DNA of 64,000 bases from Gracilaria domingensis (Eukaryota > Rhodophyta > Florideophyceae > Gracilariales > Gracilariaceae): the NCBI GenBank assembly GCA_022539475.1, contig VCMS01000206.1, positions 1-64,000 of the forward strand, written 5' to 3'. Position numbers and translations under genes: made by a program. This document shows, piece by piece, positions 1-64,000 of the stretch. The notes under the pieces were generated by a model. That model ran no database searches. It was not told the DNA's origin and saw only the letters and a program-made list of their open reading frames with translations. The first letter of the stretch is position 1; each line of letters starts with the position of its first letter.

Positions 1-198
1 CAAGAGACGAAGAAGAATGGGCGGCATCCCCTGTCTATATTGTGGGTCAACATGACCCTTTTTGCCGCCCACCGGTTATATTGCCCTGTCATCTTTCGTT
101 GTGGGCAAAGCCACGCATGAAATAACAAGGTATCAGGGGGTGCATCAGGGGTAAAGACCTTGTTGAACATGGATAGCGGCAGGGTGACCGCCGGCGGT
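1..198. other. Intergenic, no gene seen
   Basis: I see no convincing gene. The stretch holds a small hairpin-capable sequence (GGGCGGCA at 20-27 against TGCCGCCC at 62-69, with GGGTC/GACCC nested inside). The short minus-strand ORF at 89-277 has no recognisable content and overlaps the foldback repeat that follows, so I do not call it. Confidence 0.5.
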
Positions 199-472
199 TA
201 TAAACCCTGGTTATGGCCGAAACATGGCGAGATGTGACCCAAATGTTGGCGTATAAGTCGAAAACTCGTGAGAGCATATATCTCGTTAAGATAAGAAGGT
301 TTCGTTTTCATGCATGTGGCCAAAATATGGCCGAAATATGGCCCATATGTGGCCGCATTGAAAGACAAGAAATGCATATCTTGGTGAGATAAGCGTTCTC
401 ACAAAATTTCGACTTATACGCCAACATTTCGGTCACACATGGGCCATATTTCGGCCATAACCGGGGTTTATA
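199..472. repeat. Foldback (long inverted repeat) element
   Basis: The arm at about 199-292 is the imperfect reverse complement of about 378-472. Both contain the string CGACTTATACGCCAACATTT or its complement, followed by matching GGCCATAACC and GGGTTTATA blocks. The spacer of about 85 bp carries several ATGGCC/GGCCAT units. The pattern fits a small non-autonomous foldback or MITE-like repeat. I could not define a clean target-site duplication, so the exact ends and the family remain open. Confidence 0.7.
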
Positions 473-723
473 GGGGCCTCAATGGAGGACACAGTGTGGG
501 ATTTGACCCTGTAGCGAAGTTTGCCTTCTAAAAACCAAAAGCAAATACAGATTTTAAAAACAATAGACTAAAACACCTTAACCAACATTGAAGACTAGAA
601 GCTGATCCAACAACTTAAAATAACAAAGACACACAAACCTGCCCAGCTAAAGCGGTCAGCGCAGAAACCAGCACAGTGAGATACGGGACAATGATTTTGA
701 GATACCTAGTTATGAACCTCCCT
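473..723. other. Spacer, nothing recognised
   Basis: A-rich spacer between the foldback repeat and the first minus-strand ORF. I see no gene or repeat in it. Confidence 0.5.
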
Positions 724-1122
724 TCAATCCATAAGAAAATGCTTAAAGCCTTCTATTTCGCCCACAATATTTTTTCCCTTTGGTATCTTTGAAGTGAGAC
801 AAAATGGCTCCAATTTCTCAAATTTCCGATCAAAATCACAACGAGAACAACAAATACAACAACAACTACAACCATAACTGTCATTCTTTCCCTCTTGACA
901 CCTATGCCGCTTCCAATATTTTTTCCAGTAGGCCATGAAGCAATAAAGGATACATATATTCCAACCCTTCTTTCCCGTAAATTCAACGCCAGACTTGTTC
1001 CTGACCCCCACAAAAACCTCCTCATAATTCTTTTGATATTGGAATAAATAAGTGATAAACGCTTCGGCATCTTCCGCACTGTCCAAGAGCTCGATCGATG
1101 TTAGCAATGTTTTGACAGTCAC
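724..1122 (-). CDS. Hypothetical protein, 132 aa
   Basis: Unrecognised ORF. The N-terminal half contains EDAEAFITYLFQYQKNYEEV and looks like ordinary globular protein. The middle is Cys-rich (SYGCSCCCICCSRC) and followed by a basic stretch. It lies 111 bp downstream of another minus-strand ORF, so the two could be parts of one spliced gene, but I see no splice sites that settle this. An overlapping ORF in another frame (753-1079) is valine-rich and is taken as a shadow. It may not be coding at all. Confidence 0.25.
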   Translation of the reverse strand: MTVKTLLTSIELLDSAEDAEAFITYLFQYQKNYEEVFVGVRNKSGVEFTGKKGWNICILYCFMAYWKKYWKRHRCQEGKNDSYGCSCCCICCSRCDFDRKFEKLEPFCLTSKIPKGKNIVGEIEGFKHFLMD

Positions 1123-1233
1123 TGCTAAAGAAGTAGTAAAGTCAATGGGAACGGAAATTAGGCATAGTACAGGTTGAGTATAACTCTCTATCGGCAGTTA
1201 ATAATCGTGAACTAGCGAGTGAAACCATTCGGT

Positions 1234-1680
1234 TCATTCTAGAGCATCCTTTTTCTCAAAGAACAACAATACACCGGTTCTTGACGCTCCCAGCTCCACA
1301 AAATCATTCTCAAGTGGCATAAGCTCCGTACCAACGAATTCTTGTAATGCCTCAAATTCCATCACGGCGCAATTGTATTCTTCTGGATCTTTATTAACAT
1401 TTGCCACCATATTGTTTGCCTCCGAAATTCTCTCCAGAACTATCGCTAGTTCAAGATTGTGAACTGCCGATAGAAAGTTACCGTCAACCTGTACAATGCC
1501 GTAGTCATCATTGGCACCCCGCAGCTTCTTCCATAGATTGGTACTTACTGTCGCCCCGAACGTGAGGTCTTTGAGCAACAAATCTCGCAGTGAATCTTGC
1601 ATATTTTGCACTGCTTTGTTGACAGTACAAATGCCGCACTCTTTTCCATCAATAAAGGCACACTTTCTGTGATTTACCAA
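1234..1680 (-). CDS. Hypothetical protein, 148 aa
   Basis: Unrecognised ORF with balanced composition. Visible features are a CxxC near the N-terminus (KECGIC), a helical stretch around LHNLELAIVLERISEANNMV in the middle and an acidic-hydrophobic C-terminus. It starts at an ATG and no better start lies upstream. It is followed at a distance of 111 bp by the 132-residue ORF on the same strand, which suggests either a two-exon gene or a small pair of genes. No family could be assigned. Confidence 0.35.
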   Translation of the reverse strand: MVNHRKCAFIDGKECGICTVNKAVQNMQDSLRDLLLKDLTFGATVSTNLWKKLRGANDDYGIVQVDGNFLSAVHNLELAIVLERISEANNMVANVNKDPEEYNCAVMEFEALQEFVGTELMPLENDFVELGASRTGVLLFFEKKDALE

Positions 1681-2285
1681 CGTAAAGGCACCTCCTCTCT
1701 TGCCTCGTAGTATAATTTTACACGAATATATGTAGAGCAGATTTCAGATAACCCGTAAAAATGAAACTATGCCAATTATAACATCTCTGAAATGCAGTAC
1801 CGGGTTTGGGTTCGAGCATTACCTTGTCGAATTGTCGGAAACTGGCCAGGAGTGCTAAGAAAATATTTCAAAATTGATAGAAATTCCTAGATATATTTCA
1901 TTATTTCAGAATGTGTGGTTTCAATGTTGCAATTTGCGGGTCCATTCGCAATCAAAATGCAAGACACTCCCCTGCATAATGAAAGGTCTGTAATGAAAAC
2001 TTCCGGCACAATAAAATTCCGAAAAATATTTGAAATCGGTAGAATCTTTTCGAAATAGTTTCCCAAGCCAAAGTCCAACGTAAATAGGTAATAGTCGGCG
2101 AATTCAAGTTAGACCATAATGCGGGACTCTCGCCTGCTTTCTGGCACGTCCTGCCATGGGTGTCAGATTAGAAAGCGAACGGCGTATAATCGGAGTGCTG
2201 TTGGAGGGTGAGCAGTCCAATATTTGCGCTCCATTGGATCTCACAAAATCGAAAATTTTTATTGTAGAATCAAGCGTAGTCACAG
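1681..2285. other. AT-rich spacer, nothing recognised
   Basis: About 600 bp of AT-rich sequence between divergent coding regions. It could hold promoters for the minus-strand ORFs on its left and the plus-strand region on its right, but no defined element is visible. A short minus-strand ORF at 1887-2078 has no supporting features. Confidence 0.4.
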
Positions 2286-2924
2286 GTGAGCCATATTGAC
2301 CTGAAATTATATAAGCTGGATATTTCTCGCAAATTGGTTTTCATACTGCATCAGGATACTCTTCTTATAACTCAATCAGCCCGCGACTGCCATGCCTCCT
2401 GTCAGCAAGGCAACAGGAAACCCTCACAATATTTTACACGGTCGGGGTTGCTCGACGAATCAATCTTACTGCAGCTTGTTCAGGCCCTCTTGAGTTTTGG
2501 AACAATTGTTTATGATTCCCATTCGTCTTTGTGGGCTTTCGATGATATTGAAGAGCTTTGGTATTTTCTTCAGGCTTACTGGAATACTAGACGAGAGCTG
2601 AGTTCGCTAAAGAGGGGGAAAATAGGTCATCCTGTCATAGAGACGGCGATGAGGAACCGAAATATTCAATTGCCTCAGCGATTCGAACTGTATCTTTTCG
2701 ATAGCATGTCAGTTCAGTCATCAAAAATGAATCCTGTTCAGGAAATGCGAAAGTTGTTGCGATTGGTGTTTGCAAACTGCAGGACGTTGTATGAGATCAA
2801 CTGCAAAAGGAATCCTTCGTCTAGTACTCTAGACCTGAGATACATTCATCTATATGTTTGGCGGGATACTCTCACTGGAATCAGTGCCATTTCCGACACA
2901 GGAGAAAGGTACAACATCTTGTGA
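2286..2924 (+). CDS. Unrecognised protein, 212 aa, possible first exon
   Basis: ORF with ordinary protein composition. It has hydrophobic and aromatic stretches (WAFDDIEELWYFLQAYWNTR) and charged helices, and I recognise no domain. Its end overlaps the start of the next plus-strand ORF in another frame. A GTAC/GGTACAAC-type donor-like sequence sits near 2908, so the two may be joined by splicing. The whole region 2286-4920 reads as one plus-strand coding unit broken into several pieces. It is either a multi-exon gene or a decayed gene. Confidence 0.4.
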   Translation: MSHIDLKLYKLDISRKLVFILHQDTLLITQSARDCHASCQQGNRKPSQYFTRSGLLDESILLQLVQALLSFGTIVYDSHSSLWAFDDIEELWYFLQAYWNTRRELSSLKRGKIGHPVIETAMRNRNIQLPQRFELYLFDSMSVQSSKMNPVQEMRKLLRLVFANCRTLYEINCKRNPSSSTLDLRYIHLYVWRDTLTGISAISDTGERYNIL

Positions 2925-3678
2925 TTCGCCCATCCTGCGCACTGTGTCAGGTTTTGTAAGAGAAAGAATTAATGTACTTGCTGACATTGACTTCACCTTC
3001 TCTTCGTGGATGGACGAAAAGGGTTTCTTGAAGTTTAAGGCCGCATTTGTACGAGCTATCCTTAAGGAAGTCAGTATGGAAACTCCTGCTCTTTCGAGAT
3101 ATCGCGGTATTCTTGAAGGACTTCAACGACGTCTTTCTAATGCAATCAGTTCATCTGTACCCAGCTCGCAGCAGCAAGCTCTCATCCAATTGCAGCCGTC
3201 GGCATCCCGCTCGCAACAGCAAGCTCCGATCGAACCGCAAGTCTCGGTATCTAGCTCGCAGCAACAAGTTCTGATCCAACCATGCACTAGCAGACAGGCT
3301 AAATCAAAAAATCGCCCGTCACAGCCGCGTATCGTGAATGAGAATATACCAGGTGTACTGCAATACATTGTCAGAGTCATGCGTCGTACTTTCCATTCCG
3401 ACAGGACTGCAGAAGGCATGAATGAAAAAGAAGTTACGGAGTGGCTCTTGGAGCAAAAGAAGATCATCGGCGGTGCCACAAACCAAAACTCCTCAGTAGT
3501 GTTCCAATCTGCCGCGACCGGAATAAAGCGCAAGCTTTGGCAGACTATTCGTGACAACGTAGTCAAAACCGCTCTTCCGTTTAAGCCACATGAAAATTCG
3601 CACAACATTTTGAATGCGATGCGACATATCTCAGAATCGTACATGGTACATCTGGGAGTTCAGATTTTGTTCCATTAG
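2854..3678 (+). CDS. Unrecognised protein piece, 274 aa, with three Gln/Ser repeats
   Basis: The central part carries three imperfect copies of a unit of about 17 residues built on SSQQQ-L/P-IQ-P (DNA roughly 3147-3290). It acts as a low-complexity linker between two more globular parts. The C-terminal half (IVRVMRRTFHSDRTAEGM, then a Trp-containing helix) has no family I can name. The same frame carries on past the stop codon at 3676 and past another at 3904 into a further ORF, so these are either exons read through introns or a gene that has lost function. Confidence 0.4.
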   Translation: MFGGILSLESVPFPTQEKGTTSCDSPILRTVSGFVRERINVLADIDFTFSSWMDEKGFLKFKAAFVRAILKEVSMETPALSRYRGILEGLQRRLSNAISSSVPSSQQQALIQLQPSASRSQQQAPIEPQVSVSSSQQQVLIQPCTSRQAKSKNRPSQPRIVNENIPGVLQYIVRVMRRTFHSDRTAEGMNEKEVTEWLLEQKKIIGGATNQNSSVVFQSAATGIKRKLWQTIRDNVVKTALPFKPHENSHNILNAMRHISESYMVHLGVQILFH

Positions 3679-4197
3679 CATCCATCCGTATTCTCTGAGC
3701 GCATTCAGCGTCTTTCTCTCAAACACGAAAATTTCTTCAAACTCCTCCAATTCATGACCCAAAACCAAGAAAATCAGAGTGCGGTGTGGTATGAGCGTGA
3801 ATCTCGGCCTCGTATGCAAGAAGCTTATGCGCATATTGTCACTCTATCAGAATATACTCTTCGGGGTACGTATCGCGCAATGAGCCATGACATTGACTAT
3901 CATTAGGTGCTTGTGGAAAGCATAAAGCAAGAGAACGTAGACAATGTAGAGCCTGATATTCTTGACTTGGAATCAACTTCGCTACCGGAACCAGGTGAAG
4001 GAGCACGGACGTGTCTCATGACTGCTCTTCAAGTAGCAAACGACTCTATCCGCAAATTTATTGGTCCACTCGGACGCAGATACGGGAAGTACAAGACCAA
4101 GGTGTCCGATCGAAGAAAGATTTACCTCAAAACGCTAAATCCTGTACCACCGGTGTTTCTCGATGCCGCAGTTGATCATATTGTCGAAAAAAGTTGA
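3679..4197 (+). pseudogene. Continuation of the unrecognised plus-strand gene
   Basis: The frame of the preceding ORF reads on here as coherent protein, with stops at 3676-3678 and 3904-3906. The first segment has HPSVFSERIQRLSLKHENFF and the second, from 3907, has RTCLMTALQVANDSIRKFIG and GRRYGKYKTKVSDRRKIYLK. Composition matches the upstream ORFs. The in-frame stops argue for decay unless introns remove them. Function unknown. Confidence 0.35.
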
Positions 4198-4960
4198 GAG
4201 ATTTCTTTCAGAGCATGAGCATCGAAGACATGCAAAGAGGTGACATTAGAATCTAACAAGTTGTCTGCATCGCGGATGACTTCCAAGTCTCCTGCTTCAA
4301 AAACATACCTGCTTACGACGCCGTGACGGTTACAGTTGAGAGCTTTCCCTGGGCTACAGAGCTTCTTCACTCGGATTTTTAGCAGTTCTCTAGGGAAAGT
4401 CTCATCCGTTTTGGTGATAAAAACCAAAAGAAGCATCAAGAAAAATTGGTTCTTCCAACTATGCAACCGAACACCGTTTTAAACCAAGAGCCGCCGGTTA
4501 CTACAGAGAACGGCATTAAGAGATTTGAAAGAAGCCTTGCCTTTGAATCTAAATCTGTTTAATTAGGTGGTGAGGCTTCGATATGTTGCCCTTGCTTTCT
4601 GAAATCGCTGTGAATCTAATGGATGAAAGGACCTATATGTCGCGTGAGAGAGCCTTCGATGTCGAATTGACCTTTACGCTTTCGTTCTGGCAACAGTAAG
4701 CAAACGTCAGGCACATTTGTGGAGATTGATCTGTAATACTAAGTTCAGCCGTGCGAGAACTCCAAACAAGGTGACTTGGATGCGTTCGACAGGATTTTGG
4801 TTAACACGATCAACCATGCATGTCAATCCATGGTTAATGGAAGATGCAGACATTCTTCATGAGCATGTTCTAGAATTGCTCAGTTTGATGCTTGGATTAG
4901 TGTGATAAGGAGGCTAATTAAATCACCAGATTTTATTTGAACGCCTTCGCTTCATCTTAT
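4198..4960 (+). pseudogene. Degenerate tail of the same region, interrupted by E1
   Basis: Short protein-like stretches occur on the plus strand: one near 4270-4380 with VTVTVESFPWATELL, a Lys/Gln-rich one near 4390-4560, and one near 4740-4915 with NTINHACQSMV. They lie in different frames. Reading resumes beyond element E1 at 16260-16388 (MSTYYGNGTNWPYC), which suggests that E1 inserted into this unit. The minus-strand ORF at 4176-4466 is probably a shadow. Confidence 0.3.
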
Positions 4961-5531
4961 TGTGGTATAACGGATCGGTGCGAGCTGCTAGTGGGGAGTC
5001 CTGCGTGGGCTCGACCCTGCGGAGGAATGAAACGCGTGACACCTAACAGGTCGGCAGCACCCGCCGTTGCCTATAGTGCACGGTGACCAAGTGGTAAATA
5101 CGCCTGCACTGGTGTGCGGCAGGCACTTATAACCCTCGAGGTCAGCAAAACTATTAGAGGACTACTAGACTTACCAATTGCTGACTGTAGAACCGAACTG
5201 GTGTCAAATTAGCCTACTTGGTGCTTGCCTTTACCATTTGGTGTGGGAGGTTGGCGTCTCGGGGGTTTAGTACACGCGAGCGCCCCTCCGGCTCTCACGG
5301 ACCTAGTACCACGTGGGCCACAGTTGGGTTCATTTGTGGTGCACCACCACGGCCACATATCTACACTACCTAGTAAACATTAATTCTAAATTAACGAAAA
5401 TAAACTAATTAGTCCTTGCCATGCCCTTACTTGAGCGTCCCACGTGGTACAGTAGACATACGTGCCCAGAGACCCGAAACGTCACCACTTGGTCTTGTAG
5501 AGCCCCCGTTGATCCGGCGAGCTATACTACA
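4961..5531 (-). repeat. E1 3' LTR
   Basis: Copy of the 571-bp LTR. On the minus strand it begins TGTAGTATAG and ends ...CACA. It carries the E1 motif ACCAAGTGGT at 5086, ACCATTTGGT at 5233 and ACCACTTGGT at 5484. Confidence 0.93.
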
Positions 5532-5542
5532 GACCCCTTCCT
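5532..5542 (-). other. E1 polypurine tract
   Basis: Read on the minus strand the sequence is AGGAAGGGGTC, directly before the LTR start TGTAG. E2 has the closely similar AGGAGGAGGGTC before its own LTR. This is the expected place and composition for the plus-strand primer. Confidence 0.75.
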
Positions 5543-5980
5543 ACCGACGGGCACGCCCCGTGGCTGTACAGATCCGCCGGCGTCTGCCGCTCCTTCACCG
5601 AACGGTCAGGGCCTTTGCCCGGCGCGGAGCGTGCGTCATGGCGCGGCACGGCGCTTATAGCGGGGTATCCCCCAAAGGTGGGGGTCTCGAGTGCGTTGAT
5701 TGCACACCCGCGTGGTCGCGCTCTCTGCCAGTGCCACTCCTAATAGGTCGGCACGCCTTGCGCAACGAAACGCGGCCTGAGCGACCTTGCGGTGATCGGC
5801 GCCGAATGTACCCGTTGGCCGTCCTCCTCTTCTTCCTATCGTCGGTTTCTGGCCGCACCTAAACCCCTCTCCCAGTGGTACCTCTTTCCGCGGGTCGCGA
5901 AGCTGCCCGCGCTTTCCTCTTTGTGAGTCTCATCTTGCGCCGGCTGGCCCTGACCTTCCTGGTTCGGTGTCCGCTCCTCC

Positions 5981-8783
5981 GTGTCGGTTCGTTCCCTTGT
6001 GGGTTGTGTGCTCTGCGTCTCTTACCGTCTTGGTCAGCGTCCTCCGTGGCGTTTCCGCTGCACGACTTCGAACCTCATGGGTGAACGGTCTACCTCCCCT
6101 ACGGGGTTGTCTACGACCTTCGAGCGCTGCGTGGACGTAGATAACGTCTGCATGGCCCCCGTCCTGACCACTGCGGGGCGCGCTTCTGATGCAGGCGCTC
6201 CCCACGCGCCCAATTACCAGTTGGTGGACTCCCCACGTCGCCGTGGCCTAATCCAAACCGGTACCCCGGTTTGCCTTCCATCGGGCGTCGTCACTCTGGA
6301 AGCCGAGACCCTCCTGGTGCGCGAGGAGCCGCATTACGACCCTATAAGGGGCTGCTCCACCTCTGAGGTATCTCCGCCACCGCCGACCACCCGCTCGGTC
6401 CGCGAGGTTCTTGCGGCGTCGAGGATGTCGGGGAAGACCGCTGGGGTAGCCCGCGGGCGTGGCGGCGGCATTTTCAAGCCGACCACTCGGGCTAGCACTC
6501 GGGCTCGCCAGGATCCATACGGTCGTGGCGGCGTCTATGATCCTTGTGCCGCCGCTGCTGGTCCCAGAAACATCAACCCCTTGGCGGTCGCCGGAACGGT
6601 GGAGGCTCAGAAGCTCACCCCGCATGACCTTAACATGACACATGGGCAGCCGCACGCCCATTATGGCGCCCAGTTTGCCGACATCTCCGCCGAAATGGTC
6701 GCTCTCGGGAACAGGCCGTTTCATATCAGCTCCTCGTTCTGTCCCTTGCGGTTCCGCCATATGGCACTCTCGCAGTACAGCGCCATCGCCCGCTGGGATT
6801 GTCGCCTTCTGGAGGCGGTGGCGATGGCTCCTCCGCCACCCCGTCAGTGTGAAAAGCAGAACCGATTTGGTCGTCCTCAGTGCTTCCACGCACCTCAGAG
6901 GCACACGAAGTTCCTCTACTACATCCCAGTGGCCATTCCGTCGGACCTCCCGTTCATCCGATGCGACGGGGAGGTCCATTACTTCCGCCGCTTGGTCGAT
7001 ATCATTCACCGTCTGGACGAACCAACTGGTCACCTCGAGGTTAACCTCGACTACGTGGCGTTCGAACGCCCTTTAGACACCAACTATTGGACAGACCGTG
7101 GCAGGTGGGCGACCGATGCGATGGCCGAGAGCCGGGTCCGTCACCGTCATGGTCGTACGCGCACGATGCACCTCTTCCACAACGTTGAATACTGGTCACA
7201 GAGCGACCAGAACCGCCGTTCGTGGTATGTGAGCCGACCGTCTTCGTGGGATCACTACGAAGTTTGCCAGTGGTTGGAGGTGCCGACCGCTCCGGTTCTA
7301 GCGTGCTTTGGAAGTAGCATCGTCCTCGAAAGGAACAATGCGTACGCCGTTTGTTCGGTTGCGCGTAGCGAATGGGCCGTTATGGTGGCGATTCTCGCCC
7401 TTCAGGCATCCGTGGAAGTTGGACCTGGGACACCCGCTGTCCTGACAAGGCCGTCAGCATCAGCGGTACACAACCAGTTGGTCGTATCTTCCACATCCTG
7501 ACTGATGTCATTGGAGACATTCGTGCGCTGGGGCTTGCCGCCATTGTCGAAGGTACGAAGCATACTGCTCAGCAACTCGACAACTACCTCATGACTGTGA
7601 GTAACTACAATTGGGGCGCCCATCAAGGTTGGGACGTCTATGACCCTGAGGTACAGAGCATAGTGCCCTTGCAGAACCAGCATGTTGCTGGCGAGAACCA
7701 TTTTGGTGACGACGATACCATGATGGTGGCCGCCGAAAACTATGAGTCCCCTGCATTACCTCCGTCGGCTCCCGTGCAGGCCACTCCCCCTACCAGTGTG
7801 GCGGCTCCCACCCCTAGTAATCCTCCCACTACTCACGCAGCGGCGCATCCCCCCGGCCGGGGGACCCACGGGCCTCTCCGCGTTGGTTTCCAGTCGCTCC
7901 CGGTAAACCCGGTACCCCAGGTGGTGACAGCGGTGCGATTCGGAGCGCTCTGGCGCGTCTCATCCACGCGTCGATGGTGCACTTCAACCGTCCTGGTCCA
8001 AACGACATTTTCACCGTGGTGGATACCTTGACAAACTTACTCCCAGTGGTCGCTCACCATGAGCGGCGTACCACCGAGTTGCAGCAGTTCCGCGACTACT
8101 TCCAGCGCAATCTTTACCATGAGGTGACTACCTATATCGGTCAGCTGAGCAACCTCGTGGAAGGCCATGCGCCGTTACATCGACCCCCTGTGGAAAGCTT
8201 CAACCCGTGCGCGGCAGCGTCTCAGGCGCCTGCGACTCAGATGGTAGGCTTTGGTGGTCTCGGAACGTATCAACCGCCGGGTGGACCTTCTGGTGTCAAT
8301 CCTTCGGCACCCTTCCATACACCGCTTGGTCCTCATAACGTTTCTCTTCCTCCAGCAAGTACTGGGGCGGGAGCACCAAGTGGTTTCCAAACTGGTTTCC
8401 GTTCGGCTCTGCTTCCGTCGTCGTCCATCCCTCCGATGACACCTGCTGGTCCTGGGCCTTCGGGAGTTGGAGCGCCTCCTGGTCTGGCCCCTGGTCCAGG
8501 GCCGTCTAGTGGTCTCGCTCTTCCGGCCTCTGGTGGTACCCCTCAGACTAGCTTACCGCCTTCCTTCCATCCACCCACTGGTCCTGCGAATACCATGCCG
8601 GTGGTTAGCAGCGGTACCCCTGCCGGGCCTGCTGCTTCTGCTCCCCTACCAAGTGCTGGTGCGCCAGCGAGCGCGGCTAGCGGTGGGGGCGGAAGCTCCG
8701 CCGGGCCTATGTCGGTGTCTTCTGGTCGTGGAGGTTTCGCTTCATCTCGCGGGACCTCCCGTGGACGTGGTCGCGGTCGTTGA
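5981..8783 (+). CDS. E1 antisense gene, unknown function (fossil)
   Basis: Plus-strand coding region opposite to E1 gag-pol and next to its 3' LTR. A likely start is the ATG near 6079. A central globular part holds HNVEYW (near 7178), PTAPVLAC and EWAVMVAILALQA (near 7369). All three have counterparts in the E2 antisense gene, and the last also has one in E3. Next come helical stretches (FRDYFQRNLYHEVTTYIGQL) and a long Pro/Gly/Ser-rich part, and the product ends in an Arg-Gly tail (SSRGTSRGRGRGR). The region is carried in more than one frame and looks broken. I know no family with this layout. The RG tail suggests nucleic-acid binding. Confidence 0.72.
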
Positions 8784-8869
8784 ACCAGTCGTGGACGCGG
8801 ACGTGGCCGTGGGTCTTCCAAGGCCTCCTAGGTTACCTCGGGGTTGGCTCTTGTGGATTCTTCTTGACT

Positions 8870-8875
8870 AATAAA
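8870..8875 (+). promoter_or_regulatory. AATAAA polyadenylation signal after the E1 antisense gene
   Basis: AATAAA lies about 90 bp downstream of the last antisense codon and is followed by a GT-rich stretch (GTGTCTTGCGTTTTGCG). That is the usual order for a 3' end signal on the plus strand. Confidence 0.55.
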
Positions 8876-9039
8876 GTGTCTTGCGTTTTGCGTTATGATC
8901 AGTTAGCAGAGCATTTGCCTGTTAGGTTAGTTAGCATCCTGACGTTTGGCGTTTGGCGTTCAACGGCTTAGACACCCGCCCCCCCCTCCTTAGCGACGCG
9001 TATCACGCGAAGCAGTACCAATTGGTAGGGGCGTACGCC

Positions 9040-12000
9040 CTTGTTTGCGCCAGTATCGGATGATGAAGTTGTTCGGGATGTGACCAGGTGGTTCCATAGA
9101 GTCGTGTTCTGGCGATCATCCGTACAATCATACCCTGTACCGGATACCTTTTGTGGTGTGTTCGTGACCTACAATGGTGTCAATAGCGCACTCCTGAGTA
9201 TCTACTCGAGGGTGTGACTCTTCCGTCTGGTCGTGTGGTGCGTGGTTCTCCATGGGTGGTGTGACCTGTTGGTCTTGCAGGGGCTCGATCTCCTGTGCCG
9301 CTTGGGTCGTGGGGTCAGCCGTTACGGCTCTGATGGAAGGTTGACCGTTCGGCCGATTTGTTAGAGAAAGGGGTATGGGCGAAGTTTGCTCCCTCTCCGC
9401 TTCTTGCTGAGTTGGCTGACCTATTGGTTGTGTATTCGAGGCCGTAGTTTGCGCGGCCTTGACAATCCTGTCGATGGAGACCGTATTCTCCAAATCATCC
9501 ATTATGACCGTAGCGGTATGCTCATCGGAGCGAATTACCTTGTATGGTCCCGTCGACTTGGGTAGCAGTTTGGAATTGATATCCTGCTCAAGGCGGATAT
9601 CTTCTTCCATTTCCCCTGGGGTTGGTCGCTTACCTTTTGGTGGCACGTCAAGGAAGACAATGTCTCCTGCTACCACTTTGGTCACTCTGCTCACCGTTTG
9701 GTCATAGTCTGCTTTGTACCGTTCTTGGGCTGCTGTCATTTTAACTTTGGCAGCAGCCAAAGCGGCGCGTAACTTCTGGAGTATGTTTCTCTTGACCTTC
9801 GTAGGTGTGAGTGTCCCGGCCGCTTCCGAGCGGTCAGGTCCGGGCTGGACGATAATACCGTGTGGTGTTCGCGACAGTACCAGGTCAAACGGGGTTGTTT
9901 GAGTGACTCTGTGGACCTGGAGATTGTACGCATATGTCAATGGTTGGACATACTCAGACCATGTGGTTTGGTGCTCTTCGACATAGTGCCGTAAGCGAGC
10001 CACTAGGGTCTTATTGAACCGTTCCACTTGGCCGTTGGTTTGCGGATGATAGGCGGTGGTAAAGTAGTGCTTGACCGCTAGCATGTTACAAACCGCCTCG
10101 AAGAACTTAGAAGCTAAGTTCGAACTATTATCGGTCAGTAGGTACATGGGAGCACCGTATGGGTAGACCCAGTTCTCCAAGAAGGCTGTCGCTAGTGTCG
10201 CTGCCGTTTGGTTCTTCAGGGGTATAGCCCTGGTTAGCTTTGTGAACCTGTCGGTTATGACGACTACGAAGCGATAATCTTCCGAGGTCTTGGGCCGGGG
10301 GCCCAGTATGTCGACCGCGACGAATTCCAGGGGCCCCGCCGCCGGGAATAGCTTCAGGTACTTCCTGTGCTTCCTCACACCACCTCAGGTCTTAATGCAC
10401 GAATTGGACTGCGCCACATAGGTATATACGTCGTTCGCCATGTGCGGCCAGTAGAATTGCCTCCGAAGAGTATAGTACAACCGCGTGGCTCCGGGGTGTC
10501 CCGAAAGCCGTGGGTTATGTGACAGATACAACACCCTTTGTCTTAATGACTCAGGTACGATCTTCTGGAGAGCTCCGTCTAAAGGTGAGCGTCTGATGGG
10601 GTACTTTTGTGGTCAACGTCTAACTGAGAATCCTTCCTTCCTAGTACGTCAGCGAGCGTTTTGCAGAACCTATCGGACGATTGTTCGCGTAGGAATTCCT
10701 CACGGGTGATTGGGGCGTGTTCCCCTTCCTCCACCGGGAGGAGGGTCTCCACTACCACTTGGTACGTGCTGTCATCATGCCAATATCCCTTCAGAACTTC
10801 ATTGACCTCGTGGTTCGCTGGCTCTATAGTAAAACATGGAATGTCGTCGTACACTGGGTCAGTGTCCAATCCTTCGGTATTCCACCGGGACATTGCATCC
10901 GCCACTCGGTGGTTGACCCCGGGGCGGTACTGCACATCTTACTCAAACTCTGAAAGTCTCAGGCGCCATCGGGCCAGACGACCCGATGCGTCCGCCAAAC
11001 CTAATATCCACCTCAAGGAGTCGTGATCGGTTCGAAGCGTGAAGCGCACACCATATAGATAAGGAGGTAGCATGAGCATACTCCAAACAACCGCTAGGCA
11101 TTCCTTCTCCGTTACGGTGTAGTTCTGCTCCGCTTGGTTAAGAGCTCTACTCCAATACCCAATCGGTGCGAGCTTGCCGTCTTCCTGTTCCTGCATTAGG
11201 CAGCAACCTATTTGGGCGTCCGATGGGTCTGTATCCAGTGTGTACGGGAGTCCCGTTTCGGGCAATGCCAGTACCGGTGGGGAGAGAAGCGCTGCTTTCA
11301 ATGTATAGAAAGCCTCTACCTCGTCTTCTTCCAAGTGGTCAAAGTGTGTGGGCTGCCCCTTCTGCAACCTCCGGTTCAGGGGTGCGGCTATCTTTGCAAA
11401 ACCCCTGATTAACCGTCGGTAGACGTTGCATTGACCTATAAAGGATCGTTTGTCCGTCTGTAACATAGGGAGCTTCGCTTCCTGTACCGCTCTGATGTTC
11501 CGTTTGGTCACCTCGAGTTTCCCGCGGCTTATTGTATGCCCTAGGTACTTTACCTCTTGGTTGAAGAACATACACTTTCGTAGTTTGAGAGTTACGCCTG
11601 CCTCCTGTAGCAACTGCAATATCACTTGGACATGCGAGAAGTGCTCCTCAATGGATCTTGAGTAGATGACTACATCATCGATATATACCAATGCGGTTGT
11701 CCACTTCACTTTAGACAGTGTAATGTCTAATGCCCTTTGAAAGGTAGCGGGGGCGTTTAGTAAACCAAACGGCATGCGTAAGAAGCGATACAGGCCTGCA
11801 TGGAATGTAAACGCAGTATTATCACGGTCACCCTCTGGTGTTTCGATCTGCAAATATCCGCAGTTCGCGTCCACTGTGGTAAAGATGTTCGCATCTCCTA
11901 GGGAGTCGATGCATTCGTCCATCCTCGGGATGGGATACGAGTCCCTCACCGTTACGGCATTAAGTTTTCTGTAGTCAGTACAGAACCTCATACGGGTCTC

Positions 12001-13540
12001 TCCTCGTTTTTGGACTAGCACTACAGAGCTAGCCCATTCCGAATTTGCCGGTTCTATAACCCCCTCGCGGAGCATCCGCTCCACCTCCTCCAGCTCTACC
12101 TCACGGGCCTTATATCCCGCGCGGTATGGCTGTTGGTGGATGGGACGGGAGTCCGGTTTGAGGTCAATCATATGCTGGGTGGCCTTAATGGCTCCCAGCT
12201 TGCCAGACCACATGGTACTGAACGGCTCCAGAAGTCCGAGGATACGAGCTCTGAGCTCTTCCCCTTCAAGTCCTATATTCACCTCCGTCTTCCAATTGGT
12301 CACTGGGTCGAGCTCCAGTTTCTGGTCTTCTCGCTCAGCTAGTCGCTGCAACATATGGTCTGTTCGCGATGAATTCGACGAGTTGGCACTGCCCCCCTCC
12401 TTCCTTAGCGTCCACGACCTCGTGGGACCATTGTGGTGTGATCGTAAAGATCGTACGGGGAGCCGGTAAGGCAAGACCAATTACGGTGTGCTTTGGCAAC
12501 TTGACCGGGCGGTTGCTGAAGTTACTCAGGTAGACCTGAAACGGTTTCGTCGGTATGTTGTCGACTATAACATTCGCCATTAAGGTCATATGTCGTTCGG
12601 ACAACCGTGAATGGTTCTGAATAGATAACAGGCCTGGTTATTGGCATGTCACCTTCACTACCAAGTGGTTCATAGGCGGTATTGTTACCGCCTTCGCTAG
12701 TCGCACCTTGTTGGAGAGTGCATTTTCTGGTACCGGTTGGTGTCAAGTGCTGTTCTCTTTTGGAGAGGCACCCTTGTGGTTACCAATAATGGCGATCCGG
12801 GGGCCATTATGGAACAGAACTGTCTTAGAGCGTGGGAAAATTGCCCTGACGTGCTGGTCTATAAAGATTGTTCCGAGGATACAGTCTGTTGCCAGTTGGT
12901 TAACGACTATGAAGCGAACTCGGACCTTCATGGTGTCAATCAATACCATTATGGTAAGCGCTTCCATGACGGTTAGTGGTCTGTTGTTGGCGTCAACCAG
13001 TGGGTTAGTTAATGTACATGGCTGAAGCTTGTTAAGTTGTCTGTTAGTTACTAGTTTGGCATTCACCAGATTAGGTCCTGCCCCGGTGTCCAGGACAGTG
13101 ACGCATGGTACCAAGTGGTAAGAAGTAAACCCGAGGGTGACGTTTACCTTATAGTTACTATGATTGAGGAAGCATATGGGTTCGGTGCCATCCATGAGGC
13201 TCTCCTCCCCTGTAACCAATGGGTAATTGTCCATGCTTGCACTACTTGGTTCTGGAATGCCTTCCACATTCGGACAGTTGGGGGAGGCCTTCATCCCAAC
13301 TGTTCGGCGTTTTCCGCCTGCGGGGCGGGATCCGTTTGGTCCTGCTCCGTAATGATGTGTACCTGATAAGGTGTGGCTGCGTTGGGTCGCGCATTTGCGT
13401 GTCCCGTGCCTGCGCTCCGCGCCGTGGGCCCAAATATATCCTGGTGGTTCTGCTGGCGAGCAGTGAGGAGATCGTTCCTGTTCTTTAGAGCCACGCTTGG
13501 GCACGCTGTTGCCAAGTGGTGAGGCGAAAAACAGAACCAA
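9040..13540 (-). CDS. E1 pol: PR, RT, RNase H, integrase, chromodomain (fossil)
   Basis: Ty3/gypsy pol in the expected order. The protease motif is VLDTGAGPNLVNAK, near 13080. The reverse transcriptase (about 12480-10939) has the pattern RFCTDYRKLN, MPFGLLNAPATFQRAL and the catalytic YIDD in LVYIDDVVIYS. RNase H begins at YTLDTDPSDAQIGC. The integrase core (about 10378-9128) has VAVDILGP, LLTDNSSN and HPQTNGQVERFNK. A chromodomain follows (IRYRV and, further on, HIPNNF). It is broken at several points. Integrase then chromodomain is the hallmark of chromoviruses, in which the chromodomain guides integration to particular chromatin. Confidence 0.92.
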
Positions 13541-15557
13541 CAGGGAAGATTACCGGTTGTGGTGTCCTTCCTCGCGAGCGACGACGTGCGCGATGGGGGA
13601 CGACCTCCCGTGGGTACTGCAATCCGTTGCTGCGGGGGTGGTTCTCTATCACCATATTGGTTGAATGGCACCGCTAGAACCGGGCTGACCGGTACGGATA
13701 CATGTGATGGGGGAGCTGAGGTTTGGCTCGAGGGGGGCTCGCTGGATAGCGAGCTGGACCAGGAGGTGTTACCGTGCGATCGAGTTGTCGGTTGTGCATG
13801 CACCAAGTGGACTGGGTGACCCTGGGAGGCATATTGTGTGGATGCCTCATCCGTAGTGGTCTCCTCTTCCTATACGTCAAACACTGACCGCGTGGTTTTT
13901 CCTTTCTCCTTCGATGGTTTGCCAAGTGGTGCGGAGTCTTTCGTGGCCCCTGACCGAACGGTGTCGCCTAGTCCGTGTGCATGGCGGGCTAGTGCGTTGT
14001 AGTCGACCGTGCGGTTGGTAGCTAGGTAGTTGCGAACCTGTGATCGGATAGACTTCGCCACGTTGTCGGAGTACATCGATTTCAACCTTTTGGTAGTAAA
14101 GACGCTTCCACGGCGGGAGGCTAATGCCCATAGGGAGCCAGCGAATTCCAATTCGGTTTGTCCCGCGCGCTGGCGGTACGCAAGCACCTCTGCGTACGCC
14201 TCCTGAATAACCTCATCGGTTGCATAGGTTTCCAGTAGGAAGTTGACCACCTGTGGGTATGTCGTCAACATTTCCGTTTGGTCTTCGTCCACCCCATGGT
14301 GTTCCCTTGGAGGCGGCTATGGAGCAACGCCCAAGCTTCACCAGTTAGGTAGAATTGAAACAATCACATGGCAGCTGCCTCTGAAAACCCATTCTGGTCA
14401 CAAGCGATCTTGAACCTTTGAAGGAAATCAATGATCGCAATAGGGTCATCCCCGCTAAAGCGAGTCTCACCCAGTTGGAAACGAAGCTTCCTATGATGCT
14501 TCGTTATCTTCTGAGCTACCTCTTTGGTATACTCAGCCTGTATGTTCTCCAACCTATAAGAACGATAGTCAACCGCTTTGGTGAATAAATCGTTGAGCGG
14601 TGTAAGCACTTCTAGGTCAGTCTCTTCCTCGGACGTTGAGTCCGAATCATTGTACCTTTCGGTCTTACCCTTGAGGGCATTCTTTCCTTTCTTCTGGCGA
14701 GAGTCCTTTCTCTTGCGTCGTGAACCTACACGGTCGTCGTCTCCTGACGAATCCGAATCGGTGTCTGAGGACGAAGATTCCGAGTCCGACCGGCGACTCT
14801 TTCTCTTTCCCCTTTTGGTTTTCTTCTTCTTACCATTTGGCTTACGTCGACGCTCGTCTCCTGAGCTCGACGAATCTTCATCAGGGTCTCCACCACGTGG
14901 TCCTGACGGAGCTACACCAGTAGGTTGAGGGAGGTATACGTACCTCGGGCCCTCCATGCCCGGAGGCTCTGCCCCTTTCCCCATGCGGTCGATAAATCCT
15001 TCACCAATCGGTTGTGTAGGAAGGGTAGGATGGAGAGTACCAAGTGGTTTCGTGGGATCTACAGCTGGCAAGGGAGCATGCTTCATGAGGGCGGCCTGGG
15101 CTACCATCTCAGGTTGAAGCTTGGCCCCCTGCTTCTGCAGAGCCAGCATAACCAATCGGTCAATGTGTCTTCGTACCTCGTTCTCTAGGTACTGTAACAC
15201 CACCACGGGTACCTTGTCGGGGACCTCCTGGGAGGGTCGATCAACTACCACTCGGGTGACCTCTTCCAGGTCCAGTCGCGGCCCGACTGGCACCTCTATT
15301 TGGTCTACCACTGGGGTTGTTACAGGAGCGGGCTCCTCCGTTGCGGAGCCTGCTCCTCCGTCCACTTGGTCTGCCCGGGGAAGGGTCGAAGGGCCCCCAG
15401 CCTCTCGGTCTACCTTCTTCCCCCTCGGTGGGCGTTCTTTCCGAATCAGGTCCTCCGGGTTATCCAACACCGGATAGGACACTGAACCCCGTACGGGGTG
15501 GTCACTTGGTGGAGCGCTCGGCGCCCTTTTCGAGTGACGCACGCCCCGTTTCTCCAT
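13291..15557 (-). CDS. E1 gag (fossil)
   Basis: The N-terminal part is Pro-rich. A strongly basic then Ser/Asp-rich linker follows (KKKKTKRGKRKSRR, then SDSESSSSDTDSDSS). The capsid-like region has FSGDDPIAIIDFLQRFKIAC and VVNFLLETYATDEVIQEAY, which align well with E2 gag. A CCHC-type zinc knuckle reads CWFCFSPHHLATAC near 13500. The Ser/Asp-rich linker next to a basic block is unusual for a gypsy gag and occurs in E2 as well. The region is broken in a few places. Confidence 0.85.
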
Positions 15558-15665
15558 TTAGGTAACTGGTGCCGGAGCAAATTGCTTCGGCAACGGGAAC
15601 TAAACTACTCAGGTATCTCGTGACTTCCAAATCCTCCTTTCCAAAACCACTTGGTAATCCACAAA

Positions 15666-15683
15666 TTCTAGGTCGGGAGACTA
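15666..15683 (-). other. E1 primer-binding site
   Basis: On the plus strand TTCTAGGTCGGGAGACTA lies 5 bp from the inner end of the 5' LTR. E2 has the same site (TGGTCTCCCGACCTAGAA on its sense strand). Read as a tRNA 3' end this gives T-loop, T-stem CTAGG, acceptor TCGGGAG, discriminator A and CCA. I cannot name the tRNA from the window. Confidence 0.7.
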
Positions 15684-15688
15684 AAATA

Positions 15689-16259
15689 TGCGGTATAACC
15701 GATCGGTGCGAGCTGTTAGTGGGGAGCCCTGCGTGGGCTCGACCCTGCGGAGGAGTGAAACGCGTGACACCTAACAGGTCGGCAGCACCCGCCGTTGCCT
15801 ATAGTGCACGGTGACCAAGTGGTAAATACGCCTGCACTGGTGTGCGGCAGGCACGTATAACCCTCGAGGTCAGCAAAACTATTAGAGGACTACTAGACTT
15901 ACCAATTGCTGACTGTAGAACCGAACTGGTGTCAAATTAGCCTACTTGGTGCTTGCCTTTACCATTTGGTGTGGGAGGTTGGCGTCTCGGGGCTTTAGTA
16001 CACGCGAGCGCCCCTCCGGCTCTCACGGACCTAGTGCCACGTTGGCCACCGGGAGGTGCATTTGTGGTGCACCACCCCGGCCACATATCTACACTACCTA
16101 GTAAATATTAATTCTAAACTAACGAAAATAAACTAATTAGTCCTTGCCATGCCATTGCTTGAGCGTCCCACGTGGTACAGTAGACACACGTGCCCAGAGG
16201 CCCGAAACGTCACCACTTGGTCTTGTAGAGCCTCCGTTGATCCGGCGAGCTATACTACA
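15689..16259 (-). repeat. E1 5' LTR
   Basis: Second copy of the 571-bp LTR, about 96 percent identical to the one at 4961-5531. It carries ACCAAGTGGT at 15814 and ACCACTTGGT at 16212. Confidence 0.93.
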
Positions 16260-16396
16260 CTGATGAGTACGTATTATGGCAATGGAACGAATTGGCCATA
16301 CTGTTCTGGGACGCAATCTTCACTTTCCTCGTACACCATAGATCATAGCTGCGACACACCCAGGCAAAACTCGTTAACGGAAAACTAAAAGGGTTT
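16260..16396 (+). other. Right flank of E1, possible continuation of the left-flank gene
   Basis: A short open frame (MSTYYGNGTNWPYC...SLTEN) starts at the E1 insertion point and ends at 16388. If one copy of the presumed CTTAT/CTGAT duplication is removed, it joins the plus-strand coding-like sequence left of E1. Weak evidence. Confidence 0.3.
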
Positions 16397-16514
16397 TCAG
16401 TAGACTTGCAGACAATATGACTGGTGTAGTAAGGTTATATGACCAATGTCATTGAAGAATAAATAAGTTTTTGTTTCACTGACATTTCCATGAGTGGGAT
16501 TCTTTGAAAGAATT
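16397..16514 (-). mobile_element. Copia-A RNase H end (fossil fragment)
   Basis: Read on the minus strand, LSKNPTHGNVSETKTYLFF matches the conserved copia RNase H stretch of the form aKNPvxHxRSKHIdikyHfI. It lies just left of the gap and in line with copia-A pol remnants on the other side. I cannot see the 3' LTR of this copy. Confidence 0.55.
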
Positions 16515-16799
16515 NNNNNNNNNNNNNNNNNNNNNNNNNNNNNNNNNNNNNNNNNNNNNNNNNNNNNNNNNNNNNNNNNNNNNNNNNNNNNNNNNNNNNN
16601 NNNNNNNNNNNNNNNNNNNNNNNNNNNNNNNNNNNNNNNNNNNNNNNNNNNNNNNNNNNNNNNNNNNNNNNNNNNNNNNNNNNNNNNNNNNNNNNNNNNN
16701 NNNNNNNNNNNNNNNNNNNNNNNNNNNNNNNNNNNNNNNNNNNNNNNNNNNNNNNNNNNNNNNNNNNNNNNNNNNNNNNNNNNNNNNNNNNNNNNNNNN
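16515..16799. other. Assembly gap
   Basis: Run of 285 N. Any ORF drawn through it is meaningless. It falls inside the copia-A remnant, between the end of the RT region and RNase H. Confidence 1.
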
Positions 16800-18240
16800 A
16801 AATATTTCTTGTTCCTCCCAATACTAATATATTCTTTTGCAGGCTCCCAGTGCTCCAAAGTATCGGCATTACTGGAATATTGGCTTCAATTTTCCTACTG
16901 CACTACGCCAGATCCGCTGCGTGTTCCAAGCATTAAATACCAATGACGATCCGAATCATTCCCCTTAGAACAGTATATATTCGTCCTCCTGAATCACATT
17001 TGAAAACATATTTTTTTCTTCACTGAACGTTTTATACTCCGACTTTCTCCACCCAAACTCTCATTAACTGCTTATGGAGGGTTTTGACTTTAATTTCATG
17101 TTCCCTTGATTCTTGATTATAATCAATTCTAAATTCAAACACATGACGAATTCGCCCTTAGCTCATATCAAGCGAAGCAAATTTGCTTTTGAAATTCAAA
17201 AGATAACGCCAAAAGCCTCACTTGCCATGTACATTTCCGACCATAAAAGCAGAAATTAATATTCTTGGGCCATCAATAGCTTCCATAATATTTCCCTTGA
17301 TTCTACCATTTGCCTATGGAAATCATGTCGCCCAGAGCTACAGAGGCTTATCATCCCTTACAACCCTAGAGCGGTTTGAATCCTTACATCTTCTTAGAGC
17401 GTCAGAGGTAATCAGCGGCGTTTGAATTTTTAAAAAGCTTTTGGTTTGTTCCACGAAAAATCTTCTTCTTTCCAGTGCGCCATTTAAACATCTGTTCTTA
17501 CATCCCATTGATTTAATGCACTTGCTATGTAACCGCAGAGGCAAGCATATTTCTTAATGAACATAGTCTTATCCTACAGGAGCATACTGTCTCGGAAGAC
17601 ATTCATTTCCAGTAACGTTTGGGAAACCTCGACAACACCCAAGCCGAGCCTTATAATTACTTTTCTTGTTCTTGTCTGTGCTATTTTAACAAACCATTTC
17701 AGCATAACGTTCATTTCTGGAGATCTCTGTAACACATTCCCATGTTTCATCTTGATGAGTGATTCATTCGGTGTGCCCATCGGCATTTCCTAACTTATTT
17801 TCCTACATGAAAAGCTTTTCGACAGAGTTCGTCAATTCATTTTACCTCATCATTACGGCTGTCGCTGTTTGCCTTCATCTGAACCTCGCATGAGTAAAGA
17901 ATAACCAGCGGCTTGCTTCTCTAATACCTTCCACTTCTTCTGGATCTTGATATCTGCCAGTCATTAACAGAATTTTGTCATCACTGTAGTGTTTCTATAT
18001 TTTCCTTCTGGGCTTTCGAAAAGCTTTCCCGATTGATGCAGTACTGTAATCATTTCCATTCAATGCTCTTTCTGTTTGCTTCCAGAAATTCTGCCTTCTA
18101 ACCACGAATACTACAATCTTTTGTAGAGCTCAATCATGAACGATAGTTCTGACCAAGATATCACAGAAAAGTACAAAGTCGAGATTTCTAATCATTTTCT
18201 TCTGTTTTCACTTGGAATAAATACATTATGCCTACCACCC
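16800..18240 (-). mobile_element. Copia-A RT region, left of E2 (fossil fragment)
   Basis: Decayed minus-strand copia pol that continues the integrase broken by E2. Near 18110-18230 a stretch with KSRLCTFL matches the KLDxKSRxCIFLGY block. Near 17600-17690 ARLG and GFPKRYW match the KARLVAKGFxQxYG block. Near 17450-17540 KNRCLNGALERR matches the DVKTAFLNGELEE block of RT. Near 16800-16860 EHWEPAKEYISIGRNKKY matches HWKAAKRILRYLKGTKNY. It is heavily broken and is the older host of the E2 insertion. Confidence 0.75.
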
Positions 18241-18802
18241 CTGTAGTAGTGAGTCAGCGTTCTTTTATGGCAGTAAGAAGTGTGCGTCAGAAGCTGTCGG
18301 GAAACGCCGAAGTTCCCACATGACGCCATATAGCACACCGTCGTGGGCTTGTACCGATAGGACATTTACACGTAAGCAGAGGTTGTAGATAGATTGGCAC
18401 CCGCTCTGACCTCTGGAATTTCGCCATGTTGAGCAGGGTGCCGATTCGGACTGTACGCGGTGAGTTGCAGAGTCGAGTGCTACTTATGCACCTCCGCTCC
18501 TCCCGTACACCAACTAGTAAAGGGTAAGCACCACCGCTCTGAACTATCTTTTCGCTAAGTCAGACCTGCGAATAGACCGCGACGGACCACTATTAGGTTT
18601 CCAAGCCGTTCGGACTCAACGCGCGTTTCTCGACCGCGCCTGACGTACCAACGCCCAGTCTTCCCTACGACCGCCCGTTGCTGGCGATCATTTCCACGCG
18701 TCACACTCTACAACCGACCGGATCACGGGACTACACGCCCGCTTACGAACCGTTCACGGATCGCGCCTCTAGGACTCTTTCGTCTGACGGCGCTATCTCA
18801 CA
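18241..18802 (+). repeat. E2 5' LTR
   Basis: Begins CTGTAGTA and ends CTCACA. The start could be one base later. The match to 29737-30318 is clear over the whole length, with several short indels. Confidence 0.9.
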
Positions 18803-18803
18803 T

Positions 18804-18821
18804 TGGTCTCCCGACCTAGAA
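18804..18821 (+). other. E2 primer-binding site
   Basis: TGGTCTCCCGACCTAGAA lies one base after the 5' LTR. Sixteen bases (GTCTCCCGACCTAGAA) are identical to the E1 site, so both lineages use the same tRNA primer. The initial TGG pairs with a tRNA CCA end. Confidence 0.8.
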
Positions 18822-18916
18822 GTGGGATTCATGTTTTCCGTACGGAGTACCAACAGATCTGACGAAGATTCTCGTGATGAATGCACGTGACGCAACTGTG
18901 GAACCGACCGTAAGGG

Positions 18917-20780
18917 TTGATGTCGAAAAAGAATTGGCTCAGTCCGTCGAGCCTCCTCCGCAGACCGCTTCGGATACCGCTTCGGTTGGCCGCCGAAGTG
19001 CCCGTGGCACTGCACCTGCCCCCGAATTTCCGCCTGGAGAACCCCGAGGTACTTTTGCGCAAGTCCTCGAGGCCCTCTAGGGCCAGCGCCGCTTCTTCCG
19101 ACCGGAATAATGAAGCTCCAGTTAGTTTGGACGGATCAGAGTCGCTTCCGCAACTCTCTGTTACAACCGGACAGAACGCTTCGGAACGTACACCGAAGAC
19201 TTTTCCAGAACTGTGGAAGCAGCTTGAGCCTTACTGGCATTACAAGCTGAAGAACGAGATCGAAGCTCGTGTCCCCGTTCGGGTTGAGCGTTATCTTCAT
19301 GAACGCCTTCCGGAGTTGTTGACCGAAGTAATCACCCCGACAGTCCGCCAGACTGCCGAGGCGATTATACAACAGTTGATACCGATCGGATTTGGCGAAG
19401 GTGATCAGGAAGGCCAACCGGCAGTTTACACGGCAACGGCAACGTTGCTACCCCTTTCCAAGTCTTTGCTTGACCGACCGGACTTAGCCGCTGGCTACTT
19501 ACCCGCCGAGCGGAACAATGAGCGGCACCCAGAAGGGGGCCAGCAGAGTGCCCCCATGGCTCCTGTCCTCCCGGCGGTTCCTCATCGAGATGACCCGAAC
19601 GGAGATTCAGACGACTCTTCTGAAGACGAGAGAAAAGGCCGCCGCAAGAAGGGCGGTACAGCTGATGATTCCTCGGGTTCGGATCGACCCCGCGCCAGGA
19701 AGAACCGACGTCGTCGTAGACAGAAACGACGCTCTTCCGATTCGGATACTGATTCTGACCACTCGGATAGTTCTGATGCCGTTTCCAGAACTGACAGTGA
19801 CGAGGACTCGGACCGTTCTGATCGCAAACGCCGCTCCGATTGGCATCGTTCCCGCTCGAAGAAGGCTGCGCCCAGGCGCATCAGACCGCTGAACAAACTG
19901 TTCATCAAGGTGGTGGACTACCGTACGTATCGGTTGGACAACCGCAGTCACCGGTACAATGCGAGGGTTTCGCGCAAGATTGAGCGCTACCAGAAGAAGT
20001 TGAAGGTCCAGATGAAGGGACATTCCTTCTCCGGGGCGGATTCTATATCAGTCCTGAACTTTCTGCAACGGTTCAAGACCGCTTGCAACCACAACAAACT
20101 GTCCGAGGGAGCAGCACTTTGGTGCTTTCAATTCTACCTGACCGGACCGGCTCATGCTTTGATCCAGTCTAGGCTCCTGGGAGAAACGGGCGCCGTTGAT
20201 GTACGTCGGGGTGAGATGCTCCGTACGTACTCGGAGATTGTCAACTTCTTGTTGACTACGTACGCTACGGATGAAGTCATTGCTGACGCCTATGCGGATG
20301 TCACTCTGTACCGCCAGTCCTCTGGGATGTCCGAAACGGAATACTCTCAAAACTGTGGACGAAGGCTCTCCGCTGCGGCAATGTCTTCTCCGATTGGAGA
20401 TTGAAGTCCGTCTTTGTGGAGGGTTACTGCCTTCCATACGGGCGAAGGTGCGTAACCATCTCACGACGCATCCGTCTATTGGATATGATGCGCTCGCGAG
20501 GTAAGCCGAGTCATACGGCGACACGCACCGTTCGGCGAAACGTCAATCCGTTCGGGTTGACACGCCAACGTTGCGTCCGTCTGGAACTAAGGCAGCAGCA
20601 AACCGCTCCACGGAACGGAAGATCCTGAGCTTGCAGAGCACCGAAACGAAATCTTTCGCCACCGACTCGGACGATGGTGAAGCAGTACTTGCATTCGAGC
20701 AAGGTAGCTCCGCTCCGTCGGTGCCGACGACGCCGTCGTCACCTTCAAATTATTCGCGGTCGGACTCTTAACGCACGGCA
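18917..20780 (+). CDS. E2 gag (fossil)
   Basis: The long frame 18917-20404 carries the same parts as E1 gag: LPELLTEVITPTVRQTAEAI, a basic block (RARKNRRRRRQKRR), a Ser/Asp-rich run (SSDSDTDSDHSDSSD), and a capsid-like region with FSGADSISVLNFLQRFKTAC and IVNFLLTTYATDEVIADAY. The nucleocapsid part lies downstream up to about 20780. The downstream part is broken. Gag would form the particle and package the RNA. Confidence 0.85.
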
Positions 20781-21157
20781 ACTGCCATTACGCCCCAAAC
20801 GGCTGCGCAGCCAGCGCAGTCTCAAGGACGCCTGATGGATCGCCCGTGTCGGATTAGCCTTTCCAGGGAACCGGACCATTGCAAGATGATCCCGCCTGGT
20901 GTTCGTGAAGCTCTGCTTGCCGCACGGGAGAAGAACTACCACCTCCGTCGGAAGGAGGGTTACTATAACCGTGACGGCTCCACTCGGATATCTAGTGGTG
21001 TACGTTCGGCCACTCCCGTCCGCGCTGCTCTTGCGGGACGCACTGTTGCTCCCCGACCGGTCATGGTTGTTGGAGAGAACGCTGCAGTGGAGCAGGAAAA
21101 CGGAACGGAGGGCGCGTAGAGGCGCACCGTCCTCCAGGGCCGAAGCACCTCACCGAA

Positions 21158-22164
21158 GTGGACTGTACGGATCCTGCCTCCCATCCGGACGAGCAGTCGC
21201 TTTTACACGCTTTGGATGAGTATGAGTCGGCCACGCCAGTTATGTTGATGCGCAGCGTCCATTATAAAGTGAATTTCTCCGTCGGCTTTTCCCGATCGGT
21301 AATGTATCCACTTACAGGCGTTCTCGACACTGGCGCTGGCCCAAATCTCATTCATGAGCGGCATCTCCCGCCGCACTGGAAGACACTCTTACAACCCGAA
21401 AGGTCAAGAACATTACGGATGCCTCCCGTAATCGGATGGATATTCTGGATGTTGTTCCTCTTCTGGTACGAATTGGAGCTCTGCACGTACGGGTACCGTT
21501 CTTGGTAGCAAGTAAACTTGCGGACAGCTGCATCCTCGGTACCTCGCTTATCGACAGATATGTTTTGGCGATACTACCTCCAAAACGGACTGTCGTGCTA
21601 CGCCACTCACATCCAGTGGCAATTCAATCCGCGTCTGGACGAAGTACAACTCCGCCCGGATATCCTCAGAACCCTACTCCAACTACCGACCGGTCAACGC
21701 CTTCAAACAAAATTCGCGTTGCCCGCCCGGTAATGATACCCCCGATATCGGAATCTCACGTCCTGGTAACCTCCAAGGCCACAGGTCTCATGTTTATTCA
21801 AGGAAATCACCGCACGGCACACAAAAAAGAGCTCACTCTCCTTGCTAATGGTGTAATAGAACTCCGACCGGATATTCCTTTCTATGTTCAGGTGGCTAAC
21901 TTTTCCGACTGTCCGGTACGCCTACATAAAGGACCCATCGTGGGACTTGCCCTTCCATCTCCAATCGCTCTGATATCTCCGCTATTTTCGTCTCGGAGCG
22001 ACGAAACTAAGGAGGGGGCCCCAACTCCCAGTCTTTTTCCGATGCAGACACGGATGACCCAGCCGGACAGAAGCCACCGACGAGCATTGAAGAGGTTTGG
22101 ACCTCAAAGGTACAGTTGTCTTCCGAGTTCCGATCCGAACGGGATAAGGTTATCGAGCTGCTAG
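21158..22164 (+). CDS. E2 protease region (fossil)
   Basis: Aspartic protease motif GVLDTGAGPNLIHERHLPPHW, equivalent to VLDTGAGPNLVNAK of E1. Further on come SKLADSCILGTSLIDRYVLA and the conserved SGxxGLxxI-like region before RT (LANGVIELRPDIPFYVQVANF). This links gag to pol. The region is broken. Confidence 0.8.
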
Positions 22165-22177
22165 ACGGTTCCAAGAT

Positions 22178-25100
22178 ATGTGTGACGGCCACTTAGGCCG
22201 TATCGCTGCCGCGAAGCACCGCATCCAACTGGAACCTGGTACGAAACCTATCTACCAGATGCCATACCGAGTGGGTCCTGCACGTTGCGAACTTGAACGC
22301 AAGGAAGTCAGCAAGCCGCTGGAGATGGGTGTAATTGAGCCCTCATCGGCCGAGTGGGCTAGCCCGGTCGTGTTCGCTCAAAAGAAGGACGGCAGCCTCC
22401 GCTTCTGTGTGGATTACCGCCGTCTTAACGCAGTTACAGTTCGGGACACTTATCCGTTACCGAGAATGGACGAGTTTATCGATTCACTGGGGGACGCGAA
22501 GATATTCTCCACCCTGGATGCCAACAGCGGATATTGGCAGACCGAAGTGGATGAAGCCGACCCGAATAAGACGACGTTTACCTCCCACATGGGACTGCAT
22601 CGGTATACCCGAATGCCGTTCGGGTTGAAGAACGCACCAGCGACTTTCCAGAGAGCGCTGGATATCATACTGTCTCGTGTGAAATGGCAGTACGCGTTGG
22701 TCTATCTCGACGACGTTATCATCTACTCCCGTACGGTCGCTGAACATTACGACCATGTTCGGACTATCTTATCACTCCTCCGATCGGCTGGAATAACTCT
22801 ACGTCTGGATAAGTGCTACTTCTTTAGTGGTACTGTAGATTTCTTGGGCCACGTTATCCGTCCAGGAAATGTACAGGTCTCTACTAAGACTCAAGATGCT
22901 ATCCAAGCGGCTAAACCACCCACCAACCAAACGGAGCTTCGGTCGTTCTTGGGACTCTGCAACGTCTTCCGACGCTTCGTGCAGAACTTTGCCCGAATTG
23001 CGGCTCCTCTGAACCACAAACTCGAGAAAGGCCAACCGGTCAACTTCGAGACACTGAACGATACGGAATATGAAGCATTTGATGAGCTACGTAGCCGGTT
23101 AATACGGCCTCCTATCCTGGCTATTCTACGCCCGGATATGCCGTACGTTCTGGATACCGACGCTTGCGACAAACAAGTCGGATGCGTCTTGTTACAGAAG
23201 CAACCGGACGGTGATCTTCTCCCAATCGGATACTGGAGTCCCTCATTGACGAAAGCCGAACGGGCTTACTCTACAACCGAACGGGAATGCCTCGCTGTAG
23301 TCTGGGCAATACTGCACCTTCGACCGTACCTGGAGATGGGCAGGTTCACCCTCCGAACGGATCACCATGCGCTGAGGTGGATACTCAACCTGGCGGACGC
23401 CTCTGGACGGCTCGCTCGCTGGCGACTCGGTCTGATGAAGTACGACTTCGATATCGTACACCGACCGGGCATAAAACACCGGGCCCCCGATGCGCTATCA
23501 CGCATCCAAACGGACGGAGAGGACCAGACACCCCTTGACGAAGAGGTTACCTGCCTCTTGGTTGAGGACCGAGCAGAAGATGACAAAGACCTCATAGCAG
23601 ACGTCTTAGTTGACGGCGAGGCCTTGAAGGACGTCGCTATTGACTGGTGCGACGAGAACGCACCGATCGGATGCCCCGAGGTTATGGCTATTGTAGAGGA
23701 AGGAACGGAAGTCCAACCGATTACTCTGGAAGAGCTCATTCGAGCTCAGGCTGAGCATGAGTACTGCAAGTCTGTACGGAAAGACGTGGGTAACGGCATT
23801 ACCCTCTTCGACGTTAACCGCCACGGAGTACTCATTCGCCGCTCCCCCCTGGACGGAGCACTACAGAAGGTAGTGCCTCGCTCCCTTGTTCCGCGCGTGC
23901 TCTATCTATCGCACTATCCGCGTTTGGAAGGACACCCGGGCGGAACGCGTTTGTACAACACTCTCCGCAGGGACTTTTACTGGCCACAGATGGCCAATGA
24001 TGTATACCAGACCGTTCGGGATTGCCGCTCGTGCGCTGCTATCCGCGGCACACGACACCGTTTTCAGAAAAGACTGAAGCTCTTTCCCGCAACGGGCCCA
24101 CTCGAGTTCGTGGCTATGTACATTGTCGGTCCTTTTCCGAAGTCCGTGAATGGGGCTGAATACATTTTGGTGATCACCGACCGGTTCACGAAGCTCTGCA
24201 GAACTATCCCGCTACGGTCTACCACTGCTCCAGTTGTGGCCAAAACATTTCTGGAGAACTGGGTCTATCCGTACGGGATCCCTAACTACCTACTCACTGA
24301 TAACGGCCCTCAGTTCGTCGCGAAGTTCTTCGAGGAAGTATACCGCTCGCTGGGTACGAAACACGTCACAACAACGGCATACCATCCGCAGACGAATGGC
24401 CAGGCCGAGCGGTTCAATCGTACGCTACTACAACGCTTGCGACATTACGTTGCGGATCACCAGTCGAACTGGCACGCATACGTACAACCGCTTACGTACG
24501 GATACAATCTACAGGCTCACCGAAGCACGGGCACCACACCATTCGACTTGGCGTTAACCCGTGTTCCGCCGAATGTTGTTCTAAACGAGCCAAGCTCCGC
24601 TACGGATCCTGCTACGCCGACGCAACCTACCCCGGGTCAGATGAAGCGTTACACACTACGCCTTGTAAAGGCTACGCTTCAATCCGCGCGGAACCGTTTC
24701 ACAAACGCGCAACGCAGGTATAAGGAGAACTTCGACAAAGCCGTACGGGTGACTCCACGTTTCACTGAGGGAGAGGAAGTTTTCCTTGACCGTCCTGAGA
24801 CTACTCCGACCGGAGGCGTTCTCGAAGAGCATGAGCGTACGTCGCAGAAGCTGTTGCAAAAGACAACAGGGCCCTACAAGGTTGTCTCCGCTACGAACGA
24901 TACGGTGACAATCGATGTCGCCGGTATACACGATGCCGTCAGCATTGACCGCGTCACCCTGGCTCCCGCTCGGAACCGGTCCCAACCGGTGACAACCGAA
25001 CGAAAGCGCGGCGTACAAGCCGACCCGGAATGCCCTGATGCTGACGAGCCCGTTTCGGACCAGACTAACACTCCCACTGGAGCTTCTGACCCTACAGGAC

Positions 25101-25297
25101 ACCTCTCGGATACTACCGGGATCGTCGACAAAATTCTCGCTCACGGGATTGCTGACGATCCTCCGCACGGAATGGTTTACCGCGTGCGGTGGTATGGATA
25201 CGGTGCTGCAGGTGACTCCTGGGAACCGCCGGAAAACATCCCGCAGCACTTCCTTGCGCGATACTGGAAGCGCGTAAGCCGAACAGAGTCGCCTTAA
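22178..25297 (+). CDS. E2 pol: RT, RNase H, integrase, chromodomain
   Basis: Single open frame of 1039 codons. The RT begins near its start, with SLRFCVDYRRLN, MPFGLKNAPATFQRAL and YLDD in LVYLDDVIIYS (about residue 175). RNase H runs from YVLDTDACDKQVGC and includes FTLRTDHHALRWI. The integrase has an HHCC zinc module (HPGGTRLYNTL, CRSCAAI), LLTDNGPQF and HPQTNGQAERFNR. The chromodomain lies near residues 990-1035 (VYRVRWYGYG, DSWEPPENI). This is the best-preserved pol in the window. It lacks its own gag start and would be made as part of a longer polyprotein. Confidence 0.93.
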   Translation: MCDGHLGRIAAAKHRIQLEPGTKPIYQMPYRVGPARCELERKEVSKPLEMGVIEPSSAEWASPVVFAQKKDGSLRFCVDYRRLNAVTVRDTYPLPRMDEFIDSLGDAKIFSTLDANSGYWQTEVDEADPNKTTFTSHMGLHRYTRMPFGLKNAPATFQRALDIILSRVKWQYALVYLDDVIIYSRTVAEHYDHVRTILSLLRSAGITLRLDKCYFFSGTVDFLGHVIRPGNVQVSTKTQDAIQAAKPPTNQTELRSFLGLCNVFRRFVQNFARIAAPLNHKLEKGQPVNFETLNDTEYEAFDELRSRLIRPPILAILRPDMPYVLDTDACDKQVGCVLLQKQPDGDLLPIGYWSPSLTKAERAYSTTERECLAVVWAILHLRPYLEMGRFTLRTDHHALRWILNLADASGRLARWRLGLMKYDFDIVHRPGIKHRAPDALSRIQTDGEDQTPLDEEVTCLLVEDRAEDDKDLIADVLVDGEALKDVAIDWCDENAPIGCPEVMAIVEEGTEVQPITLEELIRAQAEHEYCKSVRKDVGNGITLFDVNRHGVLIRRSPLDGALQKVVPRSLVPRVLYLSHYPRLEGHPGGTRLYNTLRRDFYWPQMANDVYQTVRDCRSCAAIRGTRHRFQKRLKLFPATGPLEFVAMYIVGPFPKSVNGAEYILVITDRFTKLCRTIPLRSTTAPVVAKTFLENWVYPYGIPNYLLTDNGPQFVAKFFEEVYRSLGTKHVTTTAYHPQTNGQAERFNRTLLQRLRHYVADHQSNWHAYVQPLTYGYNLQAHRSTGTTPFDLALTRVPPNVVLNEPSSATDPATPTQPTPGQMKRYTLRLVKATLQSARNRFTNAQRRYKENFDKAVRVTPRFTEGEEVFLDRPETTPTGGVLEEHERTSQKLLQKTTGPYKVVSATNDTVTIDVAGIHDAVSIDRVTLAPARNRSQPVTTERKRGVQADPECPDADEPVSDQTNTPTGASDPTGHLSDTTGIVDKILAHGIADDPPHGMVYRVRWYGYGAAGDSWEPPENIPQHFLARYWKRVSRTESP

Positions 25298-26561
25298 TGT
25301 AGGAGGGGGAATCACTGCCTTCTCTTTCTTTTGCAGCTCCGAGCGTTAGCGCTCTGGAAGAGAGGGAATCTCGGCTAGCTACTGACATTCTAACATCTAT
25401 CTCACGCAGAGACTAGTCTCGTCCAAGCAACCGTACGGACCTTCTCAATCATTAAGGAACCCGCGCGGAAATTGGGCAGAGTTTCTTCCCGCCCCGGACG
25501 GGGCTAGAACTCCGAACGGTTTGTTATGCCCTCCTAGGCTTGCTAGGAACACCGTGAAGCCGCACCGAGGTTTTCAGATGGCACCGACTTCGAATGGGTG
25601 TTCGGTACTCTCGACAATTCCGCACGGCGCTTACTGAGCTAACTTTGTAAACTACAGAACGGCACGGACGTCAGGAGGAGTGGAGTCAACGCGCGGGTTT
25701 ACTATGTAGTATGTCCTCCGTATGGGAACTGACATAGTCTCCCCCCGCTCTTCCCGGGCTTGACACACCGCACGGCTCCCTAGACGTTTCTTGAACGCCC
25801 CTCCGTAGAGATATGGTCCCGGTGGCAATACCGCACCGCTCTGTGTACTCACACGCCTTGCGTTGAACAAACACCGATCGGCGGGAACTACGCCAAAGTT
25901 CGGGGACACCCCGTCTCTCTAACGCACTAGTAACCGAACTGACTAACTGATCTTGGAATGCCAATTTTGGCGCTCAAGTAACGAACGGAATAGCGGCACA
26001 AGGAGCTGCGCTGGAACCCACGCGTAAACGGAGTACAGCGCTGCGCAATTCGAGCGCACTGCATACTCCCTACGGCGGTATACGGCGAGCGCGCGACACC
26101 GCAGCGCACGGTTACTTGCAAGGCGAATCAAAAAATTGGATGCGGAAATTGCCTGCCCGTACGGGGTGAAAAACGCCGATGCAGTGTTTGGCTCGTATCT
26201 CCGGAACGGCGGCGTTTCAGGGGCTGAAAATGGCCGATTTGCACTCTCCGCACGGTCAAATACTTAGAACGTTTTTGGCTTGCACGCGCACGCCATTACG
26301 TGCAATAATGTATACTGAATCGGCTACTCAACAGCGTGTGGCGCGCATGCACTCCGACCGGGATTAATACCGAAATTTTCGGATTGCGATGCCTGCCGGC
26401 ACGCGCGAGACACCGCACGGACGGCGAGCATGCCCTCCGAGTTGTTGCCAGCGGAGTTGTGTCGACTCGGAGAGCGCTACCGCTTGCCACACCACGCGCC
26501 GTTTCCGGAAGTCCAAGTGCCGCTCGGAGATGCAATCATGGCCACCACAAAAACACCGATC
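25298..26561. other. E2 spacer between the convergent pol and antisense genes
   Basis: About 1.3 kb without a convincing gene. It is rich in CCGnnCGG and cgnACGG words, for example CCGTACGG near 25427 and CCCGTACGGG near 26157, CCGATCGG at 25874 and CCGACCGG at 26354. Short ORFs on both strands here have no recognisable content. Confidence 0.55.
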
Positions 26562-26567
26562 TTTATT
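26562..26567 (-). promoter_or_regulatory. AATAAA polyadenylation signal after the E2 antisense gene
   Basis: TTTATT on the plus strand is AATAAA on the minus strand. It lies about 34 bp beyond the last antisense codon, in the same relative place as the signal of E1. Confidence 0.55.
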
Positions 26568-26600
26568 GAATGACGCCGCATGGGCGCGGTAACAAGTCCG

Positions 26601-29531
26601 CTACGGGATGCGCTTCCCAGGTGTGGGGAACGTCTTTGAGATGCCGAAACGGACACCAGGCGTACCACCGCGACCGCCGCGAGAACCACGACCGCCACGG
26701 GGGCAACGACTACTGCTTGCGCCAGACGCCGCGACCATGGCACGACCTCGCGTCAGTGCTTGCGACGCAGAGCCCGAACCCCGACTGGAACTTCTCGGCT
26801 GGAAAAGGCTGTGCCCCACACGCGCATGCACAAGTCGTCGCCCTCCTCGCGCCTCACTGCTGGCCGGCGTTCCTCTGGATGACGCCGAGGGGCTCTGTCC
26901 GGCCCAAGTTGCGATCCCAGACGTGTGCGTCGGGCCTGCGCACCCGTTCGGCAACGCGGAGCTCCCACATTCCTTCAACTGCCCGGACGGAGTGAGTCTC
27001 GATGGCGGGAAGATGCCACAACCGGGCGGAACCGTATCCGACGGTGTGGGTGTCGTACGCCGAACGAGGTTACCAGCGCGGAAACCGGTCGGATGACTAG
27101 TTGTAGGCACCTGGGATGACGCGGCTGGTACGGTAGTTGACGCGGAAGTCACTGGAACGGGTATACCAACCGAGCTGAAAGCCAGGGGAACTGCGACAGA
27201 CTGTACGGGCGGCGCATAACTACCGCTCGGAACAGCTTGCGAGACCGACGCGTGAGGTGCCAACGGTGCCGAACTCGTAGCAGCGGGTTGATGTAACCTG
27301 GCGGCAGTTATCGCCGCCATCGCGGCCGACGCTTCCATGCCGAGCGGAACATCTGGAGCAATAGAATTCAATGCTGTACGGACGTTGTTGTACTATTCGC
27401 GGCTTCGTTGATGCGCAAGGTTTACCTCCGATGCGGTGTGGTTGTATCTCTGAAGCAACTCTCCCAACTTCAGTCTGTGCGGACCGACCGGAACGTCGTG
27501 AAACACCTGTGTGTAACGACCTATCAGGTCGTGCGCCATACCGGTCATGAAGATTATGACGTCAAGAAAGCCATCGTGGTCGACTTGGACAAATCTTTCC
27601 AACAAGACGAGCCGCGTTATCCACCTCTCGGCACAGTTCAAAGCATCCAACATCGACGTTGGGGCCCCCTCATCCGCATCGCGACAGATCTCTTGCAATC
27701 GCAAGAGAGCAGCATTCTCTTCCGCACCGATCGGATCAGTCTGCACCCCAGCCTCCTTGGAGGTAGCAGAGGGTAGGATCTGGCCCAAACCTTTGGACGG
27801 AACCCTCTCGACATTCTCTTCGACCTCGAGCTTGTTAGGATCCATGAAACCGAGCGGATAAAAATCCTCTACCTCGGAGAAATCCCATAACGGCCGTGCG
27901 GACTCAGGCAGCAGGCGTTGAACGATCGCAGGGGCTCCTGCAGCGTTGACCGGCATCGGGGGAAACTGCCCTTAGTGAGGATTGAACCACAGAAAGCCGG
28001 GCGTATCTGACCAGTCCGTCATGACCGAAAGGAACAGCCATTTCTTGACCGACGGAACCGTAAACTCCGTACCTCTGAGTAGGTTCTGCAGGCCGATCTG
28101 CATCAATACACTAACCAACCCGTACGGAAGAGAAAAGAGCCGACCAAGCCCCGACGGTTCGTGACTTCCTGGCTGACCGGGGAAGCCCCGAAAAAAGTTC
28201 AAACGCGGGTCCTCCGTCTTGGTGAAAACTCTCACCCCTTCCCTCGCGGCCTGTAGAAACGCCATGAGAACGCACACTACCCACTCGTCGTACGCAATCC
28301 TCATAGTCCGCTCGGAAATCGCGCTGTCGCTCAGCACGTCATCTGAGTAATATGCCAGGACTGGTGGAGTGATAACGGAGAGGTTGCGTGGAGCATCCAA
28401 ATCGGCCCAATTCTCCGGTATCTTCACGTAGAAGTTCTTCCGCTCGGATGGCGCAATGTCGAAGAACTCGACGTTATGCCAACCGTACATATATCCGCCC
28501 AAACTCGAACGGATTCTTGCCTCCGTAGCAGCGTTGTCGCCCCAACGACGCCGGTTCAGAAAGTATAACTTATCGTACGGCGGCTGGAGCATTACCATTT
28601 CGAGAGGATTACCGTTCGGATTTGGTTCGTTCTCATCGGAAAGCATACACGTCACCAAGCTCCGCATTCGGCCTTGGTAATCATACTCCTCCAGGCAACG
28701 GAGAAACGGCATATCGCAACTGCCGACGGTGCTTTCTTCGCTCCGACCGGTTATTCCCGGGAGGTGCCTCCACCTCGCCTGCCACGCTTCCATTCTCGTC
28801 CGCTTCGGATTCCGACCGGTTCGCTCCTGAAAGGAACGATGTGCAGGAACCGCGGCAAAACGACGGGCATCAAGATATCCGTTCAGGGCGTCATTTGCAA
28901 GGTAATCTTCTACCGTATACGGTGGCTGCTTTCCCTGGCTCGGTGTCTTCGCCTTATTCCGTGTACGGTTCAGACGGTGGTCGAATTGCTGACCCGGAAG
29001 TGAAACCTGAAATACGGCTGGTAAGTTGGTTCCAGTATGAGGCACTGGCTGAACTGCACCGATCGGGTTAGGCACCATGTTCGTCGGAGTGAACGTTTGC
29101 ATCACCGGAGGCTGCTGGAACTCGTTCGGAGGAGCCTGACCGTAAGTAGGCATCAAAGGCGCTGTCTGCGGATACGCTGGCACGAACATTTGCCCTAACG
29201 TCGCTCCAGAAAGGTTGGGGTTCCCGAACTGCGGAGGAACTGAAGGACCAGGCGGAAGAGGGGCGCTGCGACGCGGGATGGGAACACCGCCCATGTTACC
29301 ACTCGGATGGTAGCCGCTCGGATTCTCCGACGCATTTCGATTCCCGCTCGGTTGATTAGTCATGTTTGCGTCCGCAGGAAGGGATGGGATGGATCTCGCT
29401 TCGGGTTGCGGCGTAGTGTAATCGTCGATCTCGCTCGTGAGGTCGATAAGGACCTGTGCACTCTCCCGCCCGGTCTCGGTCGGCGGTGCTGATTGTGGAT
29501 ATGCGGCTTCACTCCCGGTTGGAGACTTCAT
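26601..29531 (-). CDS. E2 antisense gene, unknown function (fossil)
   Basis: Minus-strand coding region convergent with pol, starting about 200 bp from the 3' LTR. The N-terminal third is Pro/Asn/Gly-rich and probably disordered. A globular middle has HNVEFF (28461-28478), ITPPVLAY and EWVVCVLMAFLQA (near 28250-28290), matching E1 motifs HNVEYW, PTAPVLAC and EWAVMVAILALQA in the same order and spacing. A helical part follows (RWITRLVLLERFVQVDHDGF), then a Pro/Ser/Ala-rich part, and the end has an RGG tail (CPRGGRGSRGGRGG). It is read in consecutive open frames and is broken about twice. No known family recognised, no membrane segment and no enzyme motif. Confidence 0.75.
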
Positions 29532-29724
29532 CTCTCATATGCCGTACAGTGCGAAGCATCGCGCGCGAGGGAGCGGAACTGACAAGGAGGGCGTTACGGT
29601 CGGACAGGCGTACGGCGTACTGGACTACCGATCGAAACCGCAGCCAATGCTCAAGAAAGCCGGATTTAATTTACAACATATGTCGCCAGTCCTCGATTGG
29701 GCGCGCCGTGGACGTCGCGCGCTC

Positions 29725-29735
29725 TAGGAGGAGGG
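29725..29735 (+). other. E2 polypurine tract
   Basis: TAGGAGGAGGG followed by TC and the LTR start TGTAG. It parallels AGGAAGGGGTC/TGTAG of E1. Confidence 0.7.
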
Positions 29736-29736
29736 T

Positions 29737-30318
29737 CTGTAGTATAGTGAGGTCAGCGTTGTTGTATGGGTGATCCGATTCGTGTGGCAGGTAAGAAGGG
29801 GTGCGTCAGAAGCTGTCGGGAAACGCGAAGTGTCCCACATGCGCCGATATGGCACACCGTGCGGACTTGTACGATAGGAAATACACGTAGCATAGTTGTA
29901 GATAGATGGCACCCGCTCGACCTCTGGATATTTTCGCCATGTGAGCAGGGAGCCGATTCGGACTGTAAGCGGTGAGTTGCAGAGTCGAGGTGCTACTTAT
30001 GCACCTCCGCTCCTCCCGTACACCCAACTAGTAAAGGGTAAGCACCACCGCCCTGAACTATCTTTTCGCTAAGTCAGACCTGCGACTAGACCGCGACGGA
30101 CAACTATTAGGTTTCCAAGCCGTTCGGACTCAACGCGCGTTTCTCGACCGCGCCTGACGTACCCAACCGCCCAGTCTTCCTACGACCGCCCGGTGCTGGC
30201 GGTCATTTCCACGCGTCACACTCTACAACCGACCGGATCACGGGACTACACGCCCCGCTTACGAACCGTTCACGGATCGCGCCTCTAGGACTCTTTTGCC
30301 TGACGGCGCTATCTCACA
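29737..30318 (+). repeat. E2 3' LTR
   Basis: Pairs with 18241-18802. It is about 20 bp longer through small insertions near its start. It ends CTCACA, followed by the CACCC duplication and then the copia integrase. Confidence 0.9.
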
Positions 30319-30836
30319 CACCCGAATACCCGTAGATGCGACACATCTGGCTTTTGTCCAGACCATTTTTCATGTGGACTTTGATCGCCTAATATTTTTG
30401 TGGGCATATAATTCCTTAGGCAATTTGCAGTCTGTATTGCCTCGGCCCAAAATTGACGAGAGAGTTTATGATAAAATAACATACATCGAGCCTTTTCACA
30501 GAACGTACGATTTGCTCTTTCCGCAATACCATTCTGTTGTGGTTGATAAGCTCCAGTTGGTTCGTGAATAATTCCTTTGGCCTTGAAATACTTTTCCGTT
30601 GCCTTTGAAATATACTCACCACCTCGATCGCTCCTAATTCTTTTCACAGATGTCCCTGTTTGATTTTCTGCAAGGTTCAGAAATTCCTTGATTTTGTTGC
30701 GCGCTTCGTCCTTTGTCCTTAAAAAATAGACAAATGATTTCCTTGTGTAATCATCTATAAAAGTCATAAAATAATGTTTTCCACTTCTCGATTTCACACT
30801 CATAGGGCCGCAAAGGTCAGTGTGTACCAGCTGCAT
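30319..30836 (-). CDS. Copia-A integrase core (fossil)
   Basis: The frame includes HTDLCGPM, FMTFIDDYTRKSFVYFLR, IRSDRGGEYIS and PQQNGIAERANRT, the D, D and E regions of a copia rve integrase. It ends at the E2 junction within HLRVFGC, which in intact copia elements leads on to the AYVxIP block. Confidence 0.9.
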
Positions 30837-31055
30837 TTTTTATTTCGAATAGAATTTTCCGATTGCAGGAAATGAGCGCGAAACCATTTTTCCAAGAGCA
30901 CAGCCTCTGCATGTTCCGACATCTTTCAGTTCTAACTTTTCTGGAAGCCCTACGGCAGTTCCATTAGAAATTATCTGAGATAATACAGATTTTCCAGCGT
31001 GTCCAAAACGTGCGTGCCATAATTCTTGCTGGCTGAGGGTTGCCGCATATGCTGA

Positions 31056-31475
31056 TTAGGACCTGTTTTCAGCTACAAATCCGTTAAAAGAATATGTTCC
31101 ATTCTTTTTCTTCACATTAAGAATTAAATCATGTGTTTTTTTTTGAAATATTTTGCAACACTGGTTTTCAAATTTAACCTTGTGCCCTCTTTCATCGATT
31201 TGACCGACTGATAAAATATTGGTAGCAATATCTGGCACGAACAGAACGTCCCGAATTTTAAGGTCATCGTTTTCCTTGTTCTGAACAATATTCAATGCAA
31301 CTGTCCCTTTCTTGTCTGAAGTTACAGTAGTTCCATCGCCAAGACGAATATTAACGGGGTCAATAATTTCAATTGAGTCTTCTGAAAGCCAAGATAAATT
31401 ATTAGTCATATGAAATGACGCTCCTGAATCAATGTACCAGGTTCCAAATATTTTTCTCAGATTATTCTGAACCAT
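31056..31475 (-). CDS. Copia-A protease (fossil)
   Basis: WYIDSGASFHMTNN is the copia aspartic protease active-site motif. VLFVPDIATNILSVGQID is the usual conserved second block. It lies between gag and integrase, as expected. Confidence 0.9.
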   Translation of the reverse strand: MVQNNLRKIFGTWYIDSGASFHMTNNLSWLSEDSIEIIDPVNIRLGDGTTVTSDKKGTVALNIVQNKENDDLKIRDVLFVPDIATNILSVGQIDERGHKVKFENQCCKIFQKKTHDLILNVKKKNGTYSFNGFVAENRS

Positions 31476-31555
31476 TAAAAATGTTCCAAAGCTTCCATGT
31501 TCTGTGGTCTTTTCGCTAGAATTTTGTTCTGCCTTTTTGCGCTTTTTGCAGTCCG

Positions 31556-32206
31556 CTAATTATGTCCTTTCTTATGACAGAAATGGCATTTGTACGGAAA
31601 TGCCCGTTTTCCAGAGTTTGACTTCGTCTGTAGTAAATTACCAGACACCTGTCCCTCGTTGCTGGAATTTTGTCTCGACTCCTCACGAAGTTTTCGAGCA
31701 TGTATTTCTTCTACGCTCAATTTTTCTGCGATATTTTCCAGTGTCACCACGAGACTTTCGTACGATTTTGGAAGACTTCTTAATAATCGCATAATATATT
31801 CTTCCTTTGACTTCTGTACACCAAGCTGTTGAAGTTTTGTTTTGAGCTTTTTAAGCTCTTCTATATGTTCTTTGGCAGACTCATTTTCGCCTAATTTCTT
31901 AGAAACAAAACGCTCTTCAACATCCATTTTGTGAGCAATACCTTTGTTTTCCTAAACCTCGGCGAGAGATTGCCAGGCTTCCGTACCACTTTTGGCTTCC
32001 TGAACATAAACAATTTGATTGTCATCGACTGACAAACAAATGTCTATAAGAGCCTTTTCATTGGCTTGGGTATTATTTTCTTCTTCCGAAACGGCTTTCC
32101 AGTAGTTCTTCTTCTTTAGATAATTAATCATTCTGAACTTCCAGGAGAAATAATTATCCCCATTTAGCTTCTCGATTTTGAAAGGGTTTCGGTCTTCGGA
32201 ATCCAT
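31556..32206 (-). CDS. Copia-A gag (fossil)
   Basis: Starts MDSEDRNPFKIEKLNGDNYF, with SWKFRMINYLKKKNYW. This is the typical N-terminus of copia gag (L-x-G-x-NY-x-x-W). The middle has LGVQKSKEEYIMRLLRSLPK and ENIAEKLSVEEIHARKLREE, and a CCHC zinc knuckle reads CHFCHKKGHN at the end. Broken once or more. Confidence 0.88.
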
Positions 32207-32364
32207 TTTTACACTTCGATAAAACGGATGTACGGTACGGTATTCTTCGTTTTTAACCGTTCTTCGAATAATAGATTTCTTTCGTTATATTCGACTTCGA
32301 ACTTCTACGTTGTTCGGATAGACTGACTGACGGCCGACTTCTAAGCGTGACTGTAGGTTTCGAC

Positions 32365-32385
32365 GTGGGCCGGGCCCATAACCTT
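32365..32385 (-). other. Copia-A primer-binding site, half-tRNA type
   Basis: On the minus strand the LTR end CACAACA is followed by AAGGTTATGGGCCCGGCCC. GGTTATGGGCCC is the sequence used by Drosophila copia, which primes from an internal fragment of initiator methionine tRNA instead of the 3' end. Confidence 0.8.
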
Positions 32386-32653
32386 TGTTGTGGATACTGA
32401 ACGCTTACGATAAACAAGAAGTGGTTTTAATCACTGAGACCCGGCTTGAATTCTATCTTCCGTCAAACTGGAGTTCTCTTCTACTCTTTTATACTGTTTC
32501 AATAAAGTCCTATAGTGTTCTAGACTTCTATAGAGTTTCTATCATTACGCATTAATTGTTTCTACTTATATGTTCAATAGAATATTCTAGAACTCTCTGG
32601 AAGGTAGCAGTTTCTAGTTGTTATCTAGAAGCTTCCAGATGCTTCTACTACAG
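32386..32653 (-). repeat. Copia-A 5' LTR
   Basis: On the minus strand it starts TGTAGTAGAAG and ends CACAACA. A TATAAAAGAG box lies near its middle (about 32485). It abuts E3 gag at 32654 without spacer. Confidence 0.75.
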
Positions 32654-33504
32654 GCAATGCGATACAGGGTGCCATACTCGCGCTGCGAGACACGAAGCAA
32701 GGAGCCGACGAGTCGGAAACTGTTTATTCCACACGCTTGAACAGGGCTTTTCACCGCTGTGGTAACGTGTACTCTGCGGCAGAGCGATGCACGATGTTTG
32801 TTGATGGCTTGGACCGATCAATTCGGACGTTGGTAGCTTGTTATTGGGAGAAAAAACGCCGGATTACCTATCTGGAACTCGTACAATTTGCCCAAGCTGA
32901 GGGAAATGCAGCTCGCGCACGCGCTGGTGTCAAGACGCGCACGCGCCTCCTCCTTCATGTAGAAGGCCGGGACTCTTCTTTGCCTCTATCACGAGGTTCG
33001 GTCCCAGCCGGTTATGACAACCTACACCTCTTACAGGTTGAAGGTTCAATGCCGACTACGGAGCTCCCGTCGACGACGGAGCCGTCTACTGTTGACGTAG
33101 AACCCGCTCTGTACACCGGTCAACACGTTCCGGCCTTGCACGTGCCACATTTTGGTGGATATCGCAGTCAACGCCGTGGTTGGAGGGATCCCTATCCTCT
33201 AGGACAGGAGCGCCGTCAACCGAGTCCGGATCTTCTCCGGCACCTTATTTGCCACACCTGTTACAGGCATGGACACATCGCTCCGAATTGTTTAATGCCC
33301 ATACGGGATATGGCGAAGATCGTGCCTCAGTATGAGTCGTTGACGCCCGCCGAACGGGAACGTGTCCCCGACAAATCGTACCTTCGTGCGAAGGCGGAGA
33401 CTCAGCCTGGAAGCCAGGAAACGGTACCATCGAACGTTGGAACTGTAGCCGCTCCAGCGGAATCGAAACCTCCGCGGATTGGCGGCGAAGCTCAGAAAAA
33501 CTGA
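32654..33504 (+). CDS. E3 gag, C-terminal part (fossil)
   Basis: Includes VYSTRLNRAFHRCGNVY and CTMFVDGLDRSIRTLVACYW, typical of the end of a retrotransposon gag domain. A zinc knuckle reads CHTCYRHGHIAPNC. Gag ends at 33504, with pol beginning 19 bp later. Confidence 0.82.
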
Positions 33505-33522
33505 GCATGGGAGCCTCCAGCA

Positions 33523-36500
33523 ATGGAGAGGCGCCCCCAGCGACGGGGTCTAACGCGCCTGAGGCTGAGAAGCCTCGCTCCCCGGTCACAATCCTTTCGA
33601 GGAAGATGGCCACTACAGACGTGGACTCTGAGCACCTTGGTGTCTTGCGTCGCCCGTGGATACGGTCTTAAGAACAGCCGGTCCCCGGATAGAGTCCTGG
33701 TCATGGCGAAACGAAACTACAAAGTTTACGCCGACCTAAGGGTTTCCGACCAGTATGTGGTTTGGCAGTTGTCAGTGCTCGATACAGGAGCTGGGCCAAA
33801 CTTTTTGGTAGAGTCTAGGATTCCGCCGCACTTGCGGTCTCGCGTTCGTGCGGCGCCGCATATTGATATCGCGGATGCAAATTATCGGCCACTCTCTACA
33901 GTGGGAGTGATAGACCTGCTCGTCATGCTTGGCCACTACGTGGTGAAGCTCGATTTCTTGGTTTGCAAGCAGCTCGCTGCGCCGGTTATACTCGGATGTG
34001 ACTTCTGTGACCGTTTCGTCGAATCAATTCGACCGCGGCGGAGAACCATCGAAATGGAGGATGGGACCATTGTACCGATCGTTCGGCGTCCCCTTCGACG
34101 GGCTTTGAAGAAGCAAGTGCCCTTGCCTGCTGCGCAGGAGCCTGCCGCCGATGAACGGAAGTCTACGAAGCTCCGAGTTGCTGGGTCTATTTGCATCCCG
34201 CCCGAATCGCAGGTCCGGGTTACTGTAACATCTCCACAATGTGGCTTACAAACGGTGCAACCGTCGCCTGCGTTGCAGGAGAAGCATCAGCTCGCTCTGG
34301 CTAATGGGATTGTTTTCGTCGAACACGAGAATCCTTTTCAGGTGCTGGTGGCGAACTTCAGCCGTTTTCCTCAACGGTTGGTTAGGCGCCAAGTTATTGG
34401 ATCATTGCTCCAGCACCCTGCGGCTATAGTGCCTACTCAGGTTTCTATGGCCGAAGTCCTCGGAATCCTCGAAGCTGAGGAGGGGGAGGCGGAATGGAAT
34501 AATTCCGAACCGAATTCTGGTCCGAACAGTTCGTCGGGAGATGCTACGCCGACTTCGTTGGATGCGAAGGATCACAACCGGTCGAAGAAAGCAATGCCGA
34601 CCTCATCGGACAGTAATGATAAGGACCTTAGTGCTGCTGACACGAAGGATAAGGCAGTACAGGAACTGGAGTCTCTGGATCTTGAACATGTCCCAGAGAC
34701 TCACCGCGATAAATTGCGGCACATGCTCGAAGAGTTCAGGCCCATGTGGGATGGCACAGTGGGTAAGATTGGTATTACCGAACATCGGATTGATTTGCTA
34801 CGGAATACTCGGCCCATTTCACAGCACCCTTACAGGGCAGGACCGACAGCTCGACGAGAGGAGAAAGCTCAAGTTGAGAAAATGCTCCGCGCTGGAGTGA
34901 TCGAGCCGGCTCAGTCACCTTGGGCATCGCCGGTGGTGCTCGCGCCCAAAGCTGATGGGTCTTGGCGATTTTGCATCGATTACCGCAAGCTGAACGCCGC
35001 CATGGTCAAGGATGTATATCCTATCCCACGAATGGATGAATTCATCGATTCGTTGGGCAACGCCAAAGTTTTCACAACCCTAGACGCGAATTGGGGCTGC
35101 TGGCAAGTTCCCGTGAGGGCCGAAGATCGTGACAAGACAGCCTTCGTCTATCATGAAGGATTGTACCGATTCAATCGGATGGCCTTTGGGTTAACGAATG
35201 CGCCAGCCACATTTCAGAGAGTTGTGGATATTTTGTTCGCCCGCTTCAAGTGAAAGACTTGCCTGGTTTACCTGGATGACATCATTGTCTACTCCAGCAA
35301 CCTGGACGAGCACTTGACCCACGTACGGAATGTGATGCGAATCCTACGCGATTCAGGCATTACGCTCAAGCTCAAGAAGTGTGAGTTTTTCACCGAAACC
35401 GTCAGGTATCTCGGCCACGTTATCCCTCCTGGACGGCTGTCGATAGACGAAGTTCGCGTGAAATCCCTCAAAGAGGCTAAGCACCCGCGGACGCATACCG
35501 AACTTTGCGGACATTGCGGCCCCGTTGAATGAGCTCCTGCGCAAAGGACAGCCAGTCAACCTGGAAGAATTAGACGACCGCAAGGCCGCGTCTTTCTCGT
35601 CGCTCGTGGACGCGGTGACATCGCCGCCTATTTTATCCTTACCTAGGGCTGGTTTTCCGTATGCAATAGATACGGATGCGAGCGACTACCAAGTTGGCTG
35701 TGCACTGTTCCAGACCACCGAAGATGGCGAGCGATTGACAATTGGGTACTGGTCAAGAAGCCTCAACGTTCACGAGAGAAATTACTCGGTATCCGAGAAA
35801 GAGTGCTTGGCAGTTATCTGGGCATTACAGACACTGCGGCCCTATCTTATGGGAACTCATCTTCATTGTTCATACCGATCATTCGGCCTTACGCTGGCTA
35901 CTCTCTATAGCAGAGCCATCTGGCCGCTTGATGCGGTGGATACTTCGCTTGTCGGAATTCGACTTTGAAATCCGCTACAAGAAAGGACTCCTGAACAATC
36001 AGGCTGATGCACTGTCCCGCTTGGAAACAGCGGCTGGAGCTACGCCAGTTGATGACCTGGAAATACCGTGCTTCTTCGCGGAAGACGGCTCGAGCGATGC
36101 CGACGAAGACTTGGAAGGATGGGACATCTACGATGCTGTTTTAGCCGTGTCAAACACGCGCCCAGAATCGAACTCTTTCGTACCGACCAAGCCGGAAGAA
36201 CTCATCCGGGAGCAACACACGGACCGTTTTTGTACGGAGATTCCTGTCCGTTTGAACGGCGGAGCACGGCTGCCTTTCGTCGAGAACGACCAATGATTCC
36301 TCATCCGAACTGTTAGGAACAGGCCACAGATTGTGGTTCCGCGCTCACTTCAGTCACGGGTACTGCACTTTTGGCACTATGCGAAGCTCTCAGCCCACCC
36401 TGGTGGCAGGAAGTTGTACTACACCTTGAGGAAGGACTTCTACTGGCAAGCGATGGCTTTCGATGCGTATGCCACTGTTCGTGGATGTTCTGATTGCGCA

Positions 36501-37250
36501 AAGAACCGCGTCAAACTGCGGAAGTACTCCAAGAAGTTGGTACTCTTCCCTGCTAGGGCTCCGCTCGAGGTCGTGGCTATCGACTTGTTCGGCGAGTTTA
36601 TTCGCACTCGTCAGGGAAACCGGTTTCTACTGGTGATCACCGACCGCTTTTCTAAGCTGGTACGGACTGTGCCTTTGAAGAAGATTACCGCCAGTGCGGT
36701 CGCCCAAGCTTTCGTTACACACTGGGTTTTTGTCTACGGACCGTCGATTGATTTTTTATCGGATAATGGACCGCAGTTTGCAGCTAAATTCTTTCAAGAC
36801 GTTTGCCGCATCTTGCGGATCCAAAATTGGTTCACGACAACATATCATCGCCAGAGTAATGGGCAGGTTGAACGCTTTAACCGCACAATGCTCAATGCAT
36901 TACGGACATTCGTTGCCGAGCACACGTCGGAATGGGATCAATACACCGATGCGGTGACGTATGCCTACAACACGCAGGTTCACCGTACTACTCAGATCTC
37001 GCCGTTCGAGCTTGTGCTATCACGCGTTCCACCGTCGGTGGTGATCGAGCCACAGCCAGTACTGGACAAATTCCCCTCGCCCCGCCTCCATAGGGACGCG
37101 TGGAAGGGATGGCCCAGGAAGATTATTCTTACGGTTAGGCAGAATATCGCTAAGGCGCAAGCCGCCTACAAGCGGAATTTTGAGGCCAGAGTGCGCAAAC
37201 ACGCCCCTCCGATCACGGAAGGTAGCTATGCCTTCATACGCAAGGAATAA
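33523..37250 (+). CDS. E3 pol: protease, RT, RNase H, integrase (fossil)
   Basis: The protease reads VLDTGAGPNFLVESRIPPHL. The RT has SWRFCIDYRKLN, MAFGLTNAPATFQRVV and, after 35255, YLDD in LVYLDDIIVYS. RNase H has YAIDTDASDYQVGC and later HTDHSALRWLL. The integrase (about 36333-37250) has an HHCC module (HPGGRKLYYTL, CSDCAKN), VVAIDLFGEF, DFLSDNGPQF and QSNGQVERFNR. Gypsy order throughout. Broken at several points. Confidence 0.9.
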
Positions 37251-37259
37251 TACAATCCC

Positions 37260-38965
37260 GAGAAGGAGAAGCGCCACAAGCAGTCCCCTACCGCGGATGG
37301 TCCCTACAGGGTCATTTCAGTTACCGACACTACGGTTGTCCTTGACATCAAGGGAGAGCACGAGCGTTTTTCGCGGGACCGCGTAACGCCTTCACCAACG
37401 CCTGCTTCTCAGGAAACGCAACCGGAAACGCCGGACACCGCTACGCTTACTGTGGAACCAGCCGCCGAAGCGGGAGCGCGCACTTCGTTGTCCGTATTGC
37501 CGCATCCCAATCGCGGACTTGTTGATTTGCGGGCTGAGCCGGAATCTCACCAATCAGTCTCTGCTGCCGCTCATGTACGTACACGGATACTGGCCCCTCC
37601 GAGGATACTTGCCACCGCCCCCGACTCTCCAACTGAGGAGGGGGAGGAGGAGGCAAATCGCTCGCTGTCGTTGTTGCCGTCGTCGACGGAATCGCCGTTG
37701 CAGGCCTCAATGTCGCAGGCAAGTCGTGGTGAACGCGCGAGGACGCCCGACGCACAGCCGAACAATTGGAAAGAGGAGAACAACGCGCAGTTATCGCGGA
37801 AGCATGAGGAGGAACGCACCACTTCGGTGGAGCACAAAGCCGGACATCCGGAAGAGTACCAGAGTGTAGCTGCTGCAGAAGTCGCCGCTTTGCCCACGGA
37901 TGGTACTGTACTGCCGTCACAGACGGAAGGACAGGAGCCTGCCCCTGCTGTGCAGCGTGAGACCGGCACGCCGGAAAAGAGTGTCGCAAACACAACAACA
38001 GCCGTGTCAAATGCGGAACATAAACGCTTGCCGCAGCCGGAGCCCGCAGCGGTAGCGTACCTGCGCTGAAGAAAACCGGAAGTTCGGAAGAGGAGTTAGT
38101 TACAGGATACCGTGCTGTTACGGCAGACCCGACTTCGGGAGATCTCAGTGAAGCATCGTGTGATGAAGCCGTTGAAAAAACGGAGGAAACCGCCGATATG
38201 GGGAGCCGATACGCCACACTAAGTGGGCAGCGGCACAACGCTGCACGCGCGCACACAACGCGCCAAGTGTCCGGCTTCGCCAACGATCCGCCTCCAGTGG
38301 AGGACAACAGCACAAGAGCCGGGCACGTGCCTGCTGTAAAGCTCGCGGCCGCCGAAAACGGAAGTTCCAAATTTGAATCGGCATCGCACAGCCGTGCAAC
38401 GGCGCATACGCAGTTGAGTGGCGAAGCGCCACCACGGCGCGCACAGCAGCACCACTCGCTGGCGCATCGCAATGCGGACCGTTCATCCTCACGACGGGAG
38501 ACCCCGCCGGAACGCCGGAAGCTCGCTGTTCGAGAAGACCAAAGTAAGGTCACAGCCCGACAAATCGGGAAGGAAAGCCAGAAATCTGGAAGCCTGAATG
38601 TCAGGAACACACAATCGTCACCAGGACCACCTGGCGTACAGAACGCACTGCCGTCAGAACGGAAGCCGTTTGGCAACGACGTCCACGACGGGAAAACAGT
38701 CAACGACACCTCAGAAGAGGGCACGACAACCGAACCGCACACTGAGCGGCGTGTCCTCGACAGGGAGTACTTTTTGGACCGTCTGACTAGCCGCGGCTAC
38801 GCCTCTGATAGAGAGCTATTGTATCGAGTCCGTTGGTACGGCTGTCCTTCGTCGAAGGACACACATGAGCCTATCGAGCACCTTCCTCGCTCTAAGGTCC
38901 TACAGTACCACCGTCGCACGCGGACACCGATACCGGCTACGCTGGACAGAGCCCAAGTGGGTTGA
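37260..38965 (+). CDS. E3 pol tail: disordered region and chromodomain (fossil)
   Basis: An expanded low-complexity region lies between integrase and chromodomain. It is rich in Glu, Ala, Thr, Pro and Ser, and its composition is more GC-rich and repetitive than the rest of pol. The chromodomain at the end has LLYRVRWYGCPSSKDTHEPI, followed by HLPRSKVLQYHRR, aligning with VYRVRWYGYG and DSWEPPENI of E2. In E2 the same linker is far shorter. Read in more than one open frame. Confidence 0.75.
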
Positions 38966-38983
38966 CTACCCACAACTTGTGAG

Positions 38984-39285
38984 ATATGCCGTCTCAGACG
39001 GAATATGCCGCTTCACGCGGATGGAATTTCATCATGCAAAACGTGCCGCTTCACGCGGATGCAACGACGTTGATACTAACAAGCCGCCCGGGCGGACGCT
39101 ACTGAGGGGCAGCAACATGCCGCTCTATGCGGACAGTCTCTGGCTGAACAGACAAGCCGCAAAACGCGGAAGCCACTTACAGTGGAAAAGAAGATGGAGA
39201 AGAAAGAAGCCTAAGAAGAAGGAGAAGAAGCCAGGACACTGGAAGGAAGACTAAGAAGTCTTATCGCTACATCCGCTTCTGCGGA
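38984..39285 (+). repeat. Cluster of short hairpins in the E3 spacer
   Basis: At least six short inverted repeats in 300 bp: CCGTCTCAGACGG near 38986, CCGCTTCACGCGG near 39007 and again near 39051, CCGCCCGGGCGG near 39082, CCGCTCTATGCGG near 39121, CCGCAAAACGCGG near 39162 and CCGCTTCTGCGG near 39269. Most are a 4-bp CCGC/GCGG stem around a 4 to 5-base loop. They lie between the convergent pol and antisense genes. Confidence 0.7.
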
Positions 39286-39442
39286 AAGTTACCCCCCCCT
39301 CTTGTGGGCCATTCGCAACAGCCTCGAACGAGGTATCGCCCACTGAGAAGGGGGAGAACAAGAAGAAAAATTTGAGCCAAGCCAGCAAGGCTGGAGAAGT
39401 TTACCTTTAACTATTGAGTTTGCCCCTCATCATCGCAGTCTA

Positions 39443-41138
39443 TTACGGACTACTGCAGCCCGTCAGAGATCTCGAGCCGGAGAAGTACACGCCGGAAGGC
39501 CCAGCACCTGGGGTGCCTCCACTACCGGGAGCCCTGGAGAAGCGCTGTGCCGCTATCGCTTGCAATTCCGACTCGTCGGTCACCGTATCGGGAACAACCA
39601 CTCCCACGCCTCGAAGGAAGTCGCGAATGACCGCCGCTCGCAAAGTGAGAGAGGAACTACCGCCCCTGGCGGATGCTACGTCCTGAACCCACGGGCCAGT
39701 CGGAGCGGGAGCCTCTACAGCGAGTGGGACAACAACCACGACTTCGTCGTCATCTCCCGTAGCTCCGGGCTCCGTTACAACCTCCACGCCCTCTGGCCTC
39801 CTCATCCATGGGGCTTCCTCCCTCTGCAGGGTCATCACCGTCATCGTCAACGTATACAAACCCACGCGGGTGCCCTTCCGGGATGTGACGCTCCTCTCGG
39901 CGGCGACCAGCCGCCTCAACGGGACCAATTATCTCCCAAATCCATGGGTCAAAGTATACGAAGTCGCCGGCATTGACGTTCCGTCCTGGAGAACGGTTCG
40001 ACTGCCGACGAACCGCGTCGGAAACCTGAATAGCCGGCACCTCATTCCAATCGATCTGGTCAATGACGTCCACCAACGCGGTTGCTTCGCGCGCATTGCG
40101 GACAGAGCCGAGCACCTCGGAGAGATCCAATGCCCGGATCTCTTGCCAGATGAGTTCCGGAATGAACCACACTCGGTAGGAATCATATGCCTCGATGAGG
40201 AGGAAAGCCGCGACGCGGATGGTCCATTCGGTTGCAAGAATGCTCCACAGGCCACGAGGTGGGTCGTTCATGAAGTACGAGCCTATGTAAGTTAGGCAGG
40301 GCGCTAGCTCTACGTGACTCCCTCGTGGGACTTCGACCGCAGGCCAGAACGACCGCAGTGGCAGGTATCGCCCAGTATGGGAGTGACGCGCGATGCGCTC
40401 AACCTCCGTGCACTGGTACGGCACCAGTACCCCGAAGCGGGAGCGCCATTTCCTCTGGAATCGGAGGCCTTCATGGAACTGAGACCGTGCTGGACGGCGA
40501 AGATACCGGAACTCGGCACGAAGAATAGGCCGAGCCGACAGGAGCAACTCCTGCTGCGGCTGAACGCTGTCCGAGTATCGGTCGATTTCGTCCAACGCGT
40601 TGGCTAGATGGTCGCCGTAGCCGACCTCGCCGAAAGTTCGGTAACTTGTCACGTCATACTGGTACTGTGGCGGCACCGGATATTCATTCGGAGCTCGGAA
40701 GTGTCGCGCGTACTCAATGCGGGCCATCTCATTGCGAGCAAATTGTCTCGTTTCGTTTCGACCTACAAACAGGCAACTCGGTGTGACCGCAACGCGGGCG
40801 ATCCAGTCCCATGAACAGGTAACATCAGCAGGAAGCCCACCAGGGAGTTGACCGTCGATAGCGTACGAGTCGACGAGCTCGGTATCTCGAACGGCCTCGG
40901 CGTCAAGCCAGGGAGCCTGGGCGAAAAGGAAACCGTGCCGGTGCGGATCCCGGATGCGTAAAGCGCCTGCGGTAGGCCATCCACCCAGCGTATCTGGCAT
41001 CTCGGCGTTGAACCATTCCCATACGGGCGCGGGACCAGCCTGAGCTGGAGCGTGATCCTGTTCGGAAGAACCCGGCTGGGAGGCAACCGCCGACTGCGGA
41101 AGAGGTACAGACCGAAACGGCGGGTTGGAGACTTGCAT
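39443..41138 (-). CDS. E3 antisense gene, unknown function (fossil)
   Basis: Minus-strand coding region, starting about 200 bp from the 3' LTR and convergent with pol, as in E1 and E2. The N-terminal part is Pro/Gln-rich. The middle has YLPLRSFWPAVEVPRGSHVE, LTYIGSYFM and EWTIRVAAFLLIEAYDSYRV (near 40180-40230); the EW-plus-hydrophobic-helix block matches E1 and E2. The end of the main frame has DDDGDDPAEGG and ARGRGGCNGARSYGR, a shorter Arg-Gly stretch. A further open frame toward 39443 is Val/Gly-rich. More diverged than the E1/E2 pair. Function unknown. Confidence 0.65.
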
Positions 41139-41329
41139 ACGTGCCGTCGAAGACGGATGGGCGTTGGTGTGTTGGGCATCGCAGGTGGGCTCGAAATGAC
41201 GAGGTTCGCTATTGATACCGGAGATGTTGGTGGCTCCGAACAGTTCTCAGCAAACCCGTCTTGGGAGACTTCCTTATATACCTCCATCGCAAGGCGCAGC
41301 GAGCCGACTGAGTCGGTGTCTCAGCCTGC

Positions 41330-41340
41330 GAAGGGGGAGA
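41330..41340 (+). other. E3 polypurine tract
   Basis: GAAGGGGGAGA lies immediately before the LTR start TGTAGAGC. This fixes the orientation of E3 and the LTR start. Confidence 0.8.
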
Positions 41341-42000
41341 TGTAGAGCAAAACGCCCTTTGTGGGGATACACCGAGGTGTTTTTCATAGTTGGTTGATCC
41401 GTTACCGGCTTCGACACCTCAGGTTATGAGAGGCTACTGTGGTAGTGGCCCTATTTTGGGGTATGCCTAGGAAGGGTAGTATTTCTGCACACGTGTGCCA
41501 AGTTGGCCCGATAGCGGGTGCGCCGTGGCAAACCTGCCACGGGTGCACACCTGTAGTGTATTGGCCGGCATCGCCGGATAGTTAGATATTTCAATTGCCG
41601 CATATAAGTGGCGGCACTTGCCGCCACTGTACGGGAAGTAAACCTCAACGAGGCTTTTGGCTCTGATGTTCTTGCCGCTTGCGCACGGTCACAAGCCCCA
41701 TCTTGGGGAATACCGCCGCTATTCCGGGCTGATCAACCAACCTCCGTCTCTGAGGAGTACTAATCCGTCGTCACGGCACCTTTCTTATCTATTTTATTGT
41801 CTCTATTTCCGTCTTACGGCTTTCGCTACTCTGCCTTACATTGTAGGTTTGTCCAATTTGTCTCGGGAGTTTTCTCGCTTATCGCGAGTCAGTGCTCCGC
41901 AGTGCGGCTCGTTTACTGATCTTTTGTTTACTGATCTTTTGTCGTCCCATATACCGTTGGGCTGGATACCTCCACTCGCTGTGGCTCGCTATAATTTGTT
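41341..42000 (+). repeat. E3 3' LTR
   Basis: Similar to the solo LTR at 44841 from TGTAGAGCAAAACGC to about 41990 (CACTCGCTGTGGCTCGC), after which the two differ. It contains GTGGCGGCACTTGCCGCCAC near 41606, a perfect 8-bp stem. I could not place its end. Confidence 0.8.
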
Positions 42001-42340
42001 TGGAACTAACACTGAAACGTTCATGCAGCGTCTGTGATAGTCGGGGAAGTGGCTGGTCGGTCTCCTGACATGACCTATCGCAGAGAAGTGGGAAAGAATG
42101 AGTGGCTGTCACGCTTTGTCAAACTATACCAGTTGTCTAATTAAGCCGATCTGAGGGTTACCTCTTCGGCTAGAGCGTACAGTGTAAACTAGACCTTTCT
42201 GAACCATTTTACACGCGTATCCGCGTACACGTGCGTACCCCGTCAACATAAGAAATATTATTTATGTTTTTCTAAACTGCGTTACAGAACGACAAACGTA
42301 TTCCAAAACTTCTACGTGTAGCGTCTCATGATCTGTCTGC
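42001..42340. other. Spacer, nothing recognised
   Basis: About 340 bp between the recognisable E3 LTR and the SRP-receptor fragment. It may hold the last, diverged part of the LTR. No gene seen. Confidence 0.4.
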
Positions 42341-42344
42341 CAAG

Positions 42345-42925
42345 CTAAGCGTTCACACGCATTGCGTGCCACACACGTTCCGCGCCGGCGCGGTGGAGCA
42401 GCTGCGCACGCACGTGCGATGCCTGGGCGACCGCGTGCAGCTGTTCGAGAAGGGTTACGGCAAGAACGCGGCGGCGGTGGCGGCCGACGCCGTGCGGCGC
42501 GCGCGCGAGCTGCGCTACGAAGTGGTGCTGGTGGACATGTCCGGGCGCATGCAGGACAACGAGCCGCTGATGCGCGCGCTGGCCAAGCTGGTGCAGGTGA
42601 ACCGCCCGAACCGGCTGCTGTTAGTAGGCGAGGCGCTGGTGGGCAATGACGCCGTCGACCAGCTGAGTAAGTGCAACCGCGCGCTGCCCGACTTCCAGCC
42701 GGGCGCACGCGCGCCTCGTCGACGGCATCGTGCTCACCACGTTTGACACGGTCGACGACAAGATCGGCGCCGCCGTGTCCATGGTGTACGCGACGGGGCA
42801 GCCCATCGTGTTCGTGGGCATCGGCCAGACATCCAGCGACCTGAGCACGCTCAACTCGCGAGCGGTCGTTGCCGCGCTGCTCCGCCATGAGGAGGTACCC
42901 CGATATGGGACAACGAGAGAAAATT
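42345..42925 (+). pseudogene. SRPRA: SRP receptor alpha subunit, C-terminal GTPase fragment
   Basis: The end of the NG GTPase domain of the signal-recognition-particle receptor alpha subunit, which docks SRP-ribosome complexes at the ER. Seen: TFRAGAVEQLRTHVRCLGDR, LFEKGYGKNAAAVAADA, VVLVDMSGRMQDNEPLMRAL (the family has DTAGRMQ), LLVGEALVGNDAVDQL, then DGIVLTTFDTVDDKIGAAVS and FVGIGQTSSDLSTLN. The P-loop and everything before it are missing. The frame shifts near 42372 (family CDTFRAG is disrupted) and again near 42705. GC content is very high, like the host-type segments to the right and unlike the transposons. It is a truncated copy or the remains of a host gene broken by insertions. Confidence 0.85.
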
Positions 42926-43306
42926 AAAGAGTAAAATATCTTGTACTTCTCCGTTTCATTTCGAACTTTCACAACTTTAGGAGAAGTTTGTTAGTCTGTC
43001 CTATGCGAATTTTCAGAGTCCAGATATGGCCCTAGGCTGAGCAGTTGGCAGGTAACATACGTTGTTAGGTAGCCGTTAGGAGCCACCAACTTACCGTCCA
43101 TAAAAGATCAATTTTGGACTACATTTCGCAATAGTTTTAATAACTCCTGAACCATTAATTTCTGGTCACTGAAAATGCGCGCAATCGATTCAGCACGGTC
43201 TCTTCCGTCTAGTAGAGGACAACGCCGTCTCGTTTGCTGTGGTACTCTAGCAACAACCGGGCAATTCCCACCTGAAGCAAACAAACCCCAACATGGGTAT
43301 TCCCGG
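42926..43306. other. Spacer between the SRP-receptor fragment and pogo-1
   Basis: About 380 bp without a gene. It presumably contains the 3' end of pogo-1, but I cannot identify a terminal inverted repeat. Confidence 0.4.
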
Positions 43307-44840
43307 CTAATTATGGACAACAATCAAACCGACAGCATCACAGACTACGCCGCCCACAATCTTGCCTATACTGCTCACGATAGAGTTGTAGCGACTCCGT
43401 GACCCTTTTTCCATCTTTGTACGCGCTTTCTTTCTCACTAAGCGCTGCTTTCGTTCACATATCTTGACAATACGACCGCGGAACACTTGTCTCCCCTTCA
43501 CTTTCCGCGCAATCTCGCGTTCAACTGCCTTTTCATTTGCGAGCTTTGCACGCTGGTGCTCCTTCGCGGCTTTCTGCTGTTGCCTGGCCGCAGCTGCTGC
43601 TTTAACCTCCACTTGCTTTGCCAACTTCTGTGTTCGCTTCTGTTCTCGTTCTTCCAGCATTTTTGAAACGGTCTTATGCTCTGCAGGTGCACCGCAATCT
43701 AACGGTGCGGACGGTGCAACCTCTTCTTGACCTTCGCTTTTGAGGAGCTTTTTCGCCGTCTTGACGGGAGCGATGGCCTTATGAATAATACTGTACGCCG
43801 TTGTAGCATTCTATATGAGCATTGATAATTGCTTCACTTTGATGAAAGAGCCAGCGCTGCTCTGCAGAATTCGAACTGCCTTGCGCACCACCTGGTCACC
43901 TGTTTCTCACAAGCGCACAGAGGTCAGCCCCGAGGCAATGGTCAGAGAATCTTTCACCTTTACAAGGGTTTCTTTCTCTTCCGAATTCTTGAATTGTTCT
44001 GCAAAGCTTGGGTTAAAGGGGTACAAACCAGTGTCCGCAAAAGAATTCCTAATGTTGGCAACCGTAATGGAGCGGTGGGCATAAGCAGCGCAACCGATAT
44101 TGAACTGTAGAGTACGAGTGTCTGGGATATCGGCTTTGTGGAATTCATCTCGTAAGAATCTCATGGATTACTTAAATGTTTTGTTAATGCGGCGGTCACA
44201 GGGCTGCAAAAAGTGGGAAGTGTTTGCCGCACTGACAAGTGCTAAACACTTTTCTTTTTCACATTTTTCCACCCATTCAATTCCTTTTCGAGAAGAATGT
44301 CCGTCCAATGTTAATAAGTATGATGTCGACGGAGAAACATGCTTGCGGACAAAGAGATTGACATGTTTTGTGAAACCATGCAGTGTTTCTCTGTCCATAG
44401 ATCCTTTCTCTGTGCACTTGATAACGGAACCGTCTGGGATCCAATGCAGTTTGCAGTACTGTTGGCAGACACTGGAACTTCTTCGGTAGACTTTCGATAA
44501 AGGCGCAAGCCATCCGGATATTGCTGGTTTTCCTGCGACAATGTAAAAAGGTGGTGCTTTCAGACCTGAAGCCGAGCAGACGATGACTGCACCGACGTGC
44601 TTGTTAATCCCATTTCTGTTCTGCTGCACTCGGCACCCACCATGTTTGGACGTCGTTGGACCATTGGCCTTCTTCGCCTTTCCCCACGTTGCGTCTACTG
44701 CCGTCTCATCCATGTTCCAAATCCTATCTGGGTCAAGCAGCAAACCCTCATGCTCCTCACCAAGTGCCTGTGCTATGTCAAAGAACTTCTTGAAATGGTC
44801 GTAGTTTTCATCCTTTAACTTGGCGTTCTCTTTTAGATAG
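43307..44840 (-). pseudogene. Pogo-1 transposase, DDE and tail part
   Basis: C-terminal two thirds of a Tc1/mariner-superfamily pogo transposase (DDE_1). Seen in order: DPDRIWNMDETAVDATWGKA (first Asp), GAVIVCSASGLKAPPFYIVA, SYLLTLDGHSSRKGIEWVEK (second Asp), NTSHFLQPCDRRINKTFK (third Asp), then FADTGLYPFNPSF near 44030 in another frame. A Lys/Arg/Ala/Gln-rich coiled-coil tail (REQKRTQKLAKQVEVKAAAA) covers 43660-43450. A frame change separates the DDE part from the TGLYPFNP part near 44165. The 5' side continues beyond the solo LTR. Non-functional. Confidence 0.88.
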
Positions 44841-45683
44841 TGTAGAGCAAAACGCTCTGGTGAGGGATGCACCGAGGTGCTTTTCATAGTCTGTTGATCC
44901 GTTACCGGCTTCGAAACCTCAAGTTATGAGAGGTTACTGCAGTGATGGCCCTATTTTGGGGTATGCGTAGGAAGGGTAGTGTCTCTGCACACGTGTGCTG
45001 CGTTGGCCTGGTGCCGGGTGCGCCGTGGCAAGCCTGTCACGGTTTCACAGCTGTAGGATGTTGGCCGGCAGCGCCGGATAGTTAGACATTTCTAGTCGAT
45101 ATTTTCAAGGGCTCTATATAGTTGGCGGCACTTGCTGCCCCTGTACGGGAAGTAAACCTCAAGGAGGCTTCTGGCTCTGACTTTCTTGCCGCTTGCGAAC
45201 CGTCTTCGTCCCTAATCAGGCATCCCGGGCTAGTCATTCGACCTCTATTACTGAGAAGTTCTAGACCGTCGTTACTGCATCTTTTCTGTTGATTCTTTGT
45301 TATTATTTCCGTCATACGGGTCCTATTACTCTGCCCTGTTATACAGGTTTGACCCATATTGTCTGGAAATATTTCTCGATGTCGCGAGTCAGTGCACCGC
45401 TGCGCGGCTCGTTGGTTGTCCGTTTTGCCCAACACCGTTGGTCTGGATATCTCCACTCGCTGTGGCTCGCCGGAACTACCTGGATTCTACGCCGATTCTA
45501 CCCACCCCAACCTCCGGCTGCCCGTCCAGGACGGGGCTGCCCGGATTTACACTCGGCTTGTGTCAGTGCTATCGGAGTGTTCTACCACCGTCCCAACCTT
45601 TATAGGGAGCGGGGCTCGAACACCCTGTTGGTGCGCTCTCAGCGACGCTGCTCTTGTTTGCCCACTCGTGGGATTGCACCACA
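44841..45683 (+). repeat. Solo LTR of the E3 family inside pogo-1
   Basis: An 843-bp sequence starting TGTAGAGCAAAACGC and ending CACCACA. It is clearly related to the E3 3' LTR over about 640 bp. GATAG (44836-44840) and GATAA (45684-45688) flank it as a 5-bp duplication with one change. No internal element sequence is present, so this is a solo LTR left by recombination. It interrupts the transposase within its helix-turn-helix region, which shows the insertion came after pogo-1. Confidence 0.85.
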
Positions 45684-46136
45684 GATAAAACTTGCGAAAG
45701 CAAAATGTTTTGCTGTGACGACTTCGAAGTGATCGGATAGCATCGTCAGAGGGGATGCCACTCTTCCAACTTGGTCTGCCGTCTGATGCAACTGAGGCCA
45801 TTACATTTCGCAGAGTATTGTCGTCGACTGCAAACCCACGTTCTGCAGCTTTCATAACCCGCTGCACAATTAAAGGTTCTTAGTCCTTTGTTAGAACTGG
45901 CCGTCTACTGGCGCAGGAAGTGGATGCATCTTGTATTTGACGGTGTATAGCCGCCCTGTTTTTACTTTTGAGCATACCTTACAGTTCGAAAATGGTGGAT
46001 TTGCTCAAACCTGAATGCTCTGCTACCGTTCTCAATGGAATTTCAGAGAATTCTCGCATCATTGCTTCTGCTTTTTGTTTTCGTTCGCAGCGCTCGGAGG
46101 CCGTGACGCGCCTCTTTCGAATTCGCAAGTTGCTGC
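45684..46136 (-). pseudogene. Pogo-1 transposase, N-terminal DNA-binding part
   Basis: The minus-strand reading gives RKRRVTASERCERKQKAEAM, then MREFSEIPLRTVAEHSGLSK, a Psq-type helix-turn-helix. Further on come AERGFAVDDNTLRNVMASVA and GIPSDDAIRSLRSRHSK, which fit the CENPB-type second DNA-binding domain. In-frame stops occur near 45979 and 45880. The frame leads into the solo LTR, on whose other side the DDE part continues. Together they show one decayed pogo element. Confidence 0.75.
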
Positions 46137-46458
46137 CGACGTATTGAAAACGTCATGACGAGTCTTTTGTGCGCGTCTCAGGCAATAGGAGTCAGGCGTA
46201 CGGCGGTAGCGGTCATGAGACCTTCGGAGAAAGTGTTCATTTTATTCATGAAGAGCAAGAAAATGGGCGCATTGTTGCCGATTGGGTTTGAATATGGCCC
46301 CATTTTGGGTATCGATCTCTTCGTCTTTCGAAAGAGATCTTTCCTATTGCAACAGATTTGCGAAAGAAGCAGTCTGACGAAAGTTATTTAAAGAACAACG
46401 AATGTGTCCAGAATTAAACTGTTTCCAGAATTGGCCTTTTTTGAAAGGTACCTTTTCC
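46137..46458. other. Spacer between pogo-1 and pogo-2
   Basis: About 320 bp. A plus-strand ORF at 46155-46391 has no recognisable content. The pogo-1 right end should lie here. A small direct repeat CCAGAATT occurs around 46410-46435. Confidence 0.4.
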
Positions 46459-46529
46459 TGGGACAGAAATAAAAACAAATAGTTTAATTTTGAGCACCAA
46501 TACCCATGTCCCGTACTATTCTCTCGCTT

Positions 46530-47088
46530 ACGCACCAACACGTAACCTTGCCGCGGCACGGCGAGCGGCCCTCGATCGGATAAGTTGCTCTTGCCGCTTG
46601 GGGCTCAGAGCAAGCCAGATCTTGTGCTGCTCCTCCGCTGCCTTTGCAGCAGCCTCCTCCGCAACCCTTGCTGCAGCTCAGGCGGCACGAGCCGCCTCCC
46701 GCTCTGCAGCTTTCCGGACGCGCTCTGCCGCCTTTTGAGTGCGCTCTCGCTCGCGCTATTCTCTGCCCTGTTGCGCAGCGGCGGCACGAGCCTGTTGTTC
46801 CTGTTCGCGCCTTGCGGCGGCATTTTCGCGATCAACCTGACGCTGCTCGTTCTGTGCAACACGCTCTGCCTGTCTTGCAGCTCGTGCTACGGCTTCTTCT
46901 TTTCGTCGTTCACGACGTTAAGCCGCAGCAGCTACCCGAGCAATTTGTTCTGCCTCTGCCGCCCTCCGGGCCTCTTCCTTCTTTTTGAGTTCACTCAAAA
47001 CCTTTTCCCCAGTTAACAGCGCCCTTGCTCTTGTATTCAGCGTGTCGTTCCCGAGGATGGGCTCGTCTAGTTCCAGCAGGTTTCTGGT
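46530..47088 (-). pseudogene. Pogo-2 coiled-coil tail region
   Basis: Downstream of the transposase stop the minus strand reads as a long Glu/Arg/Ala/Gln-rich coiled coil (KKEEARRAAEAEQIARVAAA, ERTQKAAERVRKAAEREAAR), interrupted by stop codons. Pogo-1 has the same kind of tail in frame with its DDE region, so the family transposase probably once carried it. In pogo-2 it is now outside the main ORF. Confidence 0.55.
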
Positions 47089-48603
47089 CTAGAGAAACGC
47101 GTCTACCAATTCCAGGAAAGAGCGAAATGCTTCTTGATGATTTATATGACCCTCGATATTTGTAATGTCGAGTTTCGAGACAACATTTGGGTTTGGCCCT
47201 CGCATCTGGTGGTCCCAGACACCACACGCCCGGAAACCAGATATGATGTTTTCGTAGCAAACTGCATAATTGTACGCAGTGTTCATGACCTCGCATAACG
47301 GATATATATCATTGCGAACAGACTTATCAGATAGAGCTCTTTCGTTCAAGATGTTTCTAAATTTGTTCTTGAAGGGAGAGAATACAGAGTAATCAAGAAC
47401 TTGAGTACGGTGGCTAGTATGGGCGGGAAGTCCGACTGCAATTATGTTGTTGTCCCGCATCAATTGAAGGCTTTGATTTCTACAATGTGCTCCGTAGCCG
47501 TCCATAGTTACGACGATGTACTTGTGCTTTTTTCGCAGTGGTTCCGTTTCCTTCACAAAAGCCTGCACCCATTGATGAAATATGTGGCTATCAACTCCAG
47601 CAGGATCCCGGTACACGGTATGGGCATTAAGCGGAAGGAACGACGACGGAGTCTCCCGCGTACCATCTTCCCGAATTCGGTACTTAGATTGCACACCGGG
47701 AATCACAACAACGGGTGTCCACGCTCGTCCATCAGCGGATACGACGGGCATGATGGTGACATGGCCTGCGTTCGACGACCAATTAAGTTCTGTAGAATTG
47801 CTGCGACCTTTTGTCCCAAATAGAGCATTCGATCGAGCCCGACTGGATGTTCTGGTTGAAAATCCGCTCTCATCTATGAAAAAAATTTGCTCTGGGGAGG
47901 TTGTGTGATACTCGTCGTAGACTTGCTGCAGTCTTGCGAAATGTTCCGCAAGGTTTTCTGGTGACATCGCGATCGATCTTGCCTTTTCCAGATTGGATCG
48001 TCTTTTCAGTGTTAGGCCTACATGGCGTGCAAGAAAGCTGCGGACAAACTTATCACCTGGCCGGTTATGTTTGAATGGTATTTTGGCCTGTCTTGCGGCC
48101 GGTAATTTGCTGACAAAGAACTGCACCAGGTCCTTGAAGCATTCGCGGGAGAGAGGGGTGCCTTTGTTTGAGAAATATGCTGTGGCATCAGCAATCAATC
48201 TCTCCTCAGCTGGGAGCAAGGCAGTTTGTATTGTTTTATGAGACTGTTCAAAGCTGATTTGGTTTTTCATAGCTCGATGGTGCTGGGATTTTGAAACATG
48301 AAACATACTTGCCACTCGGCGGAGTGGGAGTTTTGAGGCGTTACAGAATGTCATTGCGGCTTTGAGAGTTGTGTCTTTGGTCCCGGTATCGGGAGGGGCA
48401 GCAAAACGCCTTGAAACCATTGTCTTGTAGCCCAGGCAACTGAATACGCTCGAGCAGCTGCCTGGCCTCTCGAGATGCTGCCGAAGACAGGTACTGGCAT
48501 CCACATTGGTTCTGAAAGGGTTTTTGGGTGAACAGGGGGTGGGAAGTTCGAAAGTGGCGCCATATTTGCCGTACGTGCTCATGGTATGGAGATATCGTCT
48601 CAA
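47089..48603 (-). CDS. Pogo-2 transposase, 504 aa
   Basis: A cut-and-paste transposase of the pogo group. The N-terminal third has a Psq-type helix-turn-helix (KLPLRRVASMFHVSKSQHHR) and a CENPB-like second domain (PFKHNRPGDKFVRSFLARH). The DDE domain shows QIFFIDESGFSTR (first Asp), YIVVTMDGYGAHCRNQSLQL (second Asp) and SHRTQVLDYSVFSPFKNKF (third Asp), followed by GFRACGVWDHQMRGPNP. The start is the ATG at 48603; the next ATG, at about 48582, is also possible. All catalytic positions are present and the frame is unbroken, so it may have been active recently. Confidence 0.9.
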   Translation of the reverse strand: MRRYLHTMSTYGKYGATFELPTPCSPKNPFRTNVDASTCLRQHLERPGSCSSVFSCLGYKTMVSRRFAAPPDTGTKDTTLKAAMTFCNASKLPLRRVASMFHVSKSQHHRAMKNQISFEQSHKTIQTALLPAEERLIADATAYFSNKGTPLSRECFKDLVQFFVSKLPAARQAKIPFKHNRPGDKFVRSFLARHVGLTLKRRSNLEKARSIAMSPENLAEHFARLQQVYDEYHTTSPEQIFFIDESGFSTRTSSRARSNALFGTKGRSNSTELNWSSNAGHVTIMPVVSADGRAWTPVVVIPGVQSKYRIREDGTRETPSSFLPLNAHTVYRDPAGVDSHIFHQWVQAFVKETEPLRKKHKYIVVTMDGYGAHCRNQSLQLMRDNNIIAVGLPAHTSHRTQVLDYSVFSPFKNKFRNILNERALSDKSVRNDIYPLCEVMNTAYNYAVCYENIISGFRACGVWDHQMRGPNPNVVSKLDITNIEGHINHQEAFRSFLELVDAFL

Positions 48604-48665
48604 ACACTAGTATGCATCGACTGTCGTCAAGAAAATAGCCGTTTCATTGTTAAAAAACTGTCCCA

Positions 48666-49297
48666 AACTGTGGTCTTGTTCCAGTTTGCGGGCACCCTAT
48701 GATAGCACCAAACTGCCGCGCCGCGCCCGCGCGCGCGAGACGCGATTACAGCGCGCGCGCCGCGCACGCGCCGATACACGCTGTATGAGCGCCCACGTCA
48801 CTGTTGTGTTGGCTGGGGAGGAACAATGGAGGAACAATGGCAAAGGAGCTCAATCAGACGCCTGCCCGTTCTGCAGGACACGTCGGGCGTGCCTTCAGGC
48901 GCTTTAATACTGCTGCGCACGCTTTCGGTGAGAGCACAACTTGCATTCGACAAAGTTGTGGATCTCGCGCTTGCTGCCGTTCACGTCCTGCACGCTAACG
49001 TATCTACGAATGTCTACCACATAAACACGGGAGATCTAACTAGATAATCGTCACCTACGCAGATCGCAAATGCGTTCTGTAAATAAAATACTTCTGTGGC
49101 GCTGCACGCGCCAACACGTCTGCGCCGAGATTACATGGATCTGTCGTGTGACTGACAGTATCACGACAACTGTGGCGCTGACGCGAGCGAGACAAACGTC
49201 AGCTTCCCGCACGCCGGCGCGCGCGCGCCGCGCCCACGCTATTAAGACCTCCGTGCGCCATTCCCGCACCGCCGCGCCGGCCCGCCCGCCCGCTGCC
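48666..49297. other. GC-rich spacer before the His/Pro-rich gene
   Basis: About 630 bp, beginning with a run rich in CGCG dinucleotides (48715-48780) and changing to more balanced sequence. Short ORFs on both strands have no recognisable content. An AATAAA occurs near 49081. A promoter for the plus-strand gene that follows may lie here. Confidence 0.4.
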
Positions 49298-50334
49298 ATG
49301 GCTCTTTCACTGCCCCGCCCGCGGCGCCGGCCGCCGCTGGCGGGCGTCGCCCACCACGTCGTCGCTCACGCTCAGCCCGACACCGTCGCCGCCGCCGCCG
49401 CGTCGCTCCGGCGCCCACACCACCCCGCGCACCCGCACCAGCACTCGCACGCGCACGCGCACCCGCACCACGCAGCGCACCCGTACCCGCACCCGCACCA
49501 CCCGGCGCACCTGTCGCACAAGATCGCGGCTGCCGGCGGCAGCCCGACGCCGTCGGCGCGCGCGGTGCACCCACACCACCCCCGCCGCGCCGTCCCGCGC
49601 CGCGCCACTCGGCGCTTTCGGCGTCGTCACTCTTCGCGCCGTCGTCGACGCGCGCGCACAAGTACTTGCAGGTGGTGCGCGCGTCCAGCGGGCCGTCGGC
49701 GCCGCCGCCCGGCGCCGCCATCTCCGTGCGCGCTGCCTAGTCGTACACGCACTCGTTGCGCACGCTGTCGTCCGCCAGCTCGGCCAGCGTGCCGTCGGAC
49801 GTATCGCCGCGTGGCGGCGAGAAGCCGCGGTCGCCGCGCAGGCGCTCGCACACCAGCCTGGCGCTGCCAGACCGCGCCACGGACGCGCTGTCGGAAGCAC
49901 TGTCGGACGCGCCGCGGCGGCGGCCGAGAGGCTACTCAAAGCCGCTGCCGCGGGGGAACGGCTTCTGCTACCTGTCGCGGCGCTACCTGTGCGACACGGT
50001 CGCGCAGTACATTGTGCAGACGCGGTCGTCGCGCACCACGGTGCTGTGCGCCACCACGTCCGACCTGCCGTCGTTCTACCTGCGGAGAAGTGTGCTGTCG
50101 CTGCACGACCGCGCCACGCTCCACTACGGGGACGTGCCGCTGGCGCACGTGTTCACCGAGCTGTTGTCCGCGAGAAGGGCCACGCACGTGGTGGACGCGC
50201 ACCGGCGGTTGCTGTTCCTGCTGCGCTTCGCGCACACGGCGTGCTACTACCGGCGTGACATTCGCGGGTTCGCCGCGGCGCAGAGCGCCAAGCACCAGCT
50301 GGTGATCCACTACCTGTCAGGCCCGTATTTGTGA
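49298..50334 (+). CDS. Unrecognised GC-rich gene with a His/Pro/Ala-rich start
   Basis: From the ATG at 49298 one frame reads MALSLPRPRRRPPLAGVAHH, then a His-rich part (HPHQHSHAHAHPHHAAHPYP). The best protein-like stretch lies in another frame, 49741-50334: a Ser/Arg-rich start, then GNGFCYLSRRYLCDTVAQYI, DLPSFYLRRSVLSLHDRATL, THVVDAHRRLLFLLRFAHTA and a stop at 50334. A frame change between about 49560 and 49740 and a TAG at 49738 separate them, so an intron or decay must be assumed. GC is very high at third positions, as in the SRP-receptor and WD40 segments, which suggests a host gene. No family recognised. Confidence 0.45.
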
Positions 50335-50419
50335 CTACATTTTTCTGCAGTTTCAAAAGTCATTGTCATCTGGTTTTTTTGAAAGTCAGTCACTTCTAGT
50401 CACTTTATTGAAGGGCTTC
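50335..50419 (-). other. 3' side of the hAT fragment with a polyadenylation signal
   Basis: TTTATT at about 50404-50409 on the plus strand is AATAAA on the minus strand, just downstream of the hAT stop codon. Confidence 0.4.
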
Positions 50420-51433
50420 TTATTTGGCTACTTCAGTCGCAACTTGAAGAACTATATGACGAAATGCCTCCCCTTGGGGATGCATGATTCCCTGTTGTAC
50501 CTTCCCAGTAGTGCTTAGCTCGTTCTGAACGTATATACGAATTAGTTCAGTCATTTCTAACGTACTCGTCAGCATCTTCTGACATTGGTTTCCTTTTTTT
50601 CTCCCAAGATCTCTAAAAAGCCTTTCCGCAGAGGCTGACGAAACTTGAGAGCACAAAACGGCCCTTGCAATAGTATTAAACGGGCTTGGACTTATCATAA
50701 TTTGACGTTCGTTGGCTAGTTTCCAGTATTTCAGAGCGTTCATTGGTTCCTTTCTTCCGTTGTTGTTAAGTTCCTCCTTCATTCTTTTGTGAAACAAGCC
50801 AAACACTATCGACAAACCTTCACCCTCTACTTCCGAAGACGGTTCAAGTTCAATTGCTTCTCTCATTATTGCATCATAAAGAGTTTTCATATAATCTTTT
50901 CTCTCACTGTCCGAACCAGGCAAAAAGTCCAGTGTACATTCATTGACATCCATAACTGCCACAATGTGAAACAGAAGAACCCGTCGAGAGTCATGCATTT
51001 CTGGCAAAGGTGTTGAATTTCCATCACTACCAGGTGTCCAGTTAATAGCATCAGCGACAACGGGTTGCCAAAGCGATCCGAGTCTATCATAAATTCTCCC
51101 CGCCAGCTTTGTTGAAACGGCTTTTGCATGGTAATTTCGCAGACGAATAGTACGCGCTTTATCCCTGCCCTTGTCGGCCAAGGATACACTAAAGCGCGTT
51201 CTTAAGGCATACAGCTCTCCAAGACCACTCAATCCTTCGTTCAGAGTTCCAGAATACTGCTCACTTTGCTCAGTACTTAAAAATGGAAGCATATCACCCG
51301 CCATAATCAGTAGAGTTTCAAACAGTTCTCGTAGCAAACGCGGAGCTGTAGACATCGTAACGATTCGGTCAGCCTCAAGTTGACGTGCAACCCTACGAAC
51401 CTCGGCTAATACTGTTATAAATTCAACAAGCAC
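50420..51433 (-). pseudogene. hAT-family transposase, C-terminal part
   Basis: ORF of 337 codons. The last 100 residues contain the hAT dimerisation domain: ALKYWKLANERQIMISPSPF, then NTIARAVLCSQVSSASAERL, FRDLGRKKGNQCQKMLTSTL and EMTELIRIYVQN. The N-terminal part (TAPRLLRELFETLLIMAGDM and on) would be the end of the RNase H-like catalytic domain. The BED zinc finger and most of the catalytic domain are absent upstream, so this is a 5'-truncated copy. The open frame begins without a convincing start. I see no terminal inverted repeats. Confidence 0.85.
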
Positions 51434-52861
51434 ATTCTGCTGATCTTCAGAGAGAGTAGGAAGCTGGCCTCAAGGCAGGGCAATTCTGCACGACACCCTG
51501 TTCGCAGCACGTGTCTTAAGGAGGGGGGCAAGACCTGAAAGGGGTAACAATCCCGCATCGTTGCCGAAGTTAGAGCCATTTGAAACCATTGGAGCATGTC
51601 GTCGAACCTGATATTGGTTAGTGCTGTTACAGGATATCTGGAAGACGAAACGCAATGTATTTTCAATGGAAATGAGTGGCAATCAGACGATGCGCTCGTC
51701 AAAAAGAGAGTGTGAACAATTAGCGACCTCAAAGCCTAGACATCGGGAGCAGGAGTGCAAGAACACAATGGAAAAAACTATTTTCTACCGTTGGGCAGTA
51801 TTCATTTGGACAGTAGGCAATGCAGTGTTCTTGGTGAGGCAGTGTTGGTAGTTATACGAACCAATGGATAATGGTTCGAAGTCTCAGAATGCTAGCCTTC
51901 CTCCGGAACTGAGACTTTCCAAATGATATGGACACCTCATGTGACTTTGCAATAAGCATTCTTATGGTCACCCTGTCTAGTTTGGAACCTTTAGTACTGT
52001 GGGCTCATTCGTAACAGTATCCTTTGGTCTCTTATCGGGAAGAAACCGGCTGGATTCGGCTCACGTACCGGGCAACTGTAGCGCTACCAATGGTCAACTG
52101 GAATACACGGGAACACTGCGCTCTCCTCGCCACTGATTGAAACCAAAAGGAGAACGCGATGAGCGAACGGTTGATTATCCGGCTTATCAGGATACTGCAC
52201 AATACGGTGACTTCTTCGGGCGATCTCGGTCCTGTAGTGGATGGATGGTACTCAAATGATGTTCTGGAACCAGTGGCGTCTTATGTGAGCCTACTAATCG
52301 GGAATTACAGGCATCGGCAACCACTGGAAAAGCATTTGTTCGTCTGAAACATACAGGATGAAGCCGAATGCTTTGGCACTAAATATTCAGCCTCTCGGAA
52401 AGCGTGCAGATCCTCTGGCTACCCATGCTGGGCGACAGTTCCTTCTGAGATTCCCAATGGTTTGTAGTGCGCTGTTGTGGCTCAATTTGTGTTTGAGACT
52501 CAAGCCGTCTCTCTTTTGCCATCGTGCGAAACCAATTGGCACTTACTCACTCCACTAGGACCCAGCCATTCCCGGAAGTTTCGGCAAAGCCTCCGGCTGT
52601 TAGAATTGCGTGTGTTTGCGCAATTGTGACACGTACTTGTATTACGTCAGATTCTGTATGAGGTTCTTACGTGTGTGAACTCGTGCGTGTCTACACTAAA
52701 TTGCGCATATGCGGGGTTTACAGCTCTCTGTTGTTTGTGAGCTCACGGATGGTGAGCTGTCTAGATATTATCTGAGCGCGTTCGCACGAGATATAGCGCT
52801 TCTGGAAGTGCATAAATACCACTTGTTCAGGGCGCGACGGACAACAGAAGGAGGTCAAGCA
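51434..52861. other. Spacer, nothing firmly recognised
   Basis: About 1.4 kb. The first 300 bp has short minus-strand protein-like stretches that may be decayed hAT sequence. The rest holds small plus-strand ORFs (52159-52347, 52358-52558, 52709-53026) with no recognisable domains. The last part, from about 52600, may include the body of the copia-B 5' LTR, whose start I cannot place. Confidence 0.4.
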
Positions 52862-52948
52862 CAGACCATCCACTACTCCACCGCCGCCGTGAGAAAAGTA
52901 TTGTTATTAGTCTATCAGTCGTTCGTTCCCATACACCCAGCTTTAATT
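52862..52948 (+). repeat. Copia-B LTR end
   Basis: CCATCCACTACTCCACCGCC through CAGCTTTAATT recurs almost unchanged at 58012-58092. It is followed here by a primer site, which marks it as the 3' end of a 5' LTR. Confidence 0.65.
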
Positions 52949-52962
52949 GTTATGGGCCCAGA
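52949..52962 (+). other. Copia-B primer-binding site, half-tRNA type
   Basis: GTTATGGGCCCAGA matches the copia site that pairs with an internal stretch of initiator methionine tRNA. Same type as copia-A. Confidence 0.65.
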
Positions 52963-53095
52963 AAGTTCCTCTAACATACTTCCGACGCGCCCGCGGTTTT
53001 CTTGGGACATACGAAACGTTCCTTAAACGGATGGAAAGGGAAGCCAAGAGCAGTATGCAAACGCCGTTTCACTGTGGCAGGCTTTTCACCAGACG

Positions 53096-54868
53096 TTGGC
53101 CGACACCAACGATAACACGATCAGACCAGCTGTTCAAGGCATCATGCTTCTGTCTCAACTGTTTGGTAGAGCACGAGATATCTGCAAATCGATCCCTGCG
53201 GATACTATTCGCTCCGAGGCCGGAGCCCAAGCGATTGTCGACGCTTTGTACAAGCGTGACCCCCTGGCTGTCGTCTCTGATGTCTATCAGGATTTTTTGG
53301 CGCTCCTTAACACTAAGAGGAATGCCAACGAAAGCTTTAAGAACTTCGAATCGCGGTTCCAAGCGCATGTATCCCGTGTGAACGCCCATGGTACCGAGGC
53401 AAAATTGTCGGAAGCACTAGTGGCCTTCACTTTGTTGGCCAATTCGGATGTGGACAGCAACCAGCGTGTGTCAGTTCTCGCGAACTGTTCAGCTAAGGAC
53501 CACACATTTACCTCCACGTCTAGTACCGATGACTTTCTCAAAGCCGTTTCATACGAATCTATTGCCTCCGTTCTTCGACAGTGTGACAAAGTTCGAAGCC
53601 AGTCATCGCCCTCTGCCGCGACAACCCTGTCCACCAACGCCTCTTTTGCTTCATCATCTCGCTCTGGAGGTCGCAAGGCCGCACAACGTCAGCGTATGAC
53701 ACCGGAGGAGATCATTGACCTCAAACAGAAGACAAAGTGTAATAGATGCGGGAAGTACGGACATTGGGCTAACGATCACCGTCGAGATGGATCGGTGAAG
53801 CCTGGATTCAAGTCAACGGACAATCCCGCTACCGGTGCCAAAGAGAACAAAAATGTGCTGACATTCAACATGGCAACGCTACGCGAGGTAGCTAATCCCT
53901 CATCATCTCTCTTGGGAGCCGACGGTCCACTTTTGGACAACGCAGCACCATACAGTGGCATTGGTTTGGAAGAGCTGCACATGATCAAAGACCTGGTCCT
54001 ACCGAACTGGACTGGAAACCTTGACCCGCTACCTGCGCCTGTGGCAGACAAGACGCACTGGCAATATGGATCAGGGAATCACAGAAGCGACCCGAGGCCT
54101 CTATTAGGGTCCATCATGCTCACTGGCCGCACAGACCAAGGCGAAGAAGTCAAGATCCGTCACCTCGTTATGGAGGGGTCATCGCAGTGGGTTGTCGGAC
54201 GCAACGTCACGACCCGCTGTGACATTTTGCATATGAATGAGAATCTCCTAAAGTTGCCCAACACCGAAGAAGGTGGAGAAACAACCACAATCTCTCTTGT
54301 CGACGTGGATATGCACACTTACATCCCACACTCCGTGTTTACCTGTGATCCTTTACAACTCACCACCCACGACAAGTCTACACTCTTCTGTGCTACAGCT
54401 CATTTTGACGAAGGTCTCGCCGACAGGCCTTGGAAAGAGTTGAAGAAAATTATCGACAAAGTTCACAGACACATCTGTGGACATTCAACCTACACAGACA
54501 TCAAGTTACTTCTGCAAAGGAATGGTCTTTGGAACGAACAAGTCCGAGACTACCTTGAGAAAACTCTCGAAGAATGTACTGTTTGCCTCACAACTGCCAG
54601 GCCAAAGAAAGCCCGTAAGGTTTCTCTCAGCAGCATGAGTAGAAGTTTCAACGAGGTGGTGTGTGTTGACCATATGTACTTGGATCAGTACTGTGTAATG
54701 CACATTATGGACTCCACCACAAGGTACTCTGCTGGATGCGTCGTTAAAAACGCATCAATGGAGAGTGCGATTTACGTTTTTGATGCACACTGGATTACGC
54801 CATTCTGGTTCCCCCATACCGTGGCATTTGATCCAGCATTCAGTAACTCATTGTTAAGCAGTTTTTAA
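53096..54868 (+). CDS. Copia-B gag and integrase N-terminal half (fossil)
   Basis: The gag part has QAIVDALYKRDPLAVVSDVY and KRNANESFKNFESRFQAHV, then a CCHC zinc knuckle CNRCGKYGHWANDH. The integrase part begins with a zinc module (HRHICGHSTYTDIKLLLQ, CTVCLTT) followed by VVCVDHMYLDQYCVMHIMD and STTRYSAGCVV, the first Asp region and the strand after it. A recognisable DSG-type protease motif is not obvious between them. Confidence 0.8.
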   Translation: MADTNDNTIRPAVQGIMLLSQLFGRARDICKSIPADTIRSEAGAQAIVDALYKRDPLAVVSDVYQDFLALLNTKRNANESFKNFESRFQAHVSRVNAHGTEAKLSEALVAFTLLANSDVDSNQRVSVLANCSAKDHTFTSTSSTDDFLKAVSYESIASVLRQCDKVRSQSSPSAATTLSTNASFASSSRSGGRKAAQRQRMTPEEIIDLKQKTKCNRCGKYGHWANDHRRDGSVKPGFKSTDNPATGAKENKNVLTFNMATLREVANPSSSLLGADGPLLDNAAPYSGIGLEELHMIKDLVLPNWTGNLDPLPAPVADKTHWQYGSGNHRSDPRPLLGSIMLTGRTDQGEEVKIRHLVMEGSSQWVVGRNVTTRCDILHMNENLLKLPNTEEGGETTTISLVDVDMHTYIPHSVFTCDPLQLTTHDKSTLFCATAHFDEGLADRPWKELKKIIDKVHRHICGHSTYTDIKLLLQRNGLWNEQVRDYLEKTLEECTVCLTTARPKKARKVSLSSMSRSFNEVVCVDHMYLDQYCVMHIMDSTTRYSAGCVVKNASMESAIYVFDAHWITPFWFPHTVAFDPAFSNSLLSSF

Positions 54869-56046
54869 TGCTCCATCACATAGAAGCCCGGCCTCTACCG
54901 CCACGGAGGCATAACAAGAACGTACTGGAATCTAAGCATCGGGTCATAAGAGATATTTTCCTTCGTCTTAAGGAAAATTCTCCCATTGGCTTTCAACAGC
55001 ATCCGCGCCTGGTTATTAGTCAGGCAATTCGCATCTCCAACGATTTGTACGGCAATGATGTAATGTCTGCACACGAGCTAGCCAAGGGGTACGCACGCCC
55101 GATCGAGGCCGGTAAAGGCCCCACATTACTGCCTCAGGAACTGGAAGATGCACATGAGAACCTCCTGGCCAAACGAAAGTTAACTCTCATTCTACGCTCT
55201 AAAGCCTTGAAAGAATTTCCAATGTCTATTGGTGACCTCGTACAAGTTTACATCAAACTCCAACACGAGAAGAGAGGACGTTGGTCAGAACCAAAGCCAA
55301 TACTTTCATTTGACCTCGAAGGTAGAACTATCACAGTGCCAGGTAAGGGAGGCCGAACAGTGTCAGCAGCAATCGAAGATGTCAGACCGGCACTTCGCAC
55401 AAGGGAACTAGCAACTGCTGTGCAACAGGTAATTGATGATATGGACCGAACGCTAGAAGAATCTCTTTCAGACTACCTAGATTCTTCTGAAGAAGACACA
55501 AGAGAGCAAGCTGACAGTTCTTCGGAAAGAACATCTGAACAACAAGCTGATACAGAAATAGAACCTGCAAGCATCGGACCCCAATATAGTGTAGGTGACC
55601 AAATCGAAGTATATTGGCCGGATGACAAGCAGTTTTACACAGGAACTGTCGCCAGACACAACCCACGCACGCAGAAGTATTCCGTGAACTATCTTGATGG
55701 GGATAAGGAAGTTTTAAATCTTCAGGAAGAGAACTGGAGGTATGCGTCAGATAATGGCAATGGTACGGATCCAGGAACAACCGCAGCAACAGAATCTCAG
55801 AACCAAGCCCAAGAGACTTTACAGTCTGCCGAGGTTCAACTCTCCCCTGGCCAGGAGTTGGAAAGCAAAGAGCGCGAGATAATTGCTACCTACTTTAAAG
55901 CCTTTGGTAGTCAGGAATTTATGCTTCACCGAGCTCAAGGACTGCCGCTTTATGCAACCCAGAATGCGTTCGAAAGAGAACAGAAGTCATTCATGCGTAC
56001 AGTTCGCGTCGTTCCTGTATCCAATGTCAGTAGTACTGCACATTAA
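54868..56046 (+). CDS. Copia-B integrase C-terminal half with a Tudor-like domain (fossil)
   Basis: The first 100 residues continue the integrase core (NKNVLESKHRVIRDIFLRLK occupies the place of the catalytic Glu helix). A middle part resembles the integrase C-terminal region (MSIGDLVQVYIKLQHEKRGR). An acidic Ser/Glu/Gln linker follows, and residues about 240-292 form a Tudor-like fold: YSVGDQIEVYWPDDKQFYTG, TVARHNPRTQKYSVNYLDGD, KEVLNLQEENWRY. The pattern VYWP-x-D-x-x-(F/W)Y-x-G ... Y-x-DG-D-x-E is that of Tudor domains in PDS5 and MSH6-like chromatin proteins. It sits where chromoviruses carry a chromodomain. Confidence 0.75.
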   Translation: MLHHIEARPLPPRRHNKNVLESKHRVIRDIFLRLKENSPIGFQQHPRLVISQAIRISNDLYGNDVMSAHELAKGYARPIEAGKGPTLLPQELEDAHENLLAKRKLTLILRSKALKEFPMSIGDLVQVYIKLQHEKRGRWSEPKPILSFDLEGRTITVPGKGGRTVSAAIEDVRPALRTRELATAVQQVIDDMDRTLEESLSDYLDSSEEDTREQADSSSERTSEQQADTEIEPASIGPQYSVGDQIEVYWPDDKQFYTGTVARHNPRTQKYSVNYLDGDKEVLNLQEENWRYASDNGNGTDPGTTAATESQNQAQETLQSAEVQLSPGQELESKEREIIATYFKAFGSQEFMLHRAQGLPLYATQNAFEREQKSFMRTVRVVPVSNVSSTAH

Positions 56047-56213
56047 GTGGCACCCATTTACATAGATTAGCACCCGTTTAAGCATCTGCTTCTTTCACTA
56101 TTAAAGCAGTGCTGAGGAGAACCAGACACACAGTCTTGTTCTCCAACGCCTCACTACTCATTCGCTCTCACAGGTTATGGGCCCAGTACGCCTCACTACT
56201 CATTCGCTCTCAC
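56047..56213 (+). repeat. LTR-like fragment with primer site and duplicated end
   Basis: GCCTCACTACTCATTCGCTC (56148 onward, ending TCACA) is followed by GGTTATGGGCCCAGTA, a half-tRNA primer site, and then the same GCCTCACTACTCATTCGCTC again to 56213. The layout is LTR end, primer site, LTR end. It looks like the collapsed remains of a copia insertion between the integrase and RT of copia-B. Confidence 0.5.
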
Positions 56214-56253
56214 ATCCAAAGTCCCTCGCCACGCCAACATTGTCACAAGTCAT

Positions 56254-56796
56254 GTGTTGTACAAAGTGAAGAAGTGTGACGATGAATCCTTTACCCTCAA
56301 AGCCCGAATCGCTGTTCATGGTAATAAGGATAGAGAGAAAGACGTACTCAAGACTGATTCCGCAACTTGTCCTCCTGTTGGAATTCGGATCTTACTGTCT
56401 TTGGCTGTCATTCACAAGTGGACATTGGCAAAAATTGACTTCAAAAGTGCGTTTCTTCAGACAGAAGCCGAACGTGATGTGTATCTTATACCACCAAGAG
56501 AGTGCACGACGAGGAACCAACACTACTGGTTGCTCCTGGCAGCGGCATATGGTCTGGTTAATGCTGGTGCCAAATGGCAACAAGTGAGTGATGATGCTCT
56601 TCGCAGCTTTGGATTCATGCAGTTAGTATACGTCCCACAACTTTTCTACCTCACACATAAATGCCGGACATGCATTCTAGCAGTGAAGGTAGTGGATGAT
56701 ATACTATTTGCTGGTGAGAGAAGTAAGCTTACTGAGTTGATTATGGAAATTGGAAAGGAGTATGAACTTGGCACAATCGTCTATGGCCCTGGATAG
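56254..56796 (+). CDS. Copia-B reverse transcriptase (fossil)
   Basis: Copia-type RT: TLKARIAVHGNKDREKDVLK, LAKIDFKSAFLQTEAERDVY, AAAYGLVNAGAKWQ and VKVVDDILFAG (the catalytic DD is present). Integrase-before-RT order and the IDFKSAFLQ block place it in Ty1/copia. Confidence 0.88.
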   Translation: MLYKVKKCDDESFTLKARIAVHGNKDREKDVLKTDSATCPPVGIRILLSLAVIHKWTLAKIDFKSAFLQTEAERDVYLIPPRECTTRNQHYWLLLAAAYGLVNAGAKWQQVSDDALRSFGFMQLVYVPQLFYLTHKCRTCILAVKVVDDILFAGERSKLTELIMEIGKEYELGTIVYGPG

Positions 56797-56817
56797 TTCA
56801 ATTTTTATGGACTTCGC

Positions 56818-57298
56818 GTGCACCAGAAGGAAGATTACACCGTTACTATTGATGGTGAGGAGAAGCTTCAAACGTTCGAAAGCTACGTGATCAGCCGTAA
56901 TCGCCGCAAGGAACTTGACAAGTGTCTAAACGCTATTGAGTCGTCTGCATTTCGTTCTGTCAATAGCTCAATTGGTTGGTTAGGGATCGCCGCTTCTCCG
57001 TTCTGTGCACATGCTGCGAGCTACCTCCAACAGAAAGGGCCTGAACCGCTTGTCAAAGATCTTATAACTCAGATTAACCTTTTGAAGGAATTGAAAAGAC
57101 GTGGCTCCCTGCTGAGTTTTCTAAGACCAAGTGGGCAGAAGGAATGTCGCGTTGTAGTGTTTTGCGACGCCAGTCGCTCTACTGATCATGGACAACTGGG
57201 ATTTGTGGCCGGACTTTTATTTGGTGACCTTTCTATCGACTCCATCTTTCATACAATTTGCTGGAGTTCACACAAGTCTCGAAGACCAGTCAAGTCGA
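56818..57298 (+). CDS. Copia-B RNase H (fossil)
   Basis: SSIGWLGIAASPFCAHAASY, LKELKRRGSLLSFLRPSG, then VVVFCDASRSTDHGQLGFVA and WSSHKSRRPVKSI. This is the copia RNase H region. It ends abruptly where minus-strand gag sequence begins. Confidence 0.82.
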
Positions 57299-57827
57299 TT
57301 CCCATTGCTTCCAACCTGCTGAATATTGATTCGATATCGTCGATGTACTCGGACATACTCACGTCTTCCGAGTACGTCTTCTGGTGGAGCTCTGCTTGCA
57401 GTTGTACCCTCGTGGCTGCATTCACTGTAGCGTACCTTTCCTTCAGCTTCTCATACATTCGGAAAGGATTTCGACGGTCTGAGGAGATGGTACGGAGCGG
57501 TTTGTCCCCCAAAGCCTGCACAAGAATCATACGTGCCTTAGCAACATTCTGCTTAACGGCGTTCTCGAGTTCATCTTCACCTCGCTCTCCAATTGGGTCC
57601 GCTGTCACCGAGGAGAGTAATTCCTTTGATTCGAGGAGAGCCTCAAATCGCATTTGCCAGAGAACGAAGTCTTCCCCGCGACAAGCGTTGAAGCGAGGGA
57701 TGCGCTTTGAACTATCCTCGTCGTTCATGGTCGGATTGCAGGGCCTCAGGAGTCGTTCCCGAGGCGATGCTACCACTGATGGCTGAAGTGGAGAGAAACT
57801 GGGCGGATAGTTGGCCCGTTTACTCAT
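57299..57827 (-). CDS. Copia-C gag N-terminal part, inverted (fossil)
   Basis: Minus-strand gag: RIPRFNACRGEDFVLWQMRF, EALLESKELLSSV, KARMILVQALGDKPLRTISS, YEKLKERYATVNAATRVQLQ and MSEYIDDIESIFSRLEAMGI, a copia UBN2-like gag. It points toward the copia-B RNase H and ends at the junction near 57298. It is a separate copy in opposite orientation. Confidence 0.82.
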
Positions 57828-58092
57828 CTACCCGGCAATGGTAGTCCTTATATGCAAGTTGTAGTACTGTAAAACCCTGCTAAAAACAGTACAGGTATGA
57901 ACAAGCTAAGTACAGGGAGCCTCAGAACCATACAATTCAAAGTAGTGATATCCTACATAATATCTATTACGTTAGATCTGACAATTCAATAAAGTCTGTA
58001 ATCTCATCAACCATCCACTACTCCACCGCCGCCGTGAGAAAAGTATTGTCACTAGTCTATCAGTCGTTCGTTCCCATACACCCAGCTTTAAT
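57828..58092. other. Spacer with an 85-bp copy of the copia-B LTR end
   Basis: 57828-58011 would be the 5' leader of copia-C on the minus strand and has a hairpin (GTACTGT near 57863, ACAGTAC near 57885). 58012-58092 repeats the copia-B LTR end (CCATCCACTACTCC ... CAGCTTTAATT) with two or three changes. Confidence 0.6.
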
Positions 58093-58879
58093 TCCGGCAG
58101 CCCTGAGGGCTTAAGTTTGGGATCATTGCTCTAAGGGCTTGGTACATTCCATTGGTTATCTTCTGTGCCCCATCGGCCGTTGATAGGTTTAAAGGCCGGT
58201 CATGGAGACCATAGTACGTGACGTTTTGGATGTTATGGTGACCATAGGTCTGGCTCTGTTTAACCCGAAGCGCACCCACTGGTGAGGTATCCAGAGGAGG
58301 TACAGGATTTCAAACGAGGGTATGGTGTTTTTCTTTCATTGGATTATGCATGCAGAACGAACTGAATCTATGGCGACTTTTCGGAGACGGAAAAGTCTAA
58401 GGGGGGAGCTATGTGGTATTATGAGCCTTAGGCTTGATTCCGCATTATCGGTCATTGCTTGTGTGTGGATGGTGTTCTACAGGTTGTATTCGTGGGGCTT
58501 TGTCGGCCCTCAAAAGTCTATTTATTTCTAACGTGTAGTATTTGTACCATAGAGAGTATAGATGGTACACGTGATGCACTGCGTTACAGTGCACCACTCT
58601 GGAGGTTAAGGCTCCTTGCCGGCGATACTTAGGCTGCTGGAACTGCACTTCTTTTTTGTGGTAAATTAGAAGATTCCTTGGCAACTATCTGACCCCATGG
58701 GTTAGCAAGTATCAAAGGTTTTTAGATATTTACGCCATCGCTACGTCGCTCGCCGTTTTCGGTCAGCACGATGGATAGCGCCGGCTCATTGCATCTTTTT
58801 ACCAGTGGTCTCGCCGTTGGCACCTCATCCTTTGGACCGTTCCTCCCGTGGTTATTGACTTGTGCCACTGTACTACATG
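58093..58879. other. Spacer, nothing recognised
   Basis: About 790 bp with a few short ORFs on both strands and no recognisable domain or repeat. Confidence 0.4.
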
Positions 58880-59510
58880 GTTAGGGGCGGCCGCATCACC
58901 CTTTTGTGCATTTGCTGCTAGTTTTTTCTGCTAGTTTCTTGCAGCAGAAGGGCCCGCGCCCAAGATTGAAGGACATGGTGACACAGGTCAATATGCTGAA
59001 GAATCTCAAGAAGCGTGGATCTACAGTGCATTATGTGCGCCCTACAGATGGCAAGAGATATGAGGTTTCAGTATTGGTCTTCGCAGATGCAATTAGAACA
59101 GATCACTATGGACAGTTAGGCTCAATTGCTGGAATTCTTTTTGGTGATTTTGAGAAGGATTCTGTTTTCTACCGCTTTCTTGGTCGTCTCGAAAGTCTAA
59201 ACGCCCTGTGAAGTCTATCGAATCTGCTGAAATATTGGCAGCAGGAGAGGCCACCGATGAAGGAAAAGTGTTGGCAAAGGCCTTGACTACGGTGCTCGGC
59301 ATCAAAGCTAGAATTATTGTGGTTGTGAATTCCAAGGATCTTTTCCTACGTTGTCAACTTGCCGTAACAGTCTTGACATGTTGATACGAGCTGACGTCAC
59401 CGTCAACAGGTTTGAGTTCGAAACTCATAATGTTGACAAGATGATCTGGATATTGGGCAAGATAAACCTTGCTGATCCTCTGACCAAGACGTACAGTTTG
59501 TCGCAGTAAC
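58880..59510 (+). mobile_element. Copia-D RNase H end (fossil fragment)
   Basis: Plus strand: SFLQQKGPRPRLKDMVTQVN, VLVFADAIRTDHYGQLGSIA, GILFGDFEKDSVFYRF and, toward 59500, VDKMIWILGKINLADPLTK, the conserved end of copia RNase H. It overlaps in content with the copia-B RNase H, so it is a different copy. Broken at a couple of places. Confidence 0.8.
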
Positions 59511-59612
59511 CTCTAGAGCTGTTGCTTTTCTCCGGAAAACTTTTCTTTACGTTCGAATCGTTGGAGTCCCGTAGTTCGTACTGTTCTACCGGATGAGTTA
59601 TGCGGGGAACAA

Positions 59613-59628
59613 AGAAGAGGAGGGAGTG
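59613..59628 (+). other. Copia-D polypurine tract
   Basis: AAAGAAGAGGAGGGAG directly precedes TGTGTATCG, the presumed LTR start, about 100 bp after the end of pol. Confidence 0.65.
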
Positions 59629-59840
59629 TGTATCGTGCCCGATTGTGACGCAGCACGAGCACAGGCTGCATAGCGCGTAGCAGTTTGGTGTCCAAGCTTC
59701 GAGCTGTGTCTTGGCTGGAGGATGCCTGTGCGATGCGGCGTAGAGTACAAAACCAGCTAGTCTCAGTAGTGCCGCTTGATAGACGGTTTGTCAGACCTGC
59801 ACCCCGTCGAGTAAACGTCTGATCACCCATCTCATCCAGT
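59629..59840 (+). repeat. Copia-D 3' LTR (start certain, end approximate)
   Basis: Begins TGTGTATCGTGCCCG after the polypurine tract. No second copy is in the window, so the right end is a guess from the change in composition near 59840. Confidence 0.5.
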
Positions 59841-60738
59841 TGTTTTGTTTTGTGATTAATATTATTGCTGTTGGGTTGATGGTTTACGATGAATAGGTGG
59901 CGACCATGAGGGTAGTCTGTTTGAAGGCCATAAATAGTACAGGAATGGGTGCGTTTTGCTCTGCTTGCTGAAACAGAATGGCGCCATTGATAAACCGAGC
60001 GTAAAGAACGGGCGTGATATAATAAAAAGTGCTAAAGATGCAAACATTATGGCGGATTGGATATATGGGATTCTTTGGTGCGATCGACTGAAACAAAGTC
60101 ACGAAAGTAGCACGCATTTTCAGCAGAAGTACTGTTGGCACAGACTTTGCGGCGGTATTAAATGGAAGCCGTCAAGCGTGGACTGCAGCATCGTGTGAGC
60201 CTGCGGCGCAGTGTTGGCGGCACGGTGGTCGCGAAGAGCGAGAGAGCCAACGGCTGCCCGGGCTGATTAACGCCCCCCTGCATAGAAGCGGGCTTGAGCA
60301 GGCGGCCAGGGGGCTCGTCGGTGGTCTGACGAGTCGCGCGTGCGAGCTGAAAAGGGATAAAGTGAGCGCGGCGGCCGCGTGTGGGTGGAGAAGATGGGCG
60401 CACGGTTGTAGGGAATGCAGTGCACTGCCCAGGCCCTGTCGTAACAAGCGTGAGTGCACGCTGTTGCGGCGCGCGGCGGCACGTTGCAGCTGCTGTAACT
60501 TACGCCTCGAGGGTGCAGGTTAGTCCGAGCTCGCACGTGCGCGCGTGGTATAGCGTGGGGCGGTTGCTGACGCGGCGTGGCCACGTGGCCAGCTCAGGTT
60601 ACACCGCAATTCACTGTAATGTTTTGAACGAGTTTTGAGCGCCCTTTGTTTCAAATACGTTTAAAACGGGTTAAAACGTTTCGTTTTATTCGAAACCTGT
60701 TTTGAGGGTTTGTATACCCACAACGCAGAAAATCTTAA
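59841..60738. other. Mixed spacer, no gene firmly seen
   Basis: AT-rich up to about 60150, then a GC-rich block to about 60600 in which open frames exist on both strands without recognisable content. After that comes a block of short related words around CGTTTAAAACGGGTTAAAACG and GTTTCGTTTTATTCGAAAC near 60655-60695. Confidence 0.4.
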
Positions 60739-61020
60739 TCAATTCTGATGCGAACCACATCTATTTGGACCAAACTCTCGCGAGAAAGAGCATTGTCCAG
60801 AGCTTGGGACTTTTCCTTTTCTGGAGAATACAAGTTTGAAATGTTGGGGTGGACTGAATGTTTGAGTCACACTTTTGCGAAAAAGAGCAAACAGTTTTGC
60901 TTTGAGTTTGGCATCTTGAGTTTTACAATTCGTTTTCCATACCCCTGGGTAGCAGAAGCTGTCCCCCTGCTGATCTTCACTGTGTAAGTACGCGACGAGA
61001 ACGTCTGCCTCGAGAAGACA
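60739..61020 (-). mobile_element. Possible copia-type RT fragment (fossil)
   Basis: The minus-strand reading LEADVLVAYLHSEDQQGD, YPGVWKTNCKTQDAKLKAKL, FALFRKSVTQTF resembles the RT stretch D-V-x-x-A-(Y/F)-L-x-x-x-x-x-x-D ... PP-x-W ... K-L-x-x-x-L-(Y/F)-G-L-R-x. Short and diverged. It is probably part of the copia clutter in this region. Confidence 0.4.
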
Positions 61021-61188
61021 GGCGCACCCCTCAACTTGCTCGAGGCACACCCAAAGTGTGCTCAGCGCACAGCGCAAGCAGGAAGCGCATCAAAAGCACG
61101 CACGCATCGCAAAACGAGCAGAAATGCGTACTTGCGGCGCAAGCAGCGCCACGTTCCGGGGGTTGTTTTTGTCGCTTTGCAATGTTAG
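61021..61188. other. Spacer after the WD40 gene
   Basis: About 170 bp, the probable 3' untranslated side of the WD40 gene. I see no AATAAA on the minus strand. Confidence 0.4.
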
Positions 61189-64000
61189 CTACCACTCAAT
61201 CTCGCACACGGGCCTCAAGTTGGCGTCGCAGAATACGTTGGCACCATCGCTGGTGCGAATGAGACGGCACTCGAATGTGCCCAACCACATCGGCCCGCTC
61301 TCAGACCAACACCATGCCTCGTCTTCAGCCAAACTGCTGCCCCAAGTGACGTGCAAGGAGCTGACGGCGTGGTCGTCGGGCGCGAGCAGCGCGCCGACGC
61401 GCCGCCCGAGCTGCACGTCGCACAGCGCCATGCGGCGGCTGCCCAGCTGGCACAGCACGCGCGTGCCGTCGGCGTTGACGCCCACGCGGCGGACGCCTTC
61501 GCCCAGCTGGAGCGGCGCGCACACGCGCGCGCCGCTGCGCGCGTCGCACACGTGCAGCGCGCCATCAGCCGTGCCGAACGCCACGCGCGAGCCGTCGGCG
61601 CTCATCGCCACGCTGCCCACGTGCGCGGCGCGCTCCGCCATGCGCCGCGCCTCCGCCGGCGCGCGCTGCAGCCGCCACACCCACAGCGCGTACTCGAGAA
61701 GCGGCCTGCCCGCGTGGTGGTACGACGCGTACGCCACGCGCGCGCCGTCGCCGCTGAACGCCACCCCGCCCGGCCAGCCGTCGCGCAGCCGGTGCTGCGC
61801 CACCTCCGCTCTGCTGTCCGCCTCCCACACGCGCAGCGTCCCGTCGAGCGATCCGGACGCCACTCGCCTCCCGTCGAAGCTCAGCGCAACGCACTCCACT
61901 CGGGCGCGTCCCGCCAGCGGCTGCCCCACCGCCTGCCCGCTCGCAGCGTCCCACACTTGCAGCGTTGCCCCCCCCGACGCGCAAACCACTCGCCTGCCAT
62001 CGTCGCTGATCGCAACGCATTCCACCCCGACAATGTCACCGCCGCGAGGCTCAAACGGCCGACCTTCCCTTCCCACCTCCCATATCCGCAACGTCGAATC
62101 AGCTGTCCCACAAATCACCTCCGTTCCGTCGCTGTCAAACGCCACGCATGTGCAGGGATTCCTGGCCGTCAGATGGTGCTCCTCCATTTGCTCCCCGCTC
62201 TCCGCCTTCCATATTCGCACCGTTCCGTCCTCCTCCCCGGACGCCACCTGCTTTCCGTTCTCACTAAACCCCACGCACCGCACACAGCCAACGTCACCCA
62301 TTTGAAGCTGTCCCACCGTCATTCCGCTCCCAACTTCCCGTATCCGCACCGTTCCTGTTCTTACACTTCCGGACACTTCCCCCGTCCCGCACACTACTCG
62401 CGTCCCGTCCTCGCTGAAAGCAACGCAGTACACACCACCATCTTCGCAAGGCTGTGTTACTGCAATCAGCGGCTGTCCTACCGCCTCACCGCTTCCAACC
62501 TCCCATATCCGAACAGTTCCGTCCCCTGATCCAGACACCACTCGACTCCCGTCCCTACTCAACGCAACGCACCAAACTGCAGCGGTGTGGCCCTCCAGGG
62601 CTTGTCCCACCATCTCTCCGTTCTCAACATTCCATATTCGAATAGTTCTGTCGGCTGACCCAGTTGCCACCCGAGTACCGTCATCGTTGAGCGTAACATC
62701 ATAGATCGTGTTGTCGTGGGCCTTGAACGTTGTGCATAGTAAGCACGTTTCTGCATCCCACACAAAAACTCTCCCACCCACATCCCCAACCGCAACGATT
62801 CTTAGGTTGGTAGATACTGCTGCCTTGAAAGCGCCCGCAACTTTTTCCACTTCCGTTTGAAACTTTCTTGTTTTCTGCAACCCGATCTTACGGTCATAAG
62901 ACATCCAATATAAATCGAAGTCCAACCTGTTTTGCAGTACAGCGTAAACGTGATGACCCCGGACAAATGAACAAAGAACTCGAAACTCGTCTTCCAAATC
63001 TATCACCTCTTTCGAACCTTCATTTGCCTGTTGTAACAATCCCGCCGACGCCTTGGCCCATGGCCTGGGAGCACATTCTTCAATCTTTGCAACAAAACTT
63101 TTCGTTCTTTCGCAAATCTGCGCGTGTCGTAGCAATCTTCCATGCACTTGGAACCACGCTTCGCGTGTGTTGTGCACAACAAACGTATGACTCATCTGAG
63201 CCGCTTGGCGAACTGCCTCCAAATGAGTCATGTGGCTCCTTGTGTCAGAGTCTGTGCTGCACAAAGCTGATTTGCCCCACTCAATGTCCTCATTCACATA
63301 GAACATGCCGCTCTCTTGGAGGCGCATCACAACCCAGTTTGGTTGCGAAAGCAACCACAGTAGCTCTTCCAGGGAGCCGGATTCGTATAGCAGTCGACAC
63401 AGATTGTCCAAGATGTAACTGTCATCTTCAAACCTCCACCACGCCCAACGAACTTCTCTTCTCGATTCCTTAGCATCATCAACATCATTGCCTTCAATCT
63501 CACGGTCTTCACTACCTCCACAACATATCATTGCATGCTTCAATAGTCGTGTCAGTCTTGTCTCTCTTCGTCCGGAAATCGCCAGATCGGTTGACATTCG
63601 TCTATCGACCACAACTTCTAATTCCATTTCTCGAGCTCTTTCCTTGTAGTTTCCAATCAACGTCTTGAAACATTCCGTTCTCAATTGTTCCGACGTCCTA
63701 TCAACGGCCAGGTCTAAAACAAGATCGTGAATCTCAATGTACGTACGGCCTTCATCTTCCCTTCGAATTCGCACAACCGACACATCGTACAGCTTCTTGG
63801 CCCACTTCATCGTTTCTCTCAAGTCCTTTGCGCCCCACAAACATTGCAACATCAACAAAGGAATGTCTTGCTTCTTCCGAACAATGCATAACTTCTCAAA
63901 CTTTTCCTTAAACCCTCCCTCATTTCCCAACGCCTTCAACGAACTGTCCACGATCAGTCCCAGTTTCCCATGCCGGTCTTCATCAACTTCATTGATGGTA
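61189..64000 (-). CDS. NB-ARC/WD40 STAND protein, C-terminal part
   Basis: The open frame runs to the window edge. The GTG at 63951 is internal, not a real start. The first 100 residues look like the end of an NB-ARC ATPase and its winged helix (LGLIVDSSLKALGNEGGF, IPLLMLQCLWG, YIEIHDLVLDLAVDR). A helical linker with WWRFEDDSYILDNLCRLLYE and AQICERTKSFVAKIEECAPR follows. From about 62860 to the stop come 12 or more WD40 repeats, for example DDGTRVATGSADRTIRIWNV, RDGSRVVSGSGDGTVRIWEV and FDGRRVASGSLDGTLRVWEA, enough for two propellers. APAF-1 has this order: nucleotide switch, then a propeller sensor. Such proteins usually oligomerise on ligand sensing in cell death or defence. The N-terminal effector domain is outside the window. 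Confidence 0.92.
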   Translation of the reverse strand, partial: TINEVDEDRHGKLGLIVDSSLKALGNEGGFKEKFEKLCIVRKKQDIPLLMLQCLWGAKDLRETMKWAKKLYDVSVVRIRREDEGRTYIEIHDLVLDLAVDRTSEQLRTECFKTLIGNYKERAREMELEVVVDRRMSTDLAISGRRETRLTRLLKHAMICCGGSEDREIEGNDVDDAKESRREVRWAWWRFEDDSYILDNLCRLLYESGSLEELLWLLSQPNWVVMRLQESGMFYVNEDIEWGKSALCSTDSDTRSHMTHLEAVRQAAQMSHTFVVHNTREAWFQVHGRLLRHAQICERTKSFVAKIEECAPRPWAKASAGLLQQANEGSKEVIDLEDEFRVLCSFVRGHHVYAVLQNRLDFDLYWMSYDRKIGLQKTRKFQTEVEKVAGAFKAAVSTNLRIVAVGDVGGRVFVWDAETCLLCTTFKAHDNTIYDVTLNDDGTRVATGSADRTIRIWNVENGEMVGQALEGHTAAVWCVALSRDGSRVVSGSGDGTVRIWEVGSGEAVGQPLIAVTQPCEDGGVYCVAFSEDGTRVVCGTGEVSGSVRTGTVRIREVGSGMTVGQLQMGDVGCVRCVGFSENGKQVASGEEDGTVRIWKAESGEQMEEHHLTARNPCTCVAFDSDGTEVICGTADSTLRIWEVGREGRPFEPRGGDIVGVECVAISDDGRRVVCASGGATLQVWDAASGQAVGQPLAGRARVECVALSFDGRRVASGSLDGTLRVWEADSRAEVAQHRLRDGWPGGVAFSGDGARVAYASYHHAGRPLLEYALWVWRLQRAPAEARRMAERAAHVGSVAMSADGSRVAFGTADGALHVCDARSGARVCAPLQLGEGVRRVGVNADGTRVLCQLGSRRMALCDVQLGRRVGALLAPDDHAVSSLHVTWGSSLAEDEAWCWSESGPMWLGTFECRLIRTSDGANVFCDANLRPVCEIEW

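Follow-up and report, generated by a model that had tools for sequence, protein, structure and literature searches.

Introduction

Sequence-specific recognition of a transposable element by its own protein is best described for the VANC proteins of Arabidopsis, which bind dense, family-specific motifs and desilence their own VANDAL family (PMC5735166). In the portions of the reports available, VANC21 and VANC6 are presented as related, fast-changing proteins that each act on the motif of their own family, with specificity achieved through motif density (PMC5735166, PMC10398659). A comparable arrangement, a dense short motif private to the element family, is found here in several lineages of retrotransposons, probably red-algal, among them those of E2 and E1 in a 64-kb window, the whole stretch of DNA analysed. 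The two systems also differ: VANDALs are DNA transposons whose VANC motifs, in the available text, sit in noncoding tandem repeats in one orientation, whereas the elements of the window have LTRs and a Ty3/gypsy pol and carry symmetric dyads that run through coding DNA (all six E2 ORFs included), with no tandem repeats and with putative binding by an antisense-encoded protein family that is unrelated to VANC by Pfam.

The plant Retand elements are likewise Ty3/gypsy retrotransposons in which an ORF between pol and the 3′ LTR runs antisense; its product is a suspected DNA binder (PMC11963269). Retand is a non-chromovirus with a TRP28 ORF and, in many elements, tandem repeats, none of which was found here; E2 carries a chromodomain, and a dispersed dyad is not described in the available parts of the Retand study (PMC11963269). 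Many palindromic copies of CGG/CCG triplets inside an LTR retrotransposon are known from the Sireviruses, but these are copia elements with boxes in the LTRs and upstream of env, and with the triplets in CGG-CCG order in the text available (PMC2829016). E2, on the other hand, has a gypsy pol, CCG-CGG order, element-wide sites and a proposed element-encoded partner. The sites of Spm TnpA and MuDR MURA lie near the element ends, and Spm and MuDR, unlike the elements studied here, are DNA transposons. Both proteins resemble the proposed system in being element-encoded and, as far as the available text goes, in being linked to methylation loss on their own element (PMC10398659). Among the literature matches listed, no paper describes dyads or antisense genes of this kind for retrotransposons of red algae.

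If the interpretation developed below is true, sequence-specific self-recognition of transposable elements evolved independently in LTR retrotransposons that are probably red-algal, through a protein family new to Pfam and NCBIfam, and codon choice has been shaped over a 12-kb element. A single genome would then hold a natural series of putative DNA-binding proteins together with their sites, suited to studying the divergence of binding specificity, and it would become directly testable by what means related elements escape each other's control systems. Private dyads could let a retrotransposon recognise only its own kind.

Methods

The window derives from a 77.9-Mb genome that comprises 680 contigs. 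Counts of spaced triplets in E2 were compared with an order-3 Markov null (200 simulations), and counts in ORFs with 500 synonymous-codon shuffles per ORF, which preserve the protein and its codon usage. For the comparison across the genome, 2.7-4.6 kb of DNA around 60 matches to the antisense proteins (loci L009-L068) and six further stretches (L069-L074) were collected; the resulting lineage matrix covers 64 loci and two window elements and uses an order-2 Markov null. Reverse transcriptase (RT) and antisense matches were paired by eye, on the basis of contig and distance.

Results

E2 is a chromovirus with an antisense gene

E2 is a Ty3/gypsy chromovirus. Its pol contains RT, RNase H and integrase domains in gypsy order (Pfam, 22178-25297), followed at the integrase C-terminus by a chromodomain (PF00385; pol residues 982-1032, E=1.2e-6), and the ORF in gag position (18917-20404) is without a Pfam match. 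LTR alignment confirmed to a base the limits (18241-30318) that a first-pass annotation of the window had given. An antisense gene lies between pol and the 3′ LTR and is split over several ORFs in the E2 copy. No tandem repeats were found in E2. Its features are as follows, with site counts for CCG-N2-CGG and, for ORFs, means of synonymous shuffles.

18242..30318, plus strand: E2, Ty3/gypsy chromodomain LTR retrotransposon with 75 CCG-N2-CGG sites (LTR alignment, pol domains, site count)
18242..18802, plus strand: 5′ LTR, 561 bases, 2 sites (LTR alignment)
18917..20404, plus strand: ORF of 495 aa in gag position, 6 sites against 1.5
22178..25297, plus strand: pol, 1039 aa, with RT, RNase H, integrase and chromodomain (Pfam), 19 sites against 4.1
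26601..27371, minus strand: antisense gene, probable C-terminal part with a glycine-arginine-rich end (assigned by eye, by comparison with the ends of P0007 and L028), 6 sites against 1.2
27393..27956, minus strand: antisense gene, middle part, an ORF of its own in the E2 copy (profile match, E=3.8e-16), 4 sites against 0.9
27972..29531, minus strand: antisense gene, N-terminal part and conserved core (P0001, 519 aa), 10 sites against 2.25
29738..30318, plus strand: 3′ LTR, 581 bases, 4 sites (LTR alignment)

CCG-N2-CGG is enriched throughout E2

The window holds 94 copies of CCG-N2-CGG, 75 of them inside E2, where the order-3 Markov null predicts 10.7 +/- 3.2 (maximum 21; Poisson P ~2e-37) and the genome-wide rate (19,100 in 77.9 Mb) about 3. 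Codon usage does not account for this enrichment: each of the six E2 ORFs tested holds more sites than any of its 500 synonymous shuffles, the counts and shuffle means being 19/4.1 (pol, shuffle maximum 10), 6/1.5, 6/0.75, 10/2.25, 4/0.9 and 6/1.2. The first-pass annotation had named GC and codon bias as a possible refutation of the motif, and the Markov and synonymous nulls exclude both for E2. Of the ten compartments compared, nine carry 3.8-8.8 sites per kb; sites occur in both LTRs, the gag ORF, pol, the post-pol region and the antisense gene. The remaining compartment, a segment of 269 bases around the point where the 3′ LTR begins, contains no site. The sites of pol fall in mixed reading frames (7, 8 and 4), and all six in 26601-27371 fall in one frame. 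Recounting recovered all 15 positions listed earlier for CCGACCGG or its complement CCGGTCGG and all seven for CCGATCGG; the expectation of about 0.4 copies quoted with them matches the mononucleotide expectation for CCGACCGG on one strand.

The counts of CCG-g-CGG in E2 for gaps g of 0 to 8 are 2, 9, 75, 27, 11, 8, 5, 12 and 8. The reversed order, CGG-g-CCG, has no peak at any gap counted, and the direct repeat CCG-g-CCG reaches at most 21, at gap 1. Within the site, 14 of the 16 possible dinucleotides occur as spacer, and no letter seen at least 10 times differs from its mirror at p<0.02. The E2 site class is thus a two-fold symmetric spaced dyad, two inverted half-sites around a nearly free spacer. 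Mirror symmetry together with a fixed gap would be the mark of a two-fold symmetric binder of duplex DNA.

Related elements carry other dyads

Two further elements of the window have antisense ORFs.

4961..15988, minus strand: E1, related LTR element with 56 ACC-4-GGT and 38 ACC-5-GGT; it reaches at least this far, and its LTRs extend beyond the aligned ends
5981..8783, plus strand: E1 antisense gene, three overlapping ORFs in the E1 copy
32500..41300, plus strand: E3 region, third element (ends not set), with 24 CCG-6-CGG and 24 CCG-7-CGG
33523..35253, plus strand: E3 RT
36333..37250, plus strand: E3 integrase
39750..41138, minus strand: E3 antisense protein P0009, 462 aa, probable remote member of the antisense family (profile comparison)

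E1 has the layout of E2 on the minus strand, and its antisense protein is homologous to that of E2 (31% over 161 aa, E=4e-21). Its 56 ACC-4-GGT and 38 ACC-5-GGT compare with 7.2 and 7.7 expected; for each spacing, three of seven E1 ORFs lie above the synonymous-shuffle maximum, and the others lie above the mean with small counts. The motif first noted in E1, ACCA-nn-TGGT, is present in 19 copies, but the best E1 motif is ACC-N4/5-GGT, and ACCA-nn-TGGT is a subset of ACC-N4-GGT. The view that the E2 motif is that of E1 with one inner letter exchanged therefore holds for the shared layout, inverted half-sites around a nearly free spacer, and not beyond it, as half-site and spacing both vary.

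E3 has 24 CCG-6-CGG and 24 CCG-7-CGG against 5.0 and 4.6 expected (z 6.9-7.3), and across its six non-overlapping ORFs the counts are 18 against 6.1 and 14 against 4.6 in synonymous shuffles, which also reveal lesser excesses at a few other gaps. P0009 is probably a remote member of the E2/E1 antisense family, to judge from profile-profile comparison (hhalign probability 94, E=1.5e-7; hmmsearch only E=0.35). The neighbouring 41300-52800 is GC-rich and yielded no antisense relative; under the same null, CCC-6-GGG has a z of 6.3 there and CGC-4-GCG one of 5.5, which calls for caution with the z values of E3. In favour of the E3 dyads are the 92 scored matches of P0009 in the genome and the genome-wide excess of CCG-7-CGG (33,756 against 21,264 in the reversed control). 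Three overlapping or neighbouring stretches of a different contig, L005-L007, which surround matches to CCGNNCGG, also peak at gaps 6-7; the RT of L007 is 53% identical to that of E3, and the stretches examined yielded no relative of the antisense proteins. Altogether, the E3 dyad has weaker support than the CCG-2, CCG-3/4 and ACC-4/5 dyads. The search for antisense relatives found none in the LTR element at 52865-58093, and the highest dyad z of this element is 3.1.

The antisense proteins form a family of their own

Scored matches in the genome number at least 83 for P0001 and at least 87 for P0002, fragments and near-copies included. Relatives with a long open frame (769-936 aa) are P0007, P0008, L016, L028, L054 and L070, and in four of these six an arginine-glycine-rich tail forms the end. 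Outside the genome, the protein search (5.8 billion proteins) matched P0007, from the red alga Gracilariopsis chorda and 60% identical to the E2 antisense protein, and P0008. With Gracilariopsis chorda as the source of the one named relative, the host of the elements is itself probably a red alga of this group. With the family alignment as query only P0007 matched outside the genome, the E1-type antisense protein as query had no match there, and no relative was confirmed in viral contigs.

The family is without a match in Pfam or NCBIfam, and no DNA-binding domain was recognised. For nine antisense proteins searched against Pfam up to E=1, the sole family reported was DUF883, in one member (E=0.29); the VANC domains DUF1985 and DUF287 and the TRP28 domain (PF04195) were absent from these matches. 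The best hit of a PDB sequence search (E=0.022) lay outside the conserved core, and structure models built from 4-row alignments were unreliable (pLDDT 35 and 44).

Dyads follow element lineage

CCG-2-CGG is enriched (z 7.0-12.9) in all ten loci of lineages A and B (L009-L018), among which L010 is the window copy, L009 is nearly identical to it, and L013 and L014 belong to a single copy. Enrichment of ACC-4-GGT and ACC-5-GGT is found in 30 of 30 E1-type loci (z 3.6-10.4), many of them near-copies and one (L039) the window's own. L069 and L072 are enriched in CCG-3-CGG and CCG-4-CGG (z 4.8-7.8), with CCG-2-CGG absent. Two additional stretches agree with their lineages: L074, a later addition to the L069/L072 group, has 26 CCG-4-CGG against 3.4, and L073 (1.06 kb, E1-like, RT 71% identical to that of E1) has 6 ACC-4-GGT against 1.0.

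In lineage C (20 loci, L019-L038), CGTACG is the top palindrome in 18 loci. GTAC itself occurs 42-53 times in the four C loci scored, against 16-19 under an order-1 null, an excess that is not private to C (for example, 37 against 21.7 in window 31-40 kb) and that falls to z 0.8-2.2 under an order-2 null; measured against synonymous shuffles, its z is 2.3-4.7 in all eight C loci tested and at most 1.6 in 17 other loci. The C loci also have a mild excess of CCG-2-CGG and CCG-3-CGG (z 0.4-5.1). For CC-g-GG, L070 and L071 have their highest counts at gap 3 (36 and 53), where no other gap exceeds 28, but CC-3-GG is not above synonymous shuffles (z 0.4 and 1.3). GTAC for lineage C and CC-3-GG for L070/L071 are the weakest dyad assignments. 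Lineages differ in the half-site, CCG or ACC, as well as in the spacing (2; 3/4; 4/5; 6/7). Over the whole genome, ACC-4-GGT occurs 21,944 times (reversed control 18,689), and CCG-1-CGG, favoured by none of these lineages, 20,035 times (control 19,425).

The first-pass annotation had expected motif type to be tied to element lineage, and the lineage matrix and the antisense tree are both without conflict with this. The tree holds 23 proteins, 21 of them with a motif label. Its five motif classes can be explained by four changes, the minimum possible, and none of 200 label shuffles matched this number, a result to which near-copies contribute. Four motif classes have starred support; the CCG-2 class has values of 93/99 and forms one group in 89% of bootstrap trees. 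Identities to E2 in RT and antisense protein, respectively, are 93-100% and 95-100% for lineage A, 91% and 56-57% for B, 77-81% and 48-52% for C (one at 71% and 47%), and 59-64% and 36-39% for D. RT and antisense orderings agree in the elements that could be paired, and no recombinant was found among the paired matches. The dyad follows element lineage.

The contrast between A and B, with antisense cores 56-57% identical and RTs 91% identical, is the fast divergence that would be expected of a protein with shifting specificity. Of the covered E2 sites, 8/21, 5/24, 7/17 and 3/21 are shared with the B loci L015, L016, L017 and L018, against 5/49, 1/59, 10/49 and 7/46 of other 3-2-3 palindromes; E2 sites are hence shared more often in three of four comparisons (L015 and L016 carry the same shared sites and are not independent), with like fractions in L018. 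Within the antisense ORF, 3/6, 4/10, 5/9 and 0/7 sites are shared, and in 8 of these 12 shared sites the spacer has changed with all six half-site bases kept. Many sites lack a counterpart in the aligned element, suggesting that sites are gained and lost while density stays high.

Discussion

We regard it as fairly probable that the dyads are selected sites in duplex DNA for a symmetric protein of the element's own lineage, likely the antisense-encoded one, with VANC-like use the likeliest. Selection would maintain the dyads along the whole length of the retrotransposon, and the binder would be a two-fold symmetric (dimeric), sequence-specific protein on double-stranded DNA, most likely the product of the antisense gene that follows pol and precedes the 3′ LTR. 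With each lineage having its own protein version and its own dyad, the protein would coat mostly copies of its own lineage, and a density of one site per 117-183 bases, as found in E1, E2 and E3, would suit coating by density rather than action at a single promoter. The most likely use of such a protein is self-recognition of the VANC type, by which host silencing would be lifted or prevented; alternatively, it may serve in self-repression or in the packing of chromatin. We infer, then, that the antisense protein binds the dyads, acts as a dimer and has anti-silencing as its outcome. The 52865-58093 element, which combines the lack of an antisense relative with the lack of a strong dyad, counts for this reading. 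Counted against it are the lack of a recognised DNA-binding domain, the unreliable models, the only moderate motif of lineage C, the background-level sharing in L018 and the weak hmmsearch score for E3. A more specific version, to which we lean only slightly, holds that private dyads are written over the length of the element, coding DNA included, by base substitution and read by the element's own antisense-encoded dimer, half-site and spacing serving as an evolvable barcode that separates kin from rival.

The common history of RT and antisense gene, presumably shared by gag, means that another element gene could encode the binder, and a link to lineage is no pointer to the antisense protein in particular. 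Binding by gag, integrase or a chromodomain part, for instance in packing or aiming DNA, with an incidental antisense gene, nonetheless seems unlikely to us: RT is about 80% identical between A and C and 91% between A and B, yet C is without a strong CCG-2-CGG, and the antisense protein diverges much faster than RT. Gag is normally an RNA binder, whereas a strand-symmetric dyad would point to duplex DNA. A host transcription factor, insulator or silencing protein, recruited or tolerated by the elements, has a precedent in plant Sirevirus LTRs, whose many palindromic CGG-CCG boxes are proposed host-factor targets in the available text (PMC2829016). We consider this explanation improbable here, where sister lineages of one genome differ in their dyad, each over the full length of the element and in coding DNA; of a host factor one would expect a single preferred site, placed in regulatory DNA, and genome-wide CCG-2-CGG (19,100) is only slightly above its reversed control (16,877).

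That the selected sites are read as duplex DNA is likewise preferred over action in RNA, through hairpins or dimer contacts in packaging or export, which we rate as very improbable. ACC-4/5-GGT and CCG-3/4-CGG could close small hairpins, and CCGACCGG lies 14:1 on the sense strand (a bias spotted post hoc), but CCG-2-CGG would leave a two-base loop and GTAC none, so hairpins are unlikely for E2 and for GTAC; the E2 class as a whole is without orientation, and its spacing is sharply fixed. It is barely credible that composition, codon bias or shared descent alone produced the dyads, with no function. The window elements are GC-richer than the adjoining DNA, copies within a lineage share ancestry, and palindromes in the GC-rich 41300-52800 reach z 6.3 under an order-2 null. 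Against this, E2 exceeds both the Markov and the synonymous-codon nulls, the same half-sites are not enriched at neighbouring gaps, E2 has no tandem repeat, and A and B each have sites that the other lacks while the density stays high. For E2, codon or GC bias is ruled out by the two nulls and the gap profile.

Additional observations

The copies of CCGACCGG in E2 are in plus orientation in 14 of 15 cases. Outside E2, the window holds one extra copy of CCGACCGG, at 14786, and one of CCGATCGG, at 15699.

Orientation and depletion of dyad words in E2

The word CCGACCGG, one of the frequent individual words of the CCG-N2-CGG site class in the gypsy element E2, is biased in orientation, with 14 copies on the plus strand and 1 on the minus strand (18714-30229), despite which the site class taken whole is symmetric. 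A second dyad, with CC and GG half-sites separated by three bases (CC-3-GG), is depleted across E2 (18242-30318), where 39 instances are observed against 62.5 expected under an order-3 Markov model (z = -3.0), and its counts also tend to be low in loci of the E2-related lineages A, B and C. The same word depleted in E2 is favoured by lineage D2, and its shortage may possibly reflect avoidance of a rival element's site; an effect of composition is also possible.

Other elements of the window

Other features of the window
30309-30836, minus strand: part of an integrase that includes a retroviral SH3-like stretch
32500-41300: E3, a third gypsy element in the window
44168-44887: DDE_1 transposase ORF
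47089-48603: DDE_1 transposase ORF
52865-58093: LTR-like element; its repeats are 84 bases long and 98% alike
61189-63951, minus strand: ORF of 920 aa with many WD40 repeats

E3 has its own dyad, CCG-6/7-CGG, and its antisense protein is probably a remote relative of the E2/E1 antisense family. Across the genome, 92 matches to this protein were scored, and many of these share 91-93% identity with it and have open frames of about 610 aa. In the LTR-like element, one ORF with a zinc knuckle and a weak Tudor-like match were found; a search of this element for a relative of the antisense family returned none, and none of the dyads scored in it was strong.

The integrase fragment sits directly behind the 3′ LTR of E2 and apparently belongs to a different element. 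A repeat at 41341-45204 is present in two copies, approximately 3.5 kb apart and 85% alike, and the two DDE_1 transposase ORFs listed above go with it.
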